Assembly: GCA_003611875.1 (NCBI GenBank)
Contig: RAYY01000017.1
Location: 1-64,000 of the forward strand
Source of the DNA: a bacterium D16-56
GTDB lineage: Bacteria; Bacillota; Clostridia; Lachnospirales; Lachnospiraceae
Direction of reading: 5' to 3'
DNA: 64,000 nt
Of the stretch, positions 1 to 64,000 are shown piece after piece. Position numbers and translations under genes: made by a program. How positions within the stretch are numbered: the first letter of the stretch is position 1; the number at the start of each line of letters is the position of its first letter. The notes beneath the pieces were generated by a model. That model saw nothing but the letters and a program-made list of their open reading frames with translations. It was not told the DNA's origin and did not search any database.

Positions 1-341
1 TCGTTGTTGGCTTCTTCAGCAGCAACTCGTTTATCTTATCATATCTTGCGAAGTTTGTCAACAACTTTTTTTATTTTTTTTCGGAAGTTTTTATCTCGTT
101 TTTTCCGAACCACCATTTCCTTGGTGGAGCTTAAATATACCATGACTTGAGAATAATGTCAAGAGATTTGTGTGATTTTTTTAAACAATTTTTTTGATTT
201 TCTTGAAGGTACTAAATATGGCGTTTTTTCTGAATTTCATCTATATTTAGTGGTATAAAAATCCATCTGAAGGTTCCGAAAAGAATGAATTGATGCAATT
301 CTGTAAATAGCAGATGTAATTACATCAATTCAAAATGATTC
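1..341. other. Non-coding left edge
   Basis: No credible reading frame. The stretch is AT-rich with several T runs. A short hairpin lies near 110-127 (CCACCA and TGGTGG arms), and a partly palindromic stretch near 290-335 carries ATTGATG and CATCAAT arms. These may be transcription ends for genes on either side, but nothing identifies an RNA gene. Confidence 0.4.
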
Positions 342-1049
342 TTATCTCAGACTTCGAAGAAGGTTTATAAAAATCCAGTTGATTAAATTGTTCTGATATA
401 AAAAAGTCAGCCATACGCTTTGCTGAATCTCTCCCAATACTGCCATGGCCCATCCTGTCTGTGAACAAAGGTCTGCCAACACACATCCAGTCCATAGAAA
501 TATCAATCCCTGTATTCCACCTAACAACGCTCCTGCCAGCTGGTTAATACCAGACAAAATCGGAAGTCTGGCAATCAAATCCAACCAGCGTATTATAATA
601 CGGATTGCCAAATTTACCACGATAAAGAGAATCATGCCTCCTACCATATTTAAAATCATGTTTGTCAGGTACATCCCCACATATTCCAAAAAGGTGTCTA
701 CCCCTAAAAGACGATAAATCTCACTATTATTATTTTCCAGAAGAATATCTTCCATCTGTCTTGGAAGCTTTAACTGCTCAATGGCCGTTCTTTGGTAGGA
801 AGGCTGCCATATTTCATCAGAACCTTCGGAAAATCCTGCAGCATCTGCCAAAGCATTTTCAATTGTATGATGAAGCTGTGTGTTTTCTCTAATATATGTG
901 GTGATATAGGGTGCTGTCATTCGAACAATGCCAATACTTAATATTAATGCAAGCAGATTAACGGACATACGCAGAAAGCCCCGATAATGCCCATACAGCA
1001 CCATTGCAAGCAAAAAAATTCCGGCTGAAATTGACAGCCAGTGTCCCAT
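342..1049 (-). CDS. CvpA family membrane protein
   Basis: Integral membrane protein of about 235 residues resembling the CvpA (colicin V production) family, whose biochemical role is poorly defined. Visible features are an N-terminal hydrophobic segment followed by a second one containing the family-like YGHYRGFLR turn, a polar middle region (about residues 60-120) and two long hydrophobic helices near the C-terminus with a glycine-rich GALLGGIQG motif. The start chosen is the second of two tandem ATGs, because GGAGG lies five bases upstream of it; 1052 is the alternative. It is isolated on the minus strand, with a repeat-rich intergenic region upstream. Family assignment rests on topology and motif likeness. 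Confidence 0.7.
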   Translation of the reverse strand: MGHWLSISAGIFLLAMVLYGHYRGFLRMSVNLLALILSIGIVRMTAPYITTYIRENTQLHHTIENALADAAGFSEGSDEIWQPSYQRTAIEQLKLPRQMEDILLENNNSEIYRLLGVDTFLEYVGMYLTNMILNMVGGMILFIVVNLAIRIIIRWLDLIARLPILSGINQLAGALLGGIQGLIFLWTGCVLADLCSQTGWAMAVLGEIQQSVWLTFLYQNNLINWIFINLLRSLR

Positions 1050-1110
1050 CATTTCCTCCATTTCTGTGCATATTTTAAAGCACAAACAAATATGGGCGAA
1101 ACATTATTTC

Positions 1111-1440
1111 ACCCTAACACAGCGTTGCCTAAATTTTGACGAATCTCTCACCTGCTGTCAGCGCTAAGCACATCTGCGAAGCTAGTACAGCCTTGCCTAA
1201 ATTCCGGTGAATAAATCACCCGCTGTCAGCGCCATCTGCACACCTGCGAAGCTAGACGCAGGCACCACTACGCCGTCGCTTCGCAGACGCACAGCTGACA
1301 CCGATATCACACAATTTATTCACCGAAATTTAAGCAATGCTGTACTAGTCGTAGGTTCACTATGCCATCACTTCGCAAACACACATCTAACACGGATATC
1401 AAGTAATTGATTCACCGAAATTTAAACCATGCTCTACTAA
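1111..1440. repeat. Four copies of a ~75-bp repeat, two direct and two inverted
   Basis: Two copies on the plus strand (about 1116-1182 and 1183-1252) and two inverted copies (about 1275-1346 and 1357-1440). Shared blocks include TTGCCTAAATT, GGTGAATAAAT, GCTGTCAGCGC and CTGCGAAGCTAG. The inverted copies read back the same blocks in reverse complement order. Related pieces occur in other intergenic gaps of the window: GTACAGCGTTGCCGAAATTT near 35422 and AAATCACCTGCTGTCAGC near 40448. This is a dispersed non-coding repeat family; copies can fold into a long stem. No coding capacity is supported. Confidence 0.7.
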
Positions 1441-1768
1441 TCTCCATAAAGCTATTTTAATTAATTCAACATTCCCACACCAGAACATATTTGAAAATCA
1501 TTCCTGTCACTTGCAAGCCCATCTTCGTGATATACTGGTATATCCCCAAAGTCCAAGATGCATTTGGCGCTTATATTTGGTTCTTATTCACTCAACACAG
1601 CCTATTCTCCTCCTTCACCAGGCACAAATCCTCCCATTAGGATTCCGATGATATTCAAAATGCAACACCTAAAATGTAACACTTAAATAACAAAAAGCAT
1701 TTAGGCAAAAACATTTTGGGAGAAAACATTTTCAAACATGTGCTGGTTGGCAAACAACAAAAAATCCT
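1441..1768. other. Intergenic, nothing recognised
   Basis: A gap of 328 bases between the repeat cluster and the 3' end of the Cof phosphatase gene. It is AT-rich and contains short tandem similarity near 1660-1700 (AAAATGCAACACCTAAAATGT). No gene, RNA or clear terminator is visible. Confidence 0.4.
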
Positions 1769-2608
1769 TCATAGCGATTCAGACTTCCACAGCAGCTTTT
1801 CCAATGCAGCAGCCACCCCGTCCTCATCATTTGTGACAGTAATATAATCCGCCTCTGCTTTTAGGCATTCCTCAGCATTTCCCATAGCAACACCGATACC
1901 AGCCTTGCGTATCAGGGTTATATCATTTTCCCCATCACCGAACCCCATGGTCTGTGACATTTCAATCCCCAAATGCCCAGCCAGGCGTTCTAGCGCTTCT
2001 CCTTTTGCGGCTCCCGGCGCATTGATCTCCAAATTATTCGCAAAGGAGGCGCTGACTACGACATCCCCTCGTTCCAACAGGACATTCCGTACACGAAGCC
2101 GTTCCTGCGGATCACCAAAAAAATAGTTGATCTTTTCTACCGGCATTGCCTGCCTTGTTATTTCCTCTATGACATCCGGAACTATCTTGCGGGTTGATCG
2201 AATCATCGTTTGAAGCGATGGGGAAATCCCATATTCCTCCATATGGTCCATAAATCTGGCTTCCCCCAGCCCTTTTCCCTCCACATAAACGTCATACATG
2301 GTCCGAAAACCTGCACCCAGCTTCAAAAGCTCTGCTGCCTGCTTCCAGCTCATTTTCCGCTCATCCAGCACCAGACGCTTCTGTACATCCTCCACCACTG
2401 CTCCGTTAACGGTAATGGCATAATGGATCCCTGGCAAATCCCGGATAAAGTCTGGAACTCCCTGCCAGATCCGCCCGGTACAGGGTACGATCTCTATACC
2501 ATGCCGCATACATTCCATCAGAGCTTCTTCGTTTCTTGGACTCAGACATTTTTTGCTGTCTAAAAGCGTTCCGTCTAAATCCAGGGCAATTAATCGTATA
2601 TTTTTCAT
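1769..2608 (-). CDS. Cof-type HAD-IIB sugar-phosphate phosphatase
   Basis: Cytosolic haloacid-dehalogenase phosphatase of the Cof/IIB subfamily, which hydrolyses small phosphorylated metabolites; substrates vary and cannot be predicted. All four HAD motifs are visible: the DLDGTLLD nucleophile motif at residues 10-17, PCTGR in motif II (about 42-46), a lysine before the C-terminal domain (AAKGEAL), and GDGENDITL for motif IV. Length (279 aa) is normal. It lies 17 bases downstream of the TPR-protein gene on the same strand, so the two are probably cotranscribed. The ribosome site is weak, which fits translation from an operon. Confidence 0.88.
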   Translation of the reverse strand: MKNIRLIALDLDGTLLDSKKCLSPRNEEALMECMRHGIEIVPCTGRIWQGVPDFIRDLPGIHYAITVNGAVVEDVQKRLVLDERKMSWKQAAELLKLGAGFRTMYDVYVEGKGLGEARFMDHMEEYGISPSLQTMIRSTRKIVPDVIEEITRQAMPVEKINYFFGDPQERLRVRNVLLERGDVVVSASFANNLEINAPGAAKGEALERLAGHLGIEMSQTMGFGDGENDITLIRKAGIGVAMGNAEECLKAEADYITVTNDEDGVAAALEKLLWKSESL

Positions 2609-2625
2609 GCAAGTAATATTCTTTC

Positions 2626-4818
2626 TTAGATAAAATGTTCTTCTTTTAAAATTAACAACCCGTCTTTGTTGTATTTGGACGTGAAAATCCCTTTGATGGC
2701 TTTTCCCAAAGAGGGTTTTTCTGCCCTGTCTGCCGCTTCCTCAATCAATGCTTCTGCATTCTCCTTCGTCAGACGAAGACCATCCTCCTCCATGATTTCA
2801 ATTCGTTCGTATAATGCCAGCATGCTTTTTCCTGTAATGCTGCAGTCAATATCAGAAGCATACTGACATGCGTACTGTGCAAATTCATCAATATCCATCT
2901 CATCCTCTGAACGTTCGGGATCTACATAAATATCCTCACCGTCTGGAGCCCGCATTGCCTGATCCCGCACTGGAACTACCCGCCTGACAGGACGGTCGTC
3001 GATCTCCTGTGGTTCCTCCTCTATTTGATCCATACCATATACAGATTCGTTTGCCAATTCATCCTCAGGCGCATCATAGCCTGTATACAGTGAAGAAGTA
3101 GTCTGCGGCATGCTTTCCTCAGGTACATGGTAGCCCTCGTACATGGATGTCTCCATCGGCTCATCTCTTTCCAAAGTCCCATATCCATTATAATCCGGCG
3201 CTGCCGTCTGGGCTGCAGGATTTTCGGCCATAGCATATGGGTCATATGGCGCTGATTCCTCCGGATAGGCTGGCTCCGGGTAGGTTTCTTCTGAATATGC
3301 CTCCTCCGGGTATACCTCTACCGGCACCTCCACCACATCCTCCTCTCTGATAAATTCAAACCATTCAGCTAAGGATGAATGTCTCCTTTCCAGCATCTCA
3401 ATTTGTTTGGGATTATCAATCAGCACCACTCTCATGCCTGTATTGTCTCGGCTCATCAGGCGTTCCAGCTCTCCAATGGTGCCTGGATCCAGGTCCCCGG
3501 CTTCCTCTACCATCAAATCCTTGCCTGCCAGCTTTTCCGCACTTGCTAAAACTCCGCGTCTGTTTAAGCCTGACCCGGTGATTTTAGCCACAGGATTCTT
3601 GATGCCAGTAAATTGCCGTACCTGGCGCAGAGCTTCCACAGCAATATCGATTCCTTTTTCTGGAGTCCGTGCTTCAATCATCAAATGAATCGCCCGTCTG
3701 TTTGCTCTTGAGGTCTGTCCTTGGGGTGCATCGGCCTCCTGATAGGCTGGAGCAGCATCCTCCTGTACGGGTTTCCTGAATGCCGGCTGTACTGGGCTTT
3801 GCTGCCGAAGCTCCCCTCCTGCACGCCGGATATCTCCGATCACCCGGGTCTTTCCCATCTCGTCATCTTCATAAGGTTCTGGGTCAATGCGGGATAATTC
3901 CCTGGCCAGATGCTCCTCTGCTTCTGCCTGCTGGACCTCTGCCACCAAATCATCATCTGCATACGAGGTCTGGCGGACCACTTCTAATGGAGGTCTTTTC
4001 TTTTCCTCTGCTGTCGGCAGCTTCTCAAAGCTCTCCGGTTCGGGCGCCGCAGGTGCTTTCAGCCTCACCGGCGCTCGAACCGGTTCCTGGATCGGTTCTT
4101 GGGTTAGTTCCTGAGCTGGTTCCTGAGTTGGTTCCTGGACGTATTCTTCCTCCTCGTCATTTTCCTCATCAAAGGAAAGCTCTACCCGCCGCAGTTTTTC
4201 CTCGTATTTCTCCCGATTATCCACCAAATCCATCTGATATTTGCTTAAAGGAGCATGCTGAAGCTTTAATTCAATCGCTTTATCCACATATTTTCCAAGG
4301 CCAAACATCAGTGTAATGCGGTCACAGGTGCTGATGCAGTGAGCCGCATCACCACTTTCATGATACAAAAGCGCCAACTCATACAGCCATTTCTCATCTA
4401 GTTCCTCTGCCGTATAGCTCTCTAAGGAGTGAATCTGCTGTTCTACAGGAGCCTTTTTCTCCTTTAAAACCATATATCGAAGCAAATATTGGCGGGGGTC
4501 GTCTCCAGCCAAATCACAAAATTCCCGATAATAATCCTCTGCCTCCTGCGTACTGCCCTCCTTTAGTGCCAGTTCTGTCAGCTTATAGAGAAGGCGCTTG
4601 CCAATAGGGGCACGTTCAAATGCCATCAGCAGAATTGCCTTGGCATTCCCGTAATCTTTGTTTTTCTCATATACCTGAGAAACCATGGAAAGCAGGTTAG
4701 CATTGGGAACCCGGCTCCAGTCTATGTTATCTGCAATCTTTTTTGCAGTTGCATAATCGCCCCTGTTTACCATTTTTCGTATTTGATCGACCTTGAGATT
4801 AAACTCGTATTTATCCAT
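2626..4818 (-). CDS. TPR-like acidic multidomain protein, unknown function
   Basis: A 730-residue cytosolic protein with no signal peptide. Residues 1-200 are helical repeats like tetratricopeptides. About 205-360 is a low-complexity acidic and proline-rich linker (repeated QEP/QEPT units). About 370-490 is a folded domain starting RRAIHLMIEARTPEKGIDIA, reminiscent of the ATPase-associated region of CbbX-type AAA proteins but without a visible P-loop. Then comes a tyrosine/glutamate/proline-rich linker (PEEAYSEETYPEPAYPEE style) and a conserved helical C-terminus. The start is ATG 4818, preceded by AAGGAT; an upstream in-frame ATG at 4836 is less likely. It sits between recR and the Cof gene on the same strand. 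I do not recognise a function. Confidence 0.75.
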   Translation of the reverse strand: MDKYEFNLKVDQIRKMVNRGDYATAKKIADNIDWSRVPNANLLSMVSQVYEKNKDYGNAKAILLMAFERAPIGKRLLYKLTELALKEGSTQEAEDYYREFCDLAGDDPRQYLLRYMVLKEKKAPVEQQIHSLESYTAEELDEKWLYELALLYHESGDAAHCISTCDRITLMFGLGKYVDKAIELKLQHAPLSKYQMDLVDNREKYEEKLRRVELSFDEENDEEEEYVQEPTQEPAQELTQEPIQEPVRAPVRLKAPAAPEPESFEKLPTAEEKKRPPLEVVRQTSYADDDLVAEVQQAEAEEHLARELSRIDPEPYEDDEMGKTRVIGDIRRAGGELRQQSPVQPAFRKPVQEDAAPAYQEADAPQGQTSRANRRAIHLMIEARTPEKGIDIAVEALRQVRQFTGIKNPVAKITGSGLNRRGVLASAEKLAGKDLMVEEAGDLDPGTIGELERLMSRDNTGMRVVLIDNPKQIEMLERRHSSLAEWFEFIREEDVVEVPVEVYPEEAYSEETYPEPAYPEESAPYDPYAMAENPAAQTAAPDYNGYGTLERDEPMETSMYEGYHVPEESMPQTTSSLYTGYDAPEDELANESVYGMDQIEEEPQEIDDRPVRRVVPVRDQAMRAPDGEDIYVDPERSEDEMDIDEFAQYACQYASDIDCSITGKSMLALYERIEIMEEDGLRLTKENAEALIEEAADRAEKPSLGKAIKGIFTSKYNKDGLLILKEEHFI

Positions 4819-5029
4819 TCTTTCGCATCCTTTCATTTTTCATTGATTCCCGCAAAATACCGTTATGCCGTAATCGCTCAGACAGGTCTGCCCACCACGC
4901 TGACCATGCAAACATGTGACAGCAAAGGGCAGTTCATCGCCACAGACGATGTTCAATAACCTGCACCTAACCATTCATGCTGTCTGAGTGCTACGTTTCA
5001 ACATTGCGGAAAATGCGAACTAAACCATA

Positions 5030-5626
5030 TCACAACTCTACACGTCCCTCCAAGGCCCGCAGCAAAGTCACTTCATCTATATATTCCAGGTCGCCGCCTA
5101 CCGGTACGCCGCTGGCAATCCGACTGACCCGGATCCCCGTGGGCTTTACCAGCTTACTGATATACATAGCGGTCGTTTCTCCTTCTAAGCTGGAGTTGGT
5201 AGCAATGATAACCTCCCGCACTTCCCCCTGAAGCCGCTGCATCAGCTCCTTTAAGCGAATGTCGCCGGGACCGATTCCCAGCATGGGAGAAATAGCTCCA
5301 TGAAGTACATGGTAAACACCCTCGTACTTACCGGTTTTTTCATACGCCGCCAGATCCCTGGTATTTTCCACAACCATAATCATTCCATGATCTCGTCTCT
5401 TACTGCCGCAGATCGGACATATTTCCTGATCTGTTAACGTAAAACATTCCTTGCAGTAGCAGATATTAGCTTTTGCACTGGTCATAGCCCCTGCCAAGCG
5501 CTCTACCTGCTCCTGCGGCATATTAATAATGTGAAATGCCAGGCGCTGCGCAGATTTACTCCCTACGCCTGGCAATTTTGATAATTCTTCAATTAATTTT
5601 GTTATCTGACTACTATAATAATCCAT
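5030..5626 (-). CDS. recR: Recombination mediator protein RecR
   Basis: RecR helps load RecA onto single-stranded DNA in the RecFOR gap-repair pathway. The 198-residue protein has the N-terminal helix-hairpin-helix ([18 protein letters not shown]), the four-cysteine zinc finger ([18 protein letters not shown]) and a Toprim domain starting at [15 protein letters not shown]. Length is exactly typical. The start codon lies two bases after the ybaB stop, so translation is probably coupled. The dnaX-ybaB-recR order is the classic conserved cluster. Confidence 0.97.
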
Positions 5627-5627
5627 C

Positions 5628-5981
5628 TTAGAACGGGAACCCTCCGCCTAAACCTCCAAGACCGCCGCTAAGCTTTGCCATAGCAGCCGCAGAATCCTCC
5701 TCTGCTGCACGCAGTGCTTCGTTGGTGGCAGCCACAATCAGATCCTGCAGCATTTCCATATCATCCGGATCCACCACTTCCTCGGAAAGCTGCACGGACA
5801 CCACCTCTTTTTTGCCGGAAACAGTTACAGACACAGCCCCTCCGCCTGCAGATGCAGTGTACCGCTTTTCCTCCAGCTCCTGCTTTGCTTCCTCCATTTG
5901 TCTCTGCATTCTTTGGGCCTGTTTCATCAGATTATTCATATTTCCCGGCATTCCGCCAGGAAATCCGCCACGTTTTGCCAT
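5628..5981 (-). CDS. YbaB/EbfC nucleoid-associated protein
   Basis: Small DNA-binding protein of 117 residues that forms dimers and coats DNA. Seen: a glycine/asparagine/methionine-rich N-terminus, a long charged helix ([20 protein letters not shown]) and the [20 protein letters not shown] strand region typical of YbaB, then a glycine-rich tail. It lies between dnaX (37 bases upstream) and recR (two bases downstream) on the same strand, the standard context for this family. Confidence 0.95.
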
Positions 5982-6018
5982 GATGCCCTCCTTTTTCTTG
6001 TCCCTGCTTTATTTTAAA

Positions 6019-7680
6019 TTAATCCTCTACTTCAATCTCCATATGAACCGCATTTTTCAGCTCCTCATCGCTGACATAAATTTGGTTCATTTGTTCGCCT
6101 GTCTCTCTTTTTCGAACTTTAAAATACAATTCTTTCCCATAATGCTCCTGCACATAATCCTCCAACGCCCCAATCACTGTGGGACGGCTTCCAATGGCAT
6201 AACTGTCCTCACTGGAAAACACCACGCACAGGCAGCTCTCACCGCCCGGCTCCACGATCGTCTCCCGAAAGGCCGGACGGATAGCTCCTCCCAATTCGCG
6301 CACAATCTTTCCCCAATCCCGGCGGATCAGATTCAGATCCTCAAGCTGTGCCTTGGGAATCGCCACCTTCGGTGCCGTCTTACCTGCCGGCTGATTTCCC
6401 GCTCCGAAGCCCACTGATGTTTCGGCACTGCCGGCACCGGCCGGAGAAGACGGCAAAGCGCCGGGGACCGTCTGTCCAAGCTGTACTGCCAGGCTCTGAA
6501 TCACTTCCGGGGATACAGCAGCATTCCCTTCCTCTATCCGTTCCTCCAGTTCTCCAAGCCTTTGCAAAACCGAATCCAGATTCTGTTCCATCTGAGGCTT
6601 TGTCAGCCGGATCAGAGCCATCTCGATCAATACCCGCTTCTGGGATGCGTACCGAAGCTGGCTGGACAAGTCAGAGAAAACACGGATAAATCGCATCAGG
6701 GTATCTTCATCAATCATCTTTGCCTCTTCCCGAAGCTGTCGCAGGTTATCCTCTGACATATCCAGCATGTTTTCTGCATCCTCCGCAGTCTTTAAAATCA
6801 GCAGATTCCGCAGATACCAGATAAAATCCGTGACAAACTGGCCCAGCTCTCGTCCCTGAACCACCATTTCCTCCAGCTTTCGAATACAAAAGCTAGTCTC
6901 TTTTGCAAAGACAGCCCTGAGCAGCTCACTGAATATAGAAGAGTCAACAGCACCTAACACCTCCAGCACATTGTCATAAGTAAGACAGTCCCCATAATGA
7001 AACGCCACACACTGATCCAACAGGCTTAATGCGTCTCTCATAGAACCGTCCGCTGCCTTTGCCACATAGGCCAGGGCCCGCTCCTCAGCCTCAATGCCCT
7101 CAGCCTTTGTAAGCTCCCTCAGCCGAGCGCCCAGTGTCTCGGCTGAAATTCTCTTAAAGTCATATCTCTGACAACGTGACAGCACGGTAATAGGTATTTT
7201 GTTAACCTCTGTGGTTGCCAGGATAAAAATCACATAGGACGGCGGTTCTTCCAAGGTCTTTAAAAGTGCGTTAAAAGCACCTGTAGAAAGCATATGCACT
7301 TCGTCAATAATATACACCCGGTACTTTCCCTCTGTAGGCGGATACTGTACCTGTTCCCGGATTTCCCGGATATTTTCCACACCATTATTAGATGCCGCGT
7401 CAATCTCCACCACATTCATGGAGCTTCCCTGGGCAATTCCCCTGCAGAGCTCACATTCATTGCATGGACTGCCATCCACAGGATGTTCGCAGTTAACTGC
7501 CCGCGCAAAAATTTTAGCAATACTGGTCTTGCCGGTACCCCTTGTTCCGCAGAACAGATACGCATGGCCAATGCGCTCAGCCTCAATTTGATTTTTCAAT
7601 GTCTGCACAATATGGTCCTGCCCCTTTACATCTGCAAATGCAGCCGGCCGCCATTTGCGGTACAGTGCGGTATATGACAT
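6019..7680 (-). CDS. dnaX: DNA polymerase III subunit gamma/tau
   Basis: Clamp-loader ATPase subunit of the replicase. Walker A GTRGTGKTS is at residues 45-53, the zinc-binding cysteines at 64, 73, 76 and 79, and Walker B DEVH at 126-129, followed by the SRC-type sensor region (VLSRCQRYDFKRI). The last 170 residues, with an alanine/glycine/proline-rich linker around 410-440, correspond to the tau-specific region. At 553 residues it is a full gamma/tau protein. GGGAG eight bases before ATG 7680 supports the start. It heads the dnaX-ybaB-recR operon. Confidence 0.97.
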   Translation of the reverse strand: MSYTALYRKWRPAAFADVKGQDHIVQTLKNQIEAERIGHAYLFCGTRGTGKTSIAKIFARAVNCEHPVDGSPCNECELCRGIAQGSSMNVVEIDAASNNGVENIREIREQVQYPPTEGKYRVYIIDEVHMLSTGAFNALLKTLEEPPSYVIFILATTEVNKIPITVLSRCQRYDFKRISAETLGARLRELTKAEGIEAEERALAYVAKAADGSMRDALSLLDQCVAFHYGDCLTYDNVLEVLGAVDSSIFSELLRAVFAKETSFCIRKLEEMVVQGRELGQFVTDFIWYLRNLLILKTAEDAENMLDMSEDNLRQLREEAKMIDEDTLMRFIRVFSDLSSQLRYASQKRVLIEMALIRLTKPQMEQNLDSVLQRLGELEERIEEGNAAVSPEVIQSLAVQLGQTVPGALPSSPAGAGSAETSVGFGAGNQPAGKTAPKVAIPKAQLEDLNLIRRDWGKIVRELGGAIRPAFRETIVEPGGESCLCVVFSSEDSYAIGSRPTVIGALEDYVQEHYGKELYFKVRKRETGEQMNQIYVSDEELKNAVHMEIEVED

Positions 7681-7709
7681 GGATTTTTACTCCCTTTGGT
7701 CTTCCCTGT

Positions 7710-8786
7710 CTACTCGTCCCCAAAGCTGATGCCGACCATCTTTGCTTCTCTGATGATCGAACAGGTCGGATCTACAGTCTTTAGTTTTCCTGCTACCTCC
7801 TGCAACGGTACCGGCACAATCTCATCACCTTTTACCGCTACCATATAGCCATATTTTTTATCTCTTATTAAATTGGCTGCCTCTGCCCCTAAACGGGTGG
7901 AAAGCACACGGTCATAAGGACATGGCTCGCCTCCGCGCTGGGTATGTCCCGGCACAGTGACTCGGACCTCCTGCCCGGTGCGCTCTGTAATCATGGCCCC
8001 AATCTCATATGCCACAGACGGGTATACCATCTGTCCCTTTTTCTTTTCCTTCAGTTCCTTTTTGCTCAGCGCCGCATCTTCCTTGGAAATAGCACCCTCA
8101 GCCACTGCCAAAATGGAAAATCTTTTGCCCTGCCGGTTCCGTTCCTTAAGAGCATTCACCACAACATCTACATCATAGGGAATCTCCGGAAGCAAAATTA
8201 TGTCTGCACCTCCTGCAAGCCCTGAGTGAAGAGTCAGCCATCCTACCTTGTGTCCCATAACCTCTACGATAAATACCCTGCCGTGGGATGCTGCGGTCGT
8301 GTGAATACAGTCAATGGCTGCCGTGGCAACCTCCACCGCGCTCTGGAATCCAAAGGTCATATCCGTACCCCAAAGGTCATTATCAATGGTCTTTGGCAGC
8401 GAAACAATATTCAGGCCTTCCTCTCTCAGCAGATTTGCCGTCTTCTGGCTCCCATTGCCCCCTAAAACCACCAGGCACTCCAGGCGCAGCTTCTTATAGG
8501 TGTGCTTCATGGCCTCCACTTTATCTAATCCAAATTCATCCGGAACACGCATCAGCTTAAAGGGCTGCCGGGATGTGCCGAGAATAGTTCCGCCCTTTGT
8601 CAGGATACCAGAAAAATCAGAAGACTTTAGCATATGATAGTCTGCATAGATCAATCCCTTGTAGCCGTCTTCGAATCCGATAATCTCCACATCATCGTAC
8701 ATTTTATAGAGCGACTTGGCAACACCACGCATGGTTGCGTTTAATGCCTGGCAGTCTCCGCCGCTGGTTAACATTCCTACTCTCAT
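7710..8786 (-). CDS. 6-phosphofructokinase with GGNGS / PKTIDND active site
   Basis: Glycolytic phosphofructokinase of 358 residues. The N-terminal GMLTSGGDCQALN nucleotide loop, the catalytic PKTIDND (131-137), the MGHKVGW substrate loop and the GHTQRGG region near the C-terminus are all visible. Two residues are unusual: the metal-binding loop reads GGNGS (109-113), with Asn where ATP enzymes normally have Asp, and PKTIDND has Lys where classical ATP enzymes have Gly. Lys at that place is known from PPi-dependent and group III enzymes, while the Gly after Asn is ATP-type, so the phosphate donor is uncertain. ATG 8786 is preferred over the in-frame GTG at 8795. A 12-bp inverted repeat lies upstream over the promoter. 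Confidence 0.93.
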   Translation of the reverse strand: MRVGMLTSGGDCQALNATMRGVAKSLYKMYDDVEIIGFEDGYKGLIYADYHMLKSSDFSGILTKGGTILGTSRQPFKLMRVPDEFGLDKVEAMKHTYKKLRLECLVVLGGNGSQKTANLLREEGLNIVSLPKTIDNDLWGTDMTFGFQSAVEVATAAIDCIHTTAASHGRVFIVEVMGHKVGWLTLHSGLAGGADIILLPEIPYDVDVVVNALKERNRQGKRFSILAVAEGAISKEDAALSKKELKEKKKGQMVYPSVAYEIGAMITERTGQEVRVTVPGHTQRGGEPCPYDRVLSTRLGAEAANLIRDKKYGYMVAVKGDEIVPVPLQEVAGKLKTVDPTCSIIREAKMVGISFGDE

Positions 8787-8826
8787 GAAAAACACATCCT
8801 TTCTTTGTATGAGGATATTATGGGTG

Positions 8827-8860
8827 TATAATATCAGACTTCACCCATTCTGATATTATA
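8827..8860 (-). promoter_or_regulatory. Palindrome over the pfk promoter
   Basis: A perfect 12-bp inverted repeat, TATAATATCAGA and TCTGATATTATA, with a 10-base loop. On the minus strand the distal arm contains TATAAT, which has TTGCCC 17 bases upstream as a poor -35 box, so the palindrome overlaps the likely -10 and the start site. Its position fits a repressor operator (a metabolic regulator of glycolysis), but a leader hairpin is also possible. Confidence 0.5.
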
Positions 8861-8914
8861 ATACAACATGGAAATGGGGGCAAGGGAAAATTTGCACCTT
8901 CCCCTCACAAAAAT

Positions 8915-8972
8915 ATAACAGAGACCATATTCAAATTAAGGGCATACTGCCGATGAATACGGTCTCTGTTAT
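8915..8972 (-). terminator. Terminator of the SRP RNA gene
   Basis: Perfect 12-bp arms ATAACAGAGACC and GGTCTCTGTTAT, with a further partial pairing inside the loop. On the minus strand the hairpin is followed by ATTTTTG. It begins 30 bases after the SRP RNA 3' end. Confidence 0.65.
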
Positions 8973-9002
8973 AGGTTGTGTATCCTGTATCATTTTCATT
9001 AA

Positions 9003-9269
9003 ATCCGTGCATCCCGCTTTGTATGAGGCTCACAGGCGTTACCCTGGCAGCCGGCTCGGCCCAGGCTGCCTCGCGGCACACAAAGGATCTCACTTAGTGC
9101 TGCTGCATTCCTGCCCTGACACGGTTCATGAGGCTCTGTTGCGCAAGACCCGGACGTCAACGCTGCTTACCAGGGGCAGCCCCGCAAAACCAGCATCCGG
9201 GGCGGGATATCACCCCTGCTGGAGCGGATTGCAGGTACAGGGCACCGCTATCTCCCCGGCTGCACGGAA
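9003..9269 (-). ncRNA. ffs: Signal recognition particle RNA, large bacterial type
   Basis: RNA scaffold for Ffh in cotranslational membrane targeting. On the minus strand the ends pair (CCGTGCA near 9267 with TGCACGG near 9004), as in long Gram-positive SRP RNAs with an Alu domain. The 5' end has the GGGGAGATAGCGGTGCCCTGTA block; the middle has GTTGACGTCCGGGTCTTGCG; the S-domain has TGAACCGTGTCAGG, a GGAA tetraloop and GCAGCAGCACTAAG, the Ffh-binding site. Length is about 267 nt. In related genomes this gene lies between tadA and dnaX; here pfk and two membrane-protein genes share that interval. Ends are judged from pairing and may be off by a few bases. Confidence 0.92.
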
Positions 9270-9341
9270 GCTTTATGACGCATAAAAGAAAACACTTTCC
9301 TGGAAAATGCTTTTTCAGTATAGCCCACAAGAAGTATTTTG

Positions 9342-9980
9342 TCAAGACTGATCTTCCACCGGTTTTCCTTCTTTTCCATATAAAAACGGCTCTGACACAT
9401 GGGTATTGAACCATTGAATCACTGGTCCCATAAACAACGCCGTAATCACAGTCCCCACCCCCACCATAGCATGAAAGACCAGCCCTACTGTCACACAGAC
9501 AAGATCACTGAGCACCCGGCACACCTTAAATGGAAGAAGCTTGTACTTATTTGCCGCAATCAAGGATACTGCATCATAGGCAGACACACCTACATCGGCC
9601 GTAAAATATACAGAGGCAGAAAAGCAGCTTCCCAAAACTCCAATCAGCATCAAAACAACGCGCCCTCCCATGCCCGGATTGGGAATCAGCATGTCCCACA
9701 AGCCACGCATAAAGTCAGCGGAAATACCGGTACCGAACAGATTGATTACTGTGGCGATCCCGATATAATGACGCTCAACTAAAAATACCCCTATAAGCAG
9801 TGCCCCTGTGACAATCACATAAAAGGTACTATAGGTTGAGCCGAAAATGTTGGCAATGCCTGTGACAAAGCAGGTAAATGGATCCGTACCCAGGTTTGCT
9901 TTCTGAAAGGTCCCCACACAAAAGCCTGTGACAATCACACCAAAAAAAGCCATCAGTATACGTTTCGTTTTCTGTGACAT
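9342..9980 (-). CDS. YczE/YitT-like integral membrane protein
   Basis: A 212-residue polytopic membrane protein with about five hydrophobic helices. The N-terminal half contains GFCVGTFQKANLGTDPFTCF, and the second half a related VYFTADVGVSAYDAVSLI, both matching the repeated 'G-x-DP/YDA' pattern I associate with the YczE/YitT membrane family. Function of the family is unknown. It is transcribed toward the SRP RNA, on the same strand. The start at 9980 has no strong ribosome site visible. Confidence 0.75.
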   Translation of the reverse strand: MSQKTKRILMAFFGVIVTGFCVGTFQKANLGTDPFTCFVTGIANIFGSTYSTFYVIVTGALLIGVFLVERHYIGIATVINLFGTGISADFMRGLWDMLIPNPGMGGRVVLMLIGVLGSCFSASVYFTADVGVSAYDAVSLIAANKYKLLPFKVCRVLSDLVCVTVGLVFHAMVGVGTVITALFMGPVIQWFNTHVSEPFLYGKEGKPVEDQS

Positions 9981-10136
9981 AATAAAATATCCCCCAATTT
10001 TTGAATTTGTGCCCCTGGCAGCATCGCTCCAAAAAGGATCCTGCCGGAAAGCTATTATAAATATAGCAAACCTTTCTCATTTTATAAAGAGACTTATATT
10101 GCAAAAAACAGGAATTTTGAACACTGGAGGTATCCT

Positions 10137-10682
10137 ATGCTTCTCTGGTTTACGGCTTACATCTTAATTCCGGCTTATACAATCCTTTTTGTACAGGGAA
10201 ATAACTGGTTTACTACCAATTTTTCTGTAATTGGAAATGTTATCGGAAGGGAAGGAGAATTTGTGTTATGGGGACTGATCGTGGGTATTTACTTTTTTTG
10301 GTCTCTGCAGATTATTGTCTCCAGAATGCCGGTACGTCCCCGATGTGCCTGGCTGATTCCACTTTCCTTAATTCTTCTTACCTGTGCACTTATCACGCCT
10401 TATCTGCCTCAAAAAATGCCTTTAAAATCCGGGCTGCATATTGTGTTCTCTTTTACCTCTGCACTATGCCTGCTGGTCTGTCTCGGGCTGATCGTGTGGA
10501 CCCTTTATAAAAATGACCATGAGAAATACCGGCTTTACCCCATAGGGCTTACCGGTATCGGATTATTTTCCTTATTGCTGCTGTTCCTTGCAGGAATCAT
10601 CAGCAGTGCGCTGGAAATCTTTTTCACAATTGCTTCTACACTGTTGGTTCACCGGCTGTATCGGAAGCTGGAGCATACTTAA
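10137..10682 (+). CDS. DUF998-like polytopic membrane protein
   Basis: A 181-residue protein with about six hydrophobic segments separated by short charged loops. The N-terminal part, with FTTNFSVIGNVIGREGEFVLWG, resembles DUF998-type membrane proteins of Firmicutes, which have no known function. AGGT lies just upstream of ATG 10137. It is divergent from the YczE-like gene and convergent with tadA. Family call is tentative; membrane topology is clear. Confidence 0.6.
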   Translation: MLLWFTAYILIPAYTILFVQGNNWFTTNFSVIGNVIGREGEFVLWGLIVGIYFFWSLQIIVSRMPVRPRCAWLIPLSLILLTCALITPYLPQKMPLKSGLHIVFSFTSALCLLVCLGLIVWTLYKNDHEKYRLYPIGLTGIGLFSLLLLFLAGIISSALEIFFTIASTLLVHRLYRKLEHT

Positions 10683-10746
10683 AACTGCTTTCCGTCAGAT
10701 GTACCTTCCGCCTTGCCGCATACCGCAAACGCCTCTTTCAGGAGAT

Positions 10747-11241
10747 CTATGCTAACTCTGACTCTTTCTTTTTTGATTTTTTCCTGCGCAGCTCTCTAAA
10801 AAATTGTGAAAGCATGGCAGAACACTCTTCCTGCAGGACTCCTGTCCAGGTTTCTACCTGGTGATTAAATCCTGGCTCCTGAAGCAGATTCAGCACAGAC
10901 CCGGCACAACCGGCCTTGGGGTTCGTGCTGCCGATCACAACCCGGGAGATCCTGGCCTGGACAATCGCTCCTGCACACATGGGACAGGGCTCTAACGTTA
11001 TGTACATGGTGCACCCCTCCAATCTCCAGTCTCCCATTTTCCGGCATGCCTTTCTTATTGCCAGGATCTCTGCATGAGCCAGAACCGTTCTGTCTGCCAT
11101 CCGGCGGTTATATCCCCGACCAATGATCTTTCCATCATATTCGATTACACAGCCAATAGGTACTTCCCCCAACGCTTCTGCTTTTTTTGCCTGACGGATG
11201 GCTTCCTTCATGTATTTTTCTTCCGGCGTCATTTTAGCCAT
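10747..11241 (-). CDS. tadA: tRNA-specific adenosine deaminase TadA
   Basis: Zinc deaminase converting the wobble adenosine of tRNA-Arg(ACG) to inosine. HAE (56-58) supplies the zinc histidine and catalytic glutamate, and PCPMC (85-89) the two zinc cysteines. The VPIGCVI strand and NRR substrate contact are also present. Length (164 aa) is normal; the C-terminus is a lysine/arginine-rich tail. ATG 11241 is chosen because GGAGG lies six bases upstream; the longer frame to 11262 would bury that site. A copy of an ACAGTAAACCTCC repeat begins just upstream. Confidence 0.95.
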   Translation of the reverse strand: MAKMTPEEKYMKEAIRQAKKAEALGEVPIGCVIEYDGKIIGRGYNRRMADRTVLAHAEILAIRKACRKMGDWRLEGCTMYITLEPCPMCAGAIVQARISRVVIGSTNPKAGCAGSVLNLLQEPGFNHQVETWTGVLQEECSAMLSQFFRELRRKKSKKKESELA

Positions 11242-11266
11242 TTTCTCCTCCGTTCTATGCATGTTT

Positions 11267-11393
11267 CACAGTAAACCTCCATGCGCCCGGCTGCGGACGC
11301 GTCACCAATCATGAAAGTCTGGCGGGCGCATTTGGCATCCCTGAATTTATGCCGCCTAATCGGCGGCGGGACTTTTACAGTAAACCTCCATGC
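11267..11393. repeat. Pair of ACAGTAAACCTCCATGC repeats
   Basis: The 17-mer ACAGTAAACCTCCATGC occurs at 11267-11283 and 11377-11393, both followed by a GC-rich CCCGGC/CCCCGC stretch. A one-mismatch third copy (CCTTCATGC) is at 33894-33910, upstream of rlmD. The sequence CACAAACAAATATGGG after the second copy (about 11410) recurs at about 1080, upstream of the CvpA-like gene. These look like a small dispersed intergenic repeat. Confidence 0.55.
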
Positions 11394-11476
11394 CCCCGCT
11401 TTACCGAACACAAACAAATATGGGTATTATCTCCGAGTATTTAGTATACACAAAAATCTTTCAATTGAAAAGCCCC

Positions 11477-13303
11477 TTACAGGCGAAGATCCGTATACCA
11501 ATAGCCAAATCGTCCATCCTCCTCCGGCTGTTTCTTAGCCAGTACAAAATTCGGAAAGCCAAACATGGACGCCAGATTTTTTTCATTGCTGAAATAATGT
11601 CCCGGCACTCCCAAAAGATAGCGAGGTTCTCCTCCGGGAATTTCCAGTCTTGCCAGAATCAAATGGCGGTAGTTATAATATCCGTGCAGCAGAAAACTAT
11701 TATTGCCATACACCCAGTTTTCCCGGGGCAGGATGCCGATATCCTGAGGCTTGATTGTCAGTATTTCACTATCATGTACATAATCAAATGCCAATACCTT
11801 GGGATAACGGCGCTGAAGCCGACTCCAGATGGTACCCTGAATAGCCTCCTCCCGCTCCTGACGATCCAGCTCCTTTAATCTAGCCGGGTCTCCTGGTTCA
11901 GGCAGAGAGCGTGGTGTTGTTTCTATTACGGATATTGGCCTTGGTCCGGTCCTTACAGCTTCAAGGAGTGTTCCCTGATGAGAGGTGTTTTCTGTGCCAG
12001 GACTTTTTCCCTGCATCAGAACCTTTGCAAATTTCAGCATCCTCTCCTGAACACGTTCCCGGTTCTGTCCTGCATTTTCCTCACCAGAAGGATTTGTTTG
12101 AGGCCGCTCTATCATCAGCTGCTCTAAAAGCCGCTCTCCCGGAGACTTCCCGTCAGCCGGTCTTCTGGAAGCCAAAAGCCTCTCTGCCATGGCCATACCG
12201 GTCTGAGACTGCCCTGCCTGCCTCCAAGTTTCCCCGACCTGCGGTCCTGTCCCTTCTATACTTTCTTCTGTATCTCCTGCACTTTTTTCTTCTGTGCTTC
12301 CCCTGATTTGATCTTCTGTATCTCCTGTACCATCCCTGGCCTGTTCTCCCGCGCTTCCCTCCGTCGTTCCTGTACTTCCACTGATCGGTTCTCCTGTACC
12401 TTCTCCCGTCTGTCCCTTTATTTTTTCTTCGATTTGCTCCCCTGCTGCTCCCTCTGCCGGGTCTGCCGCGCCTTCCTTGGCCTGTTCTTTCACTTCTTCT
12501 TCAATCTGCTGCCCTGTTCCTCCGGTATTTTCCCCGGCCTGTTCTCCTGGGCTTCCTTCCGTCTGTCCTGCCCCACTTTTGTCGATCTGCCCCTCTGCTC
12601 TGCCTTCGGTGCGCTCTCCTGCACTTCCTCCGACCTGTTCCTCTGCATCCTCTCCTAGTCTTCCTTCCTGCCTCTCCTCCTGCGCCGGTACAAAACCATC
12701 CTCTGCACTCTCCCGAAACGCCATCCCTGTACTCATCTGATACTGTGTATTATCTGGCCCTTTCTCCTTCCACGCAGCTCCTGGTTCTTGTTCTGTCTCC
12801 TTCCATGGTGTAACTTCATCCCGCCGGGCGTCTTCCTGCTCCAATTCTCTTTTTATTTCTTCCGATACAGAAGGCCGTAGCTCCTGCCTTGCCTGTGTAC
12901 CCACTTTATCTGAGGTAACATCTGCCAGCTCCACCTCCGCCGCCTGGGTCACTGCATCCTCCCATATCGTCGTGTAAGTACGCCATGTGTTTTCTGTCTC
13001 ATGAATCGTCAGACCATAGCATTGCTCCATGGTGCATCCGCTGCCTTCCACATTCCCGGCACTGACATTTACCCGAAACTCTCCTGCCCCATTGCGGATA
13101 AAAATACGCCCCAGCAAAATTTCCCGGTTGGGAGAAAGCAGGTATACCCCGATATCACTGCTGCCCAGAAAAATTTTTTTCACGTTGACATGAATCCTAC
13201 ATTGTCCGTTCCGTACCTCTATTTTGGCAAATCCAATATTTTTCCCTTTGATTCCTCCCTCGTATGCATAAATATATGAGATTAACCTGCGATAATTAGA
13301 CAT
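11477..13303 (-). CDS. DUF6128 domain protein with long low-complexity linker
   Basis: A 608-residue protein of a Lachnospiraceae-type family (DUF6128, by recall). The N-terminal ~120 residues (YRRLISYIYAYEGGIKGKNI) form a folded beta-rich domain, and the C-terminal ~110 residues (HDSEILTIKPQDIGILPREN) a second conserved domain ending YWYTDLRL. Between them, about residues 150-390 are extremely rich in Gly, Glu, Gln and Thr, with imperfect repeats of the type GEQ-EG-TGE. No signal peptide or membrane segment. AAAGGAGTG before ATG 13303 supports the start. Divergent from ksgA. Function unknown. Confidence 0.75.
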   Translation of the reverse strand: MSNYRRLISYIYAYEGGIKGKNIGFAKIEVRNGQCRIHVNVKKIFLGSSDIGVYLLSPNREILLGRIFIRNGAGEFRVNVSAGNVEGSGCTMEQCYGLTIHETENTWRTYTTIWEDAVTQAAEVELADVTSDKVGTQARQELRPSVSEEIKRELEQEDARRDEVTPWKETEQEPGAAWKEKGPDNTQYQMSTGMAFRESAEDGFVPAQEERQEGRLGEDAEEQVGGSAGERTEGRAEGQIDKSGAGQTEGSPGEQAGENTGGTGQQIEEEVKEQAKEGAADPAEGAAGEQIEEKIKGQTGEGTGEPISGSTGTTEGSAGEQARDGTGDTEDQIRGSTEEKSAGDTEESIEGTGPQVGETWRQAGQSQTGMAMAERLLASRRPADGKSPGERLLEQLMIERPQTNPSGEENAGQNRERVQERMLKFAKVLMQGKSPGTENTSHQGTLLEAVRTGPRPISVIETTPRSLPEPGDPARLKELDRQEREEAIQGTIWSRLQRRYPKVLAFDYVHDSEILTIKPQDIGILPRENWVYGNNSFLLHGYYNYRHLILARLEIPGGEPRYLLGVPGHYFSNEKNLASMFGFPNFVLAKKQPEEDGRFGYWYTDLRL

Positions 13304-13476
13304 GCTATCACTCCTTTAGTAACCATTCTATGCATCTACCTGTTTTAACTATGACAAAAAAGTTATGAACAAATAAACCCATTGAAAAACCTCTTTTTAA
13401 ATAATATAATGGAACTGACAATACATGACTGAATATTTAAAATAGAAAGGCGGCGCCGCCGACAGGTATCTCTTTT

Positions 13477-14358
13477 ATGGAATCCAGATTAGGCAACCCC
13501 AAAAATACAATCGAGATCATCAAAAAATACGACTTTGTGTTTCAGAAAAAATTTGGACAGAACTTTCTGATCGACACACGGGTATTGGACAAGATCATTG
13601 CTGCGGCAGAGATCACCAAGGAGGATATGGTTGTAGAAATCGGTCCCGGTATCGGCACCATGACCCAATACCTTGCAGAAGCAGCCGGATGTGTGGCGGC
13701 GGTTGAGATCGATTCCAACCTGATACCGATTCTTAAAGACACGCTTCAGGCTTATAAAAACGTAATTTTGATTCACAATGACATTCTGAAGGTTGATATT
13801 GCCGGCCTTGCCCGTAAATACAACCAGGGACGTTCCATTAAGGTAGTGGCAAACCTGCCCTATTACATTACCACCCCTATTATTATGGGACTGTTTGAGA
13901 AAAATGTACCTGTGCAAAACATTACGGTAATGGTTCAGAAGGAGGTAGCTGACCGGATGCAGACCGGCCCTGGCTCTAAGGATTATGGCGCCTTATCCCT
14001 GGCTGTCCAGTATTATGCCAGCCCCTATCTGGTAGCCAATGTGCCTCCTAACTGTTTTCTTCCCCGTCCCAAGGTCGGTTCTGCGGTCATTCGTCTTACC
14101 CGCTATGCCGAACCGCCCGTACAGGTACAAGACCCGGCGCTGATGTTCCGGCTTATCCGCGCCTCTTTCAGCCAGCGCAGAAAAACTTTGTTAAACGGAC
14201 TCTCCCATTCTGCTGAGCTTTCCTTTGAAAAGGAACAGATTGCTGCTGCCATTGCCAATCTGGGCCTGCCCCCTGCTGTGCGTGGAGAAACCCTGAGCTT
14301 AGAACAGTTTGCACGATTATGTGATACATTATTACAGAAAGGAAACGTTTCATGTTAA
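13477..14358 (+). CDS. rsmA: 16S rRNA dimethyladenosine transferase
   Basis: RsmA/KsgA dimethylates two adjacent adenosines in the 3' hairpin of 16S rRNA late in small-subunit assembly. Seen are FGQNFLID near the N-terminus, the SAM motif VVEIGPGIGTMT, and the catalytic NLPYYITTP motif, then the C-terminal helical domain with FSQRRKTLLNGL. 293 residues, normal length. In many Firmicutes metG, tatD, rnmV and ksgA run together on one strand; here metG and tatD are on the minus strand, ksgA is inverted, and rnmV is absent from the interval. Its last bases overlap the start of a truncated response regulator. Confidence 0.97.
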   Translation: MESRLGNPKNTIEIIKKYDFVFQKKFGQNFLIDTRVLDKIIAAAEITKEDMVVEIGPGIGTMTQYLAEAAGCVAAVEIDSNLIPILKDTLQAYKNVILIHNDILKVDIAGLARKYNQGRSIKVVANLPYYITTPIIMGLFEKNVPVQNITVMVQKEVADRMQTGPGSKDYGALSLAVQYYASPYLVANVPPNCFLPRPKVGSAVIRLTRYAEPPVQVQDPALMFRLIRASFSQRRKTLLNGLSHSAELSFEKEQIAAAIANLGLPPAVRGETLSLEQFARLCDTLLQKGNVSC

Positions 14359-15150
14359 AAGTACTGATTGCAGATGACGAGCAAAAAATCTGTCAGCTCA
14401 TCGAAAAACTGGTATGCTGGGAAGATCTTGGCATGCAGGTAGCTACCACTGCTGAAAACGGAGTGGAAGCTCTGGAAATGATTCAATGCGGTTGCCGGCG
14501 GCTATCAGGCTATCATTGTAGCTGCTAACGGTCCGGATGCTATCTCCTCTGCTTTGAAGGAAGCTTCTTCCTCTGGCGTTAAGATTGTCTATGTAGACTC
14601 TCCGGCTAATGTGGACGCAGAGGCAACCTTCTCCACTGACAATGAAGCTGCCGGCAAGACCGCCGGAGAAGAAATGATCAAAGCTCTGGAGGCTGCAGGC
14701 GTTACCTCCGGCAAGATCGGCATTGTAAACGTAAATGCTGCTACAGATTCTACTGTTAAGAGAGAAAATGGTTTCCGCTCTGCATTTGAGGGCAAGGGAT
14801 ATGAGCTGATGGAGACTCAGTACGGTGAAGGTGATGCCGCTAAGTCTCAGACCATTGCCGAGAATTATATTACTCAGGGTGTTGTGGGAATCTTTGGCTG
14901 TAATGAAGGCTCCACCACTGGTACCGGTAATGCCATCAAGGCTTCTGGCAGCTCTAAGATCGTCGGTGTCGGCTTTGATAAATCTGACGCAATTATGAAC
15001 CTGATCAACGACGGATACCTGCTCTGCACCATGGCTCAGAATCCGGATGTTATGGGTAAGGAAGGCGTGAAGGCTGCTGTAAAAGCACTGGAAGGCGATT
15101 CCCTCGGCGGCGCTGTTCAGGATACAGGTGTTTCTGTTTTGACAAAATAA
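14352..15150 (+). pseudogene. Deletion chimera: response regulator start joined to sugar-binding protein end
   Basis: From ATG 14352 the frame encodes MLKVLIADDEQKICQLIEKL, the receiver-domain start of a YesN/AraC-type response regulator, with a GAAAGGA ribosome site. Similarity stops after about 45 residues (EALEMIQ, near 14486). From about 14485, in another frame, the sequence reads NAVAGGYQAIIVAANGPDA and continues to 15150 as the C-terminal two thirds of a periplasmic sugar-binding lipoprotein (Peripla_BP_4 type; FSTDNEAAGKTAGEEM, FGCNEGSTTGTGNAI). Neither gene is complete. The simplest reading is one deletion that removed the rest of the regulator, probably its kinase, and the start of the binding protein. 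An assembly joint is the alternative. Confidence 0.8.
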
Positions 15151-15155
15151 GATTT

Positions 15156-15198
15156 CCCGGCAAGACATGTTTGTTCCATGTCCTGCCGGGTTCTTTTT
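15156..15198 (+). terminator. Rho-independent terminator
   Basis: Arms CCCGGCAAGACATG and CATGTCCTGCCGGG (one bulge mismatch) around TTTGTTC, followed by TTCTTTTT. It lies directly after the sugar-binding protein frame and is its original terminator. Confidence 0.85.
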
Positions 15199-15253
15199 AC
15201 ACAGCGTTTAAAATTCTTTCCTATACAAGCTTTCAAACATTCATGCCGATTTA

Positions 15254-16024
15254 TCATGGCAGCCGGTACAGTCTTTTGGCATTTTTATTTGTGACGGCAA
15301 TCACATCTGCCTTTGAAATCCCCTTTATCTGGCTGACTGCTTCCACTACATAAGGAAGGTTCAGGGAAGAATTGCGTTTTCCCCGGTTCGGCACTGGGGA
15401 CAAATAAGGGCAGTCTGTCTCCAATACCATCTGATCCATAGGCATATATTCCACTACCTCCTTCAGCTTTTTCCCGTTGGAAAAAGTCACCACACCTCCG
15501 ATCCCTAAGTAAAAGCCCATATTCAGATATTCTCTTGCCAGCTCTACCCCATAGGAGAAGCAGTGGATCACCCCTCCTAACTCACTGGCCTTCTCAGCCT
15601 TTATTATATCTAAAGTATCCTTTGCCGCATCCCTGCTGTGGATGATCACTGGCAGCCCCACCTCCCGCGCTAAGGCAATCTGACGGGCAAACCAAAATTT
15701 CTGCACTTTTTGTTCTGGTTCCTTCCAATAGTAATCCAGCCCGATCTCGCCAATGGCAACGATCTTTTCCTCCCTGGCCACATGTGCCAGCCAGTCTGTC
15801 AAACCATCGTCCAGCTCTCCGGTTTCATTGGGATGCACCCCGGCAGCTCCGTACACAAAGGGGTATTTCCGGATAAGCTCCAGGGTGTTCTTTGTCGTCT
15901 GAATGCTTGCTCCCACGTTCACAACAGCCTCTATCCCATTCTCGTCCAGGCTGCGTAGCACTTCGTCCCGGTCCGAATCAAAGGCATTATCATCATAGTG
16001 GGCATGTGTATCAAATATTTTCAT
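15254..16024 (-). CDS. TatD family metal-dependent DNase
   Basis: TIM-barrel metallo-hydrolase with 3'-5' DNase activity in characterised members. Metal ligands visible are HAH near the start (residues 7-9), the GEIGLDYYW strand, the VIIHSRDA His, GGVIHCFSYG and ETDCPYLSP Asp. 256 residues from ATG 16024, which has GGAGA five bases upstream; the in-frame extension to 16207 is not supported. It follows metG in the usual Firmicutes order but is separated from it by traX on the opposite strand. Confidence 0.93.
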   Translation of the reverse strand: MKIFDTHAHYDDNAFDSDRDEVLRSLDENGIEAVVNVGASIQTTKNTLELIRKYPFVYGAAGVHPNETGELDDGLTDWLAHVAREEKIVAIGEIGLDYYWKEPEQKVQKFWFARQIALAREVGLPVIIHSRDAAKDTLDIIKAEKASELGGVIHCFSYGVELAREYLNMGFYLGIGGVVTFSNGKKLKEVVEYMPMDQMVLETDCPYLSPVPNRGKRNSSLNLPYVVEAVSQIKGISKADVIAVTNKNAKRLYRLP

Positions 16025-16121
16025 GCTTTCTCCATTATTTCCCTGATTTTTTTGTTGCAAGACCCAAATATTTTCTTTATTATATAAAAAAGCCTTTAAA
16101 TGCAGATTGAGAGATGACCCT

Positions 16122-16898
16122 ATGAATGAAGCAAAAAGCAGCTGCCAGCGTTTAAGCGGCAGCACCTTAAAATGGATTGCATGTATCAGTATGCTGATTG
16201 ACCACACGGCATTTCTGCTGATCGGCTATGGAGTTCTGAATACGGTTTCGCCAGGAACTCCTGCATACCACATGTGGATACAGCTTTACTACATCATGCG
16301 CAGTATTGGGCGGATTGCTTTTCCCATCTATGTATTCCTTCTGACAGAAGGCATCGTCCATACCAAAAGCTGGACGCGGTATGGCATCCGGCTGGGAATT
16401 TTTGCAGTTCTGTCAGAGCTTCCCTTTGACTGGATGTGTGTCGATCAGTCATCCATATGGGAAGACCAAAATGTATTCTTTACACTCCTTATCGGACTGC
16501 TGACCATAAAAACCGCAGAATTTATGTGTTCTAAGGCTGAAAAAGCCAATGAAAGCATCCGGATCCTCCTCTGGCTGGCTGCCGCAGCCATCGGAAGTAT
16601 CATAGCAGAACTGATGAGAACCGATTATGGATATATTGGGGTCATACTTGCCGTACTCCTCTACTTATCCAGAAAAGACCGGAAAAAGCAGTGTATCTTA
16701 GGATTCCTCTGGAAATCCTGCCACCTTGGAAGGATTTCCTTCCTCCTGGGAATCGCAGCAGCCTTTCTGCTGATCTATGCCTACAGCGGCAAGAAAGGAA
16801 GCAGCGCCGGAAAATATCTGTATTATGGATTTTATCCGGCACATATCCTGCTGCTTTGTATTCTCTATCAAATCCTGTTTGCGGGACATTTTCTGTAA
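16122..16898 (+). CDS. TraX family membrane protein
   Basis: Polytopic membrane protein of 258 residues related to F-plasmid TraX, the pilin N-acetylase, and to acyltransferase-3-like proteins. LKWIACISMLIDHTAFLL and GRIAFPIYVFLLTEGI with YGIRLGIFAVLSELPFDW are the family hallmarks; about eight hydrophobic helices follow. In chromosomes of gut Firmicutes these proteins are common and unassigned; no pilus genes are near. The start is ATG 16122 (an upstream TTG at 16107 is possible). A strong terminator follows. Confidence 0.9.
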   Translation: MNEAKSSCQRLSGSTLKWIACISMLIDHTAFLLIGYGVLNTVSPGTPAYHMWIQLYYIMRSIGRIAFPIYVFLLTEGIVHTKSWTRYGIRLGIFAVLSELPFDWMCVDQSSIWEDQNVFFTLLIGLLTIKTAEFMCSKAEKANESIRILLWLAAAAIGSIIAELMRTDYGYIGVILAVLLYLSRKDRKKQCILGFLWKSCHLGRISFLLGIAAAFLLIYAYSGKKGSSAGKYLYYGFYPAHILLLCILYQILFAGHFL

Positions 16899-16925
16899 TA
16901 TGGATAATAGATCCGGAAGCCGGTT

Positions 16926-16968
16926 CTTAAAAGGTCTCTGGCGCTTAAAGCCGCGAGACCTTTTTAAG
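16926..16968. terminator. Bidirectional terminator between traX and metG
   Basis: CTTAAAAGGTCTC and GAGACCTTTTTAAG arms enclose a secondary TGGCG/GCCGC pairing. A/T runs on both flanks mean it can stop traX from the left and metG from the right. Confidence 0.75.
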
Positions 16969-17059
16969 AGGCAGATACTGCCATATTCTTTTCAGCAGAA
17001 TTTGGCACCTGGCAGCATTGCCTTCCGCCGCAAAGGAGATATCCTGTCAGCATTCAAGC

Positions 17060-19114
17060 TCAGCAAATCTCCGCGCCTGACGGCATCGCCTTCTCCGGCA
17101 CCATCAAGCTCAGATTTCCCTCCCTATCCTCTGCGCAGAGCAGCATTCCCTCTGACATAATTCCCGCTAACTTGGCCGGCTTTAGATTCACCACCACCAT
17201 GACCTTCTTGCCTATCATCTCCTCCGGCTTGTAATAAGCCTTGATTCCGCTGACAATCTGGCGTACCTGACTTCCGATCTTTACCTGGGAGCAAAGAAGC
17301 TTTCTGGACTTTTTCACTTCCTCACAGGCAATGATCTCGCCTACCTGAAACTGCAGCTTGGCAAAATCATCATAAGTGATCTCCGGCTTGGCCTCTATAT
17401 CCATTTCACCTTCCGTGCTTCCCTTCTTGTCGTCAGCCGGTTCTGCCTCCTGCCCGGCAGCAGCTTTTTCCTTTAAACCGCTTTCCTTGGAAGCTCCTTC
17501 TGTATCCTCGCTCCCTTCTGCAGCGTACATTGCCTCTACCTTTTTCAGGACCTCTTTGATATCCATGCGGGCAAACAAAATCTCCGGCTTCTCTGTCACC
17601 TTACTACCTGACGGATATTTCCCAAATACACCCATCTGGTCCAGCTGCCTCTTGGAAGCATTTAACTGAGACAGAATTCTGGCTGAAGTGTCCGGCATAA
17701 AGGACTCCAGCAAAGAGCCGCCGATAACAATGGCTTCCACCAGATTATAGAGTACCGTAGCCAGCCTGTCCTTCTGGGCATCGTCCTTTGCCAGAGCCCA
17801 GGGCATGGTCTCGTCGATGTATTTATTGCAGCGGCGGAATATATTAAAGATCTCCCCAATGGCATCTGCTACCCGAAGCTCATTCATCTTGACGTCGGTC
17901 TTCTTTACTGCCTCCAGCACTACGTTCTTCAGTTCCTGGTCTACTTCTGTCTCTACTCCGCCATTGCGCACTTCACCGCCAAAATACTTGTTAGACATGG
18001 ATACGGTCCGATTCACCAGGTTTCCCAGAATATTGGCCAAATCCGAGTTGAGCCGCTCTACCATCAGCTCCCAGGAGATTACCCCGTCATTGTCAAAGGG
18101 CATCTCATGAAGCACAAAATAACGCACTGCATCCACGCCGAAAAAGTCAACCAAGGTATCTGCATAAAGGACATTTCCCTTGGACTTGCTCATCTTGCCG
18201 TCTCCCTGAAGCAGCCAGGGATGACCAAATACCTGCTTAGGCAAAGGAATATCTAAAGCCATAAGGAAAATGGGCCAGTAAATCGTATGGAACCGGATAA
18301 TATCTTTTCCGATTAGGTGCAGATCCGCAGGCCAATATTTTCCGAACAGATCTCCATGGTTCCCCTCGCAGTCATAGCCCAGCCCGGTAATGTAGTTGGT
18401 CAGCGCATCCAGCCATACATAAGTCACATGTCTTGGATCAAAGCTTACCGGAATACTCCAGGTAAAAGAGGTTCTTGACACACACAGATCCTGCAGGCCA
18501 GGCAGAAGGAAGTTATTCATCATTTCATTTTTTCTGGCCACCGGCTGAATGAACTCCGGGTGTGTATGAATATGTTCGATCAGACGGTCTGCATATTTGC
18601 TCATTTTGAAGAAATATGCCTCCTCCTTCGCCGGCTGTACCTCCCGCCCGCAGTCCGGACACTTTCCGTCTACTAGCTGAGATTCCGTGAAAAAGGATTC
18701 ACAGGGAGTACAGTAAAGTCCCTCATAATATCCTTTATAAATATCTCCCTGATCATACAGCTTTTTGAAAATCTTCTGCACCTGAACCTGGTGATCCGGA
18801 TCCGTGGTCCGGATAAACTTATCGTAGGATGTGTTCATCAAATCCCAAATACCCTGAATCTGAGCTGCTACCTTGTCCACAAATTCCTGGGGAGCCACTC
18901 CGGCCTCCTTTGCCTTCAGCTCAATCTTCTGACCGTGTTCGTCTGTTCCGGTCTGAAACCGCACATCATACCCCTGCTCCCTTTTAAACCGGGCGATACT
19001 GTCTGCCAGCACAATCTCATAAGTATTGCCGATATGGGGCTTACCGGATGTATAGGCAATGGCAGTGGTAATATAATAGGGCTTTTTACATTTACAATTC
19101 TGTTCCTGACACAT
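17060..19114 (-). CDS. metG: Methionine--tRNA ligase with C-terminal tRNA-binding domain
   Basis: Class I aminoacyl-tRNA synthetase charging tRNA-Met. The HIGH signature appears as KPHIGN near residue 25, the KMSKS loop as KMSKSKGN, and the single-knuckle zinc site as CTPCESFF...CPDCGR. The C-terminal EMAP/Trbp111-like domain (FAKLQFQVGEIIACEEV to the end) gives homodimerisation and tRNA binding. A charged low-complexity linker (about residues 545-590) precedes it. 684 residues. ATG 19114 is preferred because GAGGAGGG lies nine bases upstream; the in-frame start at 19138 lies before that site. Confidence 0.97.
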   Translation of the reverse strand: MCQEQNCKCKKPYYITTAIAYTSGKPHIGNTYEIVLADSIARFKREQGYDVRFQTGTDEHGQKIELKAKEAGVAPQEFVDKVAAQIQGIWDLMNTSYDKFIRTTDPDHQVQVQKIFKKLYDQGDIYKGYYEGLYCTPCESFFTESQLVDGKCPDCGREVQPAKEEAYFFKMSKYADRLIEHIHTHPEFIQPVARKNEMMNNFLLPGLQDLCVSRTSFTWSIPVSFDPRHVTYVWLDALTNYITGLGYDCEGNHGDLFGKYWPADLHLIGKDIIRFHTIYWPIFLMALDIPLPKQVFGHPWLLQGDGKMSKSKGNVLYADTLVDFFGVDAVRYFVLHEMPFDNDGVISWELMVERLNSDLANILGNLVNRTVSMSNKYFGGEVRNGGVETEVDQELKNVVLEAVKKTDVKMNELRVADAIGEIFNIFRRCNKYIDETMPWALAKDDAQKDRLATVLYNLVEAIVIGGSLLESFMPDTSARILSQLNASKRQLDQMGVFGKYPSGSKVTEKPEILFARMDIKEVLKKVEAMYAAEGSEDTEGASKESGLKEKAAAGQEAEPADDKKGSTEGEMDIEAKPEITYDDFAKLQFQVGEIIACEEVKKSRKLLCSQVKIGSQVRQIVSGIKAYYKPEEMIGKKVMVVVNLKPAKLAGIMSEGMLLCAEDREGNLSLMVPEKAMPSGAEIC

Positions 19115-19258
19115 GAGCCAATCCCTCCTCGAAATCATAAGTAAACAAACTATATCATAATCTTACCAAAAACTCAAGGAATCTATGAAACCTTTCCTTG
19201 CCTCCAGGCGTACCATATATTAAAACCTTAAATTTTCCTGAATTTTTTCACATAAGAA

Positions 19259-19288
19259 TTGCCTTTTCCCTATATGATATACTATAAT
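19259..19288 (+). promoter_or_regulatory. Probable sigma-A promoter of mecA
   Basis: TTGCCT and TATAAT separated by 18 bases, about 110 bases before the mecA start. Confidence 0.5.
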
Positions 19289-19397
19289 TAAATTAGGTAA
19301 TTGGGTTTATTTTTAGTTTCTACTGATGATAATCTGGTAAATGTCCTGTTATTTTATTTACCGGATGCTTCACAATGCAAGCAAGGGAGTGATCTTA

Positions 19398-20144
19398 ATG
19401 AAGATAGAACGGATTAACGAAAACCAGATACGATGCACCTTAAGCAGCTTTGATCTGAGTGTCCGCAATCTGAATCTGGGCGAACTGGCATACGGAAGTG
19501 AAAAAGCCCGTAATCTGTTTCGCGAGATGATTCAGAAGGCCTCCAACGAAGTGGGCTTTGACGCGGAGGATATTCCGCTTATGGTAGAAGCCATTCCTCT
19601 TTCCAACGAAAGCGTAATGCTGGTCATCACAAAAATAGAAGACCCGGAGGAGCTGGACACCCGCTTTTCCAAATTCTCTCAGATGGCTGAAGATGATTCT
19701 GACAGTATTTTCGGCGGTATAACCAGTGAATTTCTGGAAGGCGCCGACGGGCTGATCGAGCTGTTAAAGCAGAACATGCCAGGTCTTTCTCAGAACGGCA
19801 CGTCTGCACCGGCTACTCCTCAGGTTGAGGACGATGAAAAAGCCCCTGCTGTCCAGATTCGGATCTACCGTTTCGAGGATTTAGACCAGGTAACAGCAGT
19901 ATCCAAAATTGTGGGACATGTCTACCAGGGAGCCAATACCTTATACAAGAAACCAGATTCTTCCCAATATTATCTGGTTCTTTCCAGCGCTGATACGGAG
20001 CCGCTGGTATTCAGCCGTGTGTGCAATATCCTTGCTGAATACGGAGAGAAGATCCGCCAGCAGACTGCCACGGAAGCCTACTATCAGGAACACTACGAGG
20101 TTATCATTCGGGAGCAGGCCTTACAAAAATTAACACTGGTGTAA
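19398..20144 (+). CDS. mecA: Adaptor protein MecA
   Basis: MecA delivers substrates to the ClpC unfoldase for degradation by ClpP. The N-terminal substrate-binding domain starts MKIERINENQIRCTLS and includes the LGELAYGSEKARNLFREM helix; an acidic linker (about 105-145) leads to the C-terminal ClpC-binding domain (IRIYRFEDLDQVTAVSKIV). 248 residues. ATG 19398 has GGGAG eight bases upstream; the longer frame to 19341 has none. Terminator downstream. Confidence 0.92.
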   Translation: MKIERINENQIRCTLSSFDLSVRNLNLGELAYGSEKARNLFREMIQKASNEVGFDAEDIPLMVEAIPLSNESVMLVITKIEDPEELDTRFSKFSQMAEDDSDSIFGGITSEFLEGADGLIELLKQNMPGLSQNGTSAPATPQVEDDEKAPAVQIRIYRFEDLDQVTAVSKIVGHVYQGANTLYKKPDSSQYYLVLSSADTEPLVFSRVCNILAEYGEKIRQQTATEAYYQEHYEVIIREQALQKLTLV

Positions 20145-20175
20145 AATCACAGATTTCATCCAAACAGCCAAAAAC

Positions 20176-20217
20176 AGAGAGAATGTCCCATATTGCATGG
20201 ACACTCTCTCTATTTTC
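20176..20217 (+). terminator. Terminator after mecA
   Basis: AGAGAGAATGTCC pairs with GGACACTCTCTCT (two internal mismatches) across CATATTGCAT, then ATTTTC. Confidence 0.7.
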
Positions 20218-20298
20218 ACTAGAACATGTCTGAAAACTGCTTCCTACAGTTCCTCTGGTGATTCCAGGCTGCTGGTCTTCCTTTTTTCGAAATGGCCT

Positions 20299-20502
20299 TT
20301 ACGCTCTTTCTGCCAGCACCTCGTTGATTCCCGATACCAGTGTATCACAGTCAATCCCATGGACCATGCAGGCTTCCTCCAGCGTCTCACCCTGAGCGGA
20401 CGGACAGCCAAGGCAGTGCATGCCGGCGCGCATCAGCATAGGTGCAATCAGCTCATGAGTCTGAACCAGATCTCCAATCAACATATCCTTACTGATCTGC
20501 AT
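20299..20502 (-). CDS. DUF1858 disulfide-redox-type protein
   Basis: A 67-residue protein beginning [20 protein letters not shown], containing the [19 protein letters not shown] block that marks the DUF1858 / hybrid-cluster-protein-associated redox domain. Two cysteines in CLGC and one in EEAC could act in redox or metal binding; the true role is unknown. GGAGGAA precedes the start. It is a monocistronic unit divergent from the formate-lyase operon. Confidence 0.9.
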
Positions 20503-20768
20503 TGAAAGTTCCTCCTTTTTGTATACTTTTCTTAAACATACGCCCCAGAATTTCCCATTGTAAATAAAACCAATTCTGAAACTGGGTTCAGGTCTACTAT
20601 AATATATTTTTTACTGGTTGGCAAGCCATAAAAAATCCACTTATTTGTAAACCCTCTCTTTTTTCCCTCCTTGACGATTAATTGCCCCGCTTCTATAATC
20701 TTCGATACAGCAAAGCAACTGAAAACAATTCCTGTAAACCATCATTACTGTGTGAGGAGGCAGCAATT

Positions 20769-22886
20769 ATGAAACAAGAATGGAGATTCTTTCAACCTGG
20801 CGAATGGGAGCGGGAGATTAATGTCCGCAGCTTTATCCAGAAAAACTATACCCCCTATGACGGCGACGAGTCATTCCTTGCAGGCGCCTCAGAAAGCACG
20901 AAAAAGCTGTGGGAGCAGGTTATGGAATTGTCCCGCCAGGAACAAGCTGCCGGAGGTGTACTGGATATGGATACGAAAATCATTTCCACCATTACCTCCC
21001 ATGGCCCCGGCTACCTGGACAAAGAAAAAGAAACCATAGTCGGCTTTCAGACCGACAAACCTTTCAAACGTTCCCTGCAGCCTTACGGCGGCATTCGAAT
21101 GGCAGAAAAAGCCTGTGCTGATAATGGTTATAAGGTAGACCCGGAAATCAGCGAATTTTTCACTACCCACAGAAAGACCCACAATGCGGGAGTTTTTGAT
21201 GCCTATACACCGGAAATGCGTGCCTGCCGTTCCAGCCATATTATCACCGGGCTACCGGATGCTTATGGGCGCGGACGAATCATCGGAGATTACCGGCGTG
21301 TGGCACTATATGGGGTGGACCGTCTGATCGGGGACAAGGAAGAACAGAAAATGACTACCCGCAGCACCATGTATTCCCACATTATCCGGATCCGGGAGGA
21401 GCTGTCTGAACAGATCCGCGCCCTAAAGGAGCTGAAAGAGCTGGGCAGGATCTACGGCTTTGATATTTCACGGCCTGCTGCCAATGTACAAGAGGCGATT
21501 CAGTGGACCTATTTTGCTTATCTTGCCGCAGTCAAAGAACAAAACGGGGCTGCCATGTCCTTAGGACGCACCTCCACATTCCTGGACATTTATGCAGAGC
21601 GGGACTTAAAAAACGGCATCTTTACGGAAAAACAGATCCAGGAATTTGTAGATCATTTCGTCATGAAGCTGCGCCTGGTAAAGTTTGCCCGCACTCCGGA
21701 ATACAATGCACTTTTTTCCGGTGATCCTACCTGGGTCACAGAATCTATTGGCGGTGTAGGTATTGACGGACGGCATCTGGTGACAAAAATGTCTTTCCGT
21801 TTTCTTCACACCCTGACAAATCTCGGCACTGCCCCGGAACCTAACCTGACTGTCCTTTGGTCTGTGCGGCTTCCTGAAAACTTTAAACGATTCTGCGCCC
21901 GCACCTCCATTGAATCATCTTCCATTCAGTATGAGAATGATGACCTGATGCGGGAATCCCATGGCGATGACTACGCCATTGCCTGCTGTGTATCTTCTAT
22001 GCGGATCGGAAAAGAAATGCAGTTCTTCGGCGCCCGGGCCAACCTGGCCAAGTGCCTTCTGTATGCCATTAACGGCGGCGTGGATGAAATCAGCAAAAAA
22101 CAGGTTGGACCTAAATTCCGACCTATTACCTCCGAATATTTGGATTATGATCAGGTTATGGAACGCTATCACGATATGATGAAATGGCTGGCCGGCGTCT
22201 ATGTAAACAGTCTGAACATTATCCACTATATGCATGATAAATACAGCTATGAGCGGCTGCAGATGGCGCTTCACGATATGAACGTAACTCGTTGGTTTGC
22301 CACAGGTGTGGCCGGTCTTTCTGTAGTGGCAGATTCACTGTCTGCTATCAAATATGCCAAGGTGCGCACGGTTCGGGATGAAAACGGAATCGTTGTGGAT
22401 TATGAGATAGAGGGAGATTTTCCCAAATATGGAAATGACGATGACCGGGTAGATCAGATTGCAGTGGAAATCGTCCACTCTTTCATGAACTATATTAAGC
22501 AGAACCATTGCTATCGCGACGGAATTCCAACAACCTCCATCTTGACCATTACCTCCAATGTAGTGTATGGTAAAGCTACCGGATCCACTCCAGACGGAAG
22601 GAAAGCCGGCCAGGCATTTGCACCAGGAGCTAATCCCATGCATACACGGGATTCCCGCGGAGCCATTTCCTCCCTTGCCTCTGTGGCAAAGCTGCCCTTT
22701 ACAGACGCACAGGACGGTATTTCCAACACCTTCTCCATCATTCCGGGTGCTCTGGGAAAAGAAGATCAGCTCTTTATGGGCGACCTGGACCTGGATTTGA
22801 ATCCAGATGGAAGTATGGAGCTGGAATGCGGCTATAACAAATCTTGTTCTATCCCCAATCTAATGGTTGGGTTAGATCGTAAGTAA
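20769..22886 (+). CDS. pflB: Pyruvate formate-lyase catalytic protein lacking the glycyl-radical domain
   Basis: Pyruvate formate-lyase turns pyruvate and CoA into acetyl-CoA and formate by a glycyl radical. This 705-residue protein carries the whole barrel, including the adjacent catalytic cysteines Cys406-Cys407 in [34 protein letters not shown] and FAPGANPMH. It aligns with ordinary PflB until [14 protein letters not shown], then ends in its own tail with two cysteines ([14 protein letters not shown]) and a stop. The C-terminal domain with the radical glycine is missing and is encoded by the next gene. TGAGGAGG before ATG 20769 supports the start; the in-frame extension upstream is not coding-like. 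Inference: two polypeptides form one enzyme. Confidence 0.93.
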
Positions 22887-22914
22887 ATAGAATTTATATT
22901 AGGAGGACGTTCAT

Positions 22915-23163
22915 ATGACTCATGCAAATGAAGCTCAGGTTGATAATCTGGTATCTCTGCTGGATGGATATACAGAAAAAGGCGGACACCATCTGAATGT
23001 AAATGTTTTTTCCAAAGAAACCCTGCTGGATGCCCAGGCTCATCCTGAAAAGTACCCTCAGCTTACAGTCCGTGTATCCGGCTATGCGGTAAACTTCAAT
23101 AAGCTTACCAAGGAACAGCAGGATGAAGTCATTTCCCGCACCTTCCATGGCGCTATGGGTTAA
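22915..23163 (+). CDS. Stand-alone glycyl-radical domain of pyruvate formate-lyase
   Basis: An 82-residue protein equal to the missing C-terminus of Pfl[21 protein letters not shown] aligns with the usual GLMDGYF...HLNVNV, and RVSGYAV holds the radical glycine (Gly56), followed by [18 protein letters not shown]. It has its own perfect AGGAGG ribosome site seven bases before ATG 22915 and a 28-base gap after the large gene, so this is a designed split, not a frameshift. It resembles GrcA/YfiD, the spare radical domain that rescues damaged PflB in enterobacteria, but here it appears to be the only copy. pflA follows at 40 bases. Confidence 0.92.
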
Positions 23164-23203
23164 AATAAAGTAAACATCAATCATATAAACCGGAGGTTAG
23201 CAA

Positions 23204-23980
23204 ATGACAGGACGAATCCACTCTATCGAAAGCTTCGGCACTGTAGACGGCCCGGGTGTCCGCCTGGTCGTATTTTTGCAAGGCTGCCCTATGCGGTGTC
23301 TTTACTGTCATAATCCGGACACCTGGAAAATAAACGGCGGCACCGAAATGTCCGTAGATGAGATTCTGGCTCAGTATGAAAAAAATCATGTCTTTTATGA
23401 AAAAGGCGGCATTACCGTTACCGGCGGAGACCCTCTGGTACAGATCACCTTTGTAACTGAGCTTTTTGAAGCGGCAAAATCACGCGGGATTCACACCTGT
23501 CTGGATACCTCCGGCATTCTTTTTCGTCCTGAATCGCCGGAGCTTGTCCGGCAGTTCGATCGTCTGACTGCTGTGACAGATCTGGTTCTTCTGGACATTA
23601 AACACATTGACCCAAGGGCTCACATAGAGCTGACCGGGCAAAAGCTGGACTTTGTTCTTGCCTTTGCCCGGTATCTGGACAAAAGATCCGTCTCTGTATG
23701 GATACGTCATGTAGTAGTTCCAGGCATTACCTATAAGCAGGATCTTTTGTACAAACTGGGACGCTTTATCGGGACTCTTCACAATGTAAAAGCCCTGGAT
23801 GTGCTGCCCTATCATGACATGGGTAAAGTGAAATATAAAAACCTGGGTATTCCCTACCCTTTAGAAAAGGTCAAGCCTCTGAGCAAGGACAAAGCCCTGG
23901 CCGCCCGCCAGATTATTCTTGCCGGTATCCGCGACCAAAGAGCCGGCATCCCAGATCCAGCCCCTCTGTCATCCCATTAA
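23204..23980 (+). CDS. pflA: Pyruvate formate-lyase activating enzyme
   Basis: Radical SAM enzyme that abstracts hydrogen from the glycyl-radical protein's Gly. The CxxxCxxC cluster motif reads CPMRCLYC near residue 30; GGITVTGGDPL is the SAM-binding GGE-like motif, and DLVLLDIKHID and HVVVPGIT are further family blocks. 258 residues, normal. GGAGGTTAGC before ATG. Operon with both pyruvate formate-lyase genes; a terminator follows. Confidence 0.95.
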   Translation: MTGRIHSIESFGTVDGPGVRLVVFLQGCPMRCLYCHNPDTWKINGGTEMSVDEILAQYEKNHVFYEKGGITVTGGDPLVQITFVTELFEAAKSRGIHTCLDTSGILFRPESPELVRQFDRLTAVTDLVLLDIKHIDPRAHIELTGQKLDFVLAFARYLDKRSVSVWIRHVVVPGITYKQDLLYKLGRFIGTLHNVKALDVLPYHDMGKVKYKNLGIPYPLEKVKPLSKDKALAARQIILAGIRDQRAGIPDPAPLSSH

Positions 23981-23989
23981 TTATCCCCT

Positions 23990-24025
23990 TTGCCGCTCTG
24001 TTCCAGCGGCAATTTTGTTTTGTAT
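23990..24025 (+). terminator. Terminator of the pfl operon
   Basis: TTGCCGCT and AGCGGCAA arms around CTGTTCC, then TTTTGTTTTGT. Confidence 0.8.
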
Positions 24026-24057
24026 TCTTTTTTATCCAATTGTACAGTGATTTCCAC

Positions 24058-24305
<248 letters not shown>

Positions 24306-24328
24306 TTATTTTTCAGACAGCTACATAG

Positions 24329-24366
24329 ATGCCTCTTCCACGATAAGTGGAAGAGGCATTTCTTTA
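24329..24366 (+). terminator. Terminator after ferredoxin
   Basis: Perfect arms ATGCCTCTTCCAC and GTGGAAGAGGCAT around GATAA, then TTTCTTT. Confidence 0.9.
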
Positions 24367-24449
24367 CGAAAGCCCTGCCTGCCATGTCCGCATATTCCGG
24401 CCATACTAACGTTTCTGTCGATTTCTCTGCCATAATAAGGAGGACCTTT

Positions 24450-25187
24450 ATGTCATCAAAAAAATCATCACAAAAACCCCTGATAGCCCTTACCCCTTAC
24501 CACAATACGGAAAAAGACGAACCCTACATGCGTCCGGCCTACTTAAAGGCTATCCGCACAGTCGGCGGAACCCCGATTATCCTTCCCCTGGATTTGGAGC
24601 AGGAAGAACTGGAACGCTTTACTGCGATGTTTGATGGCTTTCTCTTTACCGGAGGCCCGGATCTCCATCCCTTTCATTTTGGAGAAGAAACCCAGCTTCA
24701 CTGCGGCAATGTATCTCCCAAGCGGGATCGACTGGAGCTGGAACTGCTTAAGCTTGTCATTCAAGCCAAAAAACCGGTTCTCGGCATATGCCGCGGCATC
24801 CAGCTAATCAATATATGCCTGGGCGGAGACATTTACCAAGACCTCCCCAGTCAGTTTTCTGAGGACTTTCCGGTTGCCCACACACAGCCCTTTTCTTACG
24901 AAATCCCCTCCCACACCGTTACAATAGTCCCAGATACCCTTTTATCTCGGATTGCAGGCATTCCTGCGATTCAAGTCAACAGTATGCATCATCAGGCAAT
25001 CCGCCGTCTGGCGCCCGGCCTTACGGCCTCAGGGCTTGCCCCCCATGGCTTGACCGAGTGTGTGGAAATGCAGGGATATCCTACGTTCTTTCTAGGTGTA
25101 CAGTGGCATCCTGAGTATCTGTGGGAACAGGATGAGACGGCAAAAAGGATCTTTTCTGAGTTTGTAAAAGCCGCCCGGCAGCATTAA
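24450..25187 (+). CDS. Gamma-glutamyl-gamma-aminobutyrate hydrolase-like class I amidotransferase
   Basis: Peptidase C26 family enzyme that cleaves gamma-glutamyl amides. Nucleophile cysteine in LGICRGIQLIN, the catalytic His in VQWHPEY, the conserved FDGFLFTGGPDLHP strand and NSMHHQAI are all present. 245 residues. AAGGAGG seven bases before ATG 24450 decides the start. The exact substrate (glutamylated putrescine or another glutamyl compound) cannot be told; no polyamine catabolic genes are nearby. Its 3' end overlaps the convergent pyridoxal kinase gene by four bases. Confidence 0.9.
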   Translation: MSSKKSSQKPLIALTPYHNTEKDEPYMRPAYLKAIRTVGGTPIILPLDLEQEELERFTAMFDGFLFTGGPDLHPFHFGEETQLHCGNVSPKRDRLELELLKLVIQAKKPVLGICRGIQLINICLGGDIYQDLPSQFSEDFPVAHTQPFSYEIPSHTVTIVPDTLLSRIAGIPAIQVNSMHHQAIRRLAPGLTASGLAPHGLTECVEMQGYPTFFLGVQWHPEYLWEQDETAKRIFSEFVKAARQH

Positions 25188-26062
25188 CCGTCTCCTGTAT
25201 GTGACAGTGTTTCCCAATACTGCTCCAAAAGAATCCCCTTATACTCCTTTAAATGTCCCTGGCTCTGCAAAATCAATTCGGACAAAGCCTTGACTGCCCT
25301 CTGAACCGCCTCCGCAAGCGGCTTTCCTGCCAGCAGCTCTCCCGTTACCATAGCAGAAAAAATATCCCCGCTTCCTGCTACCCGCACCGGAAGGTAATCA
25401 TATGGCACCCGAAAATACTCCTGCCGAATATGATCATATCCATATACCAAATGTATTTTTTTCCCTGTCCCCTGTTCCCCTTCCTCTGCTACCTTTTCTA
25501 CTGCACTGGTAATCACTACAGATTTGCCTGATATCGCCCTCAGGCCATCTGTTAATTCCCGAAGCTCCGCCTGGGTGCCATACTCCTGCCCTGGGCGGAG
25601 CCCTGTAAGAAAAGATGCCTCCGTTATATTTGGAACCATCACATCCGCATAGGCCACCAGCTTCTTCATGGCAAGCACTCTCTCCCGCCCGATTCCATTG
25701 TACAGCTTTCCTCCATCTGCCATAATGGGATCCACCACAACCAACGGCGGCTTTTCCAGACCTTCCTTCAGTTCTTCAATATATGTCCCTATCAGCTCTG
25801 CCTGTTCCTCTGACACAATAAAGCCTGTACAGACACAATCTGCCTTAAACCCCAGCTCTTTCCACACCAGAAGAGTATCCCTCATATAATCGGTCAGCTC
25901 CTGAATGCGGAACTTTCCATAATCTAAAGTATTGGAAACTACTGCTGTGGGAAGCTGAAACGTATAATGCCCCATCCGTGACAAAATAGGCACCATGGCT
26001 GCCAAAGCCACCTTCCCATATCCCGGCAGATCATTGATCAATAAAATATTCTTTCCCTCCAA
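25184..26062 (-). CDS. Pyridoxamine/pyridoxal kinase
   Basis: Ribokinase-fold kinase that phosphorylates B6 vitamers. Starts MEGKNILLINDLPGYGKVAL; FQLPTAVVSNTLDYG is the substrate loop, VVDPIMADGGKLYNG the metal/phosphate region, VPNITEASFLTG the common block, and GSGDIFSAMVTGEL the anion-hole GxGD motif with the catalytic Asp. 292 residues. It follows the tyrosine phosphatase gene by two bases on the same strand, so they form an operon. Confidence 0.9.
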   Translation of the reverse strand: MEGKNILLINDLPGYGKVALAAMVPILSRMGHYTFQLPTAVVSNTLDYGKFRIQELTDYMRDTLLVWKELGFKADCVCTGFIVSEEQAELIGTYIEELKEGLEKPPLVVVDPIMADGGKLYNGIGRERVLAMKKLVAYADVMVPNITEASFLTGLRPGQEYGTQAELRELTDGLRAISGKSVVITSAVEKVAEEGEQGTGKKIHLVYGYDHIRQEYFRVPYDYLPVRVAGSGDIFSAMVTGELLAGKPLAEAVQRAVKALSELILQSQGHLKEYKGILLEQYWETLSHTGDG

Positions 26063-26064
26063 TG

Positions 26065-26550
26065 CTACCTGCTTCTCCTCTCTGCTGGAATCAATCCCTT
26101 CTCCCTTAAAATATCCATCAGCCCCTCACATCCTGCTGTCACATCCTGATAAGTGGTCTCAAAATCTCCTGTATACCATGGATCTGCCACATCCCGCCTG
26201 CTTCCTGCAAACGCTAACAGCTTATGAAGCTTTCCTTCCGGATCTCCGCCCAACATCCGCAGCATATTGCGCATGTTCCATTCATCCATTCCAATCAAAT
26301 AATCATATTTGCCATAATCTGATTTCTTAAGCTGGACTGCTGTCTTTCCTACAACACTGATTCCTACCTGCCGCAGCTTTTCCCGTGTACCTCGGTGAAC
26401 AGGATTTCCAATTTCTTCTGTGCTGGTGGCCGCGGAAGCGATCTCAAACTGATCGGCTAAGCCTGCTTTTTTTACCATGTCTTTTAGGACAAATTCTGCC
26501 ATTGGGCTTCTGCATATATTGCCGTGGCAAATAAAAAGTATTTTAATCAT
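26065..26550 (-). CDS. Low-molecular-weight protein tyrosine phosphatase
   Basis: Cytosolic phosphatase of the Wzb/Etp type. The CxxxxxR loop is Cys8-Arg14 (CHGNICRS), and the general acid lies in VADPWYTGDF. 161 residues from ATG 26550, which has AAGGAG nine bases upstream; the frame extends to 26589 but without a ribosome site. First gene of a two-gene operon with the pyridoxal kinase. Confidence 0.93.
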   Translation of the reverse strand: MIKILFICHGNICRSPMAEFVLKDMVKKAGLADQFEIASAATSTEEIGNPVHRGTREKLRQVGISVVGKTAVQLKKSDYGKYDYLIGMDEWNMRNMLRMLGGDPEGKLHKLLAFAGSRRDVADPWYTGDFETTYQDVTAGCEGLMDILREKGLIPAERRSR

Positions 26551-26699
26551 TTTTCTATAACTCCTTATATATCCTGTATTTCTTCTCAAATGCTTGATTT
26601 TGCTGGGTTTTCGGACTATTCCGAAATTCTATGTTTCCAAAGCATTTTCTCAAATCGTTTCATACTTTCTCATATTTGCCCCTGCAAAATTGGCAAATA

Positions 26700-26737
26700 C
26701 GTTGGTAAAGTAAGCGGATTTACCAACGAGCTTTTTT
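26700..26737. terminator. Hairpin at the island edge
   Basis: CGTTGGTAAA and TTTACCAACG around GTAAGCGGA, with CTTTTTT on the plus-strand side. It marks the border between the chromosomal tyrosine phosphatase gene and the element debris to the right. Confidence 0.6.
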
Positions 26738-26918
26738 AAGAGTTCGCTACTCGCTGCAGTTCTTCCTTCGCATCATCATAGTTCACATGGGTATAGGTAT
26801 TCCATGTTACGCTGATATCCGCCATCTGAAGTGCCGGTCTGAGAACACCACGGGATGTGAATTCCGGTTTCGGCTCATGAGCCGATTTGTCTGCTATTCT
26901 CTCCAATTTCGTTTTCAT
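26736..26918 (-). pseudogene. C-terminal remnant of a tyrosine recombinase
   Basis: The last 30 residues, ADISVTWNTYTHVNYDDAKEELQRV, match the end of Tn916-type integrases, including the catalytic tyrosine (NTYTH). The catalytic Arg and His boxes are absent and the first half of the frame does not match the family. A dead trace of an integrated element whose body is lost. Confidence 0.65.
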
Positions 26919-27243
26919 CAGTACCTCCGCCCCTGAGTACGGCTGATGTGCCCTCAGAGAGACCGTTATTATGCAGCCCCCTTCCCTCCACCGGAATTAC
27001 CCGGCTTCTTCGGTACTATGAAGCTATCCGACTGCCTGATATCCATTTGGCATCCTCCGTCTCGGCGTTGTCCGCCATACTTGAAAAAACATGAGACATC
27101 AGGCTCTCACCATTTAACTGGATAATCACAATGTAAAGCATGAAAAGCTCTTTGACTTCACAGGCAGTCCTCTCACCTGCTAGACTGCCCGCCCTTCGTC
27201 TGAGCGCACAAATTCGATTTATCGCTGGCTCTATTATACAGCT
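26919..27243. other. Mobile-element debris, no gene
   Basis: No reading frame of note. The segment 26970-27150 and the stretch around 27170-27210 (GCAGTCCTCTCACCTGCTAG) look like the non-coding parts of conjugative transposons of gut Firmicutes, by recall only. Confidence 0.35.
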
Positions 27244-27411
27244 TTAACTTACTAAATGGAATAGGCTTTCTGAAAGATTTCCGGGCGGCAGGGGTGTACT
27301 GGCTATCATAAATTCACAATCCATTGGGCAGAGTCCGTTGTAGTTTCTGCGCCCCCAGTCGTTCAGGAAGAAAGCAAATTCTTTCTTCAACTTCTTTGAC
27401 ATTCCCGGCAT
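27244..27411 (-). CDS. Small conjugative-transposon-type protein, altered C-terminus
   Basis: A 55-residue frame starting MPGMSKKLKKEFAFFLNDWG with a perfect AAGGAGG five bases before the ATG. The first 30 residues resemble a small cysteine-containing protein common in Clostridia conjugative elements (usual continuation with CRKC-type cysteine pairs, by recall). The second half here (DCEFMIASTPLPPGN) does not look like it, so the gene was probably truncated by a deletion. Function unknown. Confidence 0.45.
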   Translation of the reverse strand: MPGMSKKLKKEFAFFLNDWGRRNYNGLCPMDCEFMIASTPLPPGNLSESLFHLVS

Positions 27412-27431
27412 AGTGCCTCCTTCATAAAAAA

Positions 27432-27478
27432 CCGCCCGTTTCCGCAGTAACAGCCGGAATGGGCGGACAGTGGTTTTT
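27432..27478. terminator. Hairpin with flanking A and T runs
   Basis: CCGCCCGTTTCCG pairs with CGGAATGGGCGG; AAAAAA lies before it and GGTTTTTTG after it, so it can work on either strand. Confidence 0.6.
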
Positions 27479-27942
27479 TGTGTAGCGTTTCGGGGCGGTT
27501 TTCAAGGAAAATACAGCCGTAGAGCCGCCCTGAAATCTCCCTTGGTATTACGGACAGGGCAGACTATGCCTGTGAGATTGTCGTGTTTTGGTATCGTTTC
27601 AGTGTTCATTTGGCCGGTTCCCTCTGCTGTCGTTCCGGCCCCCATCCTTGGCGGCATTTCGCTCCGCTTGGTACGCTCGTTGCGGTCAGGGTTCCTCCGT
27701 TTCCCTGCCGGAAGTCGTTGCGCTACATCGCCGGGGAGCATATCCCATACAGGAACGCCTTTGAGAACTGCGCAAAAACCAAGGGCTGGATCTGGAAGAA
27801 CCGGCACAACTGACGCAGATTTCAAAATCCGCCCTTGCCATCTATGGATCCAATGAGTATAAAGAAATCTCCATATAAATATATTGTGTTTAATACACCG
27901 TTGTAATGTTCTATCGCTGTTTTTGCAAACTCTTTTATCTGA
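27479..27942. other. Element debris, overlapping frames but no supported gene
   Basis: Frames exist on both strands (27470-27856 plus, 27502-27825 minus), but neither shows a ribosome site or recognisable protein. One frame ends IPYRNAFENCAKTKGWIW, which looks protein-like yet matches nothing I know. Best treated as the remains of an integrated element. Confidence 0.35.
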
Positions 27943-28390
27943 TCATAAGCAACTCCATTTGCTCTTTTCCATCGATGAGTTAACCAAACTCCCCTCATCC
28001 AGCAGAAAATCATAAACACTCAGGATCAGCACTCCATTGTCATTGTAATATGAAGCAGGCACATCTTTCGTGATGATGATCTTCTTGAAGAAATCGCCGG
28101 TCAGCGTCAGGGAACGCTGCGCCTGTTCCATCTTGGCTTGATCTGGAATTGCATAGGCTGACTGGATATAATAACGCCTAGAACCTTTATTACAAATGAA
28201 ATCAATTTCCAACTGTCTGCGGATCCCGTGACCTCTCTCATTGGTTTTATTCAAAGTGATGACTCCCACATCCACGTTAAAGCCCCGTATCTTTAACTCA
28301 TTGGAGATAATATTCTCCATGGCATGAGTTTCTTCCAGTTGACAGAAATTAAGACGGGCATTGCGTAATCCTAGATCAGTAAAGTAATAT
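27943..28390 (-). pseudogene. C-terminal fragment of a DUF4143 AAA-type ATPase
   Basis: Reading from about 28390, KKYYFTDLGLRNARLNFCQL leads to ENIISNELKIRGFNVDVGVI and RQLEIDFICNKGSRRYYIQSA, the DUF4143 domain that ends a common family of AAA ATPases. The ATPase half is missing. The first codons overlap the end of the redox-protein gene, where YILKK runs into KKYYF, so a junction formed here. The normal C-terminus is also extended by a foreign tail after FLLDEGSL. Confidence 0.75.
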
Positions 28391-28801
28391 TTCTTTTTTT
28401 AAAATATACTGGTATGAAAATTCAATTCCTTTACAAGTCAGATTTTCACACATATGTGGCGGATCGTTTTCTGAAAAACCTGTAGGGCGTAATTCAAAAC
28501 ATCTTAATGAACCAAATGTACTGTCAAAAGCAGACGCAAAATCATAACAGACAGATACAATTTCTGTTTCTGTTTTTCCCAGTTCATTAAGATAAATCCC
28601 TATAAACATAAGCGTTCCTTCGACCAAACCACATTGCGCCCTATACCCGCCTGCACCATGCAATCCAACCGCAGACCAAATCACCTGTGGTTCGATTATG
28701 GTTTCAAATAATTCACTCAGACAAATGATCGCTGCCCTTGCGCAGTTTATATCATCATTCCAGTACAATTCATGTACCCTGTTCTTTATATATTCCTGCA
28801 T
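28376..28801 (-). CDS. C_GCAxxG_C_C-type putative redox protein
   Basis: A 141-residue protein of the C_GCAxxG_C_C family, thought to bind a redox cofactor through spaced cysteines. Visible are NCARAAIICLSELF, the GLHGAGGYRAQCGLVEG core, and later cysteines in SVCYDFASAF, LRCFELRP and CENLTCKG. The first family cysteine is retained in NCA. The last few residues (ILLY) come from the junction with the ATPase fragment, so the C-terminus may be slightly altered. Confidence 0.75.
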   Translation of the reverse strand: MQEYIKNRVHELYWNDDINCARAAIICLSELFETIIEPQVIWSAVGLHGAGGYRAQCGLVEGTLMFIGIYLNELGKTETEIVSVCYDFASAFDSTFGSLRCFELRPTGFSENDPPHMCENLTCKGIEFSYQYILKKEILLY

Positions 28802-28852
28802 AGTATGCCGTCTCCTTGATGCTCGATTATCCAGTCAGGCAAATACGAATTA

Positions 28853-29224
28853 TCACACGCCGCTTTTTATAAACTCAATCAATTTTTCTAAATCATCAAA
28901 ATGATCATAATCTCCAATCAATCCTTCCCGATGGTAAATAACTCCATTTTTCTCATTCCTTTCAAGGCAATCAAGTAATGCTTCAAGCCCATACCTTTTA
29001 GCAAATACTGTGAATCCGTATGGCTTCATTTTTGATAACAGCCCTTTATGGCAGTCATTTTCACATAAAAAACAGTTTGACATTTCTTTTTCAATAGAAC
29101 ATTTTCGATTTTCACACCATTCTTTATCTTTGCACTCATCAGAGTTACAACCATTACAAGTAATATTTTCATGACATAAACAACAGGCTAATCCACATCT
29201 TGCAATTCCAAGTTCTCTTTTCAC
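28853..29224 (-). CDS. DUF3795 cysteine-rich protein
   Basis: A 123-residue protein with ten cysteines in its first 65 residues (RCGLACCLCHENITCNGC, ECKDKEWCENRKC, CFLCENDCHKG), the DUF3795 zinc- or cluster-binding pattern, then a helical tail. Function unknown. It lies 51 bases upstream of the C_GCAxxG gene on the same strand, and the two are probably cotranscribed. Confidence 0.85.
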   Translation of the reverse strand: MKRELGIARCGLACCLCHENITCNGCNSDECKDKEWCENRKCSIEKEMSNCFLCENDCHKGLLSKMKPYGFTVFAKRYGLEALLDCLERNEKNGVIYHREGLIGDYDHFDDLEKLIEFIKSGV

Positions 29225-29853
29225 TTGATTTTTCTCCTTAATTTTTTATATTGCTTCTCTCATAATTCCTATTTGTTATCGGATTCATTATACTGCAAGG
29301 GATCTATACTTCATCATAAATATGTTTTTTCAGTTCATCCATTATGTTAATCTCCTTATTCTGGTTTAATAATTGCAAGTCCGCCTCTCCTGAAATGCTT
29401 TGATATGCCGTGTTTTGGCGCGATTTGCGAAGTTTGCTTTTTCCTTGGATATTATGAAAAATGCAACGAAATAAGCAAATCGAGGCAGAACAGGGCAAGT
29501 TGATGCCGTCAAAAGTAGTAAAAACGTAGTAGGAATTGGGGGATTTTACTACTGTGCTGATATGCAAATTTATATGTACTTTTCAACATTTAATGCTATG
29601 CAATCAATATTAAAGAAACAAGCAAAACTCCAATCAAAAAAATCCAAATTGTGATATTTTTCAAAATTATTTTCAAAATCTTACTTATCCTGAATTATTC
29701 ACGGAACAACAGCGCAAACTGCTGAATCCCGCATAGTTACTGTATTTTAATCGAATAGTGCTTTTCACTTATTTAGTGAATAGAAAAGACCTCTATCTGT
29801 GGTAAAATGTAGGTGCCCAATCCAAACAGATATCTCAGAAAGAAGGTCTCTCT
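29225..29853. other. AT-rich gap with a truncated gene start
   Basis: No intact gene. On the minus strand near 29343 an AAGGAG site precedes ATG and MDELKKHIYDEV, followed by a stop. This looks like the cut-off start of a transposon-encoded small protein (TnpV-like, by recall). The last 100 bases (from about 29760) are the left part of an IS1380-type element. Confidence 0.4.
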
Positions 29854-30360
29854 ATGGATATTTTAAACACCATGAACTTAGAAAGCAATAGCCAAATTAA
29901 AATAAATTTTGACAGAGGCGATCTATCATAAAGATAATACGAATCGGATGCAGGTGGTCTATCAGATGATTAGTTCCTGCTTTGAGGATGATTATGCAGA
30001 TGAACTGACAAACGAACCTGGGATGACGGCTATTTTAGAGAAAGACTCTTTGGCATCCCAACCCACCCTATCACGATTTTTTAACCGCATGGAGGAAGAT
30101 ACACTCAGCCAGTTAAACCAGATTATCCAGCTTAAGGAAAATGCAAAGCTCCGTGAATTCGCAGAAGATGAAAACCAAGCGTTGTACCGTGCAACGAAAT
30201 TCAACCAGGTGGATTATGCCGTCGAATATGGGGAGTTCCTGTACCAGGCTGGTACATGGAGCCATCCGCGCAGGGTGGTTTTCAAAATAGAAAAACCGTA
30301 TGGGCAGATGATTCATCTGCGTCCCTTTATCGTTTCAACAATGGAAATCCCCTTTAATTC
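29854..30360 (+). pseudogene. IS1380-family transposase remnant
   Basis: AGAAGG precedes ATG 29854 and MDILNTMNLESNSQIKINFD, then a stop after about 25 residues. From about 29930 another frame gives NRMQVVYQMISSCFEDDYAD and LASQPTLSRFFNRMEEDTLS, the IS1380 N-terminal block. After QLKENAKLREFAEDENQALY the central catalytic region is skipped, and only WSHPRRVVFKIEKPYGQM and a few further residues remain. At least two internal deletions and a lost C-terminus. The frame ends inside the neighbouring cupin gene. Confidence 0.75.
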
Positions 30361-30710
30361 TAAACCACTGCGTCATCCATCGTATAACCCTCGAGAGAAT
30401 TTTCTTTTACCTGAATACACGCAAAACTGATTGCAGAATCCGCTGCCGCGAAAAACTGTCTTTTGCCCGCAGGAGAAATGCGAATCCAGTCCCCAGCCGC
30501 AAGCTCCACATCTTCTCCATCAATCACTGCTTTCCCTTTTCCGGCAAGGACAACATAGATTTCTTCATTGTTCTTGTGGGAGTGAATAAAGGGTACACTT
30601 GCCCCTGCCGGCAGATTATTAATACTTACTTCTGCTCCGGTTAAAGAAAGTTTGTCATGAAGTTCTGTTCTTGCATCCTGCGCCACACTAATCTTACTAA
30701 AGTTTACCAT
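30360..30710 (-). CDS. Cupin domain protein
   Basis: A 116-residue single-domain beta-barrel. The metal-binding motif is visible as SVPFIHSHKNNEEIYVVLAG (H, H, E) and GDWIRISPAGKRQF for the second motif; the usual second-motif His is replaced by Lys/Arg-rich residues. Enzymatic role unknown. GGAGG eight bases before ATG 30710. Next to an Rrf2 regulator on the same strand but with a separate gap of 130 bases. Confidence 0.85.
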   Translation of the reverse strand: MVNFSKISVAQDARTELHDKLSLTGAEVSINNLPAGASVPFIHSHKNNEEIYVVLAGKGKAVIDGEDVELAAGDWIRISPAGKRQFFAAADSAISFACIQVKENSLEGYTMDDAVV

Positions 30711-30840
30711 GAATTTTACCTCCGAATGTTTTGTTGTAACTTCTTTTGATACTTCAAATTATACCATTTGCATATTGTAATGTCAATAGTTACAACTAAA
30801 TTTATTAAAAAAATTCCCCGTAATTCCTTGGGTGAAAGAA

Positions 30841-31287
30841 CTACGGGGAATTGGGGGTCTTCAGCAATTTTTCTGCATCATTCATAATATCTTGTATGGA
30901 TACGGACCTCATTTTCCTTTCCATTGCCTTCTGAATTTCTTCCAGTCTTACATCTAAAAGCGCATGAATATTTTTCCCAACAGGACAACGTTCATTCGGG
31001 CTTTCATGAAAATGGAAAAGCCTTCCATCTTCCACACATTCCACTGCATTATACACGTCTAATAATGTAATCTCATCTAATCTTTTTTTAATATCTGCAC
31101 CTCCGCTTCCCCGCTTAACATTGATGATTCCTGCCTTTTTTAGCTGTTGCAGCAGGCGTCTTATGACAACAGGGTTTACATTCACACTGGATGCAAGGAA
31201 ATCACTTGTTACTTTATAATCGTTCTTAAATGTTTCGATACATATGAGAACATGAACCGCAATCGTAAATCTGCTAGATATTTGCAT
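30841..31287 (-). CDS. Rrf2 family transcriptional regulator
   Basis: Winged-helix dimer of 148 residues starting MQISSRFTIAVHVLICIETF. The wing and recognition helix FLASSVNVNPVVIRRLLQQL and the GGADIKKRLDEITLLDVYNA block are typical. Only one cysteine (ERCPVG) lies in the region where IscR/NsrR have three, so it is more like YwnA-type Rrf2 proteins without an Fe-S cluster. Likely target: the adjacent cupin gene and itself. Confidence 0.9.
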   Translation of the reverse strand: MQISSRFTIAVHVLICIETFKNDYKVTSDFLASSVNVNPVVIRRLLQQLKKAGIINVKRGSGGADIKKRLDEITLLDVYNAVECVEDGRLFHFHESPNERCPVGKNIHALLDVRLEEIQKAMERKMRSVSIQDIMNDAEKLLKTPNSP

Positions 31288-31350
31288 ACTACACCTCAAT
31301 CCTTATTTATTCCATTAAAAATCCTGTTCTTCCCCCTCCGCAAATCGGTT

Positions 31351-31678
31351 TCACAGCCATCCCCCCCAATCTCCATAATCATATGTGCCGCTGCCGTGGT
31401 AAAGCTTCCCTTCTGCCTTCAGCTGTCGGAAAGCTTCTGTCATGCGGGTTAAGATCTCTGGCTGTATATCCAATGAATGGTGCGCCGGCCGCTGCTGTCG
31501 GCCTGTCCGTGAGTTTTTGTACTTCATCATATATGTTTGCAATCCCCAATCCTGTATCGATAAGCAGGCTTTTCTCACTTCCATTCAGCAGATAACAATG
31601 TGTTTCTTCCCAATGCCGATATTCACTGATAATATAGGTCTCATGATCCAATTTGTCTATGGTAAACCAATTATCCAT
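31351..31678 (-). pseudogene. MBL-fold hydrolase with internal deletion
   Basis: From ATG 31678 MDNWFTIDKLDHETYIISEY and LLIDTGLGIANIYDEVQKLT are the N-terminal strands of a metallo-beta-lactamase-fold enzyme. The HxHxDH metal site should follow but is absent. After about residue 65 the frame shifts, and another frame gives DIQPEILTRMTEAFRQLKAE and YGDWGGWL, the family C-terminus. A deletion removed the core. Confidence 0.7.
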
Positions 31679-31697
31679 TATCCTTGATTCCTTCCGA

Positions 31698-31910
31698 CTA
31701 TAATTTATGTGACTGCATATATTCATCCTTCACCTTATCAATCGTTTTACCGCCAATGCCGAAGTTTTTATCTGGCAGCTCTTTGATCGTAGTCACGAAA
31801 AATTCCTGCGGCACTTTCATAATTTCAGAGGATACTTCTGTTAATCTCTTTATCAGAAGCTCTTTTTGCTTATCGGACAATGCTCCGCTTTCAATTGTAA
31901 TGTATGGCAT
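31698..31910 (-). CDS. 4-oxalocrotonate tautomerase-like protein
   Basis: A 70-residue tautomerase-superfamily protein. After Met removal, Pro1 (MPYITIESGALS) is the catalytic base. The GALSDKQKELLIKRLTEVSS helix and the FFVTTIKELPDKNFGIGG strand fit. ATG 31910 gives the required N-terminal proline; the frame upstream to 31934 would destroy it. Substrate unknown. Confidence 0.9.
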   Translation of the reverse strand: MPYITIESGALSDKQKELLIKRLTEVSSEIMKVPQEFFVTTIKELPDKNFGIGGKTIDKVKDEYMQSHKL

Positions 31911-31923
31911 TTTGCTCCCCCTT

Positions 31924-32250
31924 TTACGTTCCATGTATTGCTGGCCCTATTATACTACAACAGAAACCTATTCGCAAATAGACTTTCTGCAATGGATAGA
32001 AGATTTCTACATATGACGCTTTTGTATCACGAGCCGGGTCTTTGATGTCAGCATGCTGATTCTGAATCGGAGTCAGTCTTCTGATCTTGATTACGTCATA
32101 AAGAAGATCTGTCATTCTCTGCGTCAGCCATATATTCTCATCCTCATAGCTCATTTCCATGCTATCCGCATTATTTCCAATAGTTGCAACATATATCAGA
32201 TATTCAGCTGCCGAGTTATGAATGGCTGTCTTATTTTTCTTTTCTGTCAT
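31924..32250 (-). pseudogene. RhuM-like protein fragment
   Basis: Starts MTEKKNKTAIHNSAAEYLIY and IWLTQRMTDLLYDVIKIRRL, the N-terminus of RhuM-type (virulence-protein, phage-associated) proteins. After about 65 residues the match is lost, and the tail is a few degraded blocks (FYPLQKVYLRIGF). GGGGAGG precedes the tandem ATGs. Usual length is above 300 residues. Confidence 0.6.
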
Positions 32251-32265
32251 CATATTCCTCCCCAT

Positions 32266-32460
32266 AATCCCGGCAATCCTAAATCCCTTTTTACCTCTGC
32301 GATATATGCGGTATGTACCTTGAATTCATACTTCGCTTCTATGTACTCCTTAATCATCTTGTATATAACTCGTTCTTTCGGCTTGTATGCTGCGACTCTT
32401 TAGCGATATTATCAAGCGGCACTTTGCCCTCACCCTCGCCAAACTCCACTTTTACGTTGA
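32266..32460 (-). pseudogene. Out-of-frame tail of rlmD
   Basis: Beyond the rlmD stop, a one-base shift reads YDSVINVKVEFGEGEGKVPL and a second shift reads AAYKPKERVIYKMIKEYIEA followed by VHTAYIAEVKRDLGLP. From memory, this is the C-terminal extension carried by many gut-Firmicutes RlmD proteins. Two single-base changes (one beside an A run near 32478) and a truncation have cut it off from the enzyme. Confidence 0.6.
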
Positions 32461-33870
32461 TTACACTGTCGTATTTTTTGTGGAAAGCATTACAACCGTC
32501 TCTGTATGCACTGACCAGCAAAATAAATCTACCGTTCTCCCCCTTGTCACCTCATACCCCCATTCTCCAAGATACTTTAAATCCCTTGCCAGTGTCGCAG
32601 AGTCACAGCTTACATACACGATCCGCTCAGGCGCCATCTTTATGATGGTGTCCAGACACACACGATCGCATCCCTTTCTGGGTGGGTCTACAACAACCAC
32701 ATCCGCCCCCATACGCTTCTTCTCATATTGATCCGGAAGCACCTCCTCTGCCTTTCCCTCATAAAATTCAACATTTGTGATTCCGTTTAACGCTGCATTT
32801 TCACGGGCATCCAAAACCGCCTGAGGAATGATCTCCACCCCGCACACTTTTTTTGCCTTTTTTGCTAAGAACAAAGAGATTGTTCCGATTCCGCAATATA
32901 CATCCCACACCGTCTCCTGTCCGGTAAGCCCTGCATACTCCAAAACCGTCTCGTACAGACGCGCTGTCTGGACTGGGTTTACCTGATAGAAGGAAAGAGG
33001 AGAAATATGGTACTGTACCTCTCCAATATAATCTGTAATTCCCCTTGAACCATATAAATTCACAATTTCCCTGCCCATGATCACATTTGTCTTCTCCTGA
33101 TTGATGCAGCAGGAAATAGATGTGATTCTCTCTCTGCCATTTCCCTCATTTCCGTCAAATAGGGCAATCAGCCTTTGTACTAATACCTCTGCATTCCTTA
33201 GATCCTTTGCCCTTCCGTTGATCACCAGGCATACCATAATCTGATTGGTTCTAAATCCCTTTCGGATCAGCACATGACGCACAAGTCCAGTATGGCTCGT
33301 CTCATCATATGGGAAAATCCCATACTCCGCCATATAATCCTGAATGCATGTTAAAATAACCTGATTTTCCGGTACACCGATCAGGCAGTTTTGGCTCTCG
33401 ATGATTGTGTGGGTTCTTCCGGCATAAAATCCTGAAATGATTTTTCCATCTTTATTCTTTCCGAAAGGAAACTGGGCTTTGTTTCGGTAGTGCCATGGAT
33501 GCTCCATTCCGATAATGGATTCAAATCGTTGGCGGCAGTCTATACCGCCGATCCTGCGCAGGTTATTTAGAACCTTAGCCTCTTTAAACCGCAGTTGTTC
33601 CTCATAGTCCATGGCCTGAAGCTGACAGCCTCCGCAGCTTCTCGCCACAGGGCACGGAGGTGTGATTCTGTGCGGGGAAGGCTCCAGCACACGAACCAGC
33701 CGGGCAAAACCATAGGATTTTTTGGTCTTCATTACCTTAGCTTCTACCCGATCACCGATGACCGTGTCCTTGACAAACCAAATAAATCCATCTTTTTTGC
33801 CAATTCCCTCGCCGGCATCACTGATATCCTCTATTTTAACTTCAAATATTGTGTTTTTCTCAAACTTCAT
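32461..33870 (-). CDS. rlmD: 23S rRNA (uracil-1939-C5)-methyltransferase
   Basis: RlmD/RumA methylates U1939 with SAM. Seen are the TRAM domain (IFEVKIEDISDAGEGIGKKD), the Fe-S cysteines (CPVARSCGGC), FYQVNPVQTARLYE, WDVYCGIGTISLFLA, VVVDPPRKGCD and the YVSCDSATLARDL nucleophile region. ATG 33870 opens the TRAM domain; the frame extending to 34086 is not coding. The protein stops at LSTKNTTV after 469 residues because a base is missing in an A run; the usual extension continues out of frame. The catalytic part is complete. Confidence 0.92.
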   Translation of the reverse strand: MKFEKNTIFEVKIEDISDAGEGIGKKDGFIWFVKDTVIGDRVEAKVMKTKKSYGFARLVRVLEPSPHRITPPCPVARSCGGCQLQAMDYEEQLRFKEAKVLNNLRRIGGIDCRQRFESIIGMEHPWHYRNKAQFPFGKNKDGKIISGFYAGRTHTIIESQNCLIGVPENQVILTCIQDYMAEYGIFPYDETSHTGLVRHVLIRKGFRTNQIMVCLVINGRAKDLRNAEVLVQRLIALFDGNEGNGRERITSISCCINQEKTNVIMGREIVNLYGSRGITDYIGEVQYHISPLSFYQVNPVQTARLYETVLEYAGLTGQETVWDVYCGIGTISLFLAKKAKKVCGVEIIPQAVLDARENAALNGITNVEFYEGKAEEVLPDQYEKKRMGADVVVVDPPRKGCDRVCLDTIIKMAPERIVYVSCDSATLARDLKYLGEWGYEVTRGRTVDLFCWSVHTETVVMLSTKNTTV

Positions 33871-34323
33871 ATAGACCTGCTTTCTCCATCCTAACAGTAA
33901 ACCTTCATGCGCCCGGCGGCGGATGCACCAGCAAAAACGCCAACAGACACTAAACTCCCATCCCGAAGCCTGCGCTAAAAACCCACTTTGTACCAAAAAA
34001 AATTCTGTCATTTTCTTCCAAAAAACGTTAGATTTTCTTTTTATAATTTCGATTTCTTTTATAAAACGCACAAACTTTGGACACATTTCTTTGGTATTCT
34101 ATACATGTGATGCAGAACGGACTACTTAAACCGCTTAAAGGGGCGCATCATAATAATGGACATAAAGGTTCGTTATTCCTTACATATAGAACCCGGCGGC
34201 ACACAGCGCGCAACCGTTGCCGGGTTCGCCAAACAAATCGTCGCTTCTGCCTGTTCCCAATATACAGGCGGGAACGCTTTACATAGATAGACAACCATAC
34301 TCTAAATATGAGTACCTCCTAAT
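33871..34323. other. Intergenic gap upstream of rlmD
   Basis: No supported gene. Contains a third copy of the ACAGTAAACC repeat (33894-33910) and, at 34180-34275, a GC-rich stretch with CCGGCGG/CGCCGGG-like pairings (AACCCGGCGGCACACAGCG and TTGCCGGGTTCGCC) that could fold into a hairpin. Confidence 0.4.
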
Positions 34324-34378
34324 AAGGGCTGCCGCAAAATTTTAAGATACCAAGCTTTAAAATCTTGCGGCAGCCCTT
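34324..34378 (-). terminator. Large terminator after yhaM
   Basis: Inverted repeat with 22-base arms (AAGGGCTGCCGCAA and TTGCGGCAGCCCTT plus further A/T pairs), one mismatch. On the minus strand it follows yhaM by about 25 bases. Confidence 0.8.
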
Positions 34379-34403
34379 GTTTAACCCAGAATATGCCTGC
34401 GTA

Positions 34404-35351
34404 CTATTCCTCTGTGGTCCTGCGGATGTTTGTCTCCAGCAACCGGCTGTATCCCAGCCATCCCATATTATTTCCACCGCCTCGCAGGGCCTCAATCATG
34501 GTCTCCATCTTGGCATCAGCATTATCTGCAAAGTTCAGCGCCAATGCCTCCAGAATTGCCGGTTTCTTGGGCGAACCATACTCCAGCTCCCCATGATGGG
34601 CCAGAATACAGTGCTTCAGCTCTGCAGCCAGACGTTCAGGAAAACCAGGAATGGTGCAGATCCGGTCTGCAATCATCTCTGTCCCAATAATAATATGACC
34701 CAAAAGCTGGCCGTCATCAGTATAATCATTCTCCGGAAACGGCGACAGTTCACGAAGCTTTCCGATATCGTGGAAAACTGCTGCTGTCAGAAGCAGATCC
34801 CGATTCAGCATAGGGTATGCAGCAGCAAAATAATCACACATTTTCGCTACACTTAAAGTATGCTCTAGGAGTCCGCCTACAAAGCCATGATGAACGCTTT
34901 TGGCTGCACTGTGAAACTTAAAGGCTTTGATAAATGCCGGATCCTCCACAAAATAGCTTTCTGTCAGCCTTTTTAAATATGGATTTTTAATACTGGAAAC
35001 CAATATCCGAAGATTTTTGTACATCTCCTCCAAATTTTTGTCAGATACCGGAAGATAATTTTCGGGAAGATATTCCCCCTCATCTGCCTTGCGGATCCGT
35101 TCCACATTTAACTGGTTTGCTCCCATAAATACACTTACATCCCCGTCGATGCGCACATAATCCATTGCCTCAAAGGTGCCTACGCCCGGAGAATTTAGAT
35201 TCCAGATTTTTGCATCCACGATACCTGTCTTGTCCTGGAGCATAAGCCGCCCGTATTCTTTTCCTGTCTTTGTCACTGCAATCTGTTTGCTTTTGCACAG
35301 ATAAACCTCTGAGATCCGCATCCCTTCCCGTAAGCTGTCAATATACTTCAT
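34404..35351 (-). CDS. yhaM: YhaM-type 3'-5' exoribonuclease
   Basis: OB-fold plus HD-domain nuclease that trims RNA (and single-stranded DNA in vitro). The OB domain covers about residues 15-105 (AVTKTGKEYGRLMLQDKTGI), and the HD domain has HTLSVAKMCDYF and FHDIGKLRELSPF metal ligands, followed by GTEMIADRICTIPGFP and ILAHHGELEYGSPKKP. 315 residues, normal. Monocistronic with its own terminator. Confidence 0.93.
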   Translation of the reverse strand: MKYIDSLREGMRISEVYLCKSKQIAVTKTGKEYGRLMLQDKTGIVDAKIWNLNSPGVGTFEAMDYVRIDGDVSVFMGANQLNVERIRKADEGEYLPENYLPVSDKNLEEMYKNLRILVSSIKNPYLKRLTESYFVEDPAFIKAFKFHSAAKSVHHGFVGGLLEHTLSVAKMCDYFAAAYPMLNRDLLLTAAVFHDIGKLRELSPFPENDYTDDGQLLGHIIIGTEMIADRICTIPGFPERLAAELKHCILAHHGELEYGSPKKPAILEALALNFADNADAKMETMIEALRGGGNNMGWLGYSRLLETNIRRTTEE

Positions 35352-35516
35352 GCCTGTCGCCCTTTTCTTTCCCTTATATTGTGTAACCGTTCAATGGCCT
35401 GAATCATCGGCCGGATCCAGTACAGCGTTGCCGAAATTTACGCAATACTGTACCAGAGCGTGTCTGAAAGCTCATTCAGGCTGACTGAACTGCTGCCTTT
35501 TACACTGCATTTCCTG

Positions 35517-36878
35517 TTATCTGGCCCCTACCGTCACCTGAAATTCCAGCTCCGCATACTGATCCCTTCCGTTCCGCTGCACAATCACATGGATCAGCCT
35601 GCCGTACTCTAAGTTATCCACCGTGTTCTGAAAATCCTTCATGGTCGTAATCTCTCGGTCATCTATATGGGTAATAATATCCCCATTCTGAATACCTGCG
35701 CTGTACGCCGGCCGGTCTGTCACTGAATTTTGTACATAAATGCCGTGGGGAAGCCCCCGTTCCGCCATTATGTCTGATACTTCCTGGCCCTCGATTCCAA
35801 AACAAGGCGCCGCACGGCCATTGGTCAGATTCTCTAAAATACCTTTATAATCAGAGATGCCCATGACCTCTGCCATGGTAAAATCCCCCTCCCCCTGCTC
35901 CATGACCCAGCCCACCAGCTCACCAGAGGTATTCACTAAAAAGGTTCCTTTCTTTGGGTCAGCGCTGATCCTGGTATAAATGATACGGGTTACTTGGTCC
36001 ACCATCTGTACATTCTTCATAATGTAAGATACAAAACCATAATCCACAGAACGGACAATGCCTGCCGGACTTCCCAGCGCCACCACCAAATCTCCCTCCC
36101 GAACCAAATAGGAATTACCCAAAGGTAAGGGTTCCACTGCCTTTATGGTCTCTGGGTCCACATCACTCACATTGACACTGACAATGGCCATACCAGAAAT
36201 GGTATCCTGCTGCTTCATACGGCCGCTTACCACCACGCCGTCCGCAAATGTCACCTTGATGGAATCTGCCTGCTCCACAGCAGCTTCAGGTGTCAGAACC
36301 AAAAGCTCCTGAGCTGTGGAAGCGATAACTGCCCCCGCATAGGAACCCGTCCTCTCTACCGGATTGTCAAACCAGTCTACCTCCTGCTGAACAGAATGAA
36401 CCACCACGATTCCCTTGGATGCCTTCTGCACCTGCTGTCTCAGGCTGAAAAACAAGGCATTCAGATCATCTACCGTGTATTGGTAATTTTCCATAGCATT
36501 GCGGACCATCTTCTCAACAGACTCGCTTTCTGACAAAGCTTGAGATTCTGCCAAATGATCGGATGTACTTTCCTCTCTTGATTCTTTTGTCAAGGCAGCC
36601 TCTGATTCTGTCTCTGGTTCTGCGATAGTATCTGTCACCTCATCCTTGGGAATGGAAATCATCGTTTCTGCAGGAGATTCTTCGCCAAAATGTCTGGTTG
36701 CCCATGGCTGGGAGACTGCAAAGCTGACTCCTGCCGTTGCTCCAAACAAAACAGCACCTAATAGAAACATTACATATCTTCTGGCAACCTGCTTTTTTGT
36801 CAGCGGCTGCTTTATGATCTTTTCTGTAATGAAACGCTTCTTCTCAGGTTCTTTTTTTGGTTCATTTACTCCTGGCAT
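35517..36878 (-). CDS. Membrane-anchored HtrA-like protein without catalytic residues
   Basis: A 453-residue protein: basic cytoplasmic N-terminus, one membrane helix (about 35-60, YVMFLLGAVLFGATAGVSFA), an acidic linker, an HtrA-type trypsin domain, and a C-terminal PDZ domain (HGIYVQNSVTDRPAYSAGIQ, GDIITHIDDREI). The three catalytic motifs are altered: the His motif reads LVLTPEA rather than TNHVV, the Asp strand is GMAIVSV with no Asp, and the Ser motif is KKGTFLVN rather than GNSGGPLVN. It is therefore expected to be a pseudoprotease, perhaps a substrate or signal binder. AGGAGGAGG before ATG 36878 decides the start. The frame is intact, so this is not a dead gene. Confidence 0.85.
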   Translation of the reverse strand: MPGVNEPKKEPEKKRFITEKIIKQPLTKKQVARRYVMFLLGAVLFGATAGVSFAVSQPWATRHFGEESPAETMISIPKDEVTDTIAEPETESEAALTKESREESTSDHLAESQALSESESVEKMVRNAMENYQYTVDDLNALFFSLRQQVQKASKGIVVVHSVQQEVDWFDNPVERTGSYAGAVIASTAQELLVLTPEAAVEQADSIKVTFADGVVVSGRMKQQDTISGMAIVSVNVSDVDPETIKAVEPLPLGNSYLVREGDLVVALGSPAGIVRSVDYGFVSYIMKNVQMVDQVTRIIYTRISADPKKGTFLVNTSGELVGWVMEQGEGDFTMAEVMGISDYKGILENLTNGRAAPCFGIEGQEVSDIMAERGLPHGIYVQNSVTDRPAYSAGIQNGDIITHIDDREITTMKDFQNTVDNLEYGRLIHVIVQRNGRDQYAELEFQVTVGAR

Positions 36879-37179
36879 TTTGAACCTCCTCCTTATGTAG
36901 CGCTGCGGCTGCCAGCCGCCCGGAATCAGCAAACGGCAGCACACCCATGCTGTTACGCCATAAAACCTTCCCCCTGATATATCCGTGAGTATAGCTTACT
37001 CTTATTATAAGGTTCTTCATGAAAATGTGCAAGAAAAACTTGGTTTCTGCCTGTTGGAAAACCGCGAACCGTAAAAACTTGGATTTACGGAAAAGCCAGG
37101 GCTTTCACAAGAAAGAAAAATATGATATACTCTCTCCATACTGATAACTAACAGCCTATCATTTATAATAAGGAGATCC

Positions 37180-39573
37180 ATGAACCAAAAATCATTAGCT
37201 ACATTAGAATATAAAAAGATCATTGATCAATTATCAGAATATGCTGCCTCCATGCCTGGCAAAGCTCTCTGTCTAAGCCTGCAGCCTTCTTCAGACTATT
37301 GTGAGATCATGCAGGCTCAGGCCGAAACCACGGACGCTGCCAGCAGGGTGCGCATGAAAGGTAATCTGTCCTTGGCCGGTGTGCGGGATGTCCGGGATTC
37401 GCTGAAACGTCTGGAGATCGGCAGCTCCCTTGGTATCCCAGAGCTTTTGTCAATGAGCAGCCTCCTTACCGTAGCGGCCCGGGCCAAAGCCTATGGGCGC
37501 CATGAAGAATCCGACGAGGTCGAGGACGATTCCTTAGATGAAATGTTCCGCTCTCTTGAACCTTTGACTCCCATTAACAATGAGATCAAGCGCTGCATTA
37601 TTTCTGAAGACGAGGTCAGCGATGATGCCAGTCCCGGGCTTCATCGGGTACGCCGCTCCATGAAGGGAATCAATGACCGGATCCACACCCAGCTAAACAG
37701 CATTTTAAATTCCAGCCGTACTTACCTGCAGGATGCTGTCATTACTATGCGGGACGGGCGATACTGCCTTCCCGTAAGAGCAGAGTATAAGAACCAGGTA
37801 TCTGGCATGGTTCACGACCAATCTGCCACCGGTTCCACTCTCTTTGTAGAGCCTATGGCCATCATCCAGCTCAATAATGAGCTGCGCACCCTGGAAATCC
37901 AGGAGCATAAGGAAATCGAAGCCATCCTTGCAGATTTAAGCAATCAGCTTGCCCCCTATACAGAAAGTCTTGCCGTAAATCTGGACCTTTTGACACGGCT
38001 GGATTTTATTTTCGCCAAAGCTGCCTTGTCCCGTCATTATAAATGCAGCCAGCCAAAATTCAACCAAAACGGCAGGATTCACATCAAGGACGGGAGACAT
38101 CCTCTTCTGGATCCTCAAAAGGTAGTACCCATCACCGTGTGGCTGGGAGACAGCTTTGACCTGCTCATTGTTACCGGCCCCAACACCGGCGGCAAGACCG
38201 TTTCCTTAAAGACCGTAGGGCTGTTTACCTTGATGGGGCAGGCAGGACTTCACATTCCGGCTTTTGAGGGTTCTGAGCTGGCAGTATTTGATGAGGTATT
38301 TGCCGATATTGGAGATGAGCAGAGTATTGAGCAAAGCCTCAGCACCTTTTCTGCCCATATGACGAATATTGTAGATATTTTAGGAAAGGCAGACAGCCAT
38401 TCCCTGTGTCTGTTTGACGAACTGGGTGCAGGCACGGATCCCACAGAAGGAGCTGCCCTGGCCATGGCCATCCTAAGCTTTCTCCACAATATGAAATGCC
38501 GTACCATGGCCACCACACACTACAGCGAGCTAAAGATTTATGCCCTGAGTACAGAAGGCGTGGAAAATGCAAGCTGTGAGTTTGACGTTCAGACACTCCG
38601 CCCTACTTATCGGCTGCTGATCGGCATTCCCGGCAAGAGCAATGCCTTTGCCATCTCCCAAAAGCTGGGACTGCCTGACTATATTATCGACGATGCCAAA
38701 AGCCGGATCGAATCAGAGGACGAGGCATTTGAAGACATTATCAGCCGTCTGGAGGAAAGCCGTGTAACCATTGAAAAAGAACGACAGGAGATCCAGTCCT
38801 ACAAGGATGAGGTCAGCCGCTTAAAAGCCCGGCTGGAGCAAAAAGAAGAACGCTTTGACGAACGAAAGGAAAAAATGATCCGGTCTGCCAATGAGGAAGC
38901 CCAGAGGATTCTTCGGGAAGCAAAGGAAACGGCTGACCGGACGATCAAAAATATCAACAAGCTTGCATCTTCCTCTGGCATTGATACACGCGCCCTGGAG
39001 GCAGAGCGCACAAAGCTGCGGGACAATCTGAAAAAGGTAGAAAGCGGCCTGTCCTTAAAGCAGGAAAACCGTCCCCACAAAGTCCCTGCTCCCAAGTCCC
39101 TGCGTCTGGGAGACAGCGTAAAGGTTCTTTCCATGAATTTAAATGGAACGGTCAGCACCTTGCCTGACGCTAAGGGGAACCTTTTTGTCCAGATGGGTAT
39201 TCTCCGCTCTCAGGTCAATATCAATGACCTGGAACTGATTCAGGAAGCTTCCAGAACCGGCTCTGGCTCCGGCACACGCCGGAAAGGCTCCGGAAGCAGC
39301 AATATCAAGATGTCCAAATCTTCCATGGTCTCTCCGGAGATCAATCTTCTGGGCATGACAGTGGATGAGGCCATACCGCAATTAGACAAATATCTGGATG
39401 ACGCCTATATTGCCCATTTACAACAGGTGAGGGTAGTTCACGGCAAAGGCACCGGAGCGCTGCGGGCCGGAATCCATAAGCATCTAAAACGGGTACGAGT
39501 AGTAAAGGAATTTCATCTGGGAGAATTTGGCGAAGGAGACGCCGGCGTAACGATTGTTGTGTTTAAGGAATAG
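37180..39573 (+). CDS. mutS2: Endonuclease MutS2
   Basis: MutS-family ATPase acting in recombination control and rescue of collided ribosomes. The core domain precedes Walker A (GPNTGGKTVSLKT) and Walker B (LCLFDELGAGTDPTEGAAL), then comes a coiled coil (about 520-620), a KOW-like region (LRLGDSVKVLSMNLNG) and a C-terminal Smr nuclease domain (INLLGMTVDEAI, VRVVHGKGTGALR). 797 residues, full length. AAGGAGATCC before ATG 37180. Confidence 0.97.
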   Translation: MNQKSLATLEYKKIIDQLSEYAASMPGKALCLSLQPSSDYCEIMQAQAETTDAASRVRMKGNLSLAGVRDVRDSLKRLEIGSSLGIPELLSMSSLLTVAARAKAYGRHEESDEVEDDSLDEMFRSLEPLTPINNEIKRCIISEDEVSDDASPGLHRVRRSMKGINDRIHTQLNSILNSSRTYLQDAVITMRDGRYCLPVRAEYKNQVSGMVHDQSATGSTLFVEPMAIIQLNNELRTLEIQEHKEIEAILADLSNQLAPYTESLAVNLDLLTRLDFIFAKAALSRHYKCSQPKFNQNGRIHIKDGRHPLLDPQKVVPITVWLGDSFDLLIVTGPNTGGKTVSLKTVGLFTLMGQAGLHIPAFEGSELAVFDEVFADIGDEQSIEQSLSTFSAHMTNIVDILGKADSHSLCLFDELGAGTDPTEGAALAMAILSFLHNMKCRTMATTHYSELKIYALSTEGVENASCEFDVQTLRPTYRLLIGIPGKSNAFAISQKLGLPDYIIDDAKSRIESEDEAFEDIISRLEESRVTIEKERQEIQSYKDEVSRLKARLEQKEERFDERKEKMIRSANEEAQRILREAKETADRTIKNINKLASSSGIDTRALEAERTKLRDNLKKVESGLSLKQENRPHKVPAPKSLRLGDSVKVLSMNLNGTVSTLPDAKGNLFVQMGILRSQVNINDLELIQEASRTGSGSGTRRKGSGSSNIKMSKSSMVSPEINLLGMTVDEAIPQLDKYLDDAYIAHLQQVRVVHGKGTGALRAGIHKHLKRVRVVKEFHLGEFGEGDAGVTIVVFKE

Positions 39574-39703
39574 AAATGACGGTTGCCGACATATCCCCAT
39601 TATTTATTTAGGAACAGTTCCCTAGCGCATCTCCCAATGATTTGATAGATACGTATGCTTTTAAAGTATACTCACAGGCACATATAAGGAGGTACGAAAT
39701 GCC

Positions 39704-40414
39704 ATGGCCGAAAAACAACGGATTTTGATCGTAGATGATGATGAAAATATTGCAGAGCTGATTTCCCTCTATTTAATTAAAGAATGCTTTGAGACAACTA
39801 CCGTCCATGACGGAGAAGCAGCACTCCGTGTATTTTCAGAATTTAAACCGAATCTTATCCTGCTGGATTTAATGCTCCCGGGCATTGACGGCTATCAGGT
39901 CTGCCGTGAGCTGCGGGCCACCTCCCAGGTGCCCATTATCATGCTCAGTGCCAAGGGTGAGATTTTTGATAAGGTTCTTGGACTAGAGCTGGGTGCTGAT
40001 GATTATATTATCAAACCCTTTGATTCCAAGGAACTGGTGGCTCGGGTCAAGGCTGTTTTGCGCCGTTATCATGCCGTCCCCTCCCCTGCTGCCCCTCAGC
40101 CACAGCAGCAGGGAGACTTTGTGGAATATCCGGACCTGATCGTCAACCTGACCAATTATTCTGTCACCTATCGGGGACATTCTGTAGAAATGCCGCCAAA
40201 GGAGCTGGAGCTTTTGTATTTTCTGGCGTCCTCTCCTAATCAGGTCTTTACAAGAGAGCAGCTATTGGACCATATCTGGGGATATGAATATATTGGAGAC
40301 ACACGGACTGTAGATGTTCATATTAAAAGACTGCGGGCCAAGATCAAGGATCATGCTAACTGGGCGCTGGCTACGGTGTGGGGGATCGGATACAAGTTTG
40401 AGGTGAAAAGATAG
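39704..40414 (+). CDS. OmpR/PhoB-type response regulator
   Basis: A 236-residue DNA-binding regulator. The receiver has the acidic pair DDD (11-13), phospho-acceptor Asp55 in LLDLMLPG, the Thr/Ser switch in MLSAKG and Lys in IIKPF. A glutamine/proline linker joins it to a winged helix (VEMPPKELELLYFLASSPNQ, TVDVHIKRLRAKI). AAGGAGG ten bases before ATG 39704 selects it over an out-of-frame ATG at 39699. The neighbouring histidine kinase is convergent, not in an operon with it. Confidence 0.95.
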   Translation: MAEKQRILIVDDDENIAELISLYLIKECFETTTVHDGEAALRVFSEFKPNLILLDLMLPGIDGYQVCRELRATSQVPIIMLSAKGEIFDKVLGLELGADDYIIKPFDSKELVARVKAVLRRYHAVPSPAAPQPQQQGDFVEYPDLIVNLTNYSVTYRGHSVEMPPKELELLYFLASSPNQVFTREQLLDHIWGYEYIGDTRTVDVHIKRLRAKIKDHANWALATVWGIGYKFEVKR

Positions 40415-40466
40415 ACATCATGTCAGTGTAAAAGTGATTGGATAAAGAAATCACCTGCTGTCAGCA

Positions 40467-40499
40467 GCCGCTGCAAGAGCAAAATGACCTTGCAGCGGC
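40467..40499. terminator. Hairpin between convergent regulator and kinase
   Basis: Perfect 11-bp arms GCCGCTGCAAG and CTTGCAGCGGC; it lies in the 97-base gap between the two 3' ends and can serve both. Confidence 0.65.
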
Positions 40500-40511
40500 T
40501 TCATCATCCTT

Positions 40512-41918
40512 CTATGGATTGACTGCCCGAGGCAAGGAAAAGATAAATTCTGTTCCCACTCCCTCTGTGCTGACTACATCAATATTTTCTCCGTGAGCCT
40601 GGATAATTTCCTTCACAATAGAAAGCCCCAGTCCGGTCCCTTTCTTATCCTTCCCGCGAGAAAGGTCTGTCTTATAAAACCGCTCCCAGATCTTTTTCAC
40701 ACTTTCCTTGGGAATCCCAATCCCTGTATCCTTTACAGACACAAAAATCTTCTCATATCGAACAGATGTCTGGATAAAAATAGTAGAATTATTATGGCTG
40801 AACTTAATTGCATTGTCAATCAGGTTGTAAAGCACCTGCTGAATCTTCCCCAAGTCTGCATACACCATCTGAATATTGTCGGAAAATGTCAAGTCAAAAT
40901 TAATATCCCTTGTATCACAGGTGCCTTCAAAAGAGGCTGCCGTATCTTTAATCACCCGATTCATGTCAAAATTGCTCCGAGACAAGTATCCCTTGCTGTC
41001 CAGACTGTTCAAAGTAAGCATTCCCTGCGTCAGCTTATTCAGTCTCTCTGTCTCTGCAATCATCCGAGTCAGATACTTTTCATACATTTCCGGAGGAATC
41101 GTTCCGTCAATCATCGCTTCCAGATACCCTTTAATCGAGGTCAGGGGCGAACGAAAATCATGGGATACATTGGCAATAAACTTTCTCTGATATTCTTCCA
41201 TTTTATTCAGTTCCCCTGACATGTAGTTCAGCGTTGCCGCCAAATACCCCATCTCATCATGGGTCTTCAAATCAATCTGATGGGTCAGATTGCCCACTGC
41301 ATACTCATTGGCTCCCTCGGTGATCCTCTTCAGCGGAAAATAAACCGTCTTGGTAAATACCAGCAAAATAATGAGAGACAGGACAAAAATCACAAGAGCA
41401 GTGATGTACACAATATTTAATGCCCCATTTGCTTCATTTTGAATCTGATAAATCGGAAGATGAACCAGCACATATCCATATGTATTGTAATTCCCTGTAA
41501 TCGGCGCCGATACACTTACCACATCAAAAGGAAACTGACCATAGTAATTGCCTATGCTGTAATGTCGGTTTCCTGCAGCCGTCGGATCAAAATTCTCAAT
41601 TACCGTACCGGAACGAGAAGACTGATCACTGTCCACTACAATAATTCCCTGGCGGTTCACCACCCAGATCTCTGTATTGAGAAAGGTTGCCACAGCCTGA
41701 AGCTGTGGGTATGCTGCATTTAAATCCTGCCTTTTCCCCTGATAAACGCTGCTGTAGGATGCTGCAATCAGATTGGCCTCATCATACAGAAGATAGGTCT
41801 TTTCCTCCAGCAAATGATCATACATCAGGCGGGATGAGCCAGTGGCAATCACCACAAACCCTAAAAATCCAAAAATCAAATACCCTAAAATAAATTTATA
41901 ATAAAGAGAATGCTTCAT
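40512..41918 (-). CDS. Sensor histidine kinase
   Basis: A 468-residue membrane kinase: first membrane helix (about 8-30), an extracytoplasmic sensor domain of about 150 residues, second helix (about 173-195), a HAMP domain (PLKRITEGANEYAVGNL), the H-box FIANVSHDFRSPLTSIKGY with the phospho-His, N-box DNAIKFSHN, G1 KDTGIGIP and G2 GTGLGLSIVKEI. Start is ATG 41918 (MKHSLYYKF); the frame runs upstream to 41960 without support. It faces the response regulator tail to tail; pairing with it is inferred from adjacency. Confidence 0.93.
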   Translation of the reverse strand: MKHSLYYKFILGYLIFGFLGFVVIATGSSRLMYDHLLEEKTYLLYDEANLIAASYSSVYQGKRQDLNAAYPQLQAVATFLNTEIWVVNRQGIIVVDSDQSSRSGTVIENFDPTAAGNRHYSIGNYYGQFPFDVVSVSAPITGNYNTYGYVLVHLPIYQIQNEANGALNIVYITALVIFVLSLIILLVFTKTVYFPLKRITEGANEYAVGNLTHQIDLKTHDEMGYLAATLNYMSGELNKMEEYQRKFIANVSHDFRSPLTSIKGYLEAMIDGTIPPEMYEKYLTRMIAETERLNKLTQGMLTLNSLDSKGYLSRSNFDMNRVIKDTAASFEGTCDTRDINFDLTFSDNIQMVYADLGKIQQVLYNLIDNAIKFSHNNSTIFIQTSVRYEKIFVSVKDTGIGIPKESVKKIWERFYKTDLSRGKDKKGTGLGLSIVKEIIQAHGENIDVVSTEGVGTEFIFSLPRAVNP

Positions 41919-42027
41919 GTCTGTCCTCTCCTGTCTTCCTGACCTGTCACCATTATACACGATTCCAGCTTATTGGGCAATTGGGATTCCAGTACATCTT
42001 TCCCTTTTTTAACACCAATCTATCATC

Positions 42028-42055
42028 GTAAATTTTTCTCTCCCGTTCATACTAA
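42028..42055 (+). promoter_or_regulatory. Possible sigma-E type promoter of cotJ
   Basis: GTAAATT and CATACTAA spaced by 13 bases, resembling the mother-cell sigma-E pattern (-10 CATACA-T). It lies about 83 bases before cotJA. Expected from family knowledge, because cotJ operons are mother-cell genes; the match is imperfect. Confidence 0.4.
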
Positions 42056-42137
42056 CAAAGAACCCAAGACACAGTATTTTTGGTGTTCTCTCATTTCCGA
42101 CAATGGAAAAATATCCTCAAAAAGAAAGGAGTGCATC

Positions 42138-42359
42138 ATGATGAGTTCCTGTATCTGCAAGCCCGCACCTTCTTCCTGCGGATGCAAAGAGCAGCTCCCG
42201 GCCCCAGTTCCCAAAGCGGGCCTTGTAGTCGGTATGGCCACGGTTCCCATACAGCTTTGGGAAACACCTTACCAGCCATCAGTCTCCTTAAGGCAGGGAA
42301 CCATATTCCCCAGCCTGGACAAACCCTTCTTTAAGACAGGAGGTGATTTTGGTGGCTGA
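42138..42359 (+). CDS. cotJA: Spore coat protein CotJA
   Basis: A 73-residue protein. N-terminal cysteines (SCICKPAPSSCGC) precede the family block VVGMATVPIQLWETPYQPSV and FPSLDKPFFKTGG. AAAGGAG before tandem ATGs at 42138. First gene of cotJABC; stop overlaps the cotJB start by eight bases. Confidence 0.93.
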   Translation: MMSSCICKPAPSSCGCKEQLPAPVPKAGLVVGMATVPIQLWETPYQPSVSLRQGTIFPSLDKPFFKTGGDFGG

Positions 42360-42651
42360 CCGCACACAGCTTCTGGAAGAAATCCAGCAGGCAGGCTTCC
42401 AGGTTGATGATCTGACCCTGTATCTGGACACACATCCTCTGGACAAAGAGGCACTGGATGCCTTTACCCAAGCAAAAAACCAGCGTTATCAGCTTATGCA
42501 GAATTATGCCCGGGAATTTGAACCTTTAAACATTTATCTTGTATGTCCGGATACCAACAACGAAACCGGAACTTACTGCAAATATCCAGGACAGAAGCAT
42601 TTTACCTGGTCTGACGGACCATTGCCCTGGGATAATGGGGGAGGTGTATAA
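42352..42651 (+). CDS. cotJB: Spore coat protein CotJB
   Basis: A 99-residue coat-associated protein with LLEEIQQAGFQVDDLTLYLD, THPLDKEAL and the C-terminal GPLPWDN. The start is non-ATG: AGGAGG at 42338-42343 puts GTG 42352 eight bases downstream; TTG 42349 is the alternative. Overlap with cotJA implies coupling. Confidence 0.93.
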   Translation: MADRTQLLEEIQQAGFQVDDLTLYLDTHPLDKEALDAFTQAKNQRYQLMQNYAREFEPLNIYLVCPDTNNETGTYCKYPGQKHFTWSDGPLPWDNGGGV

Positions 42652-42652
42652 T

Positions 42653-43264
42653 ATGTGGACCTATGAAAAACGACTGCAATTTCCCGTAAACATCAAAAAG
42701 ACCTGTCCCAAAACCGCTTCCCTGATCATCAGTCAGTTCGGCGGTCCGGACGGAGAAATGGCTGCTTCCATGCGTTATCTTTCCCAACGCTACACCATGC
42801 CATGCAAAGAGGTTGCCGGACTTTTAACTGATATTGGCACCGAGGAGCTGGGACACCTGGAAATTGTCTGCGCCATTATTTTCCAGCTAACCAAAAATAT
42901 GAAACCGGAAGACGCCAAAACAGCCGGCTTTGACGCCTATTATGTTGACCACACCTCTGCTGTGTGGCCTGCTGCAGCAGCCGGCGTACCCTTTAACGCC
43001 TGTGAATTTCAATCCAAGGGCGATGCAGTTACAGACCTTTTCGAGGATCTGGCTGCAGAACAGAAAGCACGTACCACATATGAAAATCTAATCAGAATCA
43101 TTGACGACCCGGACGTGCTGACCCCGCTGAAATTTTTGCGCGAACGGGAGATCGTCCATTTCCAGCGATTTGGGGAGGCGCTGGAAAAGACAAAGCTGAA
43201 GCTGGAGGAAAAGAACTTCTATTATTTTAATCCAGAATTTGATAAACAATTCGTGAAGCAGTGA
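42653..43264 (+). CDS. cotJC: CotJC, manganese-catalase-like spore coat protein
   Basis: A 203-residue ferritin-like four-helix protein homologous to Mn catalase. Metal ligands fit the glutamates and histidines of GGPDGEMAASMRYLSQRY, GTEELGHLEIV, and EREIVHFQRFGE. One base separates it from the cotJB stop; GGGGGAGGTG precedes ATG 42653. Part of the spore coat; evidence that the organism sporulates. Confidence 0.95.
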   Translation: MWTYEKRLQFPVNIKKTCPKTASLIISQFGGPDGEMAASMRYLSQRYTMPCKEVAGLLTDIGTEELGHLEIVCAIIFQLTKNMKPEDAKTAGFDAYYVDHTSAVWPAAAAGVPFNACEFQSKGDAVTDLFEDLAAEQKARTTYENLIRIIDDPDVLTPLKFLREREIVHFQRFGEALEKTKLKLEEKNFYYFNPEFDKQFVKQ

Positions 43265-43508
43265 TCCACATCGATTGTTATCTCACAAGAGCATTGATAT
43301 TGCCTGCTTAATCTGACAGGCTGCCTGACACAGCATTGCATGGATACTTGAGTGATCATCACGGTTTACGCATTGCCGCGTTGTTATCAGTCAATGATGC
43401 CGCCACAGAATTTTCCCCAGCTAAGGAAGTGTATGGCCACCTTGCACTGACATAAACAGCAAGCACTGATTACTTCAACATGAATGCCGCACTGTAATAG
43501 AATCAGAT

Positions 43509-43604
43509 GGGGCTGACGCAAAACAACAGTCTTCTGCAATTTATGGCATGATATCTTTTAAAATCAGCCATATTTGTTAAACTGCCTGTTTTTGCGTCAG
43601 CCCC
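43509..43604 (-). terminator. Terminator after clpB
   Basis: Perfect arms GGGGCTGACGCAAAA (43509-43523) and TTTTGCGTCAGCCCC (43590-43604) with a 66-base loop. It lies nine bases after clpB ends. It is similar in style to the yhaM terminator. Confidence 0.6.
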
Positions 43605-43612
43605 GTCTTTCT

Positions 43613-46204
43613 TTATTCGGCAAACCCTATCAGCTTTCCTCCGTCCTGCGCCACATCAACTACAATAGACTGCCCCTGATGAATTTCACCCTGCAGAATA
43701 ATCCTGGCTGCCAGTGTTTCCACATGCTTCTGCAGGTATCTCCGCAATGGGCGGGCTCCATAAGACGGATCATAGCCATGCTCCGTTATAAATTCCTTAG
43801 CTGCCTCTGTCAGCTCCACCCGAAGCTCCTTATCCTCCAGACGTTCATTTACATCCGCCACCATTAAATCCACAATATGACAAATATTATCCCTGGTAAG
43901 CGGTTTAAACAAAATAGTCTCGTCCAGCCGGTTCAAAAATTCCGGGCGGAAATGGTTCCGCAGATCGCCTAATACCATGTGCTCTGCATCCTCCCGCACC
44001 GAACCATTCTCGTCAATGCCATCCAGCAAATATTGAGAACCTATATTTGAAGTCATAATCAAAATCGTATTCTTGAAATCCACGGTTTTCCCCGCAGAAT
44101 CCGTAATCCGCCCGTCATCCAGCACCTGCAGAAGAACATTGAACACATCGGGATGTGCCTTCTCCACCTCGTCAAACAGCACCACAGAATAAGGCTTGCG
44201 CCGCACAGCCTCTGTAAGCTGGCCGCCCTCATCATATCCCACATATCCTGGAGGCGCTCCGATCAGCCGCGCTACCGAATGCTTCTCCATATACTCGCTC
44301 ATATCAATCCGAACCATGTTATTCTCATCATCAAATAATGCTTCTGCCAAAGCCTTTGCCAGCTCTGTCTTTCCCACGCCCGTAGGTCCTAAAAAGAGAA
44401 AAGAACCAATCGGTTTGGTCGGGTCCTTGATCCCCGCCTTAGAACGAAGAATGGCCTCTGTCACCTTCTGTACGCCCTCATCCTGCCCTACTACCCTCTT
44501 ATGCAGAATCCCGTCCAGGTGAAGAATCTTGCTGCGTTCACTCTCGTTAAGCTTGCTGACCGGAATGCCGGTCCACCGGGAAATGATCCGGGCAATCTCC
44601 TCATCACTAACGCTCTCCCGCACCAGGCTTAAATCCTGATTCTTGACCCGCTCCTCCTCTGCCTCCAATTCCTTCTGAAGCTGAGGGAGCCTGCCGTACT
44701 GCAGCTCTGCCGCTTTATTCAAATCATATTGCTGCTGAGCCTGTGCAATATCCCGTCCTACCTGTTCAATCTCCTCCCGCAGGGCGGACAGCTTATCCAC
44801 AGATGCCTTCTCATTTTCCCACTGCGCCTTTCGATTAGCAAATTCATCATGAAGCTCTGCCAGATTTCTCTGGAGATCCTCCAGCCGCTCCTTGCTTAAA
44901 TGATCTGTTTCTTTCTTGAGGGCTGTCTCCTCAATCTCCATCTGCATGATCTTCCGGGCCAGCTCATCCAGTTCTGACGGCATGGAATCCAACTCTGTCT
45001 TAATCAAAGCACACGCCTCGTCCACCAGATCAATGGCTTTATCCGGCAGAAAACGATCAGTAATATACCGGTCGGAAAGCATCGCTGCCGCCACCAGAGC
45101 AGAATCTGTAATCTTTACCCCATGGAAAACCTCATACCGATCCTTAATCCCCCGCAGAATGGAAATCGTATCTTCCACAGTAGGCTGATCCACCATCACA
45201 GGCTGAAATCTCCGCTCCAAAGCCGCATCCTTCTCAATATATTTCCGATACTCATCCAATGTGGTGGCACCGATACAATGCAGCTCTCCCCTTGCCAGCA
45301 TAGGCTTCAGCAAATTTCCCGCATCCATAGACCCTTCTGTCTTTCCCGCTCCCACAATTGTATGCAATTCATCAATAAACAAAATAATCTGTCCGTCACT
45401 TTTCTTTACTTCCTCCAAAACTGCTTTCAGGCGCTCCTCAAATTCCCCTCTATACTTAGCGCCCGCCACCAGCGCTCCCATATCCAGCGCAAAAAGCTTT
45501 CGATCCTTCAAGCCCTCCGGCACATCTCCCCGAACGATCCGCTGAGCCAGCCCCTCTACCACCGCAGTCTTTCCTACCCCTGGTTCTCCAATCAGCACAG
45601 GATTATTTTTCGTCTTCCGTGATAGGATCTGAATCACATTACGAATCTCTCCGTCTCTGCCAATCACAGGATCCAGCTTTTGATCTCTGGCTCTTTCCAC
45701 CAGATCATACCCATACTTTTCAAGCGTATCATACGTAGCCTCCGGATTGTCGCTGACTACCCGCTGATTTCCCCTGACAGTAGAAAGCGCCTGCAAAAAA
45801 CTATCCCGGCTGATCCCATACTGTCGAAACAACTCCTTCATGATCCGGTCCCCATGCTTTAGCATGGACAGGAAAATATGCTCTACCGACACATATTCAT
45901 CCCCCATGGCACGGGATTCATCCTCTGCATGGATCAACACCTTGTTCAAGTCACCACTAATATAAACCTGACCGCTGCCGCTGACCTTTGGAAGCTCCGA
46001 AAGCTTCTTTTCCGCTTCGTTTAAAATCAGCTCCTTCCCCACTTCCATTTTCGTCAGCAGCTTTAAAATCAAACTGTCCTCTAATGACAATAGGCTGTAA
46101 AACAAATGCTCCTGCTCAATCTGCTGATTCCCATACTCATATGCCAGCCTTTCACAATTCTGGACTGCTTCCATTGATTTTTGTGTAAATTTACTTATAT
46201 TCAT
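43613..46204 (-). CDS. clpB: Disaggregase ClpB
   Basis: Hsp100 chaperone that extracts proteins from aggregates with DnaK. The N-domain (1-140), AAA1 with GEPGVGKT and arginine-finger region, the M-domain coiled coil (about 400-520), AAA2 with GPTGVGKT, and the C-terminal domain are all present; no ClpP-binding IGF loop is seen. 863 residues. ATG 46204 has GGAGGAGGG upstream. The promoter and CIRCE operator at 46261-46303 are directly upstream and sit on the junction of an integrated element. Confidence 0.97.
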
Positions 46205-46260
46205 ATATGCACCCTCCTCCGGAATCACCGGACTCTGTCAGTTATCTTTGTTCTAGCCAG

Positions 46261-46303
46261 ACTATAACACATGTTGTTAGCACTGTCAAGAGTCGAGTGC
46301 TAA
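46261..46303 (-). promoter_or_regulatory. CIRCE operator and sigma-A promoter of clpB
   Basis: TTAGCACTG (46277-46285), nine bases, GAGTGCTAA (46295-46303): a CIRCE element with one mismatch to TTAGCACTC-N9-GAGTGCTAA, the HrcA repressor site. On the minus strand TTGACA (46289-46284) is followed after exactly 17 bases by TATAGT (46266-46261), so the -35 box lies inside the CIRCE spacer. HrcA binding would block RNA polymerase directly. The right half-site is part of the element's attachment core. Confidence 0.9.
46287..46303. other. Left attachment core (attL)
   Basis: CAAGAGTCGAGTGCTAA, identical to 58901-58917. It contains the right CIRCE half-site and the first three bases of the clpB -35 box (on the minus strand). 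Confidence 0.85.
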
Positions 46304-46375
46304 AATTGTGTGAAATTTTTATGAAATGCTGATTTTATGTGGTTTCCAGTATTTATATATTTCTATTTTACCCGT

Positions 46376-46413
46376 TTTGACATACGATTGACATATTTTT
46401 TCTTCTGACATAC
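46376..46413. repeat. TGACATA repeats near attL
   Basis: Three direct copies of TGACATA within 38 bases (TTGACATACGATTGACATA, then TGACATAC). Two similar copies lie near attR at 58749-58772 (TTGACATACAATCTGACATA). Their position between the att core and the integrase gene at one end, and inside attR at the other, fits arm-type integrase binding sites. Confidence 0.55.
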
Positions 46414-46450
46414 AAGAATCCACCGTCGATATTGCTGACGGTGGATTCTT
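46414..46450 (-). terminator. Terminator of the integrase gene
   Basis: Perfect 14-bp arms AAGAATCCACCGTC and GACGGTGGATTCTT around nine bases, immediately after the integrase stop. Confidence 0.8.
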
Positions 46451-46452
46451 AC

Positions 46453-47501
46453 TTAAAAATTGATTACATTATCAATTCTCTGTACTTCCTTTTCGGTTCT
46501 CTCAAAACTGCTATGGTTATACACATTCATTGTGATGCTTGCGTCAGAATGCCCCATGACGTTCTGCAATGCCTTTATATCCATTCCTGCGGATGCAAGC
46601 AAGGTACACCCGGTATGCCTTAAAATATGCGCTGACAGATGCGGTATTGCTTCTTCTGAATGTACTTTATTATACGCCTTTTCCATATTCAGCAAAAAGC
46701 TATTGACCGCATTTATCGCAAATGGTTGTCCGTTACCGCTGACAAATACAAAATTGCTGTATCCGTCCACTTCTGCATCGCTCCGTCTGCCTAATATCAG
46801 ATTCTGCTTTCTTAGTTCCACAAACGCCCTGTGAACCGTTTCCGCCATAGGTATGGTTCTTTTCCCGGCATCCGTCTTAGGCTCACTGACATGGAATTTG
46901 CATCCATCACCAAAATTTTTATAGATCAGTTGGTGATTTACACTGATTGTACGGTTTTTCATGTCTATATCGTTCCATGTAAAGCCTGTAAGTTCCCCAC
47001 ATCGCAAACAAGTTCCGATTGCGATTATAAGGAACGGAACATGAACGGAATATGTACCTCAAAGGATGAAAAAATCAAGTTGTGAATCAGTTTGATTGTG
47101 TTCCGTTTCAACCCTGTCTTAACGCAATCGGCATAAAAAGCCTTGACGTGTACTTGCTTTATATCGGAAATCTTTTTCTTTCCAATAGCAGACGCTTCCA
47201 CAGTGTTGTGCCACATTCTGTTGTAATTCTCTCTTGTGGTTGCCCTCAAATCATTTTTTAATTCCATGTGCATCTTAAAAAGCTGATTCAGCGTGGTTTT
47301 ACCGCTTGCATTACTGATTCCGTCCAGTAAATCTCGTTCTATCTCTTTTTCCATTTCACGCAATGATAATAAATCTTTTGCATACACATATCATCTTTTT
47401 CCAGAAGCATCCAGATATAAATAATGGTATCTTCCATCTTTGCGCTCATGCTCACCTTTCCGCAAAACTCGCCCTTTGCTGTCTTTCCGTTTCTCTGCCA
47501 T
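46453..47501 (-). pseudogene. int: Tyrosine integrase, disrupted
   Basis: Tn916-type integrase of the element. From ATG 47501 the arm-binding domain reads MAEKRKDSKGRVLRKGEHER and YHYLYLDASGKR, then a TGA stop where Arg is expected, then YVYAKDLLSLREMEKEIERD in the same frame. The core-binding domain follows to LIHNLIFSSFEV (about 47060). There, roughly 50 residues are missing and the frame changes. The catalytic domain then continues as LIIAIGTCLRCGELTGFTWN with HILRHTGCTLLASAG, GHSDASITMNVYNH (Arg, His, Arg, His, Tyr all present). A nonsense codon plus a deletion make it inactive as read. Confidence 0.88.
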
Positions 47502-47574
47502 ATAACACAACTTCTATTCTCTCAGATAATGCAAAAAAGGGGAAACAACATCTTTGTATTGCTCCCCCTGCCGC

Positions 47575-47790
47575 TTACCCCCTTACCCTCACTTTCAAGC
47601 CGGACAACTCTACATTGCGATAGGTAACAATGTAATAATCAGTTCCGTCATGTTCCACTCGTGAAGTAGTCCATATCAGCGTATCTTCATACTGCCCAGT
47701 ATCGCTGTTATAGATTTCCTCCACTTTCAGAAATTCGATAAATGAACCGCTTGTGTAATAATGCCCTCGTATTCCTCTACTTTCTGCCAA
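47575..47790 (-). CDS. Small element protein, unknown; start uncertain
   Basis: Up to 71 residues, with LIWTTSRVEHDGTDYYIVTY near the middle and a basic end (KVRVRG). The long frame would start at TTG and overlap the upstream gene by 64 bases; a later GTG near 47723 may be the true start. Polar, beta-rich appearance. Not recognised. Confidence 0.4.
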   Translation of the reverse strand: MAESRGIRGHYYTSGSFIEFLKVEEIYNSDTGQYEDTLIWTTSRVEHDGTDYYIVTYRNVELSGLKVRVRG

Positions 47791-47930
47791 TCGTCAGCAC
47801 TCTTTATCTGTCTGTAGTCAGACAATCCGCTTAAATCGCCGTTTTCTTGATAACCGGAAATGTAAAGCACTGTTTCAATCTGCCTTTTCAACTTTGCCAT
47901 TTCGCAAGATAACGCCTTTAAGTCTGCCAT
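47727..47930 (-). CDS. Small element protein, unknown
   Basis: 67 residues from ATG 47930 (MADLKALSCEMAKLKRQIET), a helical N-terminus with possible coiled coil then an acidic region. It starts five bases after the end of the upstream gene. Not recognised; part of the leftward row of small genes. Confidence 0.55.
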   Translation of the reverse strand: MADLKALSCEMAKLKRQIETVLYISGYQENGDLSGLSDYRQIKSADDWQKVEEYEGIITQAVHLSNF

Positions 47931-47934
47931 AAGC

Positions 47935-48234
47935 CTATACCTCGCTTTCTTCTGCAAAATACATTTCTTTCAAATATCCGTATATCTTCGGCATTTCTTG
48001 TATGTCAATATGCTCCAACATTTCAGAAATTCCGTAGTAATAATCAACTACGTTTCCGCTGTCCTCCGGGGAATATTTCTCATTCAATGCCCCACTTCCC
48101 ACCAGATACCCCAAACAATATGGATATACGGTATAAAAGCCGCATATATTTTTAGAAGTTTTCCCCTTTCTGTCATTTCCTGCCTTGTACGCTTCATGTA
48201 TCATGTATTCGTCAATCATTCCTGCTTCTATCAT
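47935..48234 (-). CDS. Small element protein, unknown
   Basis: 99 residues starting MIEAGMIDEYMIHEAYKAGN, with conserved-looking FYTVYPYCLGYLVGSGALNE. Acidic, soluble. Its ATG overlaps the stop of the gene before it (ATGA), so translation is coupled. Not recognised. Confidence 0.6.
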   Translation of the reverse strand: MIEAGMIDEYMIHEAYKAGNDRKGKTSKNICGFYTVYPYCLGYLVGSGALNEKYSPEDSGNVVDYYYGISEMLEHIDIQEMPKIYGYLKEMYFAEESEV

Positions 48235-48386
48235 TTTTTCGATTGACGGAATCGCACTTTGTACCTTTTCTTTGGCTCTCTGTTCATCTCATCCTGCTGT
48301 TTCATTCTGTATTCGTGGCAATTACAGATTGTGCTATATGCCGGAAGTTCGAGCGGCTCTACTCTTATTACCTCGATTTCATTCAT
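48231..48386 (-). CDS. 51-aa element protein, unknown
   Basis: Starts MNEIEVIRVEPLELPAYSTI and ends in a lysine/arginine-rich tail (RYKVRFRQSKK); contains CNCH. GGGGGAGG lies nine bases before the ATG. Both ends overlap neighbours by ATGA. Not recognised. Confidence 0.5.
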   Translation of the reverse strand: MNEIEVIRVEPLELPAYSTICNCHEYRMKQQDEMNREPKKRYKVRFRQSKK

Positions 48387-48514
48387 TTGTTACTGCCTCC
48401 CCCCGCGTGGATATAAAGGTATTCTGCAAGCTGATATAAACGCTTTAATGCCTTTTCTGATAGCCTGTCAAGCATTTTAATCAACCTTGCCTTGTAAAGT
48501 TCCGTTTCCGTCAT
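48383..48514 (-). CDS. 43-aa element protein, unknown
   Basis: Mostly one basic amphipathic helix (MTETELYKARLIKMLDRLSE). AAAGGCGG precedes the ATG. ATGA overlaps at both ends. Confidence 0.5.
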   Translation of the reverse strand: MTETELYKARLIKMLDRLSEKALKRLYQLAEYLYIHAGGGSNK

Positions 48515-48651
48515 GTTCTGCCGCCTTTCCCTACCGACAACATACCCATAATAAAGCTGTATATGCTTTCGATAATAGCAGCGTTGTCTATTTTATGAAC
48601 AATGCGGACAACCTCGGCTTTCTTGCTCTGCCTTGCGTTTTTATGACTCAT
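48511..48651 (-). CDS. 46-aa element protein, unknown
   Basis: Starts MSHKNARQSKKAEVVRIVHK and continues into a hydrophobic stretch (AAIIESIYSFIMGMLSVG). GGAGTGG precedes the ATG. ATGA overlap with the next gene. Confidence 0.5.
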   Translation of the reverse strand: MSHKNARQSKKAEVVRIVHKIDNAAIIESIYSFIMGMLSVGKGGRT

Positions 48652-48760
48652 TCTTTTCCACTCCGTTTTCCTGGATTTTATTCAATATTTCAAGGGCACG
48701 ACATATCCCATTCAGGGCAATATTGCAGAAAATCGCTAATAATATCTCGATTGTAAACAA
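48641..48760 (-). CDS. 39-aa frame with TTG start
   Basis: Reads FTIEILLAIFCNIALNGICR and ends QENGVEKNES, overlapping both neighbours. The TTG start has AGAGGAA just upstream. Coding-like but weakly supported; it may instead be the original 3' part of the upstream gene after a one-base shift. Confidence 0.3.
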   Translation of the reverse strand: MFTIEILLAIFCNIALNGICRALEILNKIQENGVEKNES

Positions 48761-48866
48761 TTTCCTCTTTCTCTGTCATATTGATTGAAACCCCTAAAAC
48801 CGTCTGCATTAACTCCAATTTGCAAGTAGCGGTAAAAATCTGGTCTAAAATATCATTTTTGCTCAT
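48690..48866 (-). CDS. 58-aa element protein, unknown
   Basis: Starts MSKNDILDQIFTATCKLELM; ATG overlaps the previous stop (GCATGAGC). The last residues (LQYCPEWDMSCP) are in a frame that overlaps the 39-aa frame. Not recognised. Confidence 0.5.
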   Translation of the reverse strand: MSKNDILDQIFTATCKLELMQTVLGVSINMTEKEEIVYNRDIISDFLQYCPEWDMSCP

Positions 48867-49030
48867 GCTTCATCACGCCCCCTTATCTCTTGCAGGGCGT
48901 TATCTAAAGCACTTTTTAACTGGCTCAACTCCTCTTTGTTGTCTACTTCATTTATCAGCTTTTTCATGCTATCCTTATATTCTGCTTTTACTTTTTGCTC
49001 CTGCTCTTTCCTGCTCTGCTTTCCTGCCAT
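48863..49030 (-). CDS. 55-aa charged helical element protein
   Basis: Starts MAGKQSRKEQEQKVKAEYKD; almost entirely charged helix, likely coiled coil. GGAGGA precedes the ATG. First of the tightly overlapped run of small genes to its left. Confidence 0.5.
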   Translation of the reverse strand: MAGKQSRKEQEQKVKAEYKDSMKKLINEVDNKEELSQLKSALDNALQEIRGRDEA

Positions 49031-49049
49031 TCCTCCACAAAAGCCGCTG

Positions 49050-49184
49050 TTACATCATACTGGCTAATTGTATGCAGTGTGCATTGTATAAATCAGTGGC
49101 AATAAAGGTATAAAAGAAATTGATTATATCATCCCTGCCGATTGCCGTTATGAGGTCAATAAGTTTCTGTTTATTTTCCGTCAC
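49050..49184 (-). CDS. 44-aa element protein, GTG start
   Basis: Starts at GTG 49184 (VTENKQKLIDLITAIGRDDI) with AGGCAGGG upstream, overlapping the preceding gene by 14 bases. Not recognised. Confidence 0.4.
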   Translation of the reverse strand: MTENKQKLIDLITAIGRDDIINFFYTFIATDLYNAHCIQLASMM

Positions 49185-49434
49185 TATGCCGCCCTGCCTT
49201 TCCTGCTTCATATCCCATGCAAAAGGCGGCTTGTATCGCTGTAGATACCCCAAAATCTGCATATTTCGCTACATCAACAAGACTGAAAAATTTCTCACTT
49301 CCCAAAAATTTCAAAATATCTTCCTTTTCAAGAAAATCTTCACGGAGATTGTCGGCCAGTGATTGAACCTCTGCAACGTCTACATGATTTCTCTTTGCTT
49401 TCAGCTTTTTCTTTATTTTTTTGACAAAGTACAT
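49171..49434 (-). CDS. 87-aa element protein, unknown
   Basis: Basic N-terminus (MYFVKKIKKKLKAKRNHVDV) followed by helical FLEKEDILKFLGSEKFFSLV and GVSTAIQAAFCMGYEAGKA. No signal peptide. Follows the 41-aa gene by three bases. Not recognised. Confidence 0.6.
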   Translation of the reverse strand: MYFVKKIKKKLKAKRNHVDVAEVQSLADNLREDFLEKEDILKFLGSEKFFSLVDVAKYADFGVSTAIQAAFCMGYEAGKAGRHSDGK

Positions 49435-49437
49435 AAA

Positions 49438-49563
49438 TTACCATTCTTTTCTTGCACCGGATATGGTATGCTTCTCTATATCCGGCTTTGCTATGTGTCC
49501 GGGTTGCTTGCCCTTGTCAGAGTTGCCGCTCTGTGAGGGCATTTTATTTTCTCTGGTCTGCAT
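49438..49563 (-). CDS. 41-aa hydrophilic element protein
   Basis: MQTRENKMPSQSGNSDKGKQ and so on, entirely polar and probably disordered. AAAGGAAG precedes ATG 49563. Weak support apart from ribosome site and tight spacing to the next gene. Confidence 0.4.
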   Translation of the reverse strand: MQTRENKMPSQSGNSDKGKQPGHIAKPDIEKHTISGARKEW

Positions 49564-49694
49564 ACACTTCCTTTCTATGGCTCACCTTATATGGCGGATG
49601 GCATTGTTTACGGTTCGTGCGGCTGTCAGATAGCCAGATAAGAGAATAGATGCTATCCCATGAGAAAGTGGGATGAAAAGCAATTTTCAAATTT

Positions 49695-49904
49695 CTAATC
49701 TTCAATAATTACAATTTCTTTTGCAGATAAATCCAATGCCTCACAGATAGCAGGAACAACTTTTACTTTTCCTATCCTGTTGCCATTCAGCGTATTAGAT
49801 ACCGCCTGTTGACTAACGCCACCTTGCTTGTCTATCTCTGTAGCCGTCAAGCCCTTTTCAGCCATTGCAAGGTAGATTTTCTTTGTATCTAACCTCATTT
49901 TCAT
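49695..49904 (-). CDS. Cro/CI-type helix-turn-helix regulator
   Basis: 69-residue single-domain HTH protein (MKMRLDTKKIYLAMAEKGLT, KQGGVSQQAVSNTLNGNRIG, LDLSAKEIVIIED). GGAGGTAATGCT places ATG 49904. Divergent from the CI-like gene, with operator-like repeats in the 151-base gap. Likely the lytic-side or accessory regulator (Cro or Str-like) controlling the leftward gene row. Confidence 0.85.
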   Translation of the reverse strand: MKMRLDTKKIYLAMAEKGLTATEIDKQGGVSQQAVSNTLNGNRIGKVKVVPAICEALDLSAKEIVIIED

Positions 49905-49931
49905 AGCATTACCTCCAATTCCAGTGTTTAC

Positions 49932-50030
49932 AATCAAATAATTGATTTGCTTATATTATACCAATCTTTTGATTGATATCGATACTAAAATTTAATCTTT
50001 TGATTTATTTTTTCAAAACTTTTTGATATA
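49932..50030. promoter_or_regulatory. Operator-like repeats between divergent regulators
   Basis: AATCAAATAATTGATT (about 49932-49947), CAATCTTTTGATTG (about 49962) and AATCTTTTGATT (about 49993) share AATC...GATT dyads; a weaker AAACTTTTTGAT is near 50017. The TATA-like sequences TATTATAC and GATATACTTAT give promoters in both directions. Layout matches a genetic switch. Confidence 0.55.
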
Positions 50031-50055
50031 CTTATATCCGTGGAGGTAAAGAAGA

Positions 50056-50502
50056 GTGAATATAGGTGATAATATGCGTAATATACGTAAGCAAAAAAGC
50101 ATGACATTACAGCAATTAGCAGATATTTTAGGATGTTCTCAACAGAATATTTCTCAATATGAAAGCGGAAAAAGAACACCCAAATTAAAAACCATCCAGA
50201 AAATAGCTGATGCATTAAATGTAAATGTAAATGATTTATTAGAAAATCCGCTTGACGATTCACCAATTTACAAGGCGTATAAAAATACAAATTCTCTTGA
50301 TTTACCACTTGCAAAAAATTTTATAAATGAGAAGATCGTATCACAAATAGGTGATTGGGAACAAATAGACATTGAATTATTAAAAAAATTCAAACAATTA
50401 AATGAAACAGGAAAAGCAATAGCCATTGAACGAATAGAAGAACTTACTGAAATCCCACGTTACACCCAAAAAGAAAGCAATGTGCCAGATAAAGAAGATT
50501 GA
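50056..50502 (+). CDS. CI-like XRE repressor of the element
   Basis: 148 residues, GTG start with TGGAGG eight bases upstream. N-terminal HTH (MRNIRKQKSMTLQQLADILG, SQQNISQYESGKRTPKLKTI) then a C-terminal oligomerisation-type region without the Ser/Lys protease dyad of LexA-like repressors. In satellites such a repressor (Stl) is removed by a helper-phage protein. The only plus-strand gene in the element's centre. Confidence 0.85.
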   Translation: MNIGDNMRNIRKQKSMTLQQLADILGCSQQNISQYESGKRTPKLKTIQKIADALNVNVNDLLENPLDDSPIYKAYKNTNSLDLPLAKNFINEKIVSQIGDWEQIDIELLKKFKQLNETGKAIAIERIEELTEIPRYTQKESNVPDKED

Positions 50503-50518
50503 GGAAACAAAAAACTTC

Positions 50519-50667
50519 TTGCTTCCTGCCCCCAGATGTGCTATATTAGACATAAGAAAAGGGAAAAGCCATAGAAGCGGCTCTACCCCCGAATGAATGA
50601 TTTTCTACCTATTCTTTTGAAATAGGCAAGCCGTCACTATTGCGAGTAGTGGCGGCTATTTCTTTTT
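50519..50667 (+). ncRNA. Predicted antisense antitoxin RNA with its promoter and terminator
   Basis: TTGCTT (50519-50524) and TATATT (50542-50547) spaced by 17 bases form a good promoter. About 105 bases on, GCCGTCACTA (50620s) and TAGTGGCGGC pair as a terminator followed by TATTTCTTTTTT. The transcript (about 50555-50667) would run into the 3' end of the toxin gene on the opposite strand, the arrangement of TxpA/RatA-type systems. Prediction only. Confidence 0.6.
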
Positions 50668-50748
50668 TCCCTTGAAGATTGTATAGCATAATCCCACAAG
50701 GGCAACAATGAATATTCCAGTCTGAATCAGATCGGAGTATGTAACCAT
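50656..50748 (-). CDS. Holin-like type I toxin peptide
   Basis: A 30-residue peptide: MVTYSDLIQTGIFIVALVGL followed by CYTIFKGKKK, a single membrane helix with a basic end. This is the 'putative holin-like toxin' pattern common in Firmicutes. AAGGAGGGTGATGCA before the ATG is a perfect ribosome site. The 3' end is covered by the predicted antisense RNA. Membrane damage on overexpression would be expected from the family. Confidence 0.8.
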   Translation of the reverse strand: MVTYSDLIQTGIFIVALVGLCYTIFKGKKK

Positions 50749-50884
50749 TGCATCACCCTCCTTTCTTTCGTCTGGAGGGCTACTTGAACCCTCCGAAAAA
50801 TAAGAGGGATAAAGCCGCCTTTGGCTCTATGGTTTTCCCATATCGACAATATAACACATTTTCCCCTATCGGGCAATATGCTTT

Positions 50885-51843
50885 TCACTTTTCCGGCTTG
50901 TGTGAATTTCGTTCAAGCCTTTTTCTGTGCATTTCCTCAATCTCCGCTAAATGCCGCTTATAGCGTTCCTCTGCTTCTATCCGCTTTTCTGCTAAATGCT
51001 CCACGATAGAAGTAAAATTACGCTCTTTGTAGTTATTCAAGCCGCTTTCCGGTTTCAAGCCATTATTAACCCTGTCAATAGATGCTCTTAACTTTTCTTT
51101 TATTTTTTCTGTGTCCTGTACGGTCTTAATGCCGTTCATCATGGTTACTGCCCGTGCGTAGCGGTCAGCCTTTCCGCCTTTCCATTCCGCCATCACATCA
51201 GAAATTCCGGCAACCTCATAGGCTTCACTTCTTATGTCTTTATCTTTGGCAAGCCGGTAAAGCAACATATTTTTTGTATCTTCTTTTTTCAGATTCCGCA
51301 AGCTGTTGGAGATTGCACACGCCTTTGACATCTGCCCCGACATTGCCCGGATTTTATAATATGCTCTTTCGGCGGCGTCCGCTTCTGATAAGCCCTTAAC
51401 CCTGTTAGTGTAAATATTCACCACATTGTTTAATACATCATCATTCAAATACAGAAACCTTGCTTCCGATGCTTCCCTTGTTTGTCCTGTCAGGCTGAAA
51501 TGCTCTAACAGTAAATCCAGTTGTCCGCTAAGTTGGTCAAGTACATTCAGCTTCACATCTAAGGAAGAATCAAGCGGTAAATCAGTAACCGGGATTCCGT
51601 TTTCTTCTGCCAGTGCCGCAACTGCACGTTGCACCCAGTAATTTCCCTCGCCTTAATAATTGCCATATCACAGGCAAGCCGGATCTCCTGCTTTTTGGCG
51701 GTATATGTGGGAGAACCGGCTTTATAATCTCTGTCCAGTATCTCAAGTTCATTTTTCTCCCTTTCCGTTATGTCAATGTATTCTGCCTGATAGCGGCTCC
51801 GCACATCTCGCAGTAAATTTGTTAAATCGTAAATGTATGTCAT
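50885..51843 (-). pseudogene. Helical element protein split by a frameshift
   Basis: From ATG 51843 MTYIYDLTNLLRDVRSRYQA runs to AIIKAREITG near 51640, then breaks. One base off, VQRAVAALAEENGIPVTDLP continues to 50885 (LAEIEEMHRKRLERNSHKPEK end). Joined, it is about 315 residues, mostly helical with coiled-coil character. The second part could start at GTG 51634 as a coupled gene, but the smooth continuation favours one broken gene. Function unknown. Confidence 0.55.
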
Positions 51844-51972
51844 AATAAATTACCTTTCTTTAATAGCCTTTTTTATTTTTTTTAATTTTGAAAAACCTTT
51901 TTTCTTTAAAAATTTGTTCTTGTAGCTCAATGAAGAACATACGTTCGCACCATAAAACCCCTGCTCTATGCT

Positions 51973-52510
51973 TTATTTCAGCATTTCCCTAGCGTAATAC
52001 TGGAATGTTGCCATGATGTAATATCCGCTGTACTGTTTATCTATGAATTGTACATTGCAGTTAAAACGTGCTTCCCATGCTTTCAATGAAGCCATGAACG
52101 CAACCGGGGCAAACTGTGTATTGTATCTATGCCCGATAATGGAAGAATAGCCGCCCATATCCTCAACCATTAAATATAGTTTCGCCCTATCGTTCCCGGC
52201 TCTTAGAAATTCCCTCTCGAACCTCTCTCTTTCCTGTGCCAGATTGCCGGACAATTCTTCAAGGCCTGCTTTCCTCTCTATGTCCAATATCCCTATGGAA
52301 ATATATATCTTCTCCTGCTACCTCTGCCGGGATATAAAAGGAATAATCCCCATAGCTTAATGCGGTAGGCTCATAGGCTATATTGTTCTTATCAAGGTAA
52401 TCTGTTATATGGCGGTTCTGCTTCTCTCTGGTATCTACCAGTACAACAATACTGCCCGTCAGCTTCTTAATATCCTTGTCCGCATATTTATATTGCTTGA
52501 TATATAACAT
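51973..52510 (-). pseudogene. ERCC4-type nuclease, frameshifted
   Basis: ATG 52510 opens MLYIKQYKYADKDIKKLTGS and VVLVDTREKQNRHITDYLDK (the DTRE part of the ERCC4/XPF nuclease site) and LSYGDYSFYIP. The frame breaks near 52280; one base off, DIERKAGLEELSGNLAQERE supplies the second half of the active site (ERKxxxE) and continues to 51973. About 175 residues when joined. Structure-specific nuclease of phage/satellite type. The break may be real or a sequencing error. Confidence 0.75.
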
Positions 52511-52811
52511 CCTCTTTCTATGCCCTCTAATCGCTCCATATTTCCTTATCTAAACGCACACATTATTCAATTTTCAAGGTACAAATCTATGACAAACAAT
52601 CTTTTAAATAGTTTAGGACTTGATATCCGACCATGCAAAACATAAGAAAATCTGCCATACTCTTTATCCGAATACTCAACAAAAATGATATGTATTTAGC
52701 ATAAGTTAGTGCTAATAACAATCATATTTTCTTGATTTCAAAGCATTTAAAACATCCTAATATATACTCTGACATATTCTTTGACATAAAATCATGCACT
52801 AATTGTCATTT
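52511..52811. other. AT-rich gap, possible replication or recombination site
   Basis: No gene. Contains two more TGACATA copies (52768-52785, CTGACATATTCTTTGACATA) and TTAGCATAAGTTAGTGCTAA, an imperfect dyad. It lies downstream of the replication genes' terS-like neighbour. Origin function is possible but unsupported. Confidence 0.35.
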
Positions 52812-53450
52812 TTAATCTGTCGCTGTGTCAGGCTCTGTGTGCGCTAAATAGGAAAGTGCATCACTGTTGTTGTCCATATCCCCCAACTTTGGAAGCTGTA
52901 CGGCGTCCTTTTCTACATCCTCTTTAGGTTCTCCCAATCGTGGCAACTCTGCCGCTGTCAATACTCTTTGCTGTTTGTCGCTTATAGCTTCAATCTTAAA
53001 TTCGCTTGTGTTCACATAGCTGTGATTGTTCGTCAAATCAAACATTGCTACTACTGGCGGTATCTGTTGATGAAAAGCCAACTCTTTTTTACAAGCGGCT
53101 ATTGCGTTTTTCGTCTGCTTTATAAAGTCCTGCCAACTGCCGCCCCTCCGCTTCTCATAGGTCAGCAACGTATTTCTGGTTATCTCCAGAAAAGTACATA
53201 ACGCTTCAACGTCAGGCACTAACTTTTTGTCAATGTCCGGGTTTGCGTTCGTGTCTTTGACATACTGGAAATAGTCAATCGTTGTGCACTTAAATTCTTC
53301 TAACCCCTGTTCCGTTTCCGGGTACGCTGGCGGTCTTCCCATTTTTAGGCTCTCAATAGTCATGTTCAATACCGCTTCAAGCGTGTTATCCGTTCCTATC
53401 GGCTCCGGCGTGAAACGCTTGTATTCTTTCGGCTGCAGCTGATTTTTCAT
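52812..53450 (-). CDS. Terminase-small-subunit-like DNA-binding protein
   Basis: 212 residues. The middle has MGRPPAYPETEQGLEEFKCT, then VPDVEALCTFLEITRNTLLT with YEKRRGGSWQDFIKQTKNAI and AMFDLTNNHSYVN: the HTH and following helices seen in small terminases of this type (GRP-x-Y ... LC-x-LG ... ALKN). The C-terminus has a double LPRLGEP/LPKLGD repeat. In satellites a private TerS redirects packaging of helper-phage capsids. No large terminase is present. Sequence-level call, moderate confidence. Confidence 0.6.
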   Translation of the reverse strand: MKNQLQPKEYKRFTPEPIGTDNTLEAVLNMTIESLKMGRPPAYPETEQGLEEFKCTTIDYFQYVKDTNANPDIDKKLVPDVEALCTFLEITRNTLLTYEKRRGGSWQDFIKQTKNAIAACKKELAFHQQIPPVVAMFDLTNNHSYVNTSEFKIEAISDKQQRVLTAAELPRLGEPKEDVEKDAVQLPKLGDMDNNSDALSYLAHTEPDTATD

Positions 53451-53651
53451 GCTTAAAACCTCGCTTTCTTAAAAATTGATTATTTTATGCCTTTTTCGTG
53501 CGAAGAAAGTATGTATGTGGCTTAGCCATTACATCATTCTCACTACACTTTTCCACTTCCACGGGGGGGTAACTATCACAAAACAAACTGTGGAAGCTTT
53601 AAAGAAATTATTTTTTTATACAACCCATTGAAAATACACAACACGCACAAA

Positions 53652-53858
53652 CTATGTTTTTTCCTCTTTGCTGATTCGCTCAAACTCCGTCAGTTCTGCA
53701 AGTATCAAATCTTTTGCAAATCGTGAATTATCATACTTTTTGTACAGCTTGTCCGCATCTGCAATCACTGCTTCCCAAAATTCATCCTCATTGCAAATTC
53801 TATCAATATACTGCTTATGAAACTGCCAAATTTCACGATATACTTCGAAATAGTCCAT
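53652..53858 (-). CDS. Small acidic element protein, unknown
   Basis: 68 residues, MDYFEVYREIWQFHKQYIDR, helical and acidic. AGAGGTACAG precedes ATG 53858. It follows the helicase gene by 15 bases and is likely cotranscribed. Not recognised. Confidence 0.6.
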   Translation of the reverse strand: MDYFEVYREIWQFHKQYIDRICNEDEFWEAVIADADKLYKKYDNSRFAKDLILAELTEFERISKEEKT

Positions 53859-53873
53859 ATACTGTACCTCTCG

Positions 53874-55326
53874 TTAATCAAATGGCAACGGCTCCGATTC
53901 ATCAATTTCAATGAAATCTTCACCTACAAAGTCATATCCCCGAATAATGTTGCGAACCGTTTTACCGTTCACTGTTCCAGATGCCTTGTAAATGTTCTTT
54001 GACTTCACATCATCAATAAAATTCCGCTTATTTTCTGTATGAAAACCGTTGTCATTGCACCATTCCTCATACTTTTCATATAAATCCATAATAGCAATAT
54101 TGCACCCTTTTTTCTCCACAAGGCAGTCATTGATAAAGTTTTGCATTTTATCAGATGAATTAGCGTATTCCACTGTAGCCGCCCGGATGTTCTCCGGCTC
54201 ATCCAACCCCCTCTTTACAAAAAAGTAACCATCCGGAAATACACCAGTTTAAGATTCCACTTAATGCATTACCTGTAGATAATTTATTCTTTAGCGTTTT
54301 ATCCTGTTCACTCTCTGCAAAATGTCGGTCAAACGAAATAACCTGTACCCGATCTGACTTAAAAATAGTGGTATCACTGACAACAGGAAGATAATTTGTG
54401 TTGCAAATCAGTTTAAAGCAAGGCGTAAACTGGAACTCTGATTGATGTAAAAATCTTGCCGATATGGCATCTCGTCCAGTCATACTCTTTAGCAATGCAA
54501 CATCCAGTGCCATTCTTTTTTGTGGTTCTGATGCGACTGCAAGCCGTTTTCCTGCCAGTTTTGCAATATCCGGGCTTGCTGTCCGACTGTCTGTATTATT
54601 TTTAATTGCCAATGTTTCCGCTCGGACTGATACGGCATAAGTTCCTAATAAATTAGATATTGTTTCAATCATCGTGCTTTTTCCATTTCTCGTTGTGCCT
54701 CCAAATAGAAACCACATTTTTTCAATCCTTGTGTCGCCAGTAAGACAAATGTCAAATAGCTTTTGCAGATAACGGACTTTCTCTTGATTGCCCTCCATAA
54801 CTTCATCAACAAATTTTTTCCACCATTCACATGACTTGCCCGGCTCATACCGCACATTCGCAATCTGCGATAATAACAAATCAGGGGCATGCTTGATAAA
54901 CTCAACTCTGTCTTGACGCAATACCAAAACGCCATTCAGACAATTTAAAATATACAAGTCAGTATCGCAATCTTCATTCTTAAAAAAATTCAGATCCCTT
55001 GCATCCTGGATAATTGTATTTCGTTTTCGATGCTCATTCCATGTTGTCGCATATTTCAAATATTTATTATCATCCTCTGATTCCGATACCGCATATTTGA
55101 TAAGTGCTTTCGCTAGAATCTTTGTCATATTCCGCACTTTCAAACCGCCTAAATCAATCGCCTAATACTTTCCATTAAATTCATACCATTCACTGGCCGT
55201 AGCATTATATCTACATGTTTTATTGAAAATATCAGACAATAACCTTGCAGAGCCTATGTCGTCATGCGAATAAGTTCTGATTGCATTTTTCATTTTCAGC
55301 CACTCAACAATATTTTCCTCTGTCAC
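53874..55326 (-). pseudogene. P4-type replicative helicase, amber codon plus frameshift
   Basis: GTG 55326 (VTEENIVEWLKMKNAIRTYS) has GGGGAGG nine bases upstream and overlaps the primase stop. The frame meets TAG at 55164-55162 in WYEFNGKY-stop-AIDLGGL, where TGG (Trp) is expected, then continues in frame through the helicase core: Walker A FGGTTRNGKSTMIE, ISARFLHQSEFQFTPCFKLI, LICNTNYLP. Near 54206 a run of five Gs shifts the frame; with four Gs it reads KEGLDEPENIRAATVEYANS and continues to 53874. About 480 residues when repaired. SF3/D5-type helicase of satellites. Confidence 0.85.
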
Positions 55327-56189
55327 ATTCCACCACCTCCCCGATATATGGTATGGCAATCCGAAATGGCTTTCTTAATCGCCAGATTCATCTTTCTTTC
55401 ATTCCTGTAAATTCCCGAACTTCTGAAAATATTACGCATAATGCCCTCACTGCATCCGCACCAAAAAGCCAGCATATTTGCAAACTTTAAATCTGCGCTG
55501 GATTGTGTACCGTCGCCGATTCCAAGACATTTCCAATTTCCATTTAATAAGTCCGAAAATACTTGTCCATTTCTGCCATTTTCGGCTTTCTCTATAATTT
55601 CACGCTCCGACAGCAACATCACACACTGTGGAATCCTCCTTGTATTCTCTGTTTGCTTTTTTCCTCTGTTACAATAGTTGTAAAGTATATCTATTCTCTC
55701 TTGTGCTTCTGATAAATCTATAGGATTGACAGCGTTGCCTGTTAAAGCCGCATACCGTCCTGTGGAATATAATTCAATTTCTTTTGTCTTTACTGCTTTT
55801 TTCACTGTTCCCAAAGCAAAAATATGCAACCCGTTTCCGCTTTGTGATACTTCAATAAATGTATCTTTGAAATTATCAATTATGTTCTCTGCTAATGGCG
55901 TTAAAACCCCGTTATCGTCCCTGCAATGGTCTAAATCAATGAATGTAATATCTTTATCAAGAACGAAGCCCAAACCGCCGTATTGGCCCGATTTAAAGCA
56001 TTGCAAAGCGTTTTCATAGGTTGTCCATGTCCTGCCGTTGGTTGTGCTTGCCTTGCCATTGTATAATGCTGAATATGGGATTTTACGCTGTTTTCCTTTA
56101 TCATCCGTTTCTAACTTCCACAGTATGAAATTATTACGTTTCTTCATCTGCGGGGGAATATAGAAATCTGCCATTTTATCACCACTCAT
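55323..56189 (-). CDS. Primase-type protein of the element
   Basis: 288 residues. MADFYIPPQMKKRNNFILWK, GGLGFVLDKDITFIDLDHCR (metal-binding DxD strand), VSQSGNGLHIFALG (SGxGxH) and YSTGRYAALTGNAV are the bifunctional primase/polymerase signature motifs, followed by a helical PriCT-like end. It starts by ATGA overlap with the upstream DNA-binding protein; MADFY at 56174 is an alternative start. Ends overlapping the helicase start. Together they are the replication module. Confidence 0.85.
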   Translation of the reverse strand: MSGDKMADFYIPPQMKKRNNFILWKLETDDKGKQRKIPYSALYNGKASTTNGRTWTTYENALQCFKSGQYGGLGFVLDKDITFIDLDHCRDDNGVLTPLAENIIDNFKDTFIEVSQSGNGLHIFALGTVKKAVKTKEIELYSTGRYAALTGNAVNPIDLSEAQERIDILYNYCNRGKKQTENTRRIPQCVMLLSEREIIEKAENGRNGQVFSDLLNGNWKCLGIGDGTQSSADLKFANMLAFWCGCSEGIMRNIFRSSGIYRNERKMNLAIKKAISDCHTIYRGGGGM

Positions 56190-56380
56190 TCAGCATATAC
56201 CTTTTCGATGTAGTCAAAAAATATGCTCTTTTTTATTCTGTAGCTTCTTCCTATCTTCCGTACTGCTCCGGCTTCCTCCGCAATCCTCCTAACTGAGATT
56301 GCCCCTAAATTAGATTCCTGGCAAGCCTGTGTTAAAGTAATTAACGTGCCATCTTGATTACGATTTTTAGCTAAATTCAT
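56186..56380 (-). CDS. Excisionase-like DNA-binding protein (DUF6462 type)
   Basis: 64 residues. ITLTQACQESNLGAISVRRI and AEEAGAVRKIGRSYRIKKSI form a MerR/Xis-like winged helix as in DUF6462 proteins. GGAGG eight bases before ATG 56380. First gene of the leftward replication operon, divergent from the cargo gene. Could be the AlpA-like activator or the excisionase. Confidence 0.75.
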   Translation of the reverse strand: MNLAKNRNQDGTLITLTQACQESNLGAISVRRIAEEAGAVRKIGRSYRIKKSIFFDYIEKVYAE

Positions 56381-56448
56381 ATTTTACCTCCTTTGAGAAC
56401 TATTTATTTTTTATATTTTATATAGTTCTCTTTGAGAGGAGGAAACAG

Positions 56449-57559
56449 ATGTATCTTTATTATTTTGACATTACAAACCAAAAAATAATTCAATATAATG
56501 ATGATTCCAATGCTTTGATTGTTGATTTATTTCACCCATTATTAAGTTTCATTAATGCCGATTTCTCCGAATACGATTTACTAAGACGTAAAATAATCTT
56601 ATTCATTCAAGAATCTGAAAGCAAATTTGAGGAAATGGATTCTAATGAAATTAAACAGGAAATTAAGAAAGCTTTTCCAAATCTTCATCTTTGGGACATT
56701 GATAATGGTGAAATATGGTGGATATCTGGGCTTGTTGCTGATTTGGTTTGGCAATATTCAGAATATGAGCCTTTCTTTTTTGTATGTAGATTTAGCAGAG
56801 ATTCTATTCAAGATAAAAATGATTATGATTATTTGTATTGGCAAAAAAGATGCGAGATAAAGTCTATGAAGTATTTGATATAGACAATAAAAATTTTATA
56901 AATAATTTTTCTCCAATGTGTAGACTAAACTATTGGGATGATCATCCTCTAGTTTTTAAGGAAGTAGTAGTTATACATCCAAGCGAATACGAAAAACTTC
57001 ATGATAAATATGAATTATTTGCCATTCCTTTTCATCCAATTGATCCAGAAAATCAAAATGATTCATATATTGATTGCAACTATGCTGAAAAAGAACCGCA
57101 GAGACAAGAATTCATTAAAAATCATCTGAATATCCTCAATGGATACGAATTTAAATCCATTGAAGAAGCATTTAACTGTGTAATTTTTAAAATGGCACAA
57201 ATTGGAATTACACTAAGACGTTGTAAACATTGTAGAAAATATTTTAAGTTTAATCCTAATCAACCAGCAGAATATTGTACCAATAAGCCTAATGGAGTCA
57301 ACATGACCTGCCAGCAGATTGCGGCGCAAAAAAAATATAAAGCCAAACAATCTCCGATTCAAAAAGCATATATAAACTCACTAAAAAACAGGAATAAATG
57401 GTATCCATCTAAAAAAAGTGGATTGAGAGCCCCGGAACAAACACGTGAATATGAAAAATGGAAAAAGAAAACTTCTGCTATCCGTGATGAATTTCAACAA
57501 AAATATGATAGTGCTCAAACAGATAGTCAAAGAGAGATGATATTAGAAGAATTTAACCT
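56449..57559 (+). pseudogene. DUF6076 zinc-ribbon-like cargo gene, frameshifted and cut by IS982
   Basis: GAGAGGAGG precedes ATG 56449 (MYLYYFDITNQKIIQYNDDS). The frame runs to DYDYLYWQK near 56850, where one A is missing from an A run; repaired it continues as KMRDKVYEVFDIDNKNFINN. The C-terminal part holds CKHCRKYF, YC and MTCQQIAAQKKYKAK, the zinc-site pattern of DUF6076 proteins. The natural end is interrupted at 57556 by IS982; the last residues (KQNLNE, stop) lie beyond it at 58673-58690. About 370 residues originally. It is visibly more AT-rich than its neighbours and oriented opposite to the element's operon, next to attR: the usual place for satellite cargo. Function unknown. Confidence 0.7.
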
Positions 57560-58667
57560 GTTGTGCTAGTTAATATAGAAAAACTTCAACAAAATATGCT
57601 ATCCTATAGTTGTAAACCACTACAGACTATGAAAGGAGGCACATGATGCTGAAGTTTCAAGGTGATTATACCACTCTCATAGCAACTTTTGAAGACTTTA
57701 TTTTACTTGTTTATACAATGATTGATGACTTATATCAACAGTTTGTTCCCGCATCTGTCTCAAAAAGGCGAAACGCGGATGCCGCCAAAATGTCTGACTC
57801 TGAAATTATTACCTTGAGCATTTGCAGCGAACTCATTGGTATAGACTCCGAAAATGCCTGGTACTCCTTCGTAAAACGCAACTACCGGCATCTTTTTCCA
57901 AATCTGTGCTGTCGTACTCGGTTCAACCGGACCAGAAGGGCCCTTTTGCAAGTGACCGAACTGCTCCGTCAGAAGATTAGCCAGGTTTTTCCCATCCCAC
58001 ACAGCCGTTTTTTTGTAATCGATAGCTTCCCGCTTCCGGTCTGTAAGTTTGGACGGGCGCGTTATTGCCACTCCTTCCGTGCGGATGGGGCCAATTATGG
58101 AAAGTGCCCATCGAAAAAAGAGACCTATTTTGGCTTCAAGGTTCATGCCCTGATCACACTGGAAGGATACATTACGGCGTTTGAGATTACACCGGCATCC
58201 GTGGATGACCGGGAAGGGCTCCGTGACCTGGTGGAAAACCAACTCGGCTTGGTCATCCTGGGGGACAAAGGCTATACCGGGAATCTTCTTTGGGAAGACA
58301 TGATGAAACAAGGGGTCTGCCTGATGTCATTGAAACCTTCTAATTATAAAGAAAACTGGCCTAAGGAGGTGAGGCAGCTGATCTTTCGTTTCCGTCGAAG
58401 GGTAGAAACCGTATTTTCGCAGCTCACGGAACAGACGAATGCCAAAAGAGTCCTGGCAAAAAGTTTTCGGGGATTATGTACCCGACTGCAGAACAAAATT
58501 TTAGGACATAATCTATGCATGGCCTTTAACAGTATCTTTCGGGAACCCTGTGATATTGGAAGAATTAAAGAACTCATTTTCTAAAAAATGAGCCATCAAA
58601 CATTGACAGGGCCTTTTTGGGCTTTTTTAGCCTTTTAAGATTTCTCTATTGAAGTAGCACAACGAGT
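57557..58667 (+). mobile_element. IS982-family insertion sequence, complete
   Basis: Inverted ends GTTGTGCTAGTTAATATAGA (from 57560) and, reversed, GTTGTGCTACTTCAATAGAG (to 58663). Flanked by an 8-bp direct repeat GAATTTAA (57549-57556 and 58668-58675), so the insertion is simple and recent enough to keep its target duplication. Exact ends may differ by two or three bases. Confidence 0.85.
57646..58584 (+). CDS. IS982 transposase
   Basis: 312-residue DDE transposase. FFVIDSFPLPVCKF holds the first Asp, VILGDKGYTGN the second, and RRRVETVFSQLTEQ the Glu. N-terminal helical DNA-binding region includes MSDSEIITLSICSELIGIDS. AGGAGG is six bases before ATG 57646; ATG 57643 is only three bases from it and less likely. 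Intact frame. Confidence 0.95.
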   Translation: MLKFQGDYTTLIATFEDFILLVYTMIDDLYQQFVPASVSKRRNADAAKMSDSEIITLSICSELIGIDSENAWYSFVKRNYRHLFPNLCCRTRFNRTRRALLQVTELLRQKISQVFPIPHSRFFVIDSFPLPVCKFGRARYCHSFRADGANYGKCPSKKETYFGFKVHALITLEGYITAFEITPASVDDREGLRDLVENQLGLVILGDKGYTGNLLWEDMMKQGVCLMSLKPSNYKENWPKEVRQLIFRFRRRVETVFSQLTEQTNAKRVLAKSFRGLCTRLQNKILGHNLCMAFNSIFREPCDIGRIKELIF

Positions 58668-58715
58668 GAATTTAAGCAAAATTTGAACGAATGATTGTCT
58701 CGAAAATCACAATCC

Positions 58716-58747
58716 AAAAGACTACCGGCAACTGCTGATAGTCTTTT
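58716..58747. terminator. Terminator after the cargo gene
   Basis: AAAAGACTA and TAGTCTTTT arms around 14 bases; it follows the original stop of the DUF6076 gene by about 25 bases. Confidence 0.65.
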
Positions 58748-58748
58748 C

Positions 58749-58772
58749 CATTGACATACAATCTGACATATT
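58749..58772. repeat. TGACATA repeats near attR
   Basis: TTGACATACAATCTGACATA, nearly the same spacing as the left-end copies at 46378-46400 and in the same orientation. Candidate integrase arm sites. Confidence 0.5.
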
Positions 58773-58900
58773 TTTATTCAAACAAGACAAATAAAGACGA
58801 TAAATCAACCACCAGGCAACATGCCAAAATCCGCAAAATTCCTTGATTTTAAGCCACTTTCAAACAAAGACGAACCAACACGAATTTCACCTTGTACTTA

Positions 58901-58917
58901 CAAGAGTCGAGTGCTAA
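58901..58917. other. Right attachment core (attR)
   Basis: CAAGAGTCGAGTGCTAA, identical to attL. It is followed by CAAATAG, which extends the dyad symmetry with TTGTTAGCACT at 46275-46285, showing that the sequence right of 58917 is the original chromosomal upstream region of clpB. Confidence 0.85.
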
Positions 58918-59097
58918 CAAATAGTAAAAAAATACGCTGTCCCGATGTGATGTCCTGATGCATCATGATCCCATCTATGATTGTATGATTGCTACGTACC
59001 GAATTGCCATATTGTATCAAATCGCCGCATTGTCAGCACCGCTAATTTCATCCTGCCTCCTCTAATTCTGCCTGTGTGTCCTCCAAATTTCGAAACG

Positions 59098-59139
59098 TAA
59101 AAAAAGCCTCGCATCCCCTGATTTCTCAAGTTCTGCGAG
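59098..59139 (-). terminator. Terminator after the HD hydrolase
   Basis: On the minus strand TCTCGCA pairs with TGCGAGG around 19 bases, followed by CTTTTTTT. Confidence 0.7.
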
Positions 59140-59170
59140 ACCTGATTCCATTTTAAAATCTGTTTTGCCT

Positions 59171-59746
59171 TTACAGCGCCGCATTAACCTCATCCTCACA
59201 GGACCGCATCGCCTCAATTGTCTTAGCAAACAGCTCATCCAATTCCCAGCCTAATCCCTCTGCTCCCTGTCGAATAATATCCCTAGAACAGCCTGCCGCA
59301 AATTTTTTATCCTTGAACTTTTTCTTCAAGCTGGACACTTCCATATCCTTACAGCTTTTTGACGGACGCATTCTGGCGGCTGCGCCAATTAACCCGGTCA
59401 GCTCATCGGCTGCAAACAATACCTTCTCCATCTGATGAACTGGTTCCACATCACTGCAAATACCATATCCATGAGAACAGATAGTATAAATCATGTCCTC
59501 TCCCACACCCGCCGCCTGAAGCAATTCCGGGGCTTTTACACAATGCTGATCCGGATACTGCTCAAAATCAATATCATGAAGCAGCCCTGCGATTCCCCAA
59601 TACTCCTCATCCTCTCCATAGCCCAGTTCTCTTGCATACCACCGCATAACTCCCTCTACTGTTAAGGCGTGCAGAATATGAAATGGCTCCTGATTATATT
59701 TTTTCAATAATACCAATGCGTCTTCCCTTGTAATCTGGCTTTTCAT
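59171..59746 (-). CDS. HD-domain phosphohydrolase
   Basis: 191 residues of the small HDIG family. HILHALTVEGVM gives the first His, GLLHDIDFEQYP the HD pair, and HGYGI a later ligand; EKVLFAADELTGLIGA is a conserved helix. Substrate unknown (nucleotide-type). GGAGGAG before the ATG. Original upstream neighbour of clpB before the element inserted. Confidence 0.88.
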   Translation of the reverse strand: MKSQITREDALVLLKKYNQEPFHILHALTVEGVMRWYARELGYGEDEEYWGIAGLLHDIDFEQYPDQHCVKAPELLQAAGVGEDMIYTICSHGYGICSDVEPVHQMEKVLFAADELTGLIGAAARMRPSKSCKDMEVSSLKKKFKDKKFAAGCSRDIIRQGAEGLGWELDELFAKTIEAMRSCEDEVNAAL

Positions 59747-59884
59747 CTGTTCTCCTCCTCGTCTGCAATCGTGTTTCTTATCCTATAAGGTGCTGTCTCT
59801 ATACAATACAGCACCTTCAGCTTATTGTATAATATTTTTCCTGATTTGTTAATATTTTCTTTCATGATTTTGCCAAAATTCCAG

Positions 59885-59913
59885 TTGAAATTTTTCAAAC
59901 CATGTAGTATAAT
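59885..59913 (+). promoter_or_regulatory. tRNA promoter
   Basis: TTGAAA and TATAAT with 17-base spacing, ending ten bases before the first tRNA. Confidence 0.8.
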
Positions 59914-59923
59914 AAAGAAGTTC

Positions 59924-59994
59924 GCAGATGTAGTTCATTGGTAGAATATCAGCTTCCCAAGCTGAGGAGGCGGGTTCGATTCCCGTCATCTGCT
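59924..59994 (+). tRNA. tRNA-Gly (CCC)
   Basis: 71-base cloverleaf: acceptor GCAGATG pairs with CATCTGC, anticodon loop TTCCCAA between TCAGC and GCTGA, T-arm GCGGGTTCGATTCCCGT. CCA is not encoded. Reads GGG codons. Confidence 0.95.
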
Positions 59995-59999
59995 TATAT

Positions 60000-60072
60000 G
60001 CGACAGTGGCTCAGTTGGTGGAGTACGACCTTGCCAAGGTCGGGGTCGCGGGTTCGAGTCCCGTCTGTCGCT
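60000..60072 (+). tRNA. tRNA-Gly (GCC)
   Basis: 73-base cloverleaf: acceptor GCGACAG pairs with CTGTCGC, anticodon loop TTGCCAA between CGACC and GGTCG, T-arm GCGGGTTCGAGTCCCGT. CCA not encoded. Six bases after tRNA-Gly(CCC); one transcript. Confidence 0.95.
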
Positions 60073-60111
60073 TTTATAAGTTTTATGTTTGCACAATGTT
60101 GTTAACTTAAA

Positions 60112-60150
60112 GGATCTTTTACATTTTGAATTGTAAAAGATTCTTTTTTT
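60112..60150 (+). terminator. Terminator of the tRNA operon
   Basis: GGATCTTTTACA and TGTAAAAGATTC around eight bases, then TTTTTTT. Confidence 0.85.
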
Positions 60151-60420
60151 GTATAGCCTTCTACGTTTGGCGTTTACATACCTGTCTTTCATTCCTTATG
60201 GAATCTCCAACAGATAAGATTATTATAAGAAATTTATAAAAAGAATACCAAAAAGAATGAAACTGGTCTAAAACACCACCTTTCCGGAATATCTTCTGGC
60301 AGATTTGTATTCGTTGCTGAAAATACTTCTAACCATGGCTTAAAACAATGCAATGAATCAAGAGATGCAAGAAAATTATCGTTAAAATCAAAACAGAATT
60401 CCTCATTTCATTATCATTAT
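60151..60420. other. Intergenic, nothing recognised
   Basis: AT-rich gap between the tRNA terminator and the terminator of the DUF6147 gene. No frame or RNA is supported. Confidence 0.4.
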
Positions 60421-60462
60421 AAAAAGCTTGTGAACAATACAGTAACTGTATTATCCACAAGC
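60421..60462 (-). terminator. Terminator of the DUF6147 gene
   Basis: GCTTGTG...AATACAG pairs with CTGTATT...CACAAGC; on the minus strand the hairpin is followed by TTTTTA. It lies about 117 bases after the gene. Confidence 0.65.
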
Positions 60463-60578
60463 ATATAACCTTGCTGCGATTGACCTTTTTTTAATCATAC
60501 AGACATGGTTTCGATTAATTTAGTACAAATATGGAAGATATATTTAATGAGATTTATAGAAATGAGAAGTTGATTTAT

Positions 60579-61085
60579 TTATCTAATTTCCATTCCTGGT
60601 GTTGTAACAGTTCTAAACTCCTGTAAAGTTCCATCTAATTCATAAACAGAATAACTCCCTTTTAGCCGATATGTTCCCGCGGACAGTGCTCCAATGTTAT
60701 AAGACACAGTTGCCATTGATAAATATTCATTTGGATAATCCTCTTTCTCCCAAGTAAATACTTTACGGTTAACATCAGTCCAACCACTACTTGTTGATTT
60801 TTGCAAAGAAACTGACATCTTTATTTTTCGCACTTCCACATGGCATAACACTTCCGAGTAAATGCTCACTGTTCTAAATCCTTCTTCTACTAATTCTAAT
60901 TGAACAGAAGATGTCAGCTCACCTCTAGGCGATGCTACAACCCTTGCATAATCTTCACCAGAGTATTCTTTCACCATCATCCCTGCTGAGGAATTATCAG
61001 TTTGCGCATAAGCAGTAAATGTTGACACTAAAAACAACATCATTGCTAAACAAACAGTAACACTTCTTTTTAAATGTATCTTCAT
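60579..61085 (-). CDS. Secreted DUF6147-like protein
   Basis: 168 residues with a clear signal peptide (MKIHLKRSVTVCLAMMLFLV, cleavage after AYA). The mature part, with SGEDYARVVASPRGELTSSV and TVSIYSEVLCHVEVRKIKMS, matches the DUF6147 family of secreted proteins by recall; beta-rich, no catalytic motif. 30 bases downstream of the DUF4367 gene on the same strand, so likely under the same control. Confidence 0.75.
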   Translation of the reverse strand: MKIHLKRSVTVCLAMMLFLVSTFTAYAQTDNSSAGMMVKEYSGEDYARVVASPRGELTSSVQLELVEEGFRTVSIYSEVLCHVEVRKIKMSVSLQKSTSSGWTDVNRKVFTWEKEDYPNEYLSMATVSYNIGALSAGTYRLKGSYSVYELDGTLQEFRTVTTPGMEIR

Positions 61086-61115
61086 AGTTCTTCTCCTAAA
61101 CTCCCTTTAATGCAA

Positions 61116-61955
61116 TTAATAATAACTCAAATTTTCTACTATCTTTATAAATTCCTCCCTTTTCATAACTCCCGAAATATAATAAAATGCATCTTGATCT
61201 TCAATACTTGTACTATACTCTATATCTCCATTTTTCAACTTATTTTCTTCAATAAAAATCTCTTTTTCTATCCAGTCATTATATGTTCTTATTTCAGCTT
61301 TTCTATCAGATTCTAAAATTGATATTGCTCTTTTTTCTGAAAACCTATCTTCCTTCAAATAAACAGATTTTCCCAGATAATCAAATCTAATTACAGCATG
61401 TCCTTTTTCAACTTCAGCTTCAATAAATATCATTTCTTTTGGAATATAATCCATCTTAAGTACAGGTATGTCTAAACTCTTTGAAATATAATCATATGCC
61501 ACATCCAATTCATCATTAACCGATTCTATATTCGAATTATACCGAAGCAACGCACTCCCCTTCCCCTGCTTCGGGTTAGTCGTATACCGATACCCACTTT
61601 TCGCCACGGAACTCATACTCCCCACCACCAAAACCCCCACTACTACCGCTAATATCAATCTCTTATATTTTTTATATTCCCTTCCCTCTCTTCGATCTCG
61701 TCTTCGGTTTCGTTCAAATTGTTTTCTTGTGACAGGCTTTTTCCCTTCTGCATCCAATCGTGCCATCAGAAGCTCTAAGTCTGTCTCTGCATTCTTCATT
61801 ATCTGGTCGGCTTCTTCTGGATGCAGCTTTTTTTCCATTTCCCATTGCCGTTCTGCCTCTGCTGCTTCCTTCAGCAGACTGGCATCATCCATTCCCATCA
61901 TCTTTTGAAGCAGATACTCTGCACGACTTACCTCGTCATCATGTGAATTTTTCAT
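61116..61955 (-). CDS. DUF4367 membrane protein, putative anti-sigma factor
   Basis: 279 residues. A cytoplasmic, charged N-terminal region (about 1-95), one membrane helix (about 98-115, LILAVVVGVLVVGSM), then an external domain with LDIPVLKMDYIPKEMIFIEA, the DUF4367 pattern. Such proteins are often encoded beside sigma factors and act as membrane anti-sigma factors. The matching sigma gene is on the same strand about 1.2 kb upstream, with murG in between on the other strand. Confidence 0.75.
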   Translation of the reverse strand: MKNSHDDEVSRAEYLLQKMMGMDDASLLKEAAEAERQWEMEKKLHPEEADQIMKNAETDLELLMARLDAEGKKPVTRKQFERNRRRDRREGREYKKYKRLILAVVVGVLVVGSMSSVAKSGYRYTTNPKQGKGSALLRYNSNIESVNDELDVAYDYISKSLDIPVLKMDYIPKEMIFIEAEVEKGHAVIRFDYLGKSVYLKEDRFSEKRAISILESDRKAEIRTYNDWIEKEIFIEENKLKNGDIEYSTSIEDQDAFYYISGVMKREEFIKIVENLSYY

Positions 61956-62102
61956 GAGATTCCCTCTCAATCTTCATAGTTCTTCCAATTCTGCCATCGG
62001 TTTCTCATCGAATTTAGGGTTGACTTTTTGACGGTTATGGTTACTATATATATAGATTATTCTGATGCGAAAAACAGTCTAAATGCAAAATGGAGGCATT
62101 TT

Positions 62103-63170
62103 ATGAAAAAAATTGTATTGACCGGCGGCGGAACTGCCGGACATGTTACTCCTAACCTGGCTCTCCTGCCTTCTTTAAAGGAGCGCAATTATGAAATTCT
62201 TTATATCGGTTCCTATAATGGTATTGAGCGAAAGCTGATAGAAAATGCCGGTATTGAATATGCTGGTATTTCTTCTGGCAAGCTGCGCCGTTACTTTGAT
62301 TTAAAGAATTTCTCTGACCCTTTTCGTGTTCTCAAGGGCTGTGCCGAAGCCAGGCGTCTTATCAAGAAATACCGCCCGGATGTAGTATTTTCCAAAGGAG
62401 GCTTTGTGTCTGTGCCGGTTGTTTTAGCTGCCAAGCACTACAAAATCCCCACCATCATTCATGAGTCTGATATGACCCCTGGTTTAGCCAACAAGCTCTG
62501 TATCCCTTCGGCTGCCAAGATTTGCTGTAACTTTCCTGAAACACTGGCATACCTTCCTAAAGATAAAGCAGTTCTTACAGGCTCTCCTATTCGAGAGGAG
62601 CTGTTAAAGGGAGATCGTCTCACAGGGCTTAATTACTCTGGATTATCTGCCAGCCGTCCTATTATCCTGGTTATTGGGGGCAGTCTGGGTTCGGTTGCTG
62701 TTAACCATGCAATTCGTGAAATCCTTCCAAAACTGCTGGAAACCTATCAGGTCATACATATCTGCGGCAGAGGCAATCTGGATGAACACCTGATTGGCCG
62801 AAACGGATATGTACAGTATGAATATGTGGATGCCCCTCTGCGCCACTTATTTGCTGCCGCAGATCTGGTAGTCTCCAGGGCAGGAGCCAATTCCATCTGC
62901 GAAATATTAGCGCTGCAAAAACCAAATGTCCTGATTCCTCTGTCTGCTTCTGCCAGCCGCGGAGATCAGATCCTTAATGCCCGTTCCTTTGAAAAACAAG
63001 GCTTCTCGATGGTGCTGGAAGAAGAACAATTAACAGAAAACAGACTTCTGGATACCATTCAGGATACTTTTCAAAATCGGCACAAATATATCGCCTCCAT
63101 GGAAAAAAGTACCCTGAATGATGCCGTTTCTGTAATTATGGATCTTATATCCTCCTATGGAGAAACTTAA
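62103..63170 (+). CDS. murG: MurG, lipid II synthase
   Basis: Peripheral membrane glycosyltransferase adding GlcNAc to lipid I. GGGTAGHVTPNLAL (G-loop 1), SKGGFVSVPVV (G-loop 2), HESDMTPGLANK, GGSLGSVAVN (G-loop 3) and SRAGANSICEIL with the UDP-GlcNAc site are all seen. 355 residues. TGGAGG eight bases before ATG 62103; the extension to 62028 is not supported. It stands alone, away from a division/cell-wall cluster. Confidence 0.96.
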   Translation: MKKIVLTGGGTAGHVTPNLALLPSLKERNYEILYIGSYNGIERKLIENAGIEYAGISSGKLRRYFDLKNFSDPFRVLKGCAEARRLIKKYRPDVVFSKGGFVSVPVVLAAKHYKIPTIIHESDMTPGLANKLCIPSAAKICCNFPETLAYLPKDKAVLTGSPIREELLKGDRLTGLNYSGLSASRPIILVIGGSLGSVAVNHAIREILPKLLETYQVIHICGRGNLDEHLIGRNGYVQYEYVDAPLRHLFAAADLVVSRAGANSICEILALQKPNVLIPLSASASRGDQILNARSFEKQGFSMVLEEEQLTENRLLDTIQDTFQNRHKYIASMEKSTLNDAVSVIMDLISSYGET

Positions 63171-63188
63171 TATTGCATGAAAAGCCTA

Positions 63189-63800
63189 TCACGTCCCATC
63201 CGGAAGATCTTTTGGATCCGTTAATCCGTCTTCCGGAGAAGGACCGCCCTTTCCTTTGGAATCTCCTTTCTCCTCTCCGTCTGGATAGTAATGCTTTTTC
63301 AAATACTTTCTTGCCCTGCACAATCTGGCTCTGCATGCTTCTGCACTGACACCAAGTATCCGGCCAACCTCCGACATGGGTCTTCCCTCTACCAAATATA
63401 AAAGCACAACACTGACCCAATCTTCCTTCATCCCCAGAATGATGTTCATAACCTCTTGATATTCCTGTTGTTCCAGGCAAATGCTTAAACTGTCACGGCC
63501 ATACGTTTTGCTGCCGAACAAATCCGTCTCCTGCATGACCAGAGGATCATAATATGTTACCGGATTGCGTCCCTGCTTCCGGTAATAATCCACACAACGG
63601 TTCTTCATAATCTTCGTTAAAGTAGCTTTTATCCTGTAGCTTGGCCAATCTAACGGGTAATGACTGTAATATGCTGTAAAAGTATCTTGTATCAAATCAT
63701 CAACCTCGTCTAACGGAATCTTTTTATTTCCTGCAATAACGCGCAGCCACGGCATATAGGCAGTATAAATATCCCGAAACAGCTTATCTTCTGAATCCAT
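63189..63800 (-). CDS. ECF-like sigma-70 family factor
   Basis: 203 residues. Region 2 (VDDLIQDTFTAYYSHYPLDW, YRIKATLTKIMKNRCVDYYR) and region 4 with the helix-turn-helix (YLVEGRPMSEVGRILGVSAE, CRARLCRARKYLKKHY) are clear, followed by a polar tail. Probably partners with the DUF4367 protein further left on the same strand. Convergent with murG. Confidence 0.88.
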   Translation of the reverse strand: MDSEDKLFRDIYTAYMPWLRVIAGNKKIPLDEVDDLIQDTFTAYYSHYPLDWPSYRIKATLTKIMKNRCVDYYRKQGRNPVTYYDPLVMQETDLFGSKTYGRDSLSICLEQQEYQEVMNIILGMKEDWVSVVLLYLVEGRPMSEVGRILGVSAEACRARLCRARKYLKKHYYPDGEEKGDSKGKGGPSPEDGLTDPKDLPDGT

Positions 63801-63866
63801 AGTCTTCTCCTATTGTATACTCTTATCCCTTTGTCCCAATCCGGATATCCTCATGGTTACTTTTCA

Positions 63867-64000
63867 TTACAATCCTTTCCTGATTCTCTCTGCCGTCTCA
63901 TCCAGTTCCTCTGCATCCACAGTCCCTGGAGTCCACCCTACCATAGCCGGCCCCCCTTCATAACGAGGAATCACATGTACATGTAAATGAAACACCGTTT
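63867..64000 (-). CDS. HIT family protein, C-terminal part
   Basis: Partial gene running off the right edge. The visible end reads TVFHLHVHVIPRYEGGPAMV, with the histidine triad HLHVHV and IPR, then VDAEELDETAERIRKGL and stop at 63867. HIT proteins hydrolyse nucleotide phosphoramidates and related compounds. The start lies outside the window. Confidence 0.9.
   Translation of the reverse strand, partial: TVFHLHVHVIPRYEGGPAMVGWTPGTVDAEELDETAERIRKGL

Follow-up and report, generated by a model that had tools for sequence, protein, structure and literature searches.

Mobile elements of a Tn916/Tn1549-related integrase clade at CIRCE, the operator of heat-shock genes

Closest described systems

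Tyrosine integrases usually have their attachment sites in tRNA genes or at the ends of coding genes, and phage satellites as a class combine an integrase, a primase-helicase and a gene of the terminase-small type. A wide range of AT-rich targets is open to Tn1549 and Tn916, and the core on which the Tn1549 Int acts has a crossover of 5 to 6 bp flanked by imperfect 11-bp repeats (both as described in parts of PMC5871717). The Bifidobacterium prophages integrated in dnaJ2 use a tyrosine integrase to enter a single heat-shock gene at its 3' coding end, and this gene is rebuilt (sections of PMC6109161), and TnGBS uses a DDE transposase and inserts 15–16 bp upstream of the −35 box, with no shared target sequence (sections of PMC4701971).

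In the window, by which we mean the whole stretch of 64,000 nucleotides analysed, a 12.6-kb element adjoins the gene clpB. We are highly confident that it integrated by site-specific tyrosine recombination at CIRCE and that the attachment site of its integrase clade is CIRCE itself, whichever operon stands behind it. The integrases of this clade are relatives of the Tn916 and Tn1549 Int and not Tn916 elements: the kinship is shared, but the clade sits in one operator, whereas the targets of Tn916 and Tn1549 are loose. The clade resembles integrative elements and prophages that enter tRNA genes or coding-gene ends in having a conserved host target and a restoring piece carried on the element; unlike theirs, its target is a transcription-factor operator together with a promoter, present at several unrelated operons per genome. 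A heat-shock gene and its rebuilding are also common to the dnaJ2 prophages, although their target is a coding end and CIRCE is absent from the main text of that paper (PMC6109161). TnGBS likewise inserts at promoters and spares the gene, but not in an operator, as far as sections of PMC4701971 describe it. A sequence-only reading of the window had regarded a heat-shock operator as an unusual attachment site, and it agrees with our literature search, in which (subscription journals and preprints being outside its scope) no report of the CIRCE/HrcA operator as an attachment site was found.

The element at the clpB operator

The following features of the window are used below.

43613–46228, minus strand: clpB, the host gene under CIRCE (Pfam ClpB_D2-small, Clp_N, AAA_2); the open reading frame is listed from a GTG, and an inner ATG (MNISKF) is the likely start
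46261–46289, minus strand: clpB promoter, −35 box TTGACA at 46284–46289, −10 box TATAGT at 46261–46266, spacing 17 bp
46277–46303: CIRCE at the integrase-side junction (attL), with the host arm on the 46277–46286 side and the element-derived arm GAGTGCTAA
46287–46303: integrase-side copy of the 17-bp core repeat, from the repeat search
46287–58917, minus strand: integrated element, 12.6 kb, with a period of 12,614 bp
46453–47007, minus strand: C-terminal catalytic piece of the integrase (PF00589, 7.7e-24)
47025–47387, minus strand: N-terminal piece of the integrase, in another frame (PF14659)
49695–49937, minus strand: small HTH protein (PF01381)
50056–50502, plus strand: Cro/CI-type HTH regulator (PF01381, 1.4e-17)
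51973–52287, minus strand: ERCC4-type nuclease remnant (phrog_3490, profile positions 68–171 of 175 only)
52812–53450, minus strand: terminase-small-subunit-like protein (PF16677, 7.2e-08; phrog_606, 4e-09)
53874–55359, minus strand: D5-type primase-helicase in two frames (the L036 homologue aligns as 1–386 and 379–494, in different frames)
55323–56189, minus strand: primase-like protein with an NrS-1 polymerase HBD domain (PF22763; PHROG primases)
57643–58584, plus strand: DDE transposase of an insertion sequence inside the element (PF13612, PF01609)
58715–58900, minus strand: conserved far end, the element part of attP (82–92% identity to the ends at L036, L039 and L040)
58901–58917: far copy of the 17-bp core repeat (attR), with the host's old half-operator
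59171–59746, minus strand: HD-domain host gene (PF01966), which adjoins clpB in the empty-site relative

The element has the 17-bp direct repeat CAAGAGTCGAGTGCTAA at both ends and its integrase next to one of them. With up to 3 mismatches allowed, these two copies were its only matches in the window, while shuffled controls gave a mean of 0.11 matches, with two matches in 0 of 100 shuffles. The CIRCE motif TTAGCACTC-N9-GAGTGCTAA stands before clpB in the form TTAGCACTG-TCAAGAGTC-GAGTGCTAA, with 1 of 18 arm positions off the consensus, and is overlapped by the clpB promoter; the minus-strand end of the repeat is TTG, the first three of the six −35 bases. In the reading direction of clpB, the near junction runs out of the element as ...CACACAATT/TTAGCACTCGACTCTTG/ACAGTGCTAACAACATGTGTTATAGT... 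into clpB, and the far junction runs out of the host as ...CTATTTG/TTAGCACTCGACTCTTG/TAAGTACAAGGTGAAAT... into the element. Joining the two flanks by script gave CIRCE arms of TTGTTAGCACT and AGTGCTAACAA; the three bases outside the arm are TTG in the joined flanks, versus ATT at the occupied junction. The repeat, the half-site and the TTG of the −35 box are exactly as the sequence-only reading had given them. A gene that, from its protein sequence, we take to be hrcA is present in the same genome with a CIRCE of its own (L003).

An empty counterpart of the site exists in the genus-mate G1046 (L150), where an HD-domain gene (88% amino acid identity), a CIRCE and clpB follow each other in the order and direction of the window, without the element. 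Contrary to the refuting condition that the sequence-only reading had set for empty sites, the locus of this relative has the operator. Its surroundings differ: from the end of the HD-gene alignment to the core there are ~261 bp in the joined window versus 93 bp in L150, an unconserved spacer, and within CIRCE the spacer reads ACCTATTG in L150 versus GACTCTTG in the window. In the genus, clpB was matched in 22 of the 24 genomes searched, the window's own included. The search gave 41 matches, of which 30 loci were scanned upstream, and a CIRCE-like motif (≤4 mismatches) lay within 500 bp upstream of clpB in 27 of these 30. Two of the 30, the window's genome and G003 (another genus), carried a piece of a window-type integrase upstream of clpB. 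G1032 (L146) and G1035 (L164), both of the window's genus, show clear remnants of a different family element at the clpB CIRCE, so this site has been used more than once. Weak remnants or short end-like footprints lie beside the clpB CIRCE in G1038 (L157) and G1040 (L166). Two tRNA-Gly genes (CCC and GCC) at 59924–60072 of the window, 1 kb past the far end of the element, are not used as attachment site.

Conserved CIRCE arms, and half-sites that are not rare, could in principle have put two independent half-sites of unrelated genes at this distance by chance or through misassembly. We give this reading a probability close to nil, since the window offers no chance match to the 17-bp pair, an empty site exists and the ends of the element have counterparts in related elements of three other genomes. 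When the query extended into the flanks, homology at the far end stops at 58917 against L039 and L040 and at 58932 against L036; on the clpB side, homology to the L039 element, which lies at hsp20, stops at 46247, just past CIRCE and promoter. Independent half-sites and an assembly artefact were rejected on the unique repeat pair, the empty site and the homologous ends, so that the circumstance named beforehand as fatal to integration, two unrelated half-sites, did not materialize.

The window's copy has decayed. Against the intact integrase of L036, residues 1–151 align at 47049–47501 and residues 174–394 at 46456–47118 in different frames; a gap of ~22 residues separates the pieces, each of which contains one in-frame stop. 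The primase-helicase also shifts frame, and an IS transposase lies within the element. The element is very probably an immobile fossil, although its rebuilt operator is intact in sequence. Among the nine close relatives (≥91% identity), only L036 has a full open integrase, and contig ends cut L038 and L043. In gene content (integrase, D5-type primase-helicase, terminase-small-like protein and partial ERCC4 nuclease) the element recalls a phage satellite. It differs from phage satellites in being decayed and having no known helper phage, and elsewhere in the clade a relaxase or defence genes are carried instead. At clpB, remnants with integrase fragments were also seen at L063 and L068, with 1.8 and 1.3 kb between the ends.

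An integrase clade and its attachment site

Relatives were gathered with integrase similarity as the sole criterion, from draws of 299 family, 392 order and 398 phylum genomes and from a named collection. In a tree of 88 rows, for which three rows were dropped (the window's 19-aa fragment in favour of its 184-aa piece, fragments below 140 aa and a second L048 fragment) and duplicate copies of named genomes (G222, G169, G214, G152 and G122 C63) were likewise excluded, 48 rows lie on one side of a branch with SH-aLRT support of 96. A more careful tree of 63 rows has a branch (support 95/92) that holds all rows with CIRCE plus the CIRCE-less G597 and G624. CIRCE (≤4/18 mismatches) follows the integrase in 39 of the 48 clade rows, within 900 bp in 37 and at ~2 kb in 2, many of these rows being near-copies, so that such counts are not independent. 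Within 900 bp or the available sequence, none was found in 39 outgroup rows (the best had 6 mismatches, and a 40th, L055, had no room), and 1.36 Mb of reversed sequence contained none at ≤3 mismatches and one at ≤4. The check proposed beforehand, for integrases of this kind beside CIRCE in other genomes, was positive, and integration inside the operator with its rebuilding, proposed for the window's element, turns out to be the habit of a clade. In the phylum draw 4 of 398 genomes besides the window's had a match at E 1e-90 or better, and none of these had CIRCE near the integrase. All further members of the clade were obtained from the draws at family and order level or from the named collection; they include L060, whose host, Faecalibacillus intestinalis, belongs to the class Erysipelotrichia.

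The intact integrase of L036 matches the chains 6en0, 6emy and 6emz (E 1e-51) and the N-terminal chains 1bb8 and 1b69 (E 2e-9), which we take to be Tn1549 and Tn916 Int, and that of G035 contains the Pfam 'DNA binding domain of tn916 integrase'. Catalytic and N-terminal arm-binding domains are both present in intact relatives, and the window's copy holds them in two pieces. Columns invariant in 13 aligned relatives include R212, H337, R340, H363 and Y373, presumably the catalytic set of tyrosine recombinases (R, H-x-x-R, H, Y).

This kinship gives some ground for a relaxed, Tn916-like integration, of which survivors would be seen only where the host gene was left unharmed; Tn1549 prefers loose AT-rich targets (parts of PMC5871717), and the half-sites of L051 and G028 C28 adjoin other coding sequence. 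Against it, 39 of the 48 rows sit in a 27-bp motif found at six places in the window's genome (≤2 mismatches), and if avoidance of harm were the only filter, many other intergenic sites should remain. The low target specificity and differing coupling sequences of the Tn916 type were not seen in the clade, with these 39 rows in CIRCE and spacers that agree beyond shuffling (see below). We therefore hold relaxed integration to be very unlikely.

The genes behind the rebuilt CIRCE (n = 39) are clpB (19), hsp20 (13), htpG (3), groES(-groEL) (2) and a thioesterase-lon operon (1), one case ending with its contig; each target gene family was verified on one example. All 38 identified target genes follow the integrase on the same strand, and none of them is hrcA. 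Near-identical integrases are found at different heat-shock genes, as in L128 (clpB) and L127 (groES) or L134 (hsp20) and L133 (clpB), which argues that the target is the operator and not the gene. Counting fragments outside the tree, 40 of 41 attL junctions keep TTGAC and a −10 box (≥4/6 matches) at 17 bp. Promoter and operator are thus usually confounded, the TTGAC of the −35 box lying inside CIRCE at 37 of the 41, and what the integrases recognise might be the heat-shock gene or a strong promoter with TTGACA, CIRCE being merely nearby. However, at the three htpG sites (G130, G080 and G111 C62) TTGAC lies outside CIRCE, beyond it, and in G130 the CIRCE spacer, AACAAAAC, is where the repeat ends; moreover, the target genes are unrelated in sequence and a CIRCE arm is always within the repeat. 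Recognition of gene or promoter is accordingly improbable in our judgement, if marginally less so than relaxed integration. The htpG sites disfavour both gene-specific and promoter-only targeting.

Targeting of CIRCE would explain how one integrase type comes to stand at clpB, hsp20, groES, htpG and a lon operon. The 9 of 48 clade rows without it comprise four half-sites that run into what appears to be the end of another family element, in tandem arrays (the first integrase of G028 C18, G141 C20, one integrase of G550, and L065), two at coding sequence (P-type ATPase in L051, Schlafen/AlbA-type in G028 C28) and three with no CIRCE within reach (G597, G624 and L029; G597 was scored as none with a 4-mismatch motif at 725 bp and no heat-shock gene). 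The fragment L066, outside the tree, showed no CIRCE. Apparent tandem stacks at one CIRCE, half-site to half-site, were noted at L134/L135 (G028 C18), L130 (G141 C20), L113/L123 (G550) and L313 (G1069). At L051:10780-11139 the half-site lies at a P-type ATPase fragment, and an element-like end precedes the far end of that element; this half-site is either a secondary site or a junction with another element.

Proposed strand exchange, a possible link to stress control, and cargo

Both ends are known for 22 elements, some through a single match to a conserved element end elsewhere in the genome (G550, G1069 and a 3-mismatch match in G1059 were excluded); patterns made from the element ends led to a far end in 9 of 12 genomes and in 12 of 16. 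The 8-base spacers are identical at both ends in 11 of the 22 and differ somewhere in the other 11. At spacer positions 12–17, 128 of 132 cells match in the 22 pairs versus 97 expected with shuffled partners, and the TTG class, with 19 pairs, gives 111 of 114 versus 103, odds that are optimistic because the elements are related. In this class, positions 10, 11, 13 and 14 differ in 5, 4, 1 and 2 pairs, respectively. G130 at htpG has a different spacer, identical at both ends. From this end-to-end agreement we locate the crossover at the later positions of the CIRCE spacer.

As the sequences show, the element end brings one CIRCE arm (TTAGCACTC) and the spacer, ~17 bp in all, and the host supplies the promoter-proximal arm, the remaining −35 bases, the −10 box and the gene. 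After integration the CIRCE of the heat-shock gene is complete again and its promoter has the right spacing, and the host's old half-operator stands at the far end. We suggest that each CIRCE arm serves as a core site for one of two integrase subunits and that strands are exchanged in ~6 bp of the spacer, positions 12–17 of 27. The length of CIRCE, a palindrome of 9+9+9 = 27 bp, fits the Tn1549 Int core of 11 + 5 or 6 + 11 bp. The far arm of attP is CIRCE-like in the window's subfamily only, which weakens the case for such two-arm binding. The gain, as with tRNA-gene targeting, would be a conserved landing site that is present several times per genome and survives insertion. By analogy, a repressor operator takes the place that tRNA genes have for other integrases, and since CIRCE is conserved among distant bacteria the clade would represent another solution to the need for a safe, widespread landing site, from which further insertions could be predicted from sequence alone.

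That integration is tied to stress control, as had been proposed for the window, is a plausible conjecture. More tentatively, HrcA may be a gatekeeper: bound to CIRCE it would block the integrase, and its release by heat or folding stress would open attB in recipients and attL in carriers. We rate this possibility as doubtful; if true, it would couple the movement of cargo such as BREX to the proteotoxic signal that also induces the chaperones. The clade makes repressor gating of horizontal transfer directly testable.

Cargo varies while the integration module is constant. The 14 elements with both ends measure 7.9–28.9 kb, and cargo was scanned for some proteins of few elements. The 28.5-kb element of G152/L044 (L143, L302; G152 contig C34), integrated in CIRCE, carries a full BREX set (BrxA, BrxB, BrxC, PglX, PglZ and BrxL) and has a MobA/VirD2-type relaxase inside (PF03432, 1.8e-31), as expected of an integrative mobilizable element. 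In the G035 element a type III methyltransferase is accompanied by a helicase-like protein of the Snf2 type, and a D5-type primase-helicase is also found in the L036 element. Of four L060 proteins compared with defence models, three had no match and the fourth a weak one. A search for defence islands of Lachnospiraceae could therefore include CIRCE-integrated elements.

In viral collections the TTGACA-class CIRCE had no match, and a perfect CIRCE was found in 104 stretches, 80 loci of which were scanned, with the clade-integrase profile only. Four integrase ORFs appeared, at 213, 2068, 2097 and 3539 bp, and the nearest (L179) is of outgroup type beside groES. Only one weak relative of the window's integrase piece (25% identity) was found on viral contigs, and 1953 phage records matched a clade integrase, all below 60% identity. 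The outgroup-type integrase at L179:3275-4762 (IMGVR_UViG_650377940_000003) ends 213 bp before a groES-groEL CIRCE; judging from this locus, there may be a second integrase family at heat-shock operons. Another viral contig (L199:5424-5548) holds three perfect CIRCE motifs in a row, in steps of 49 bp.
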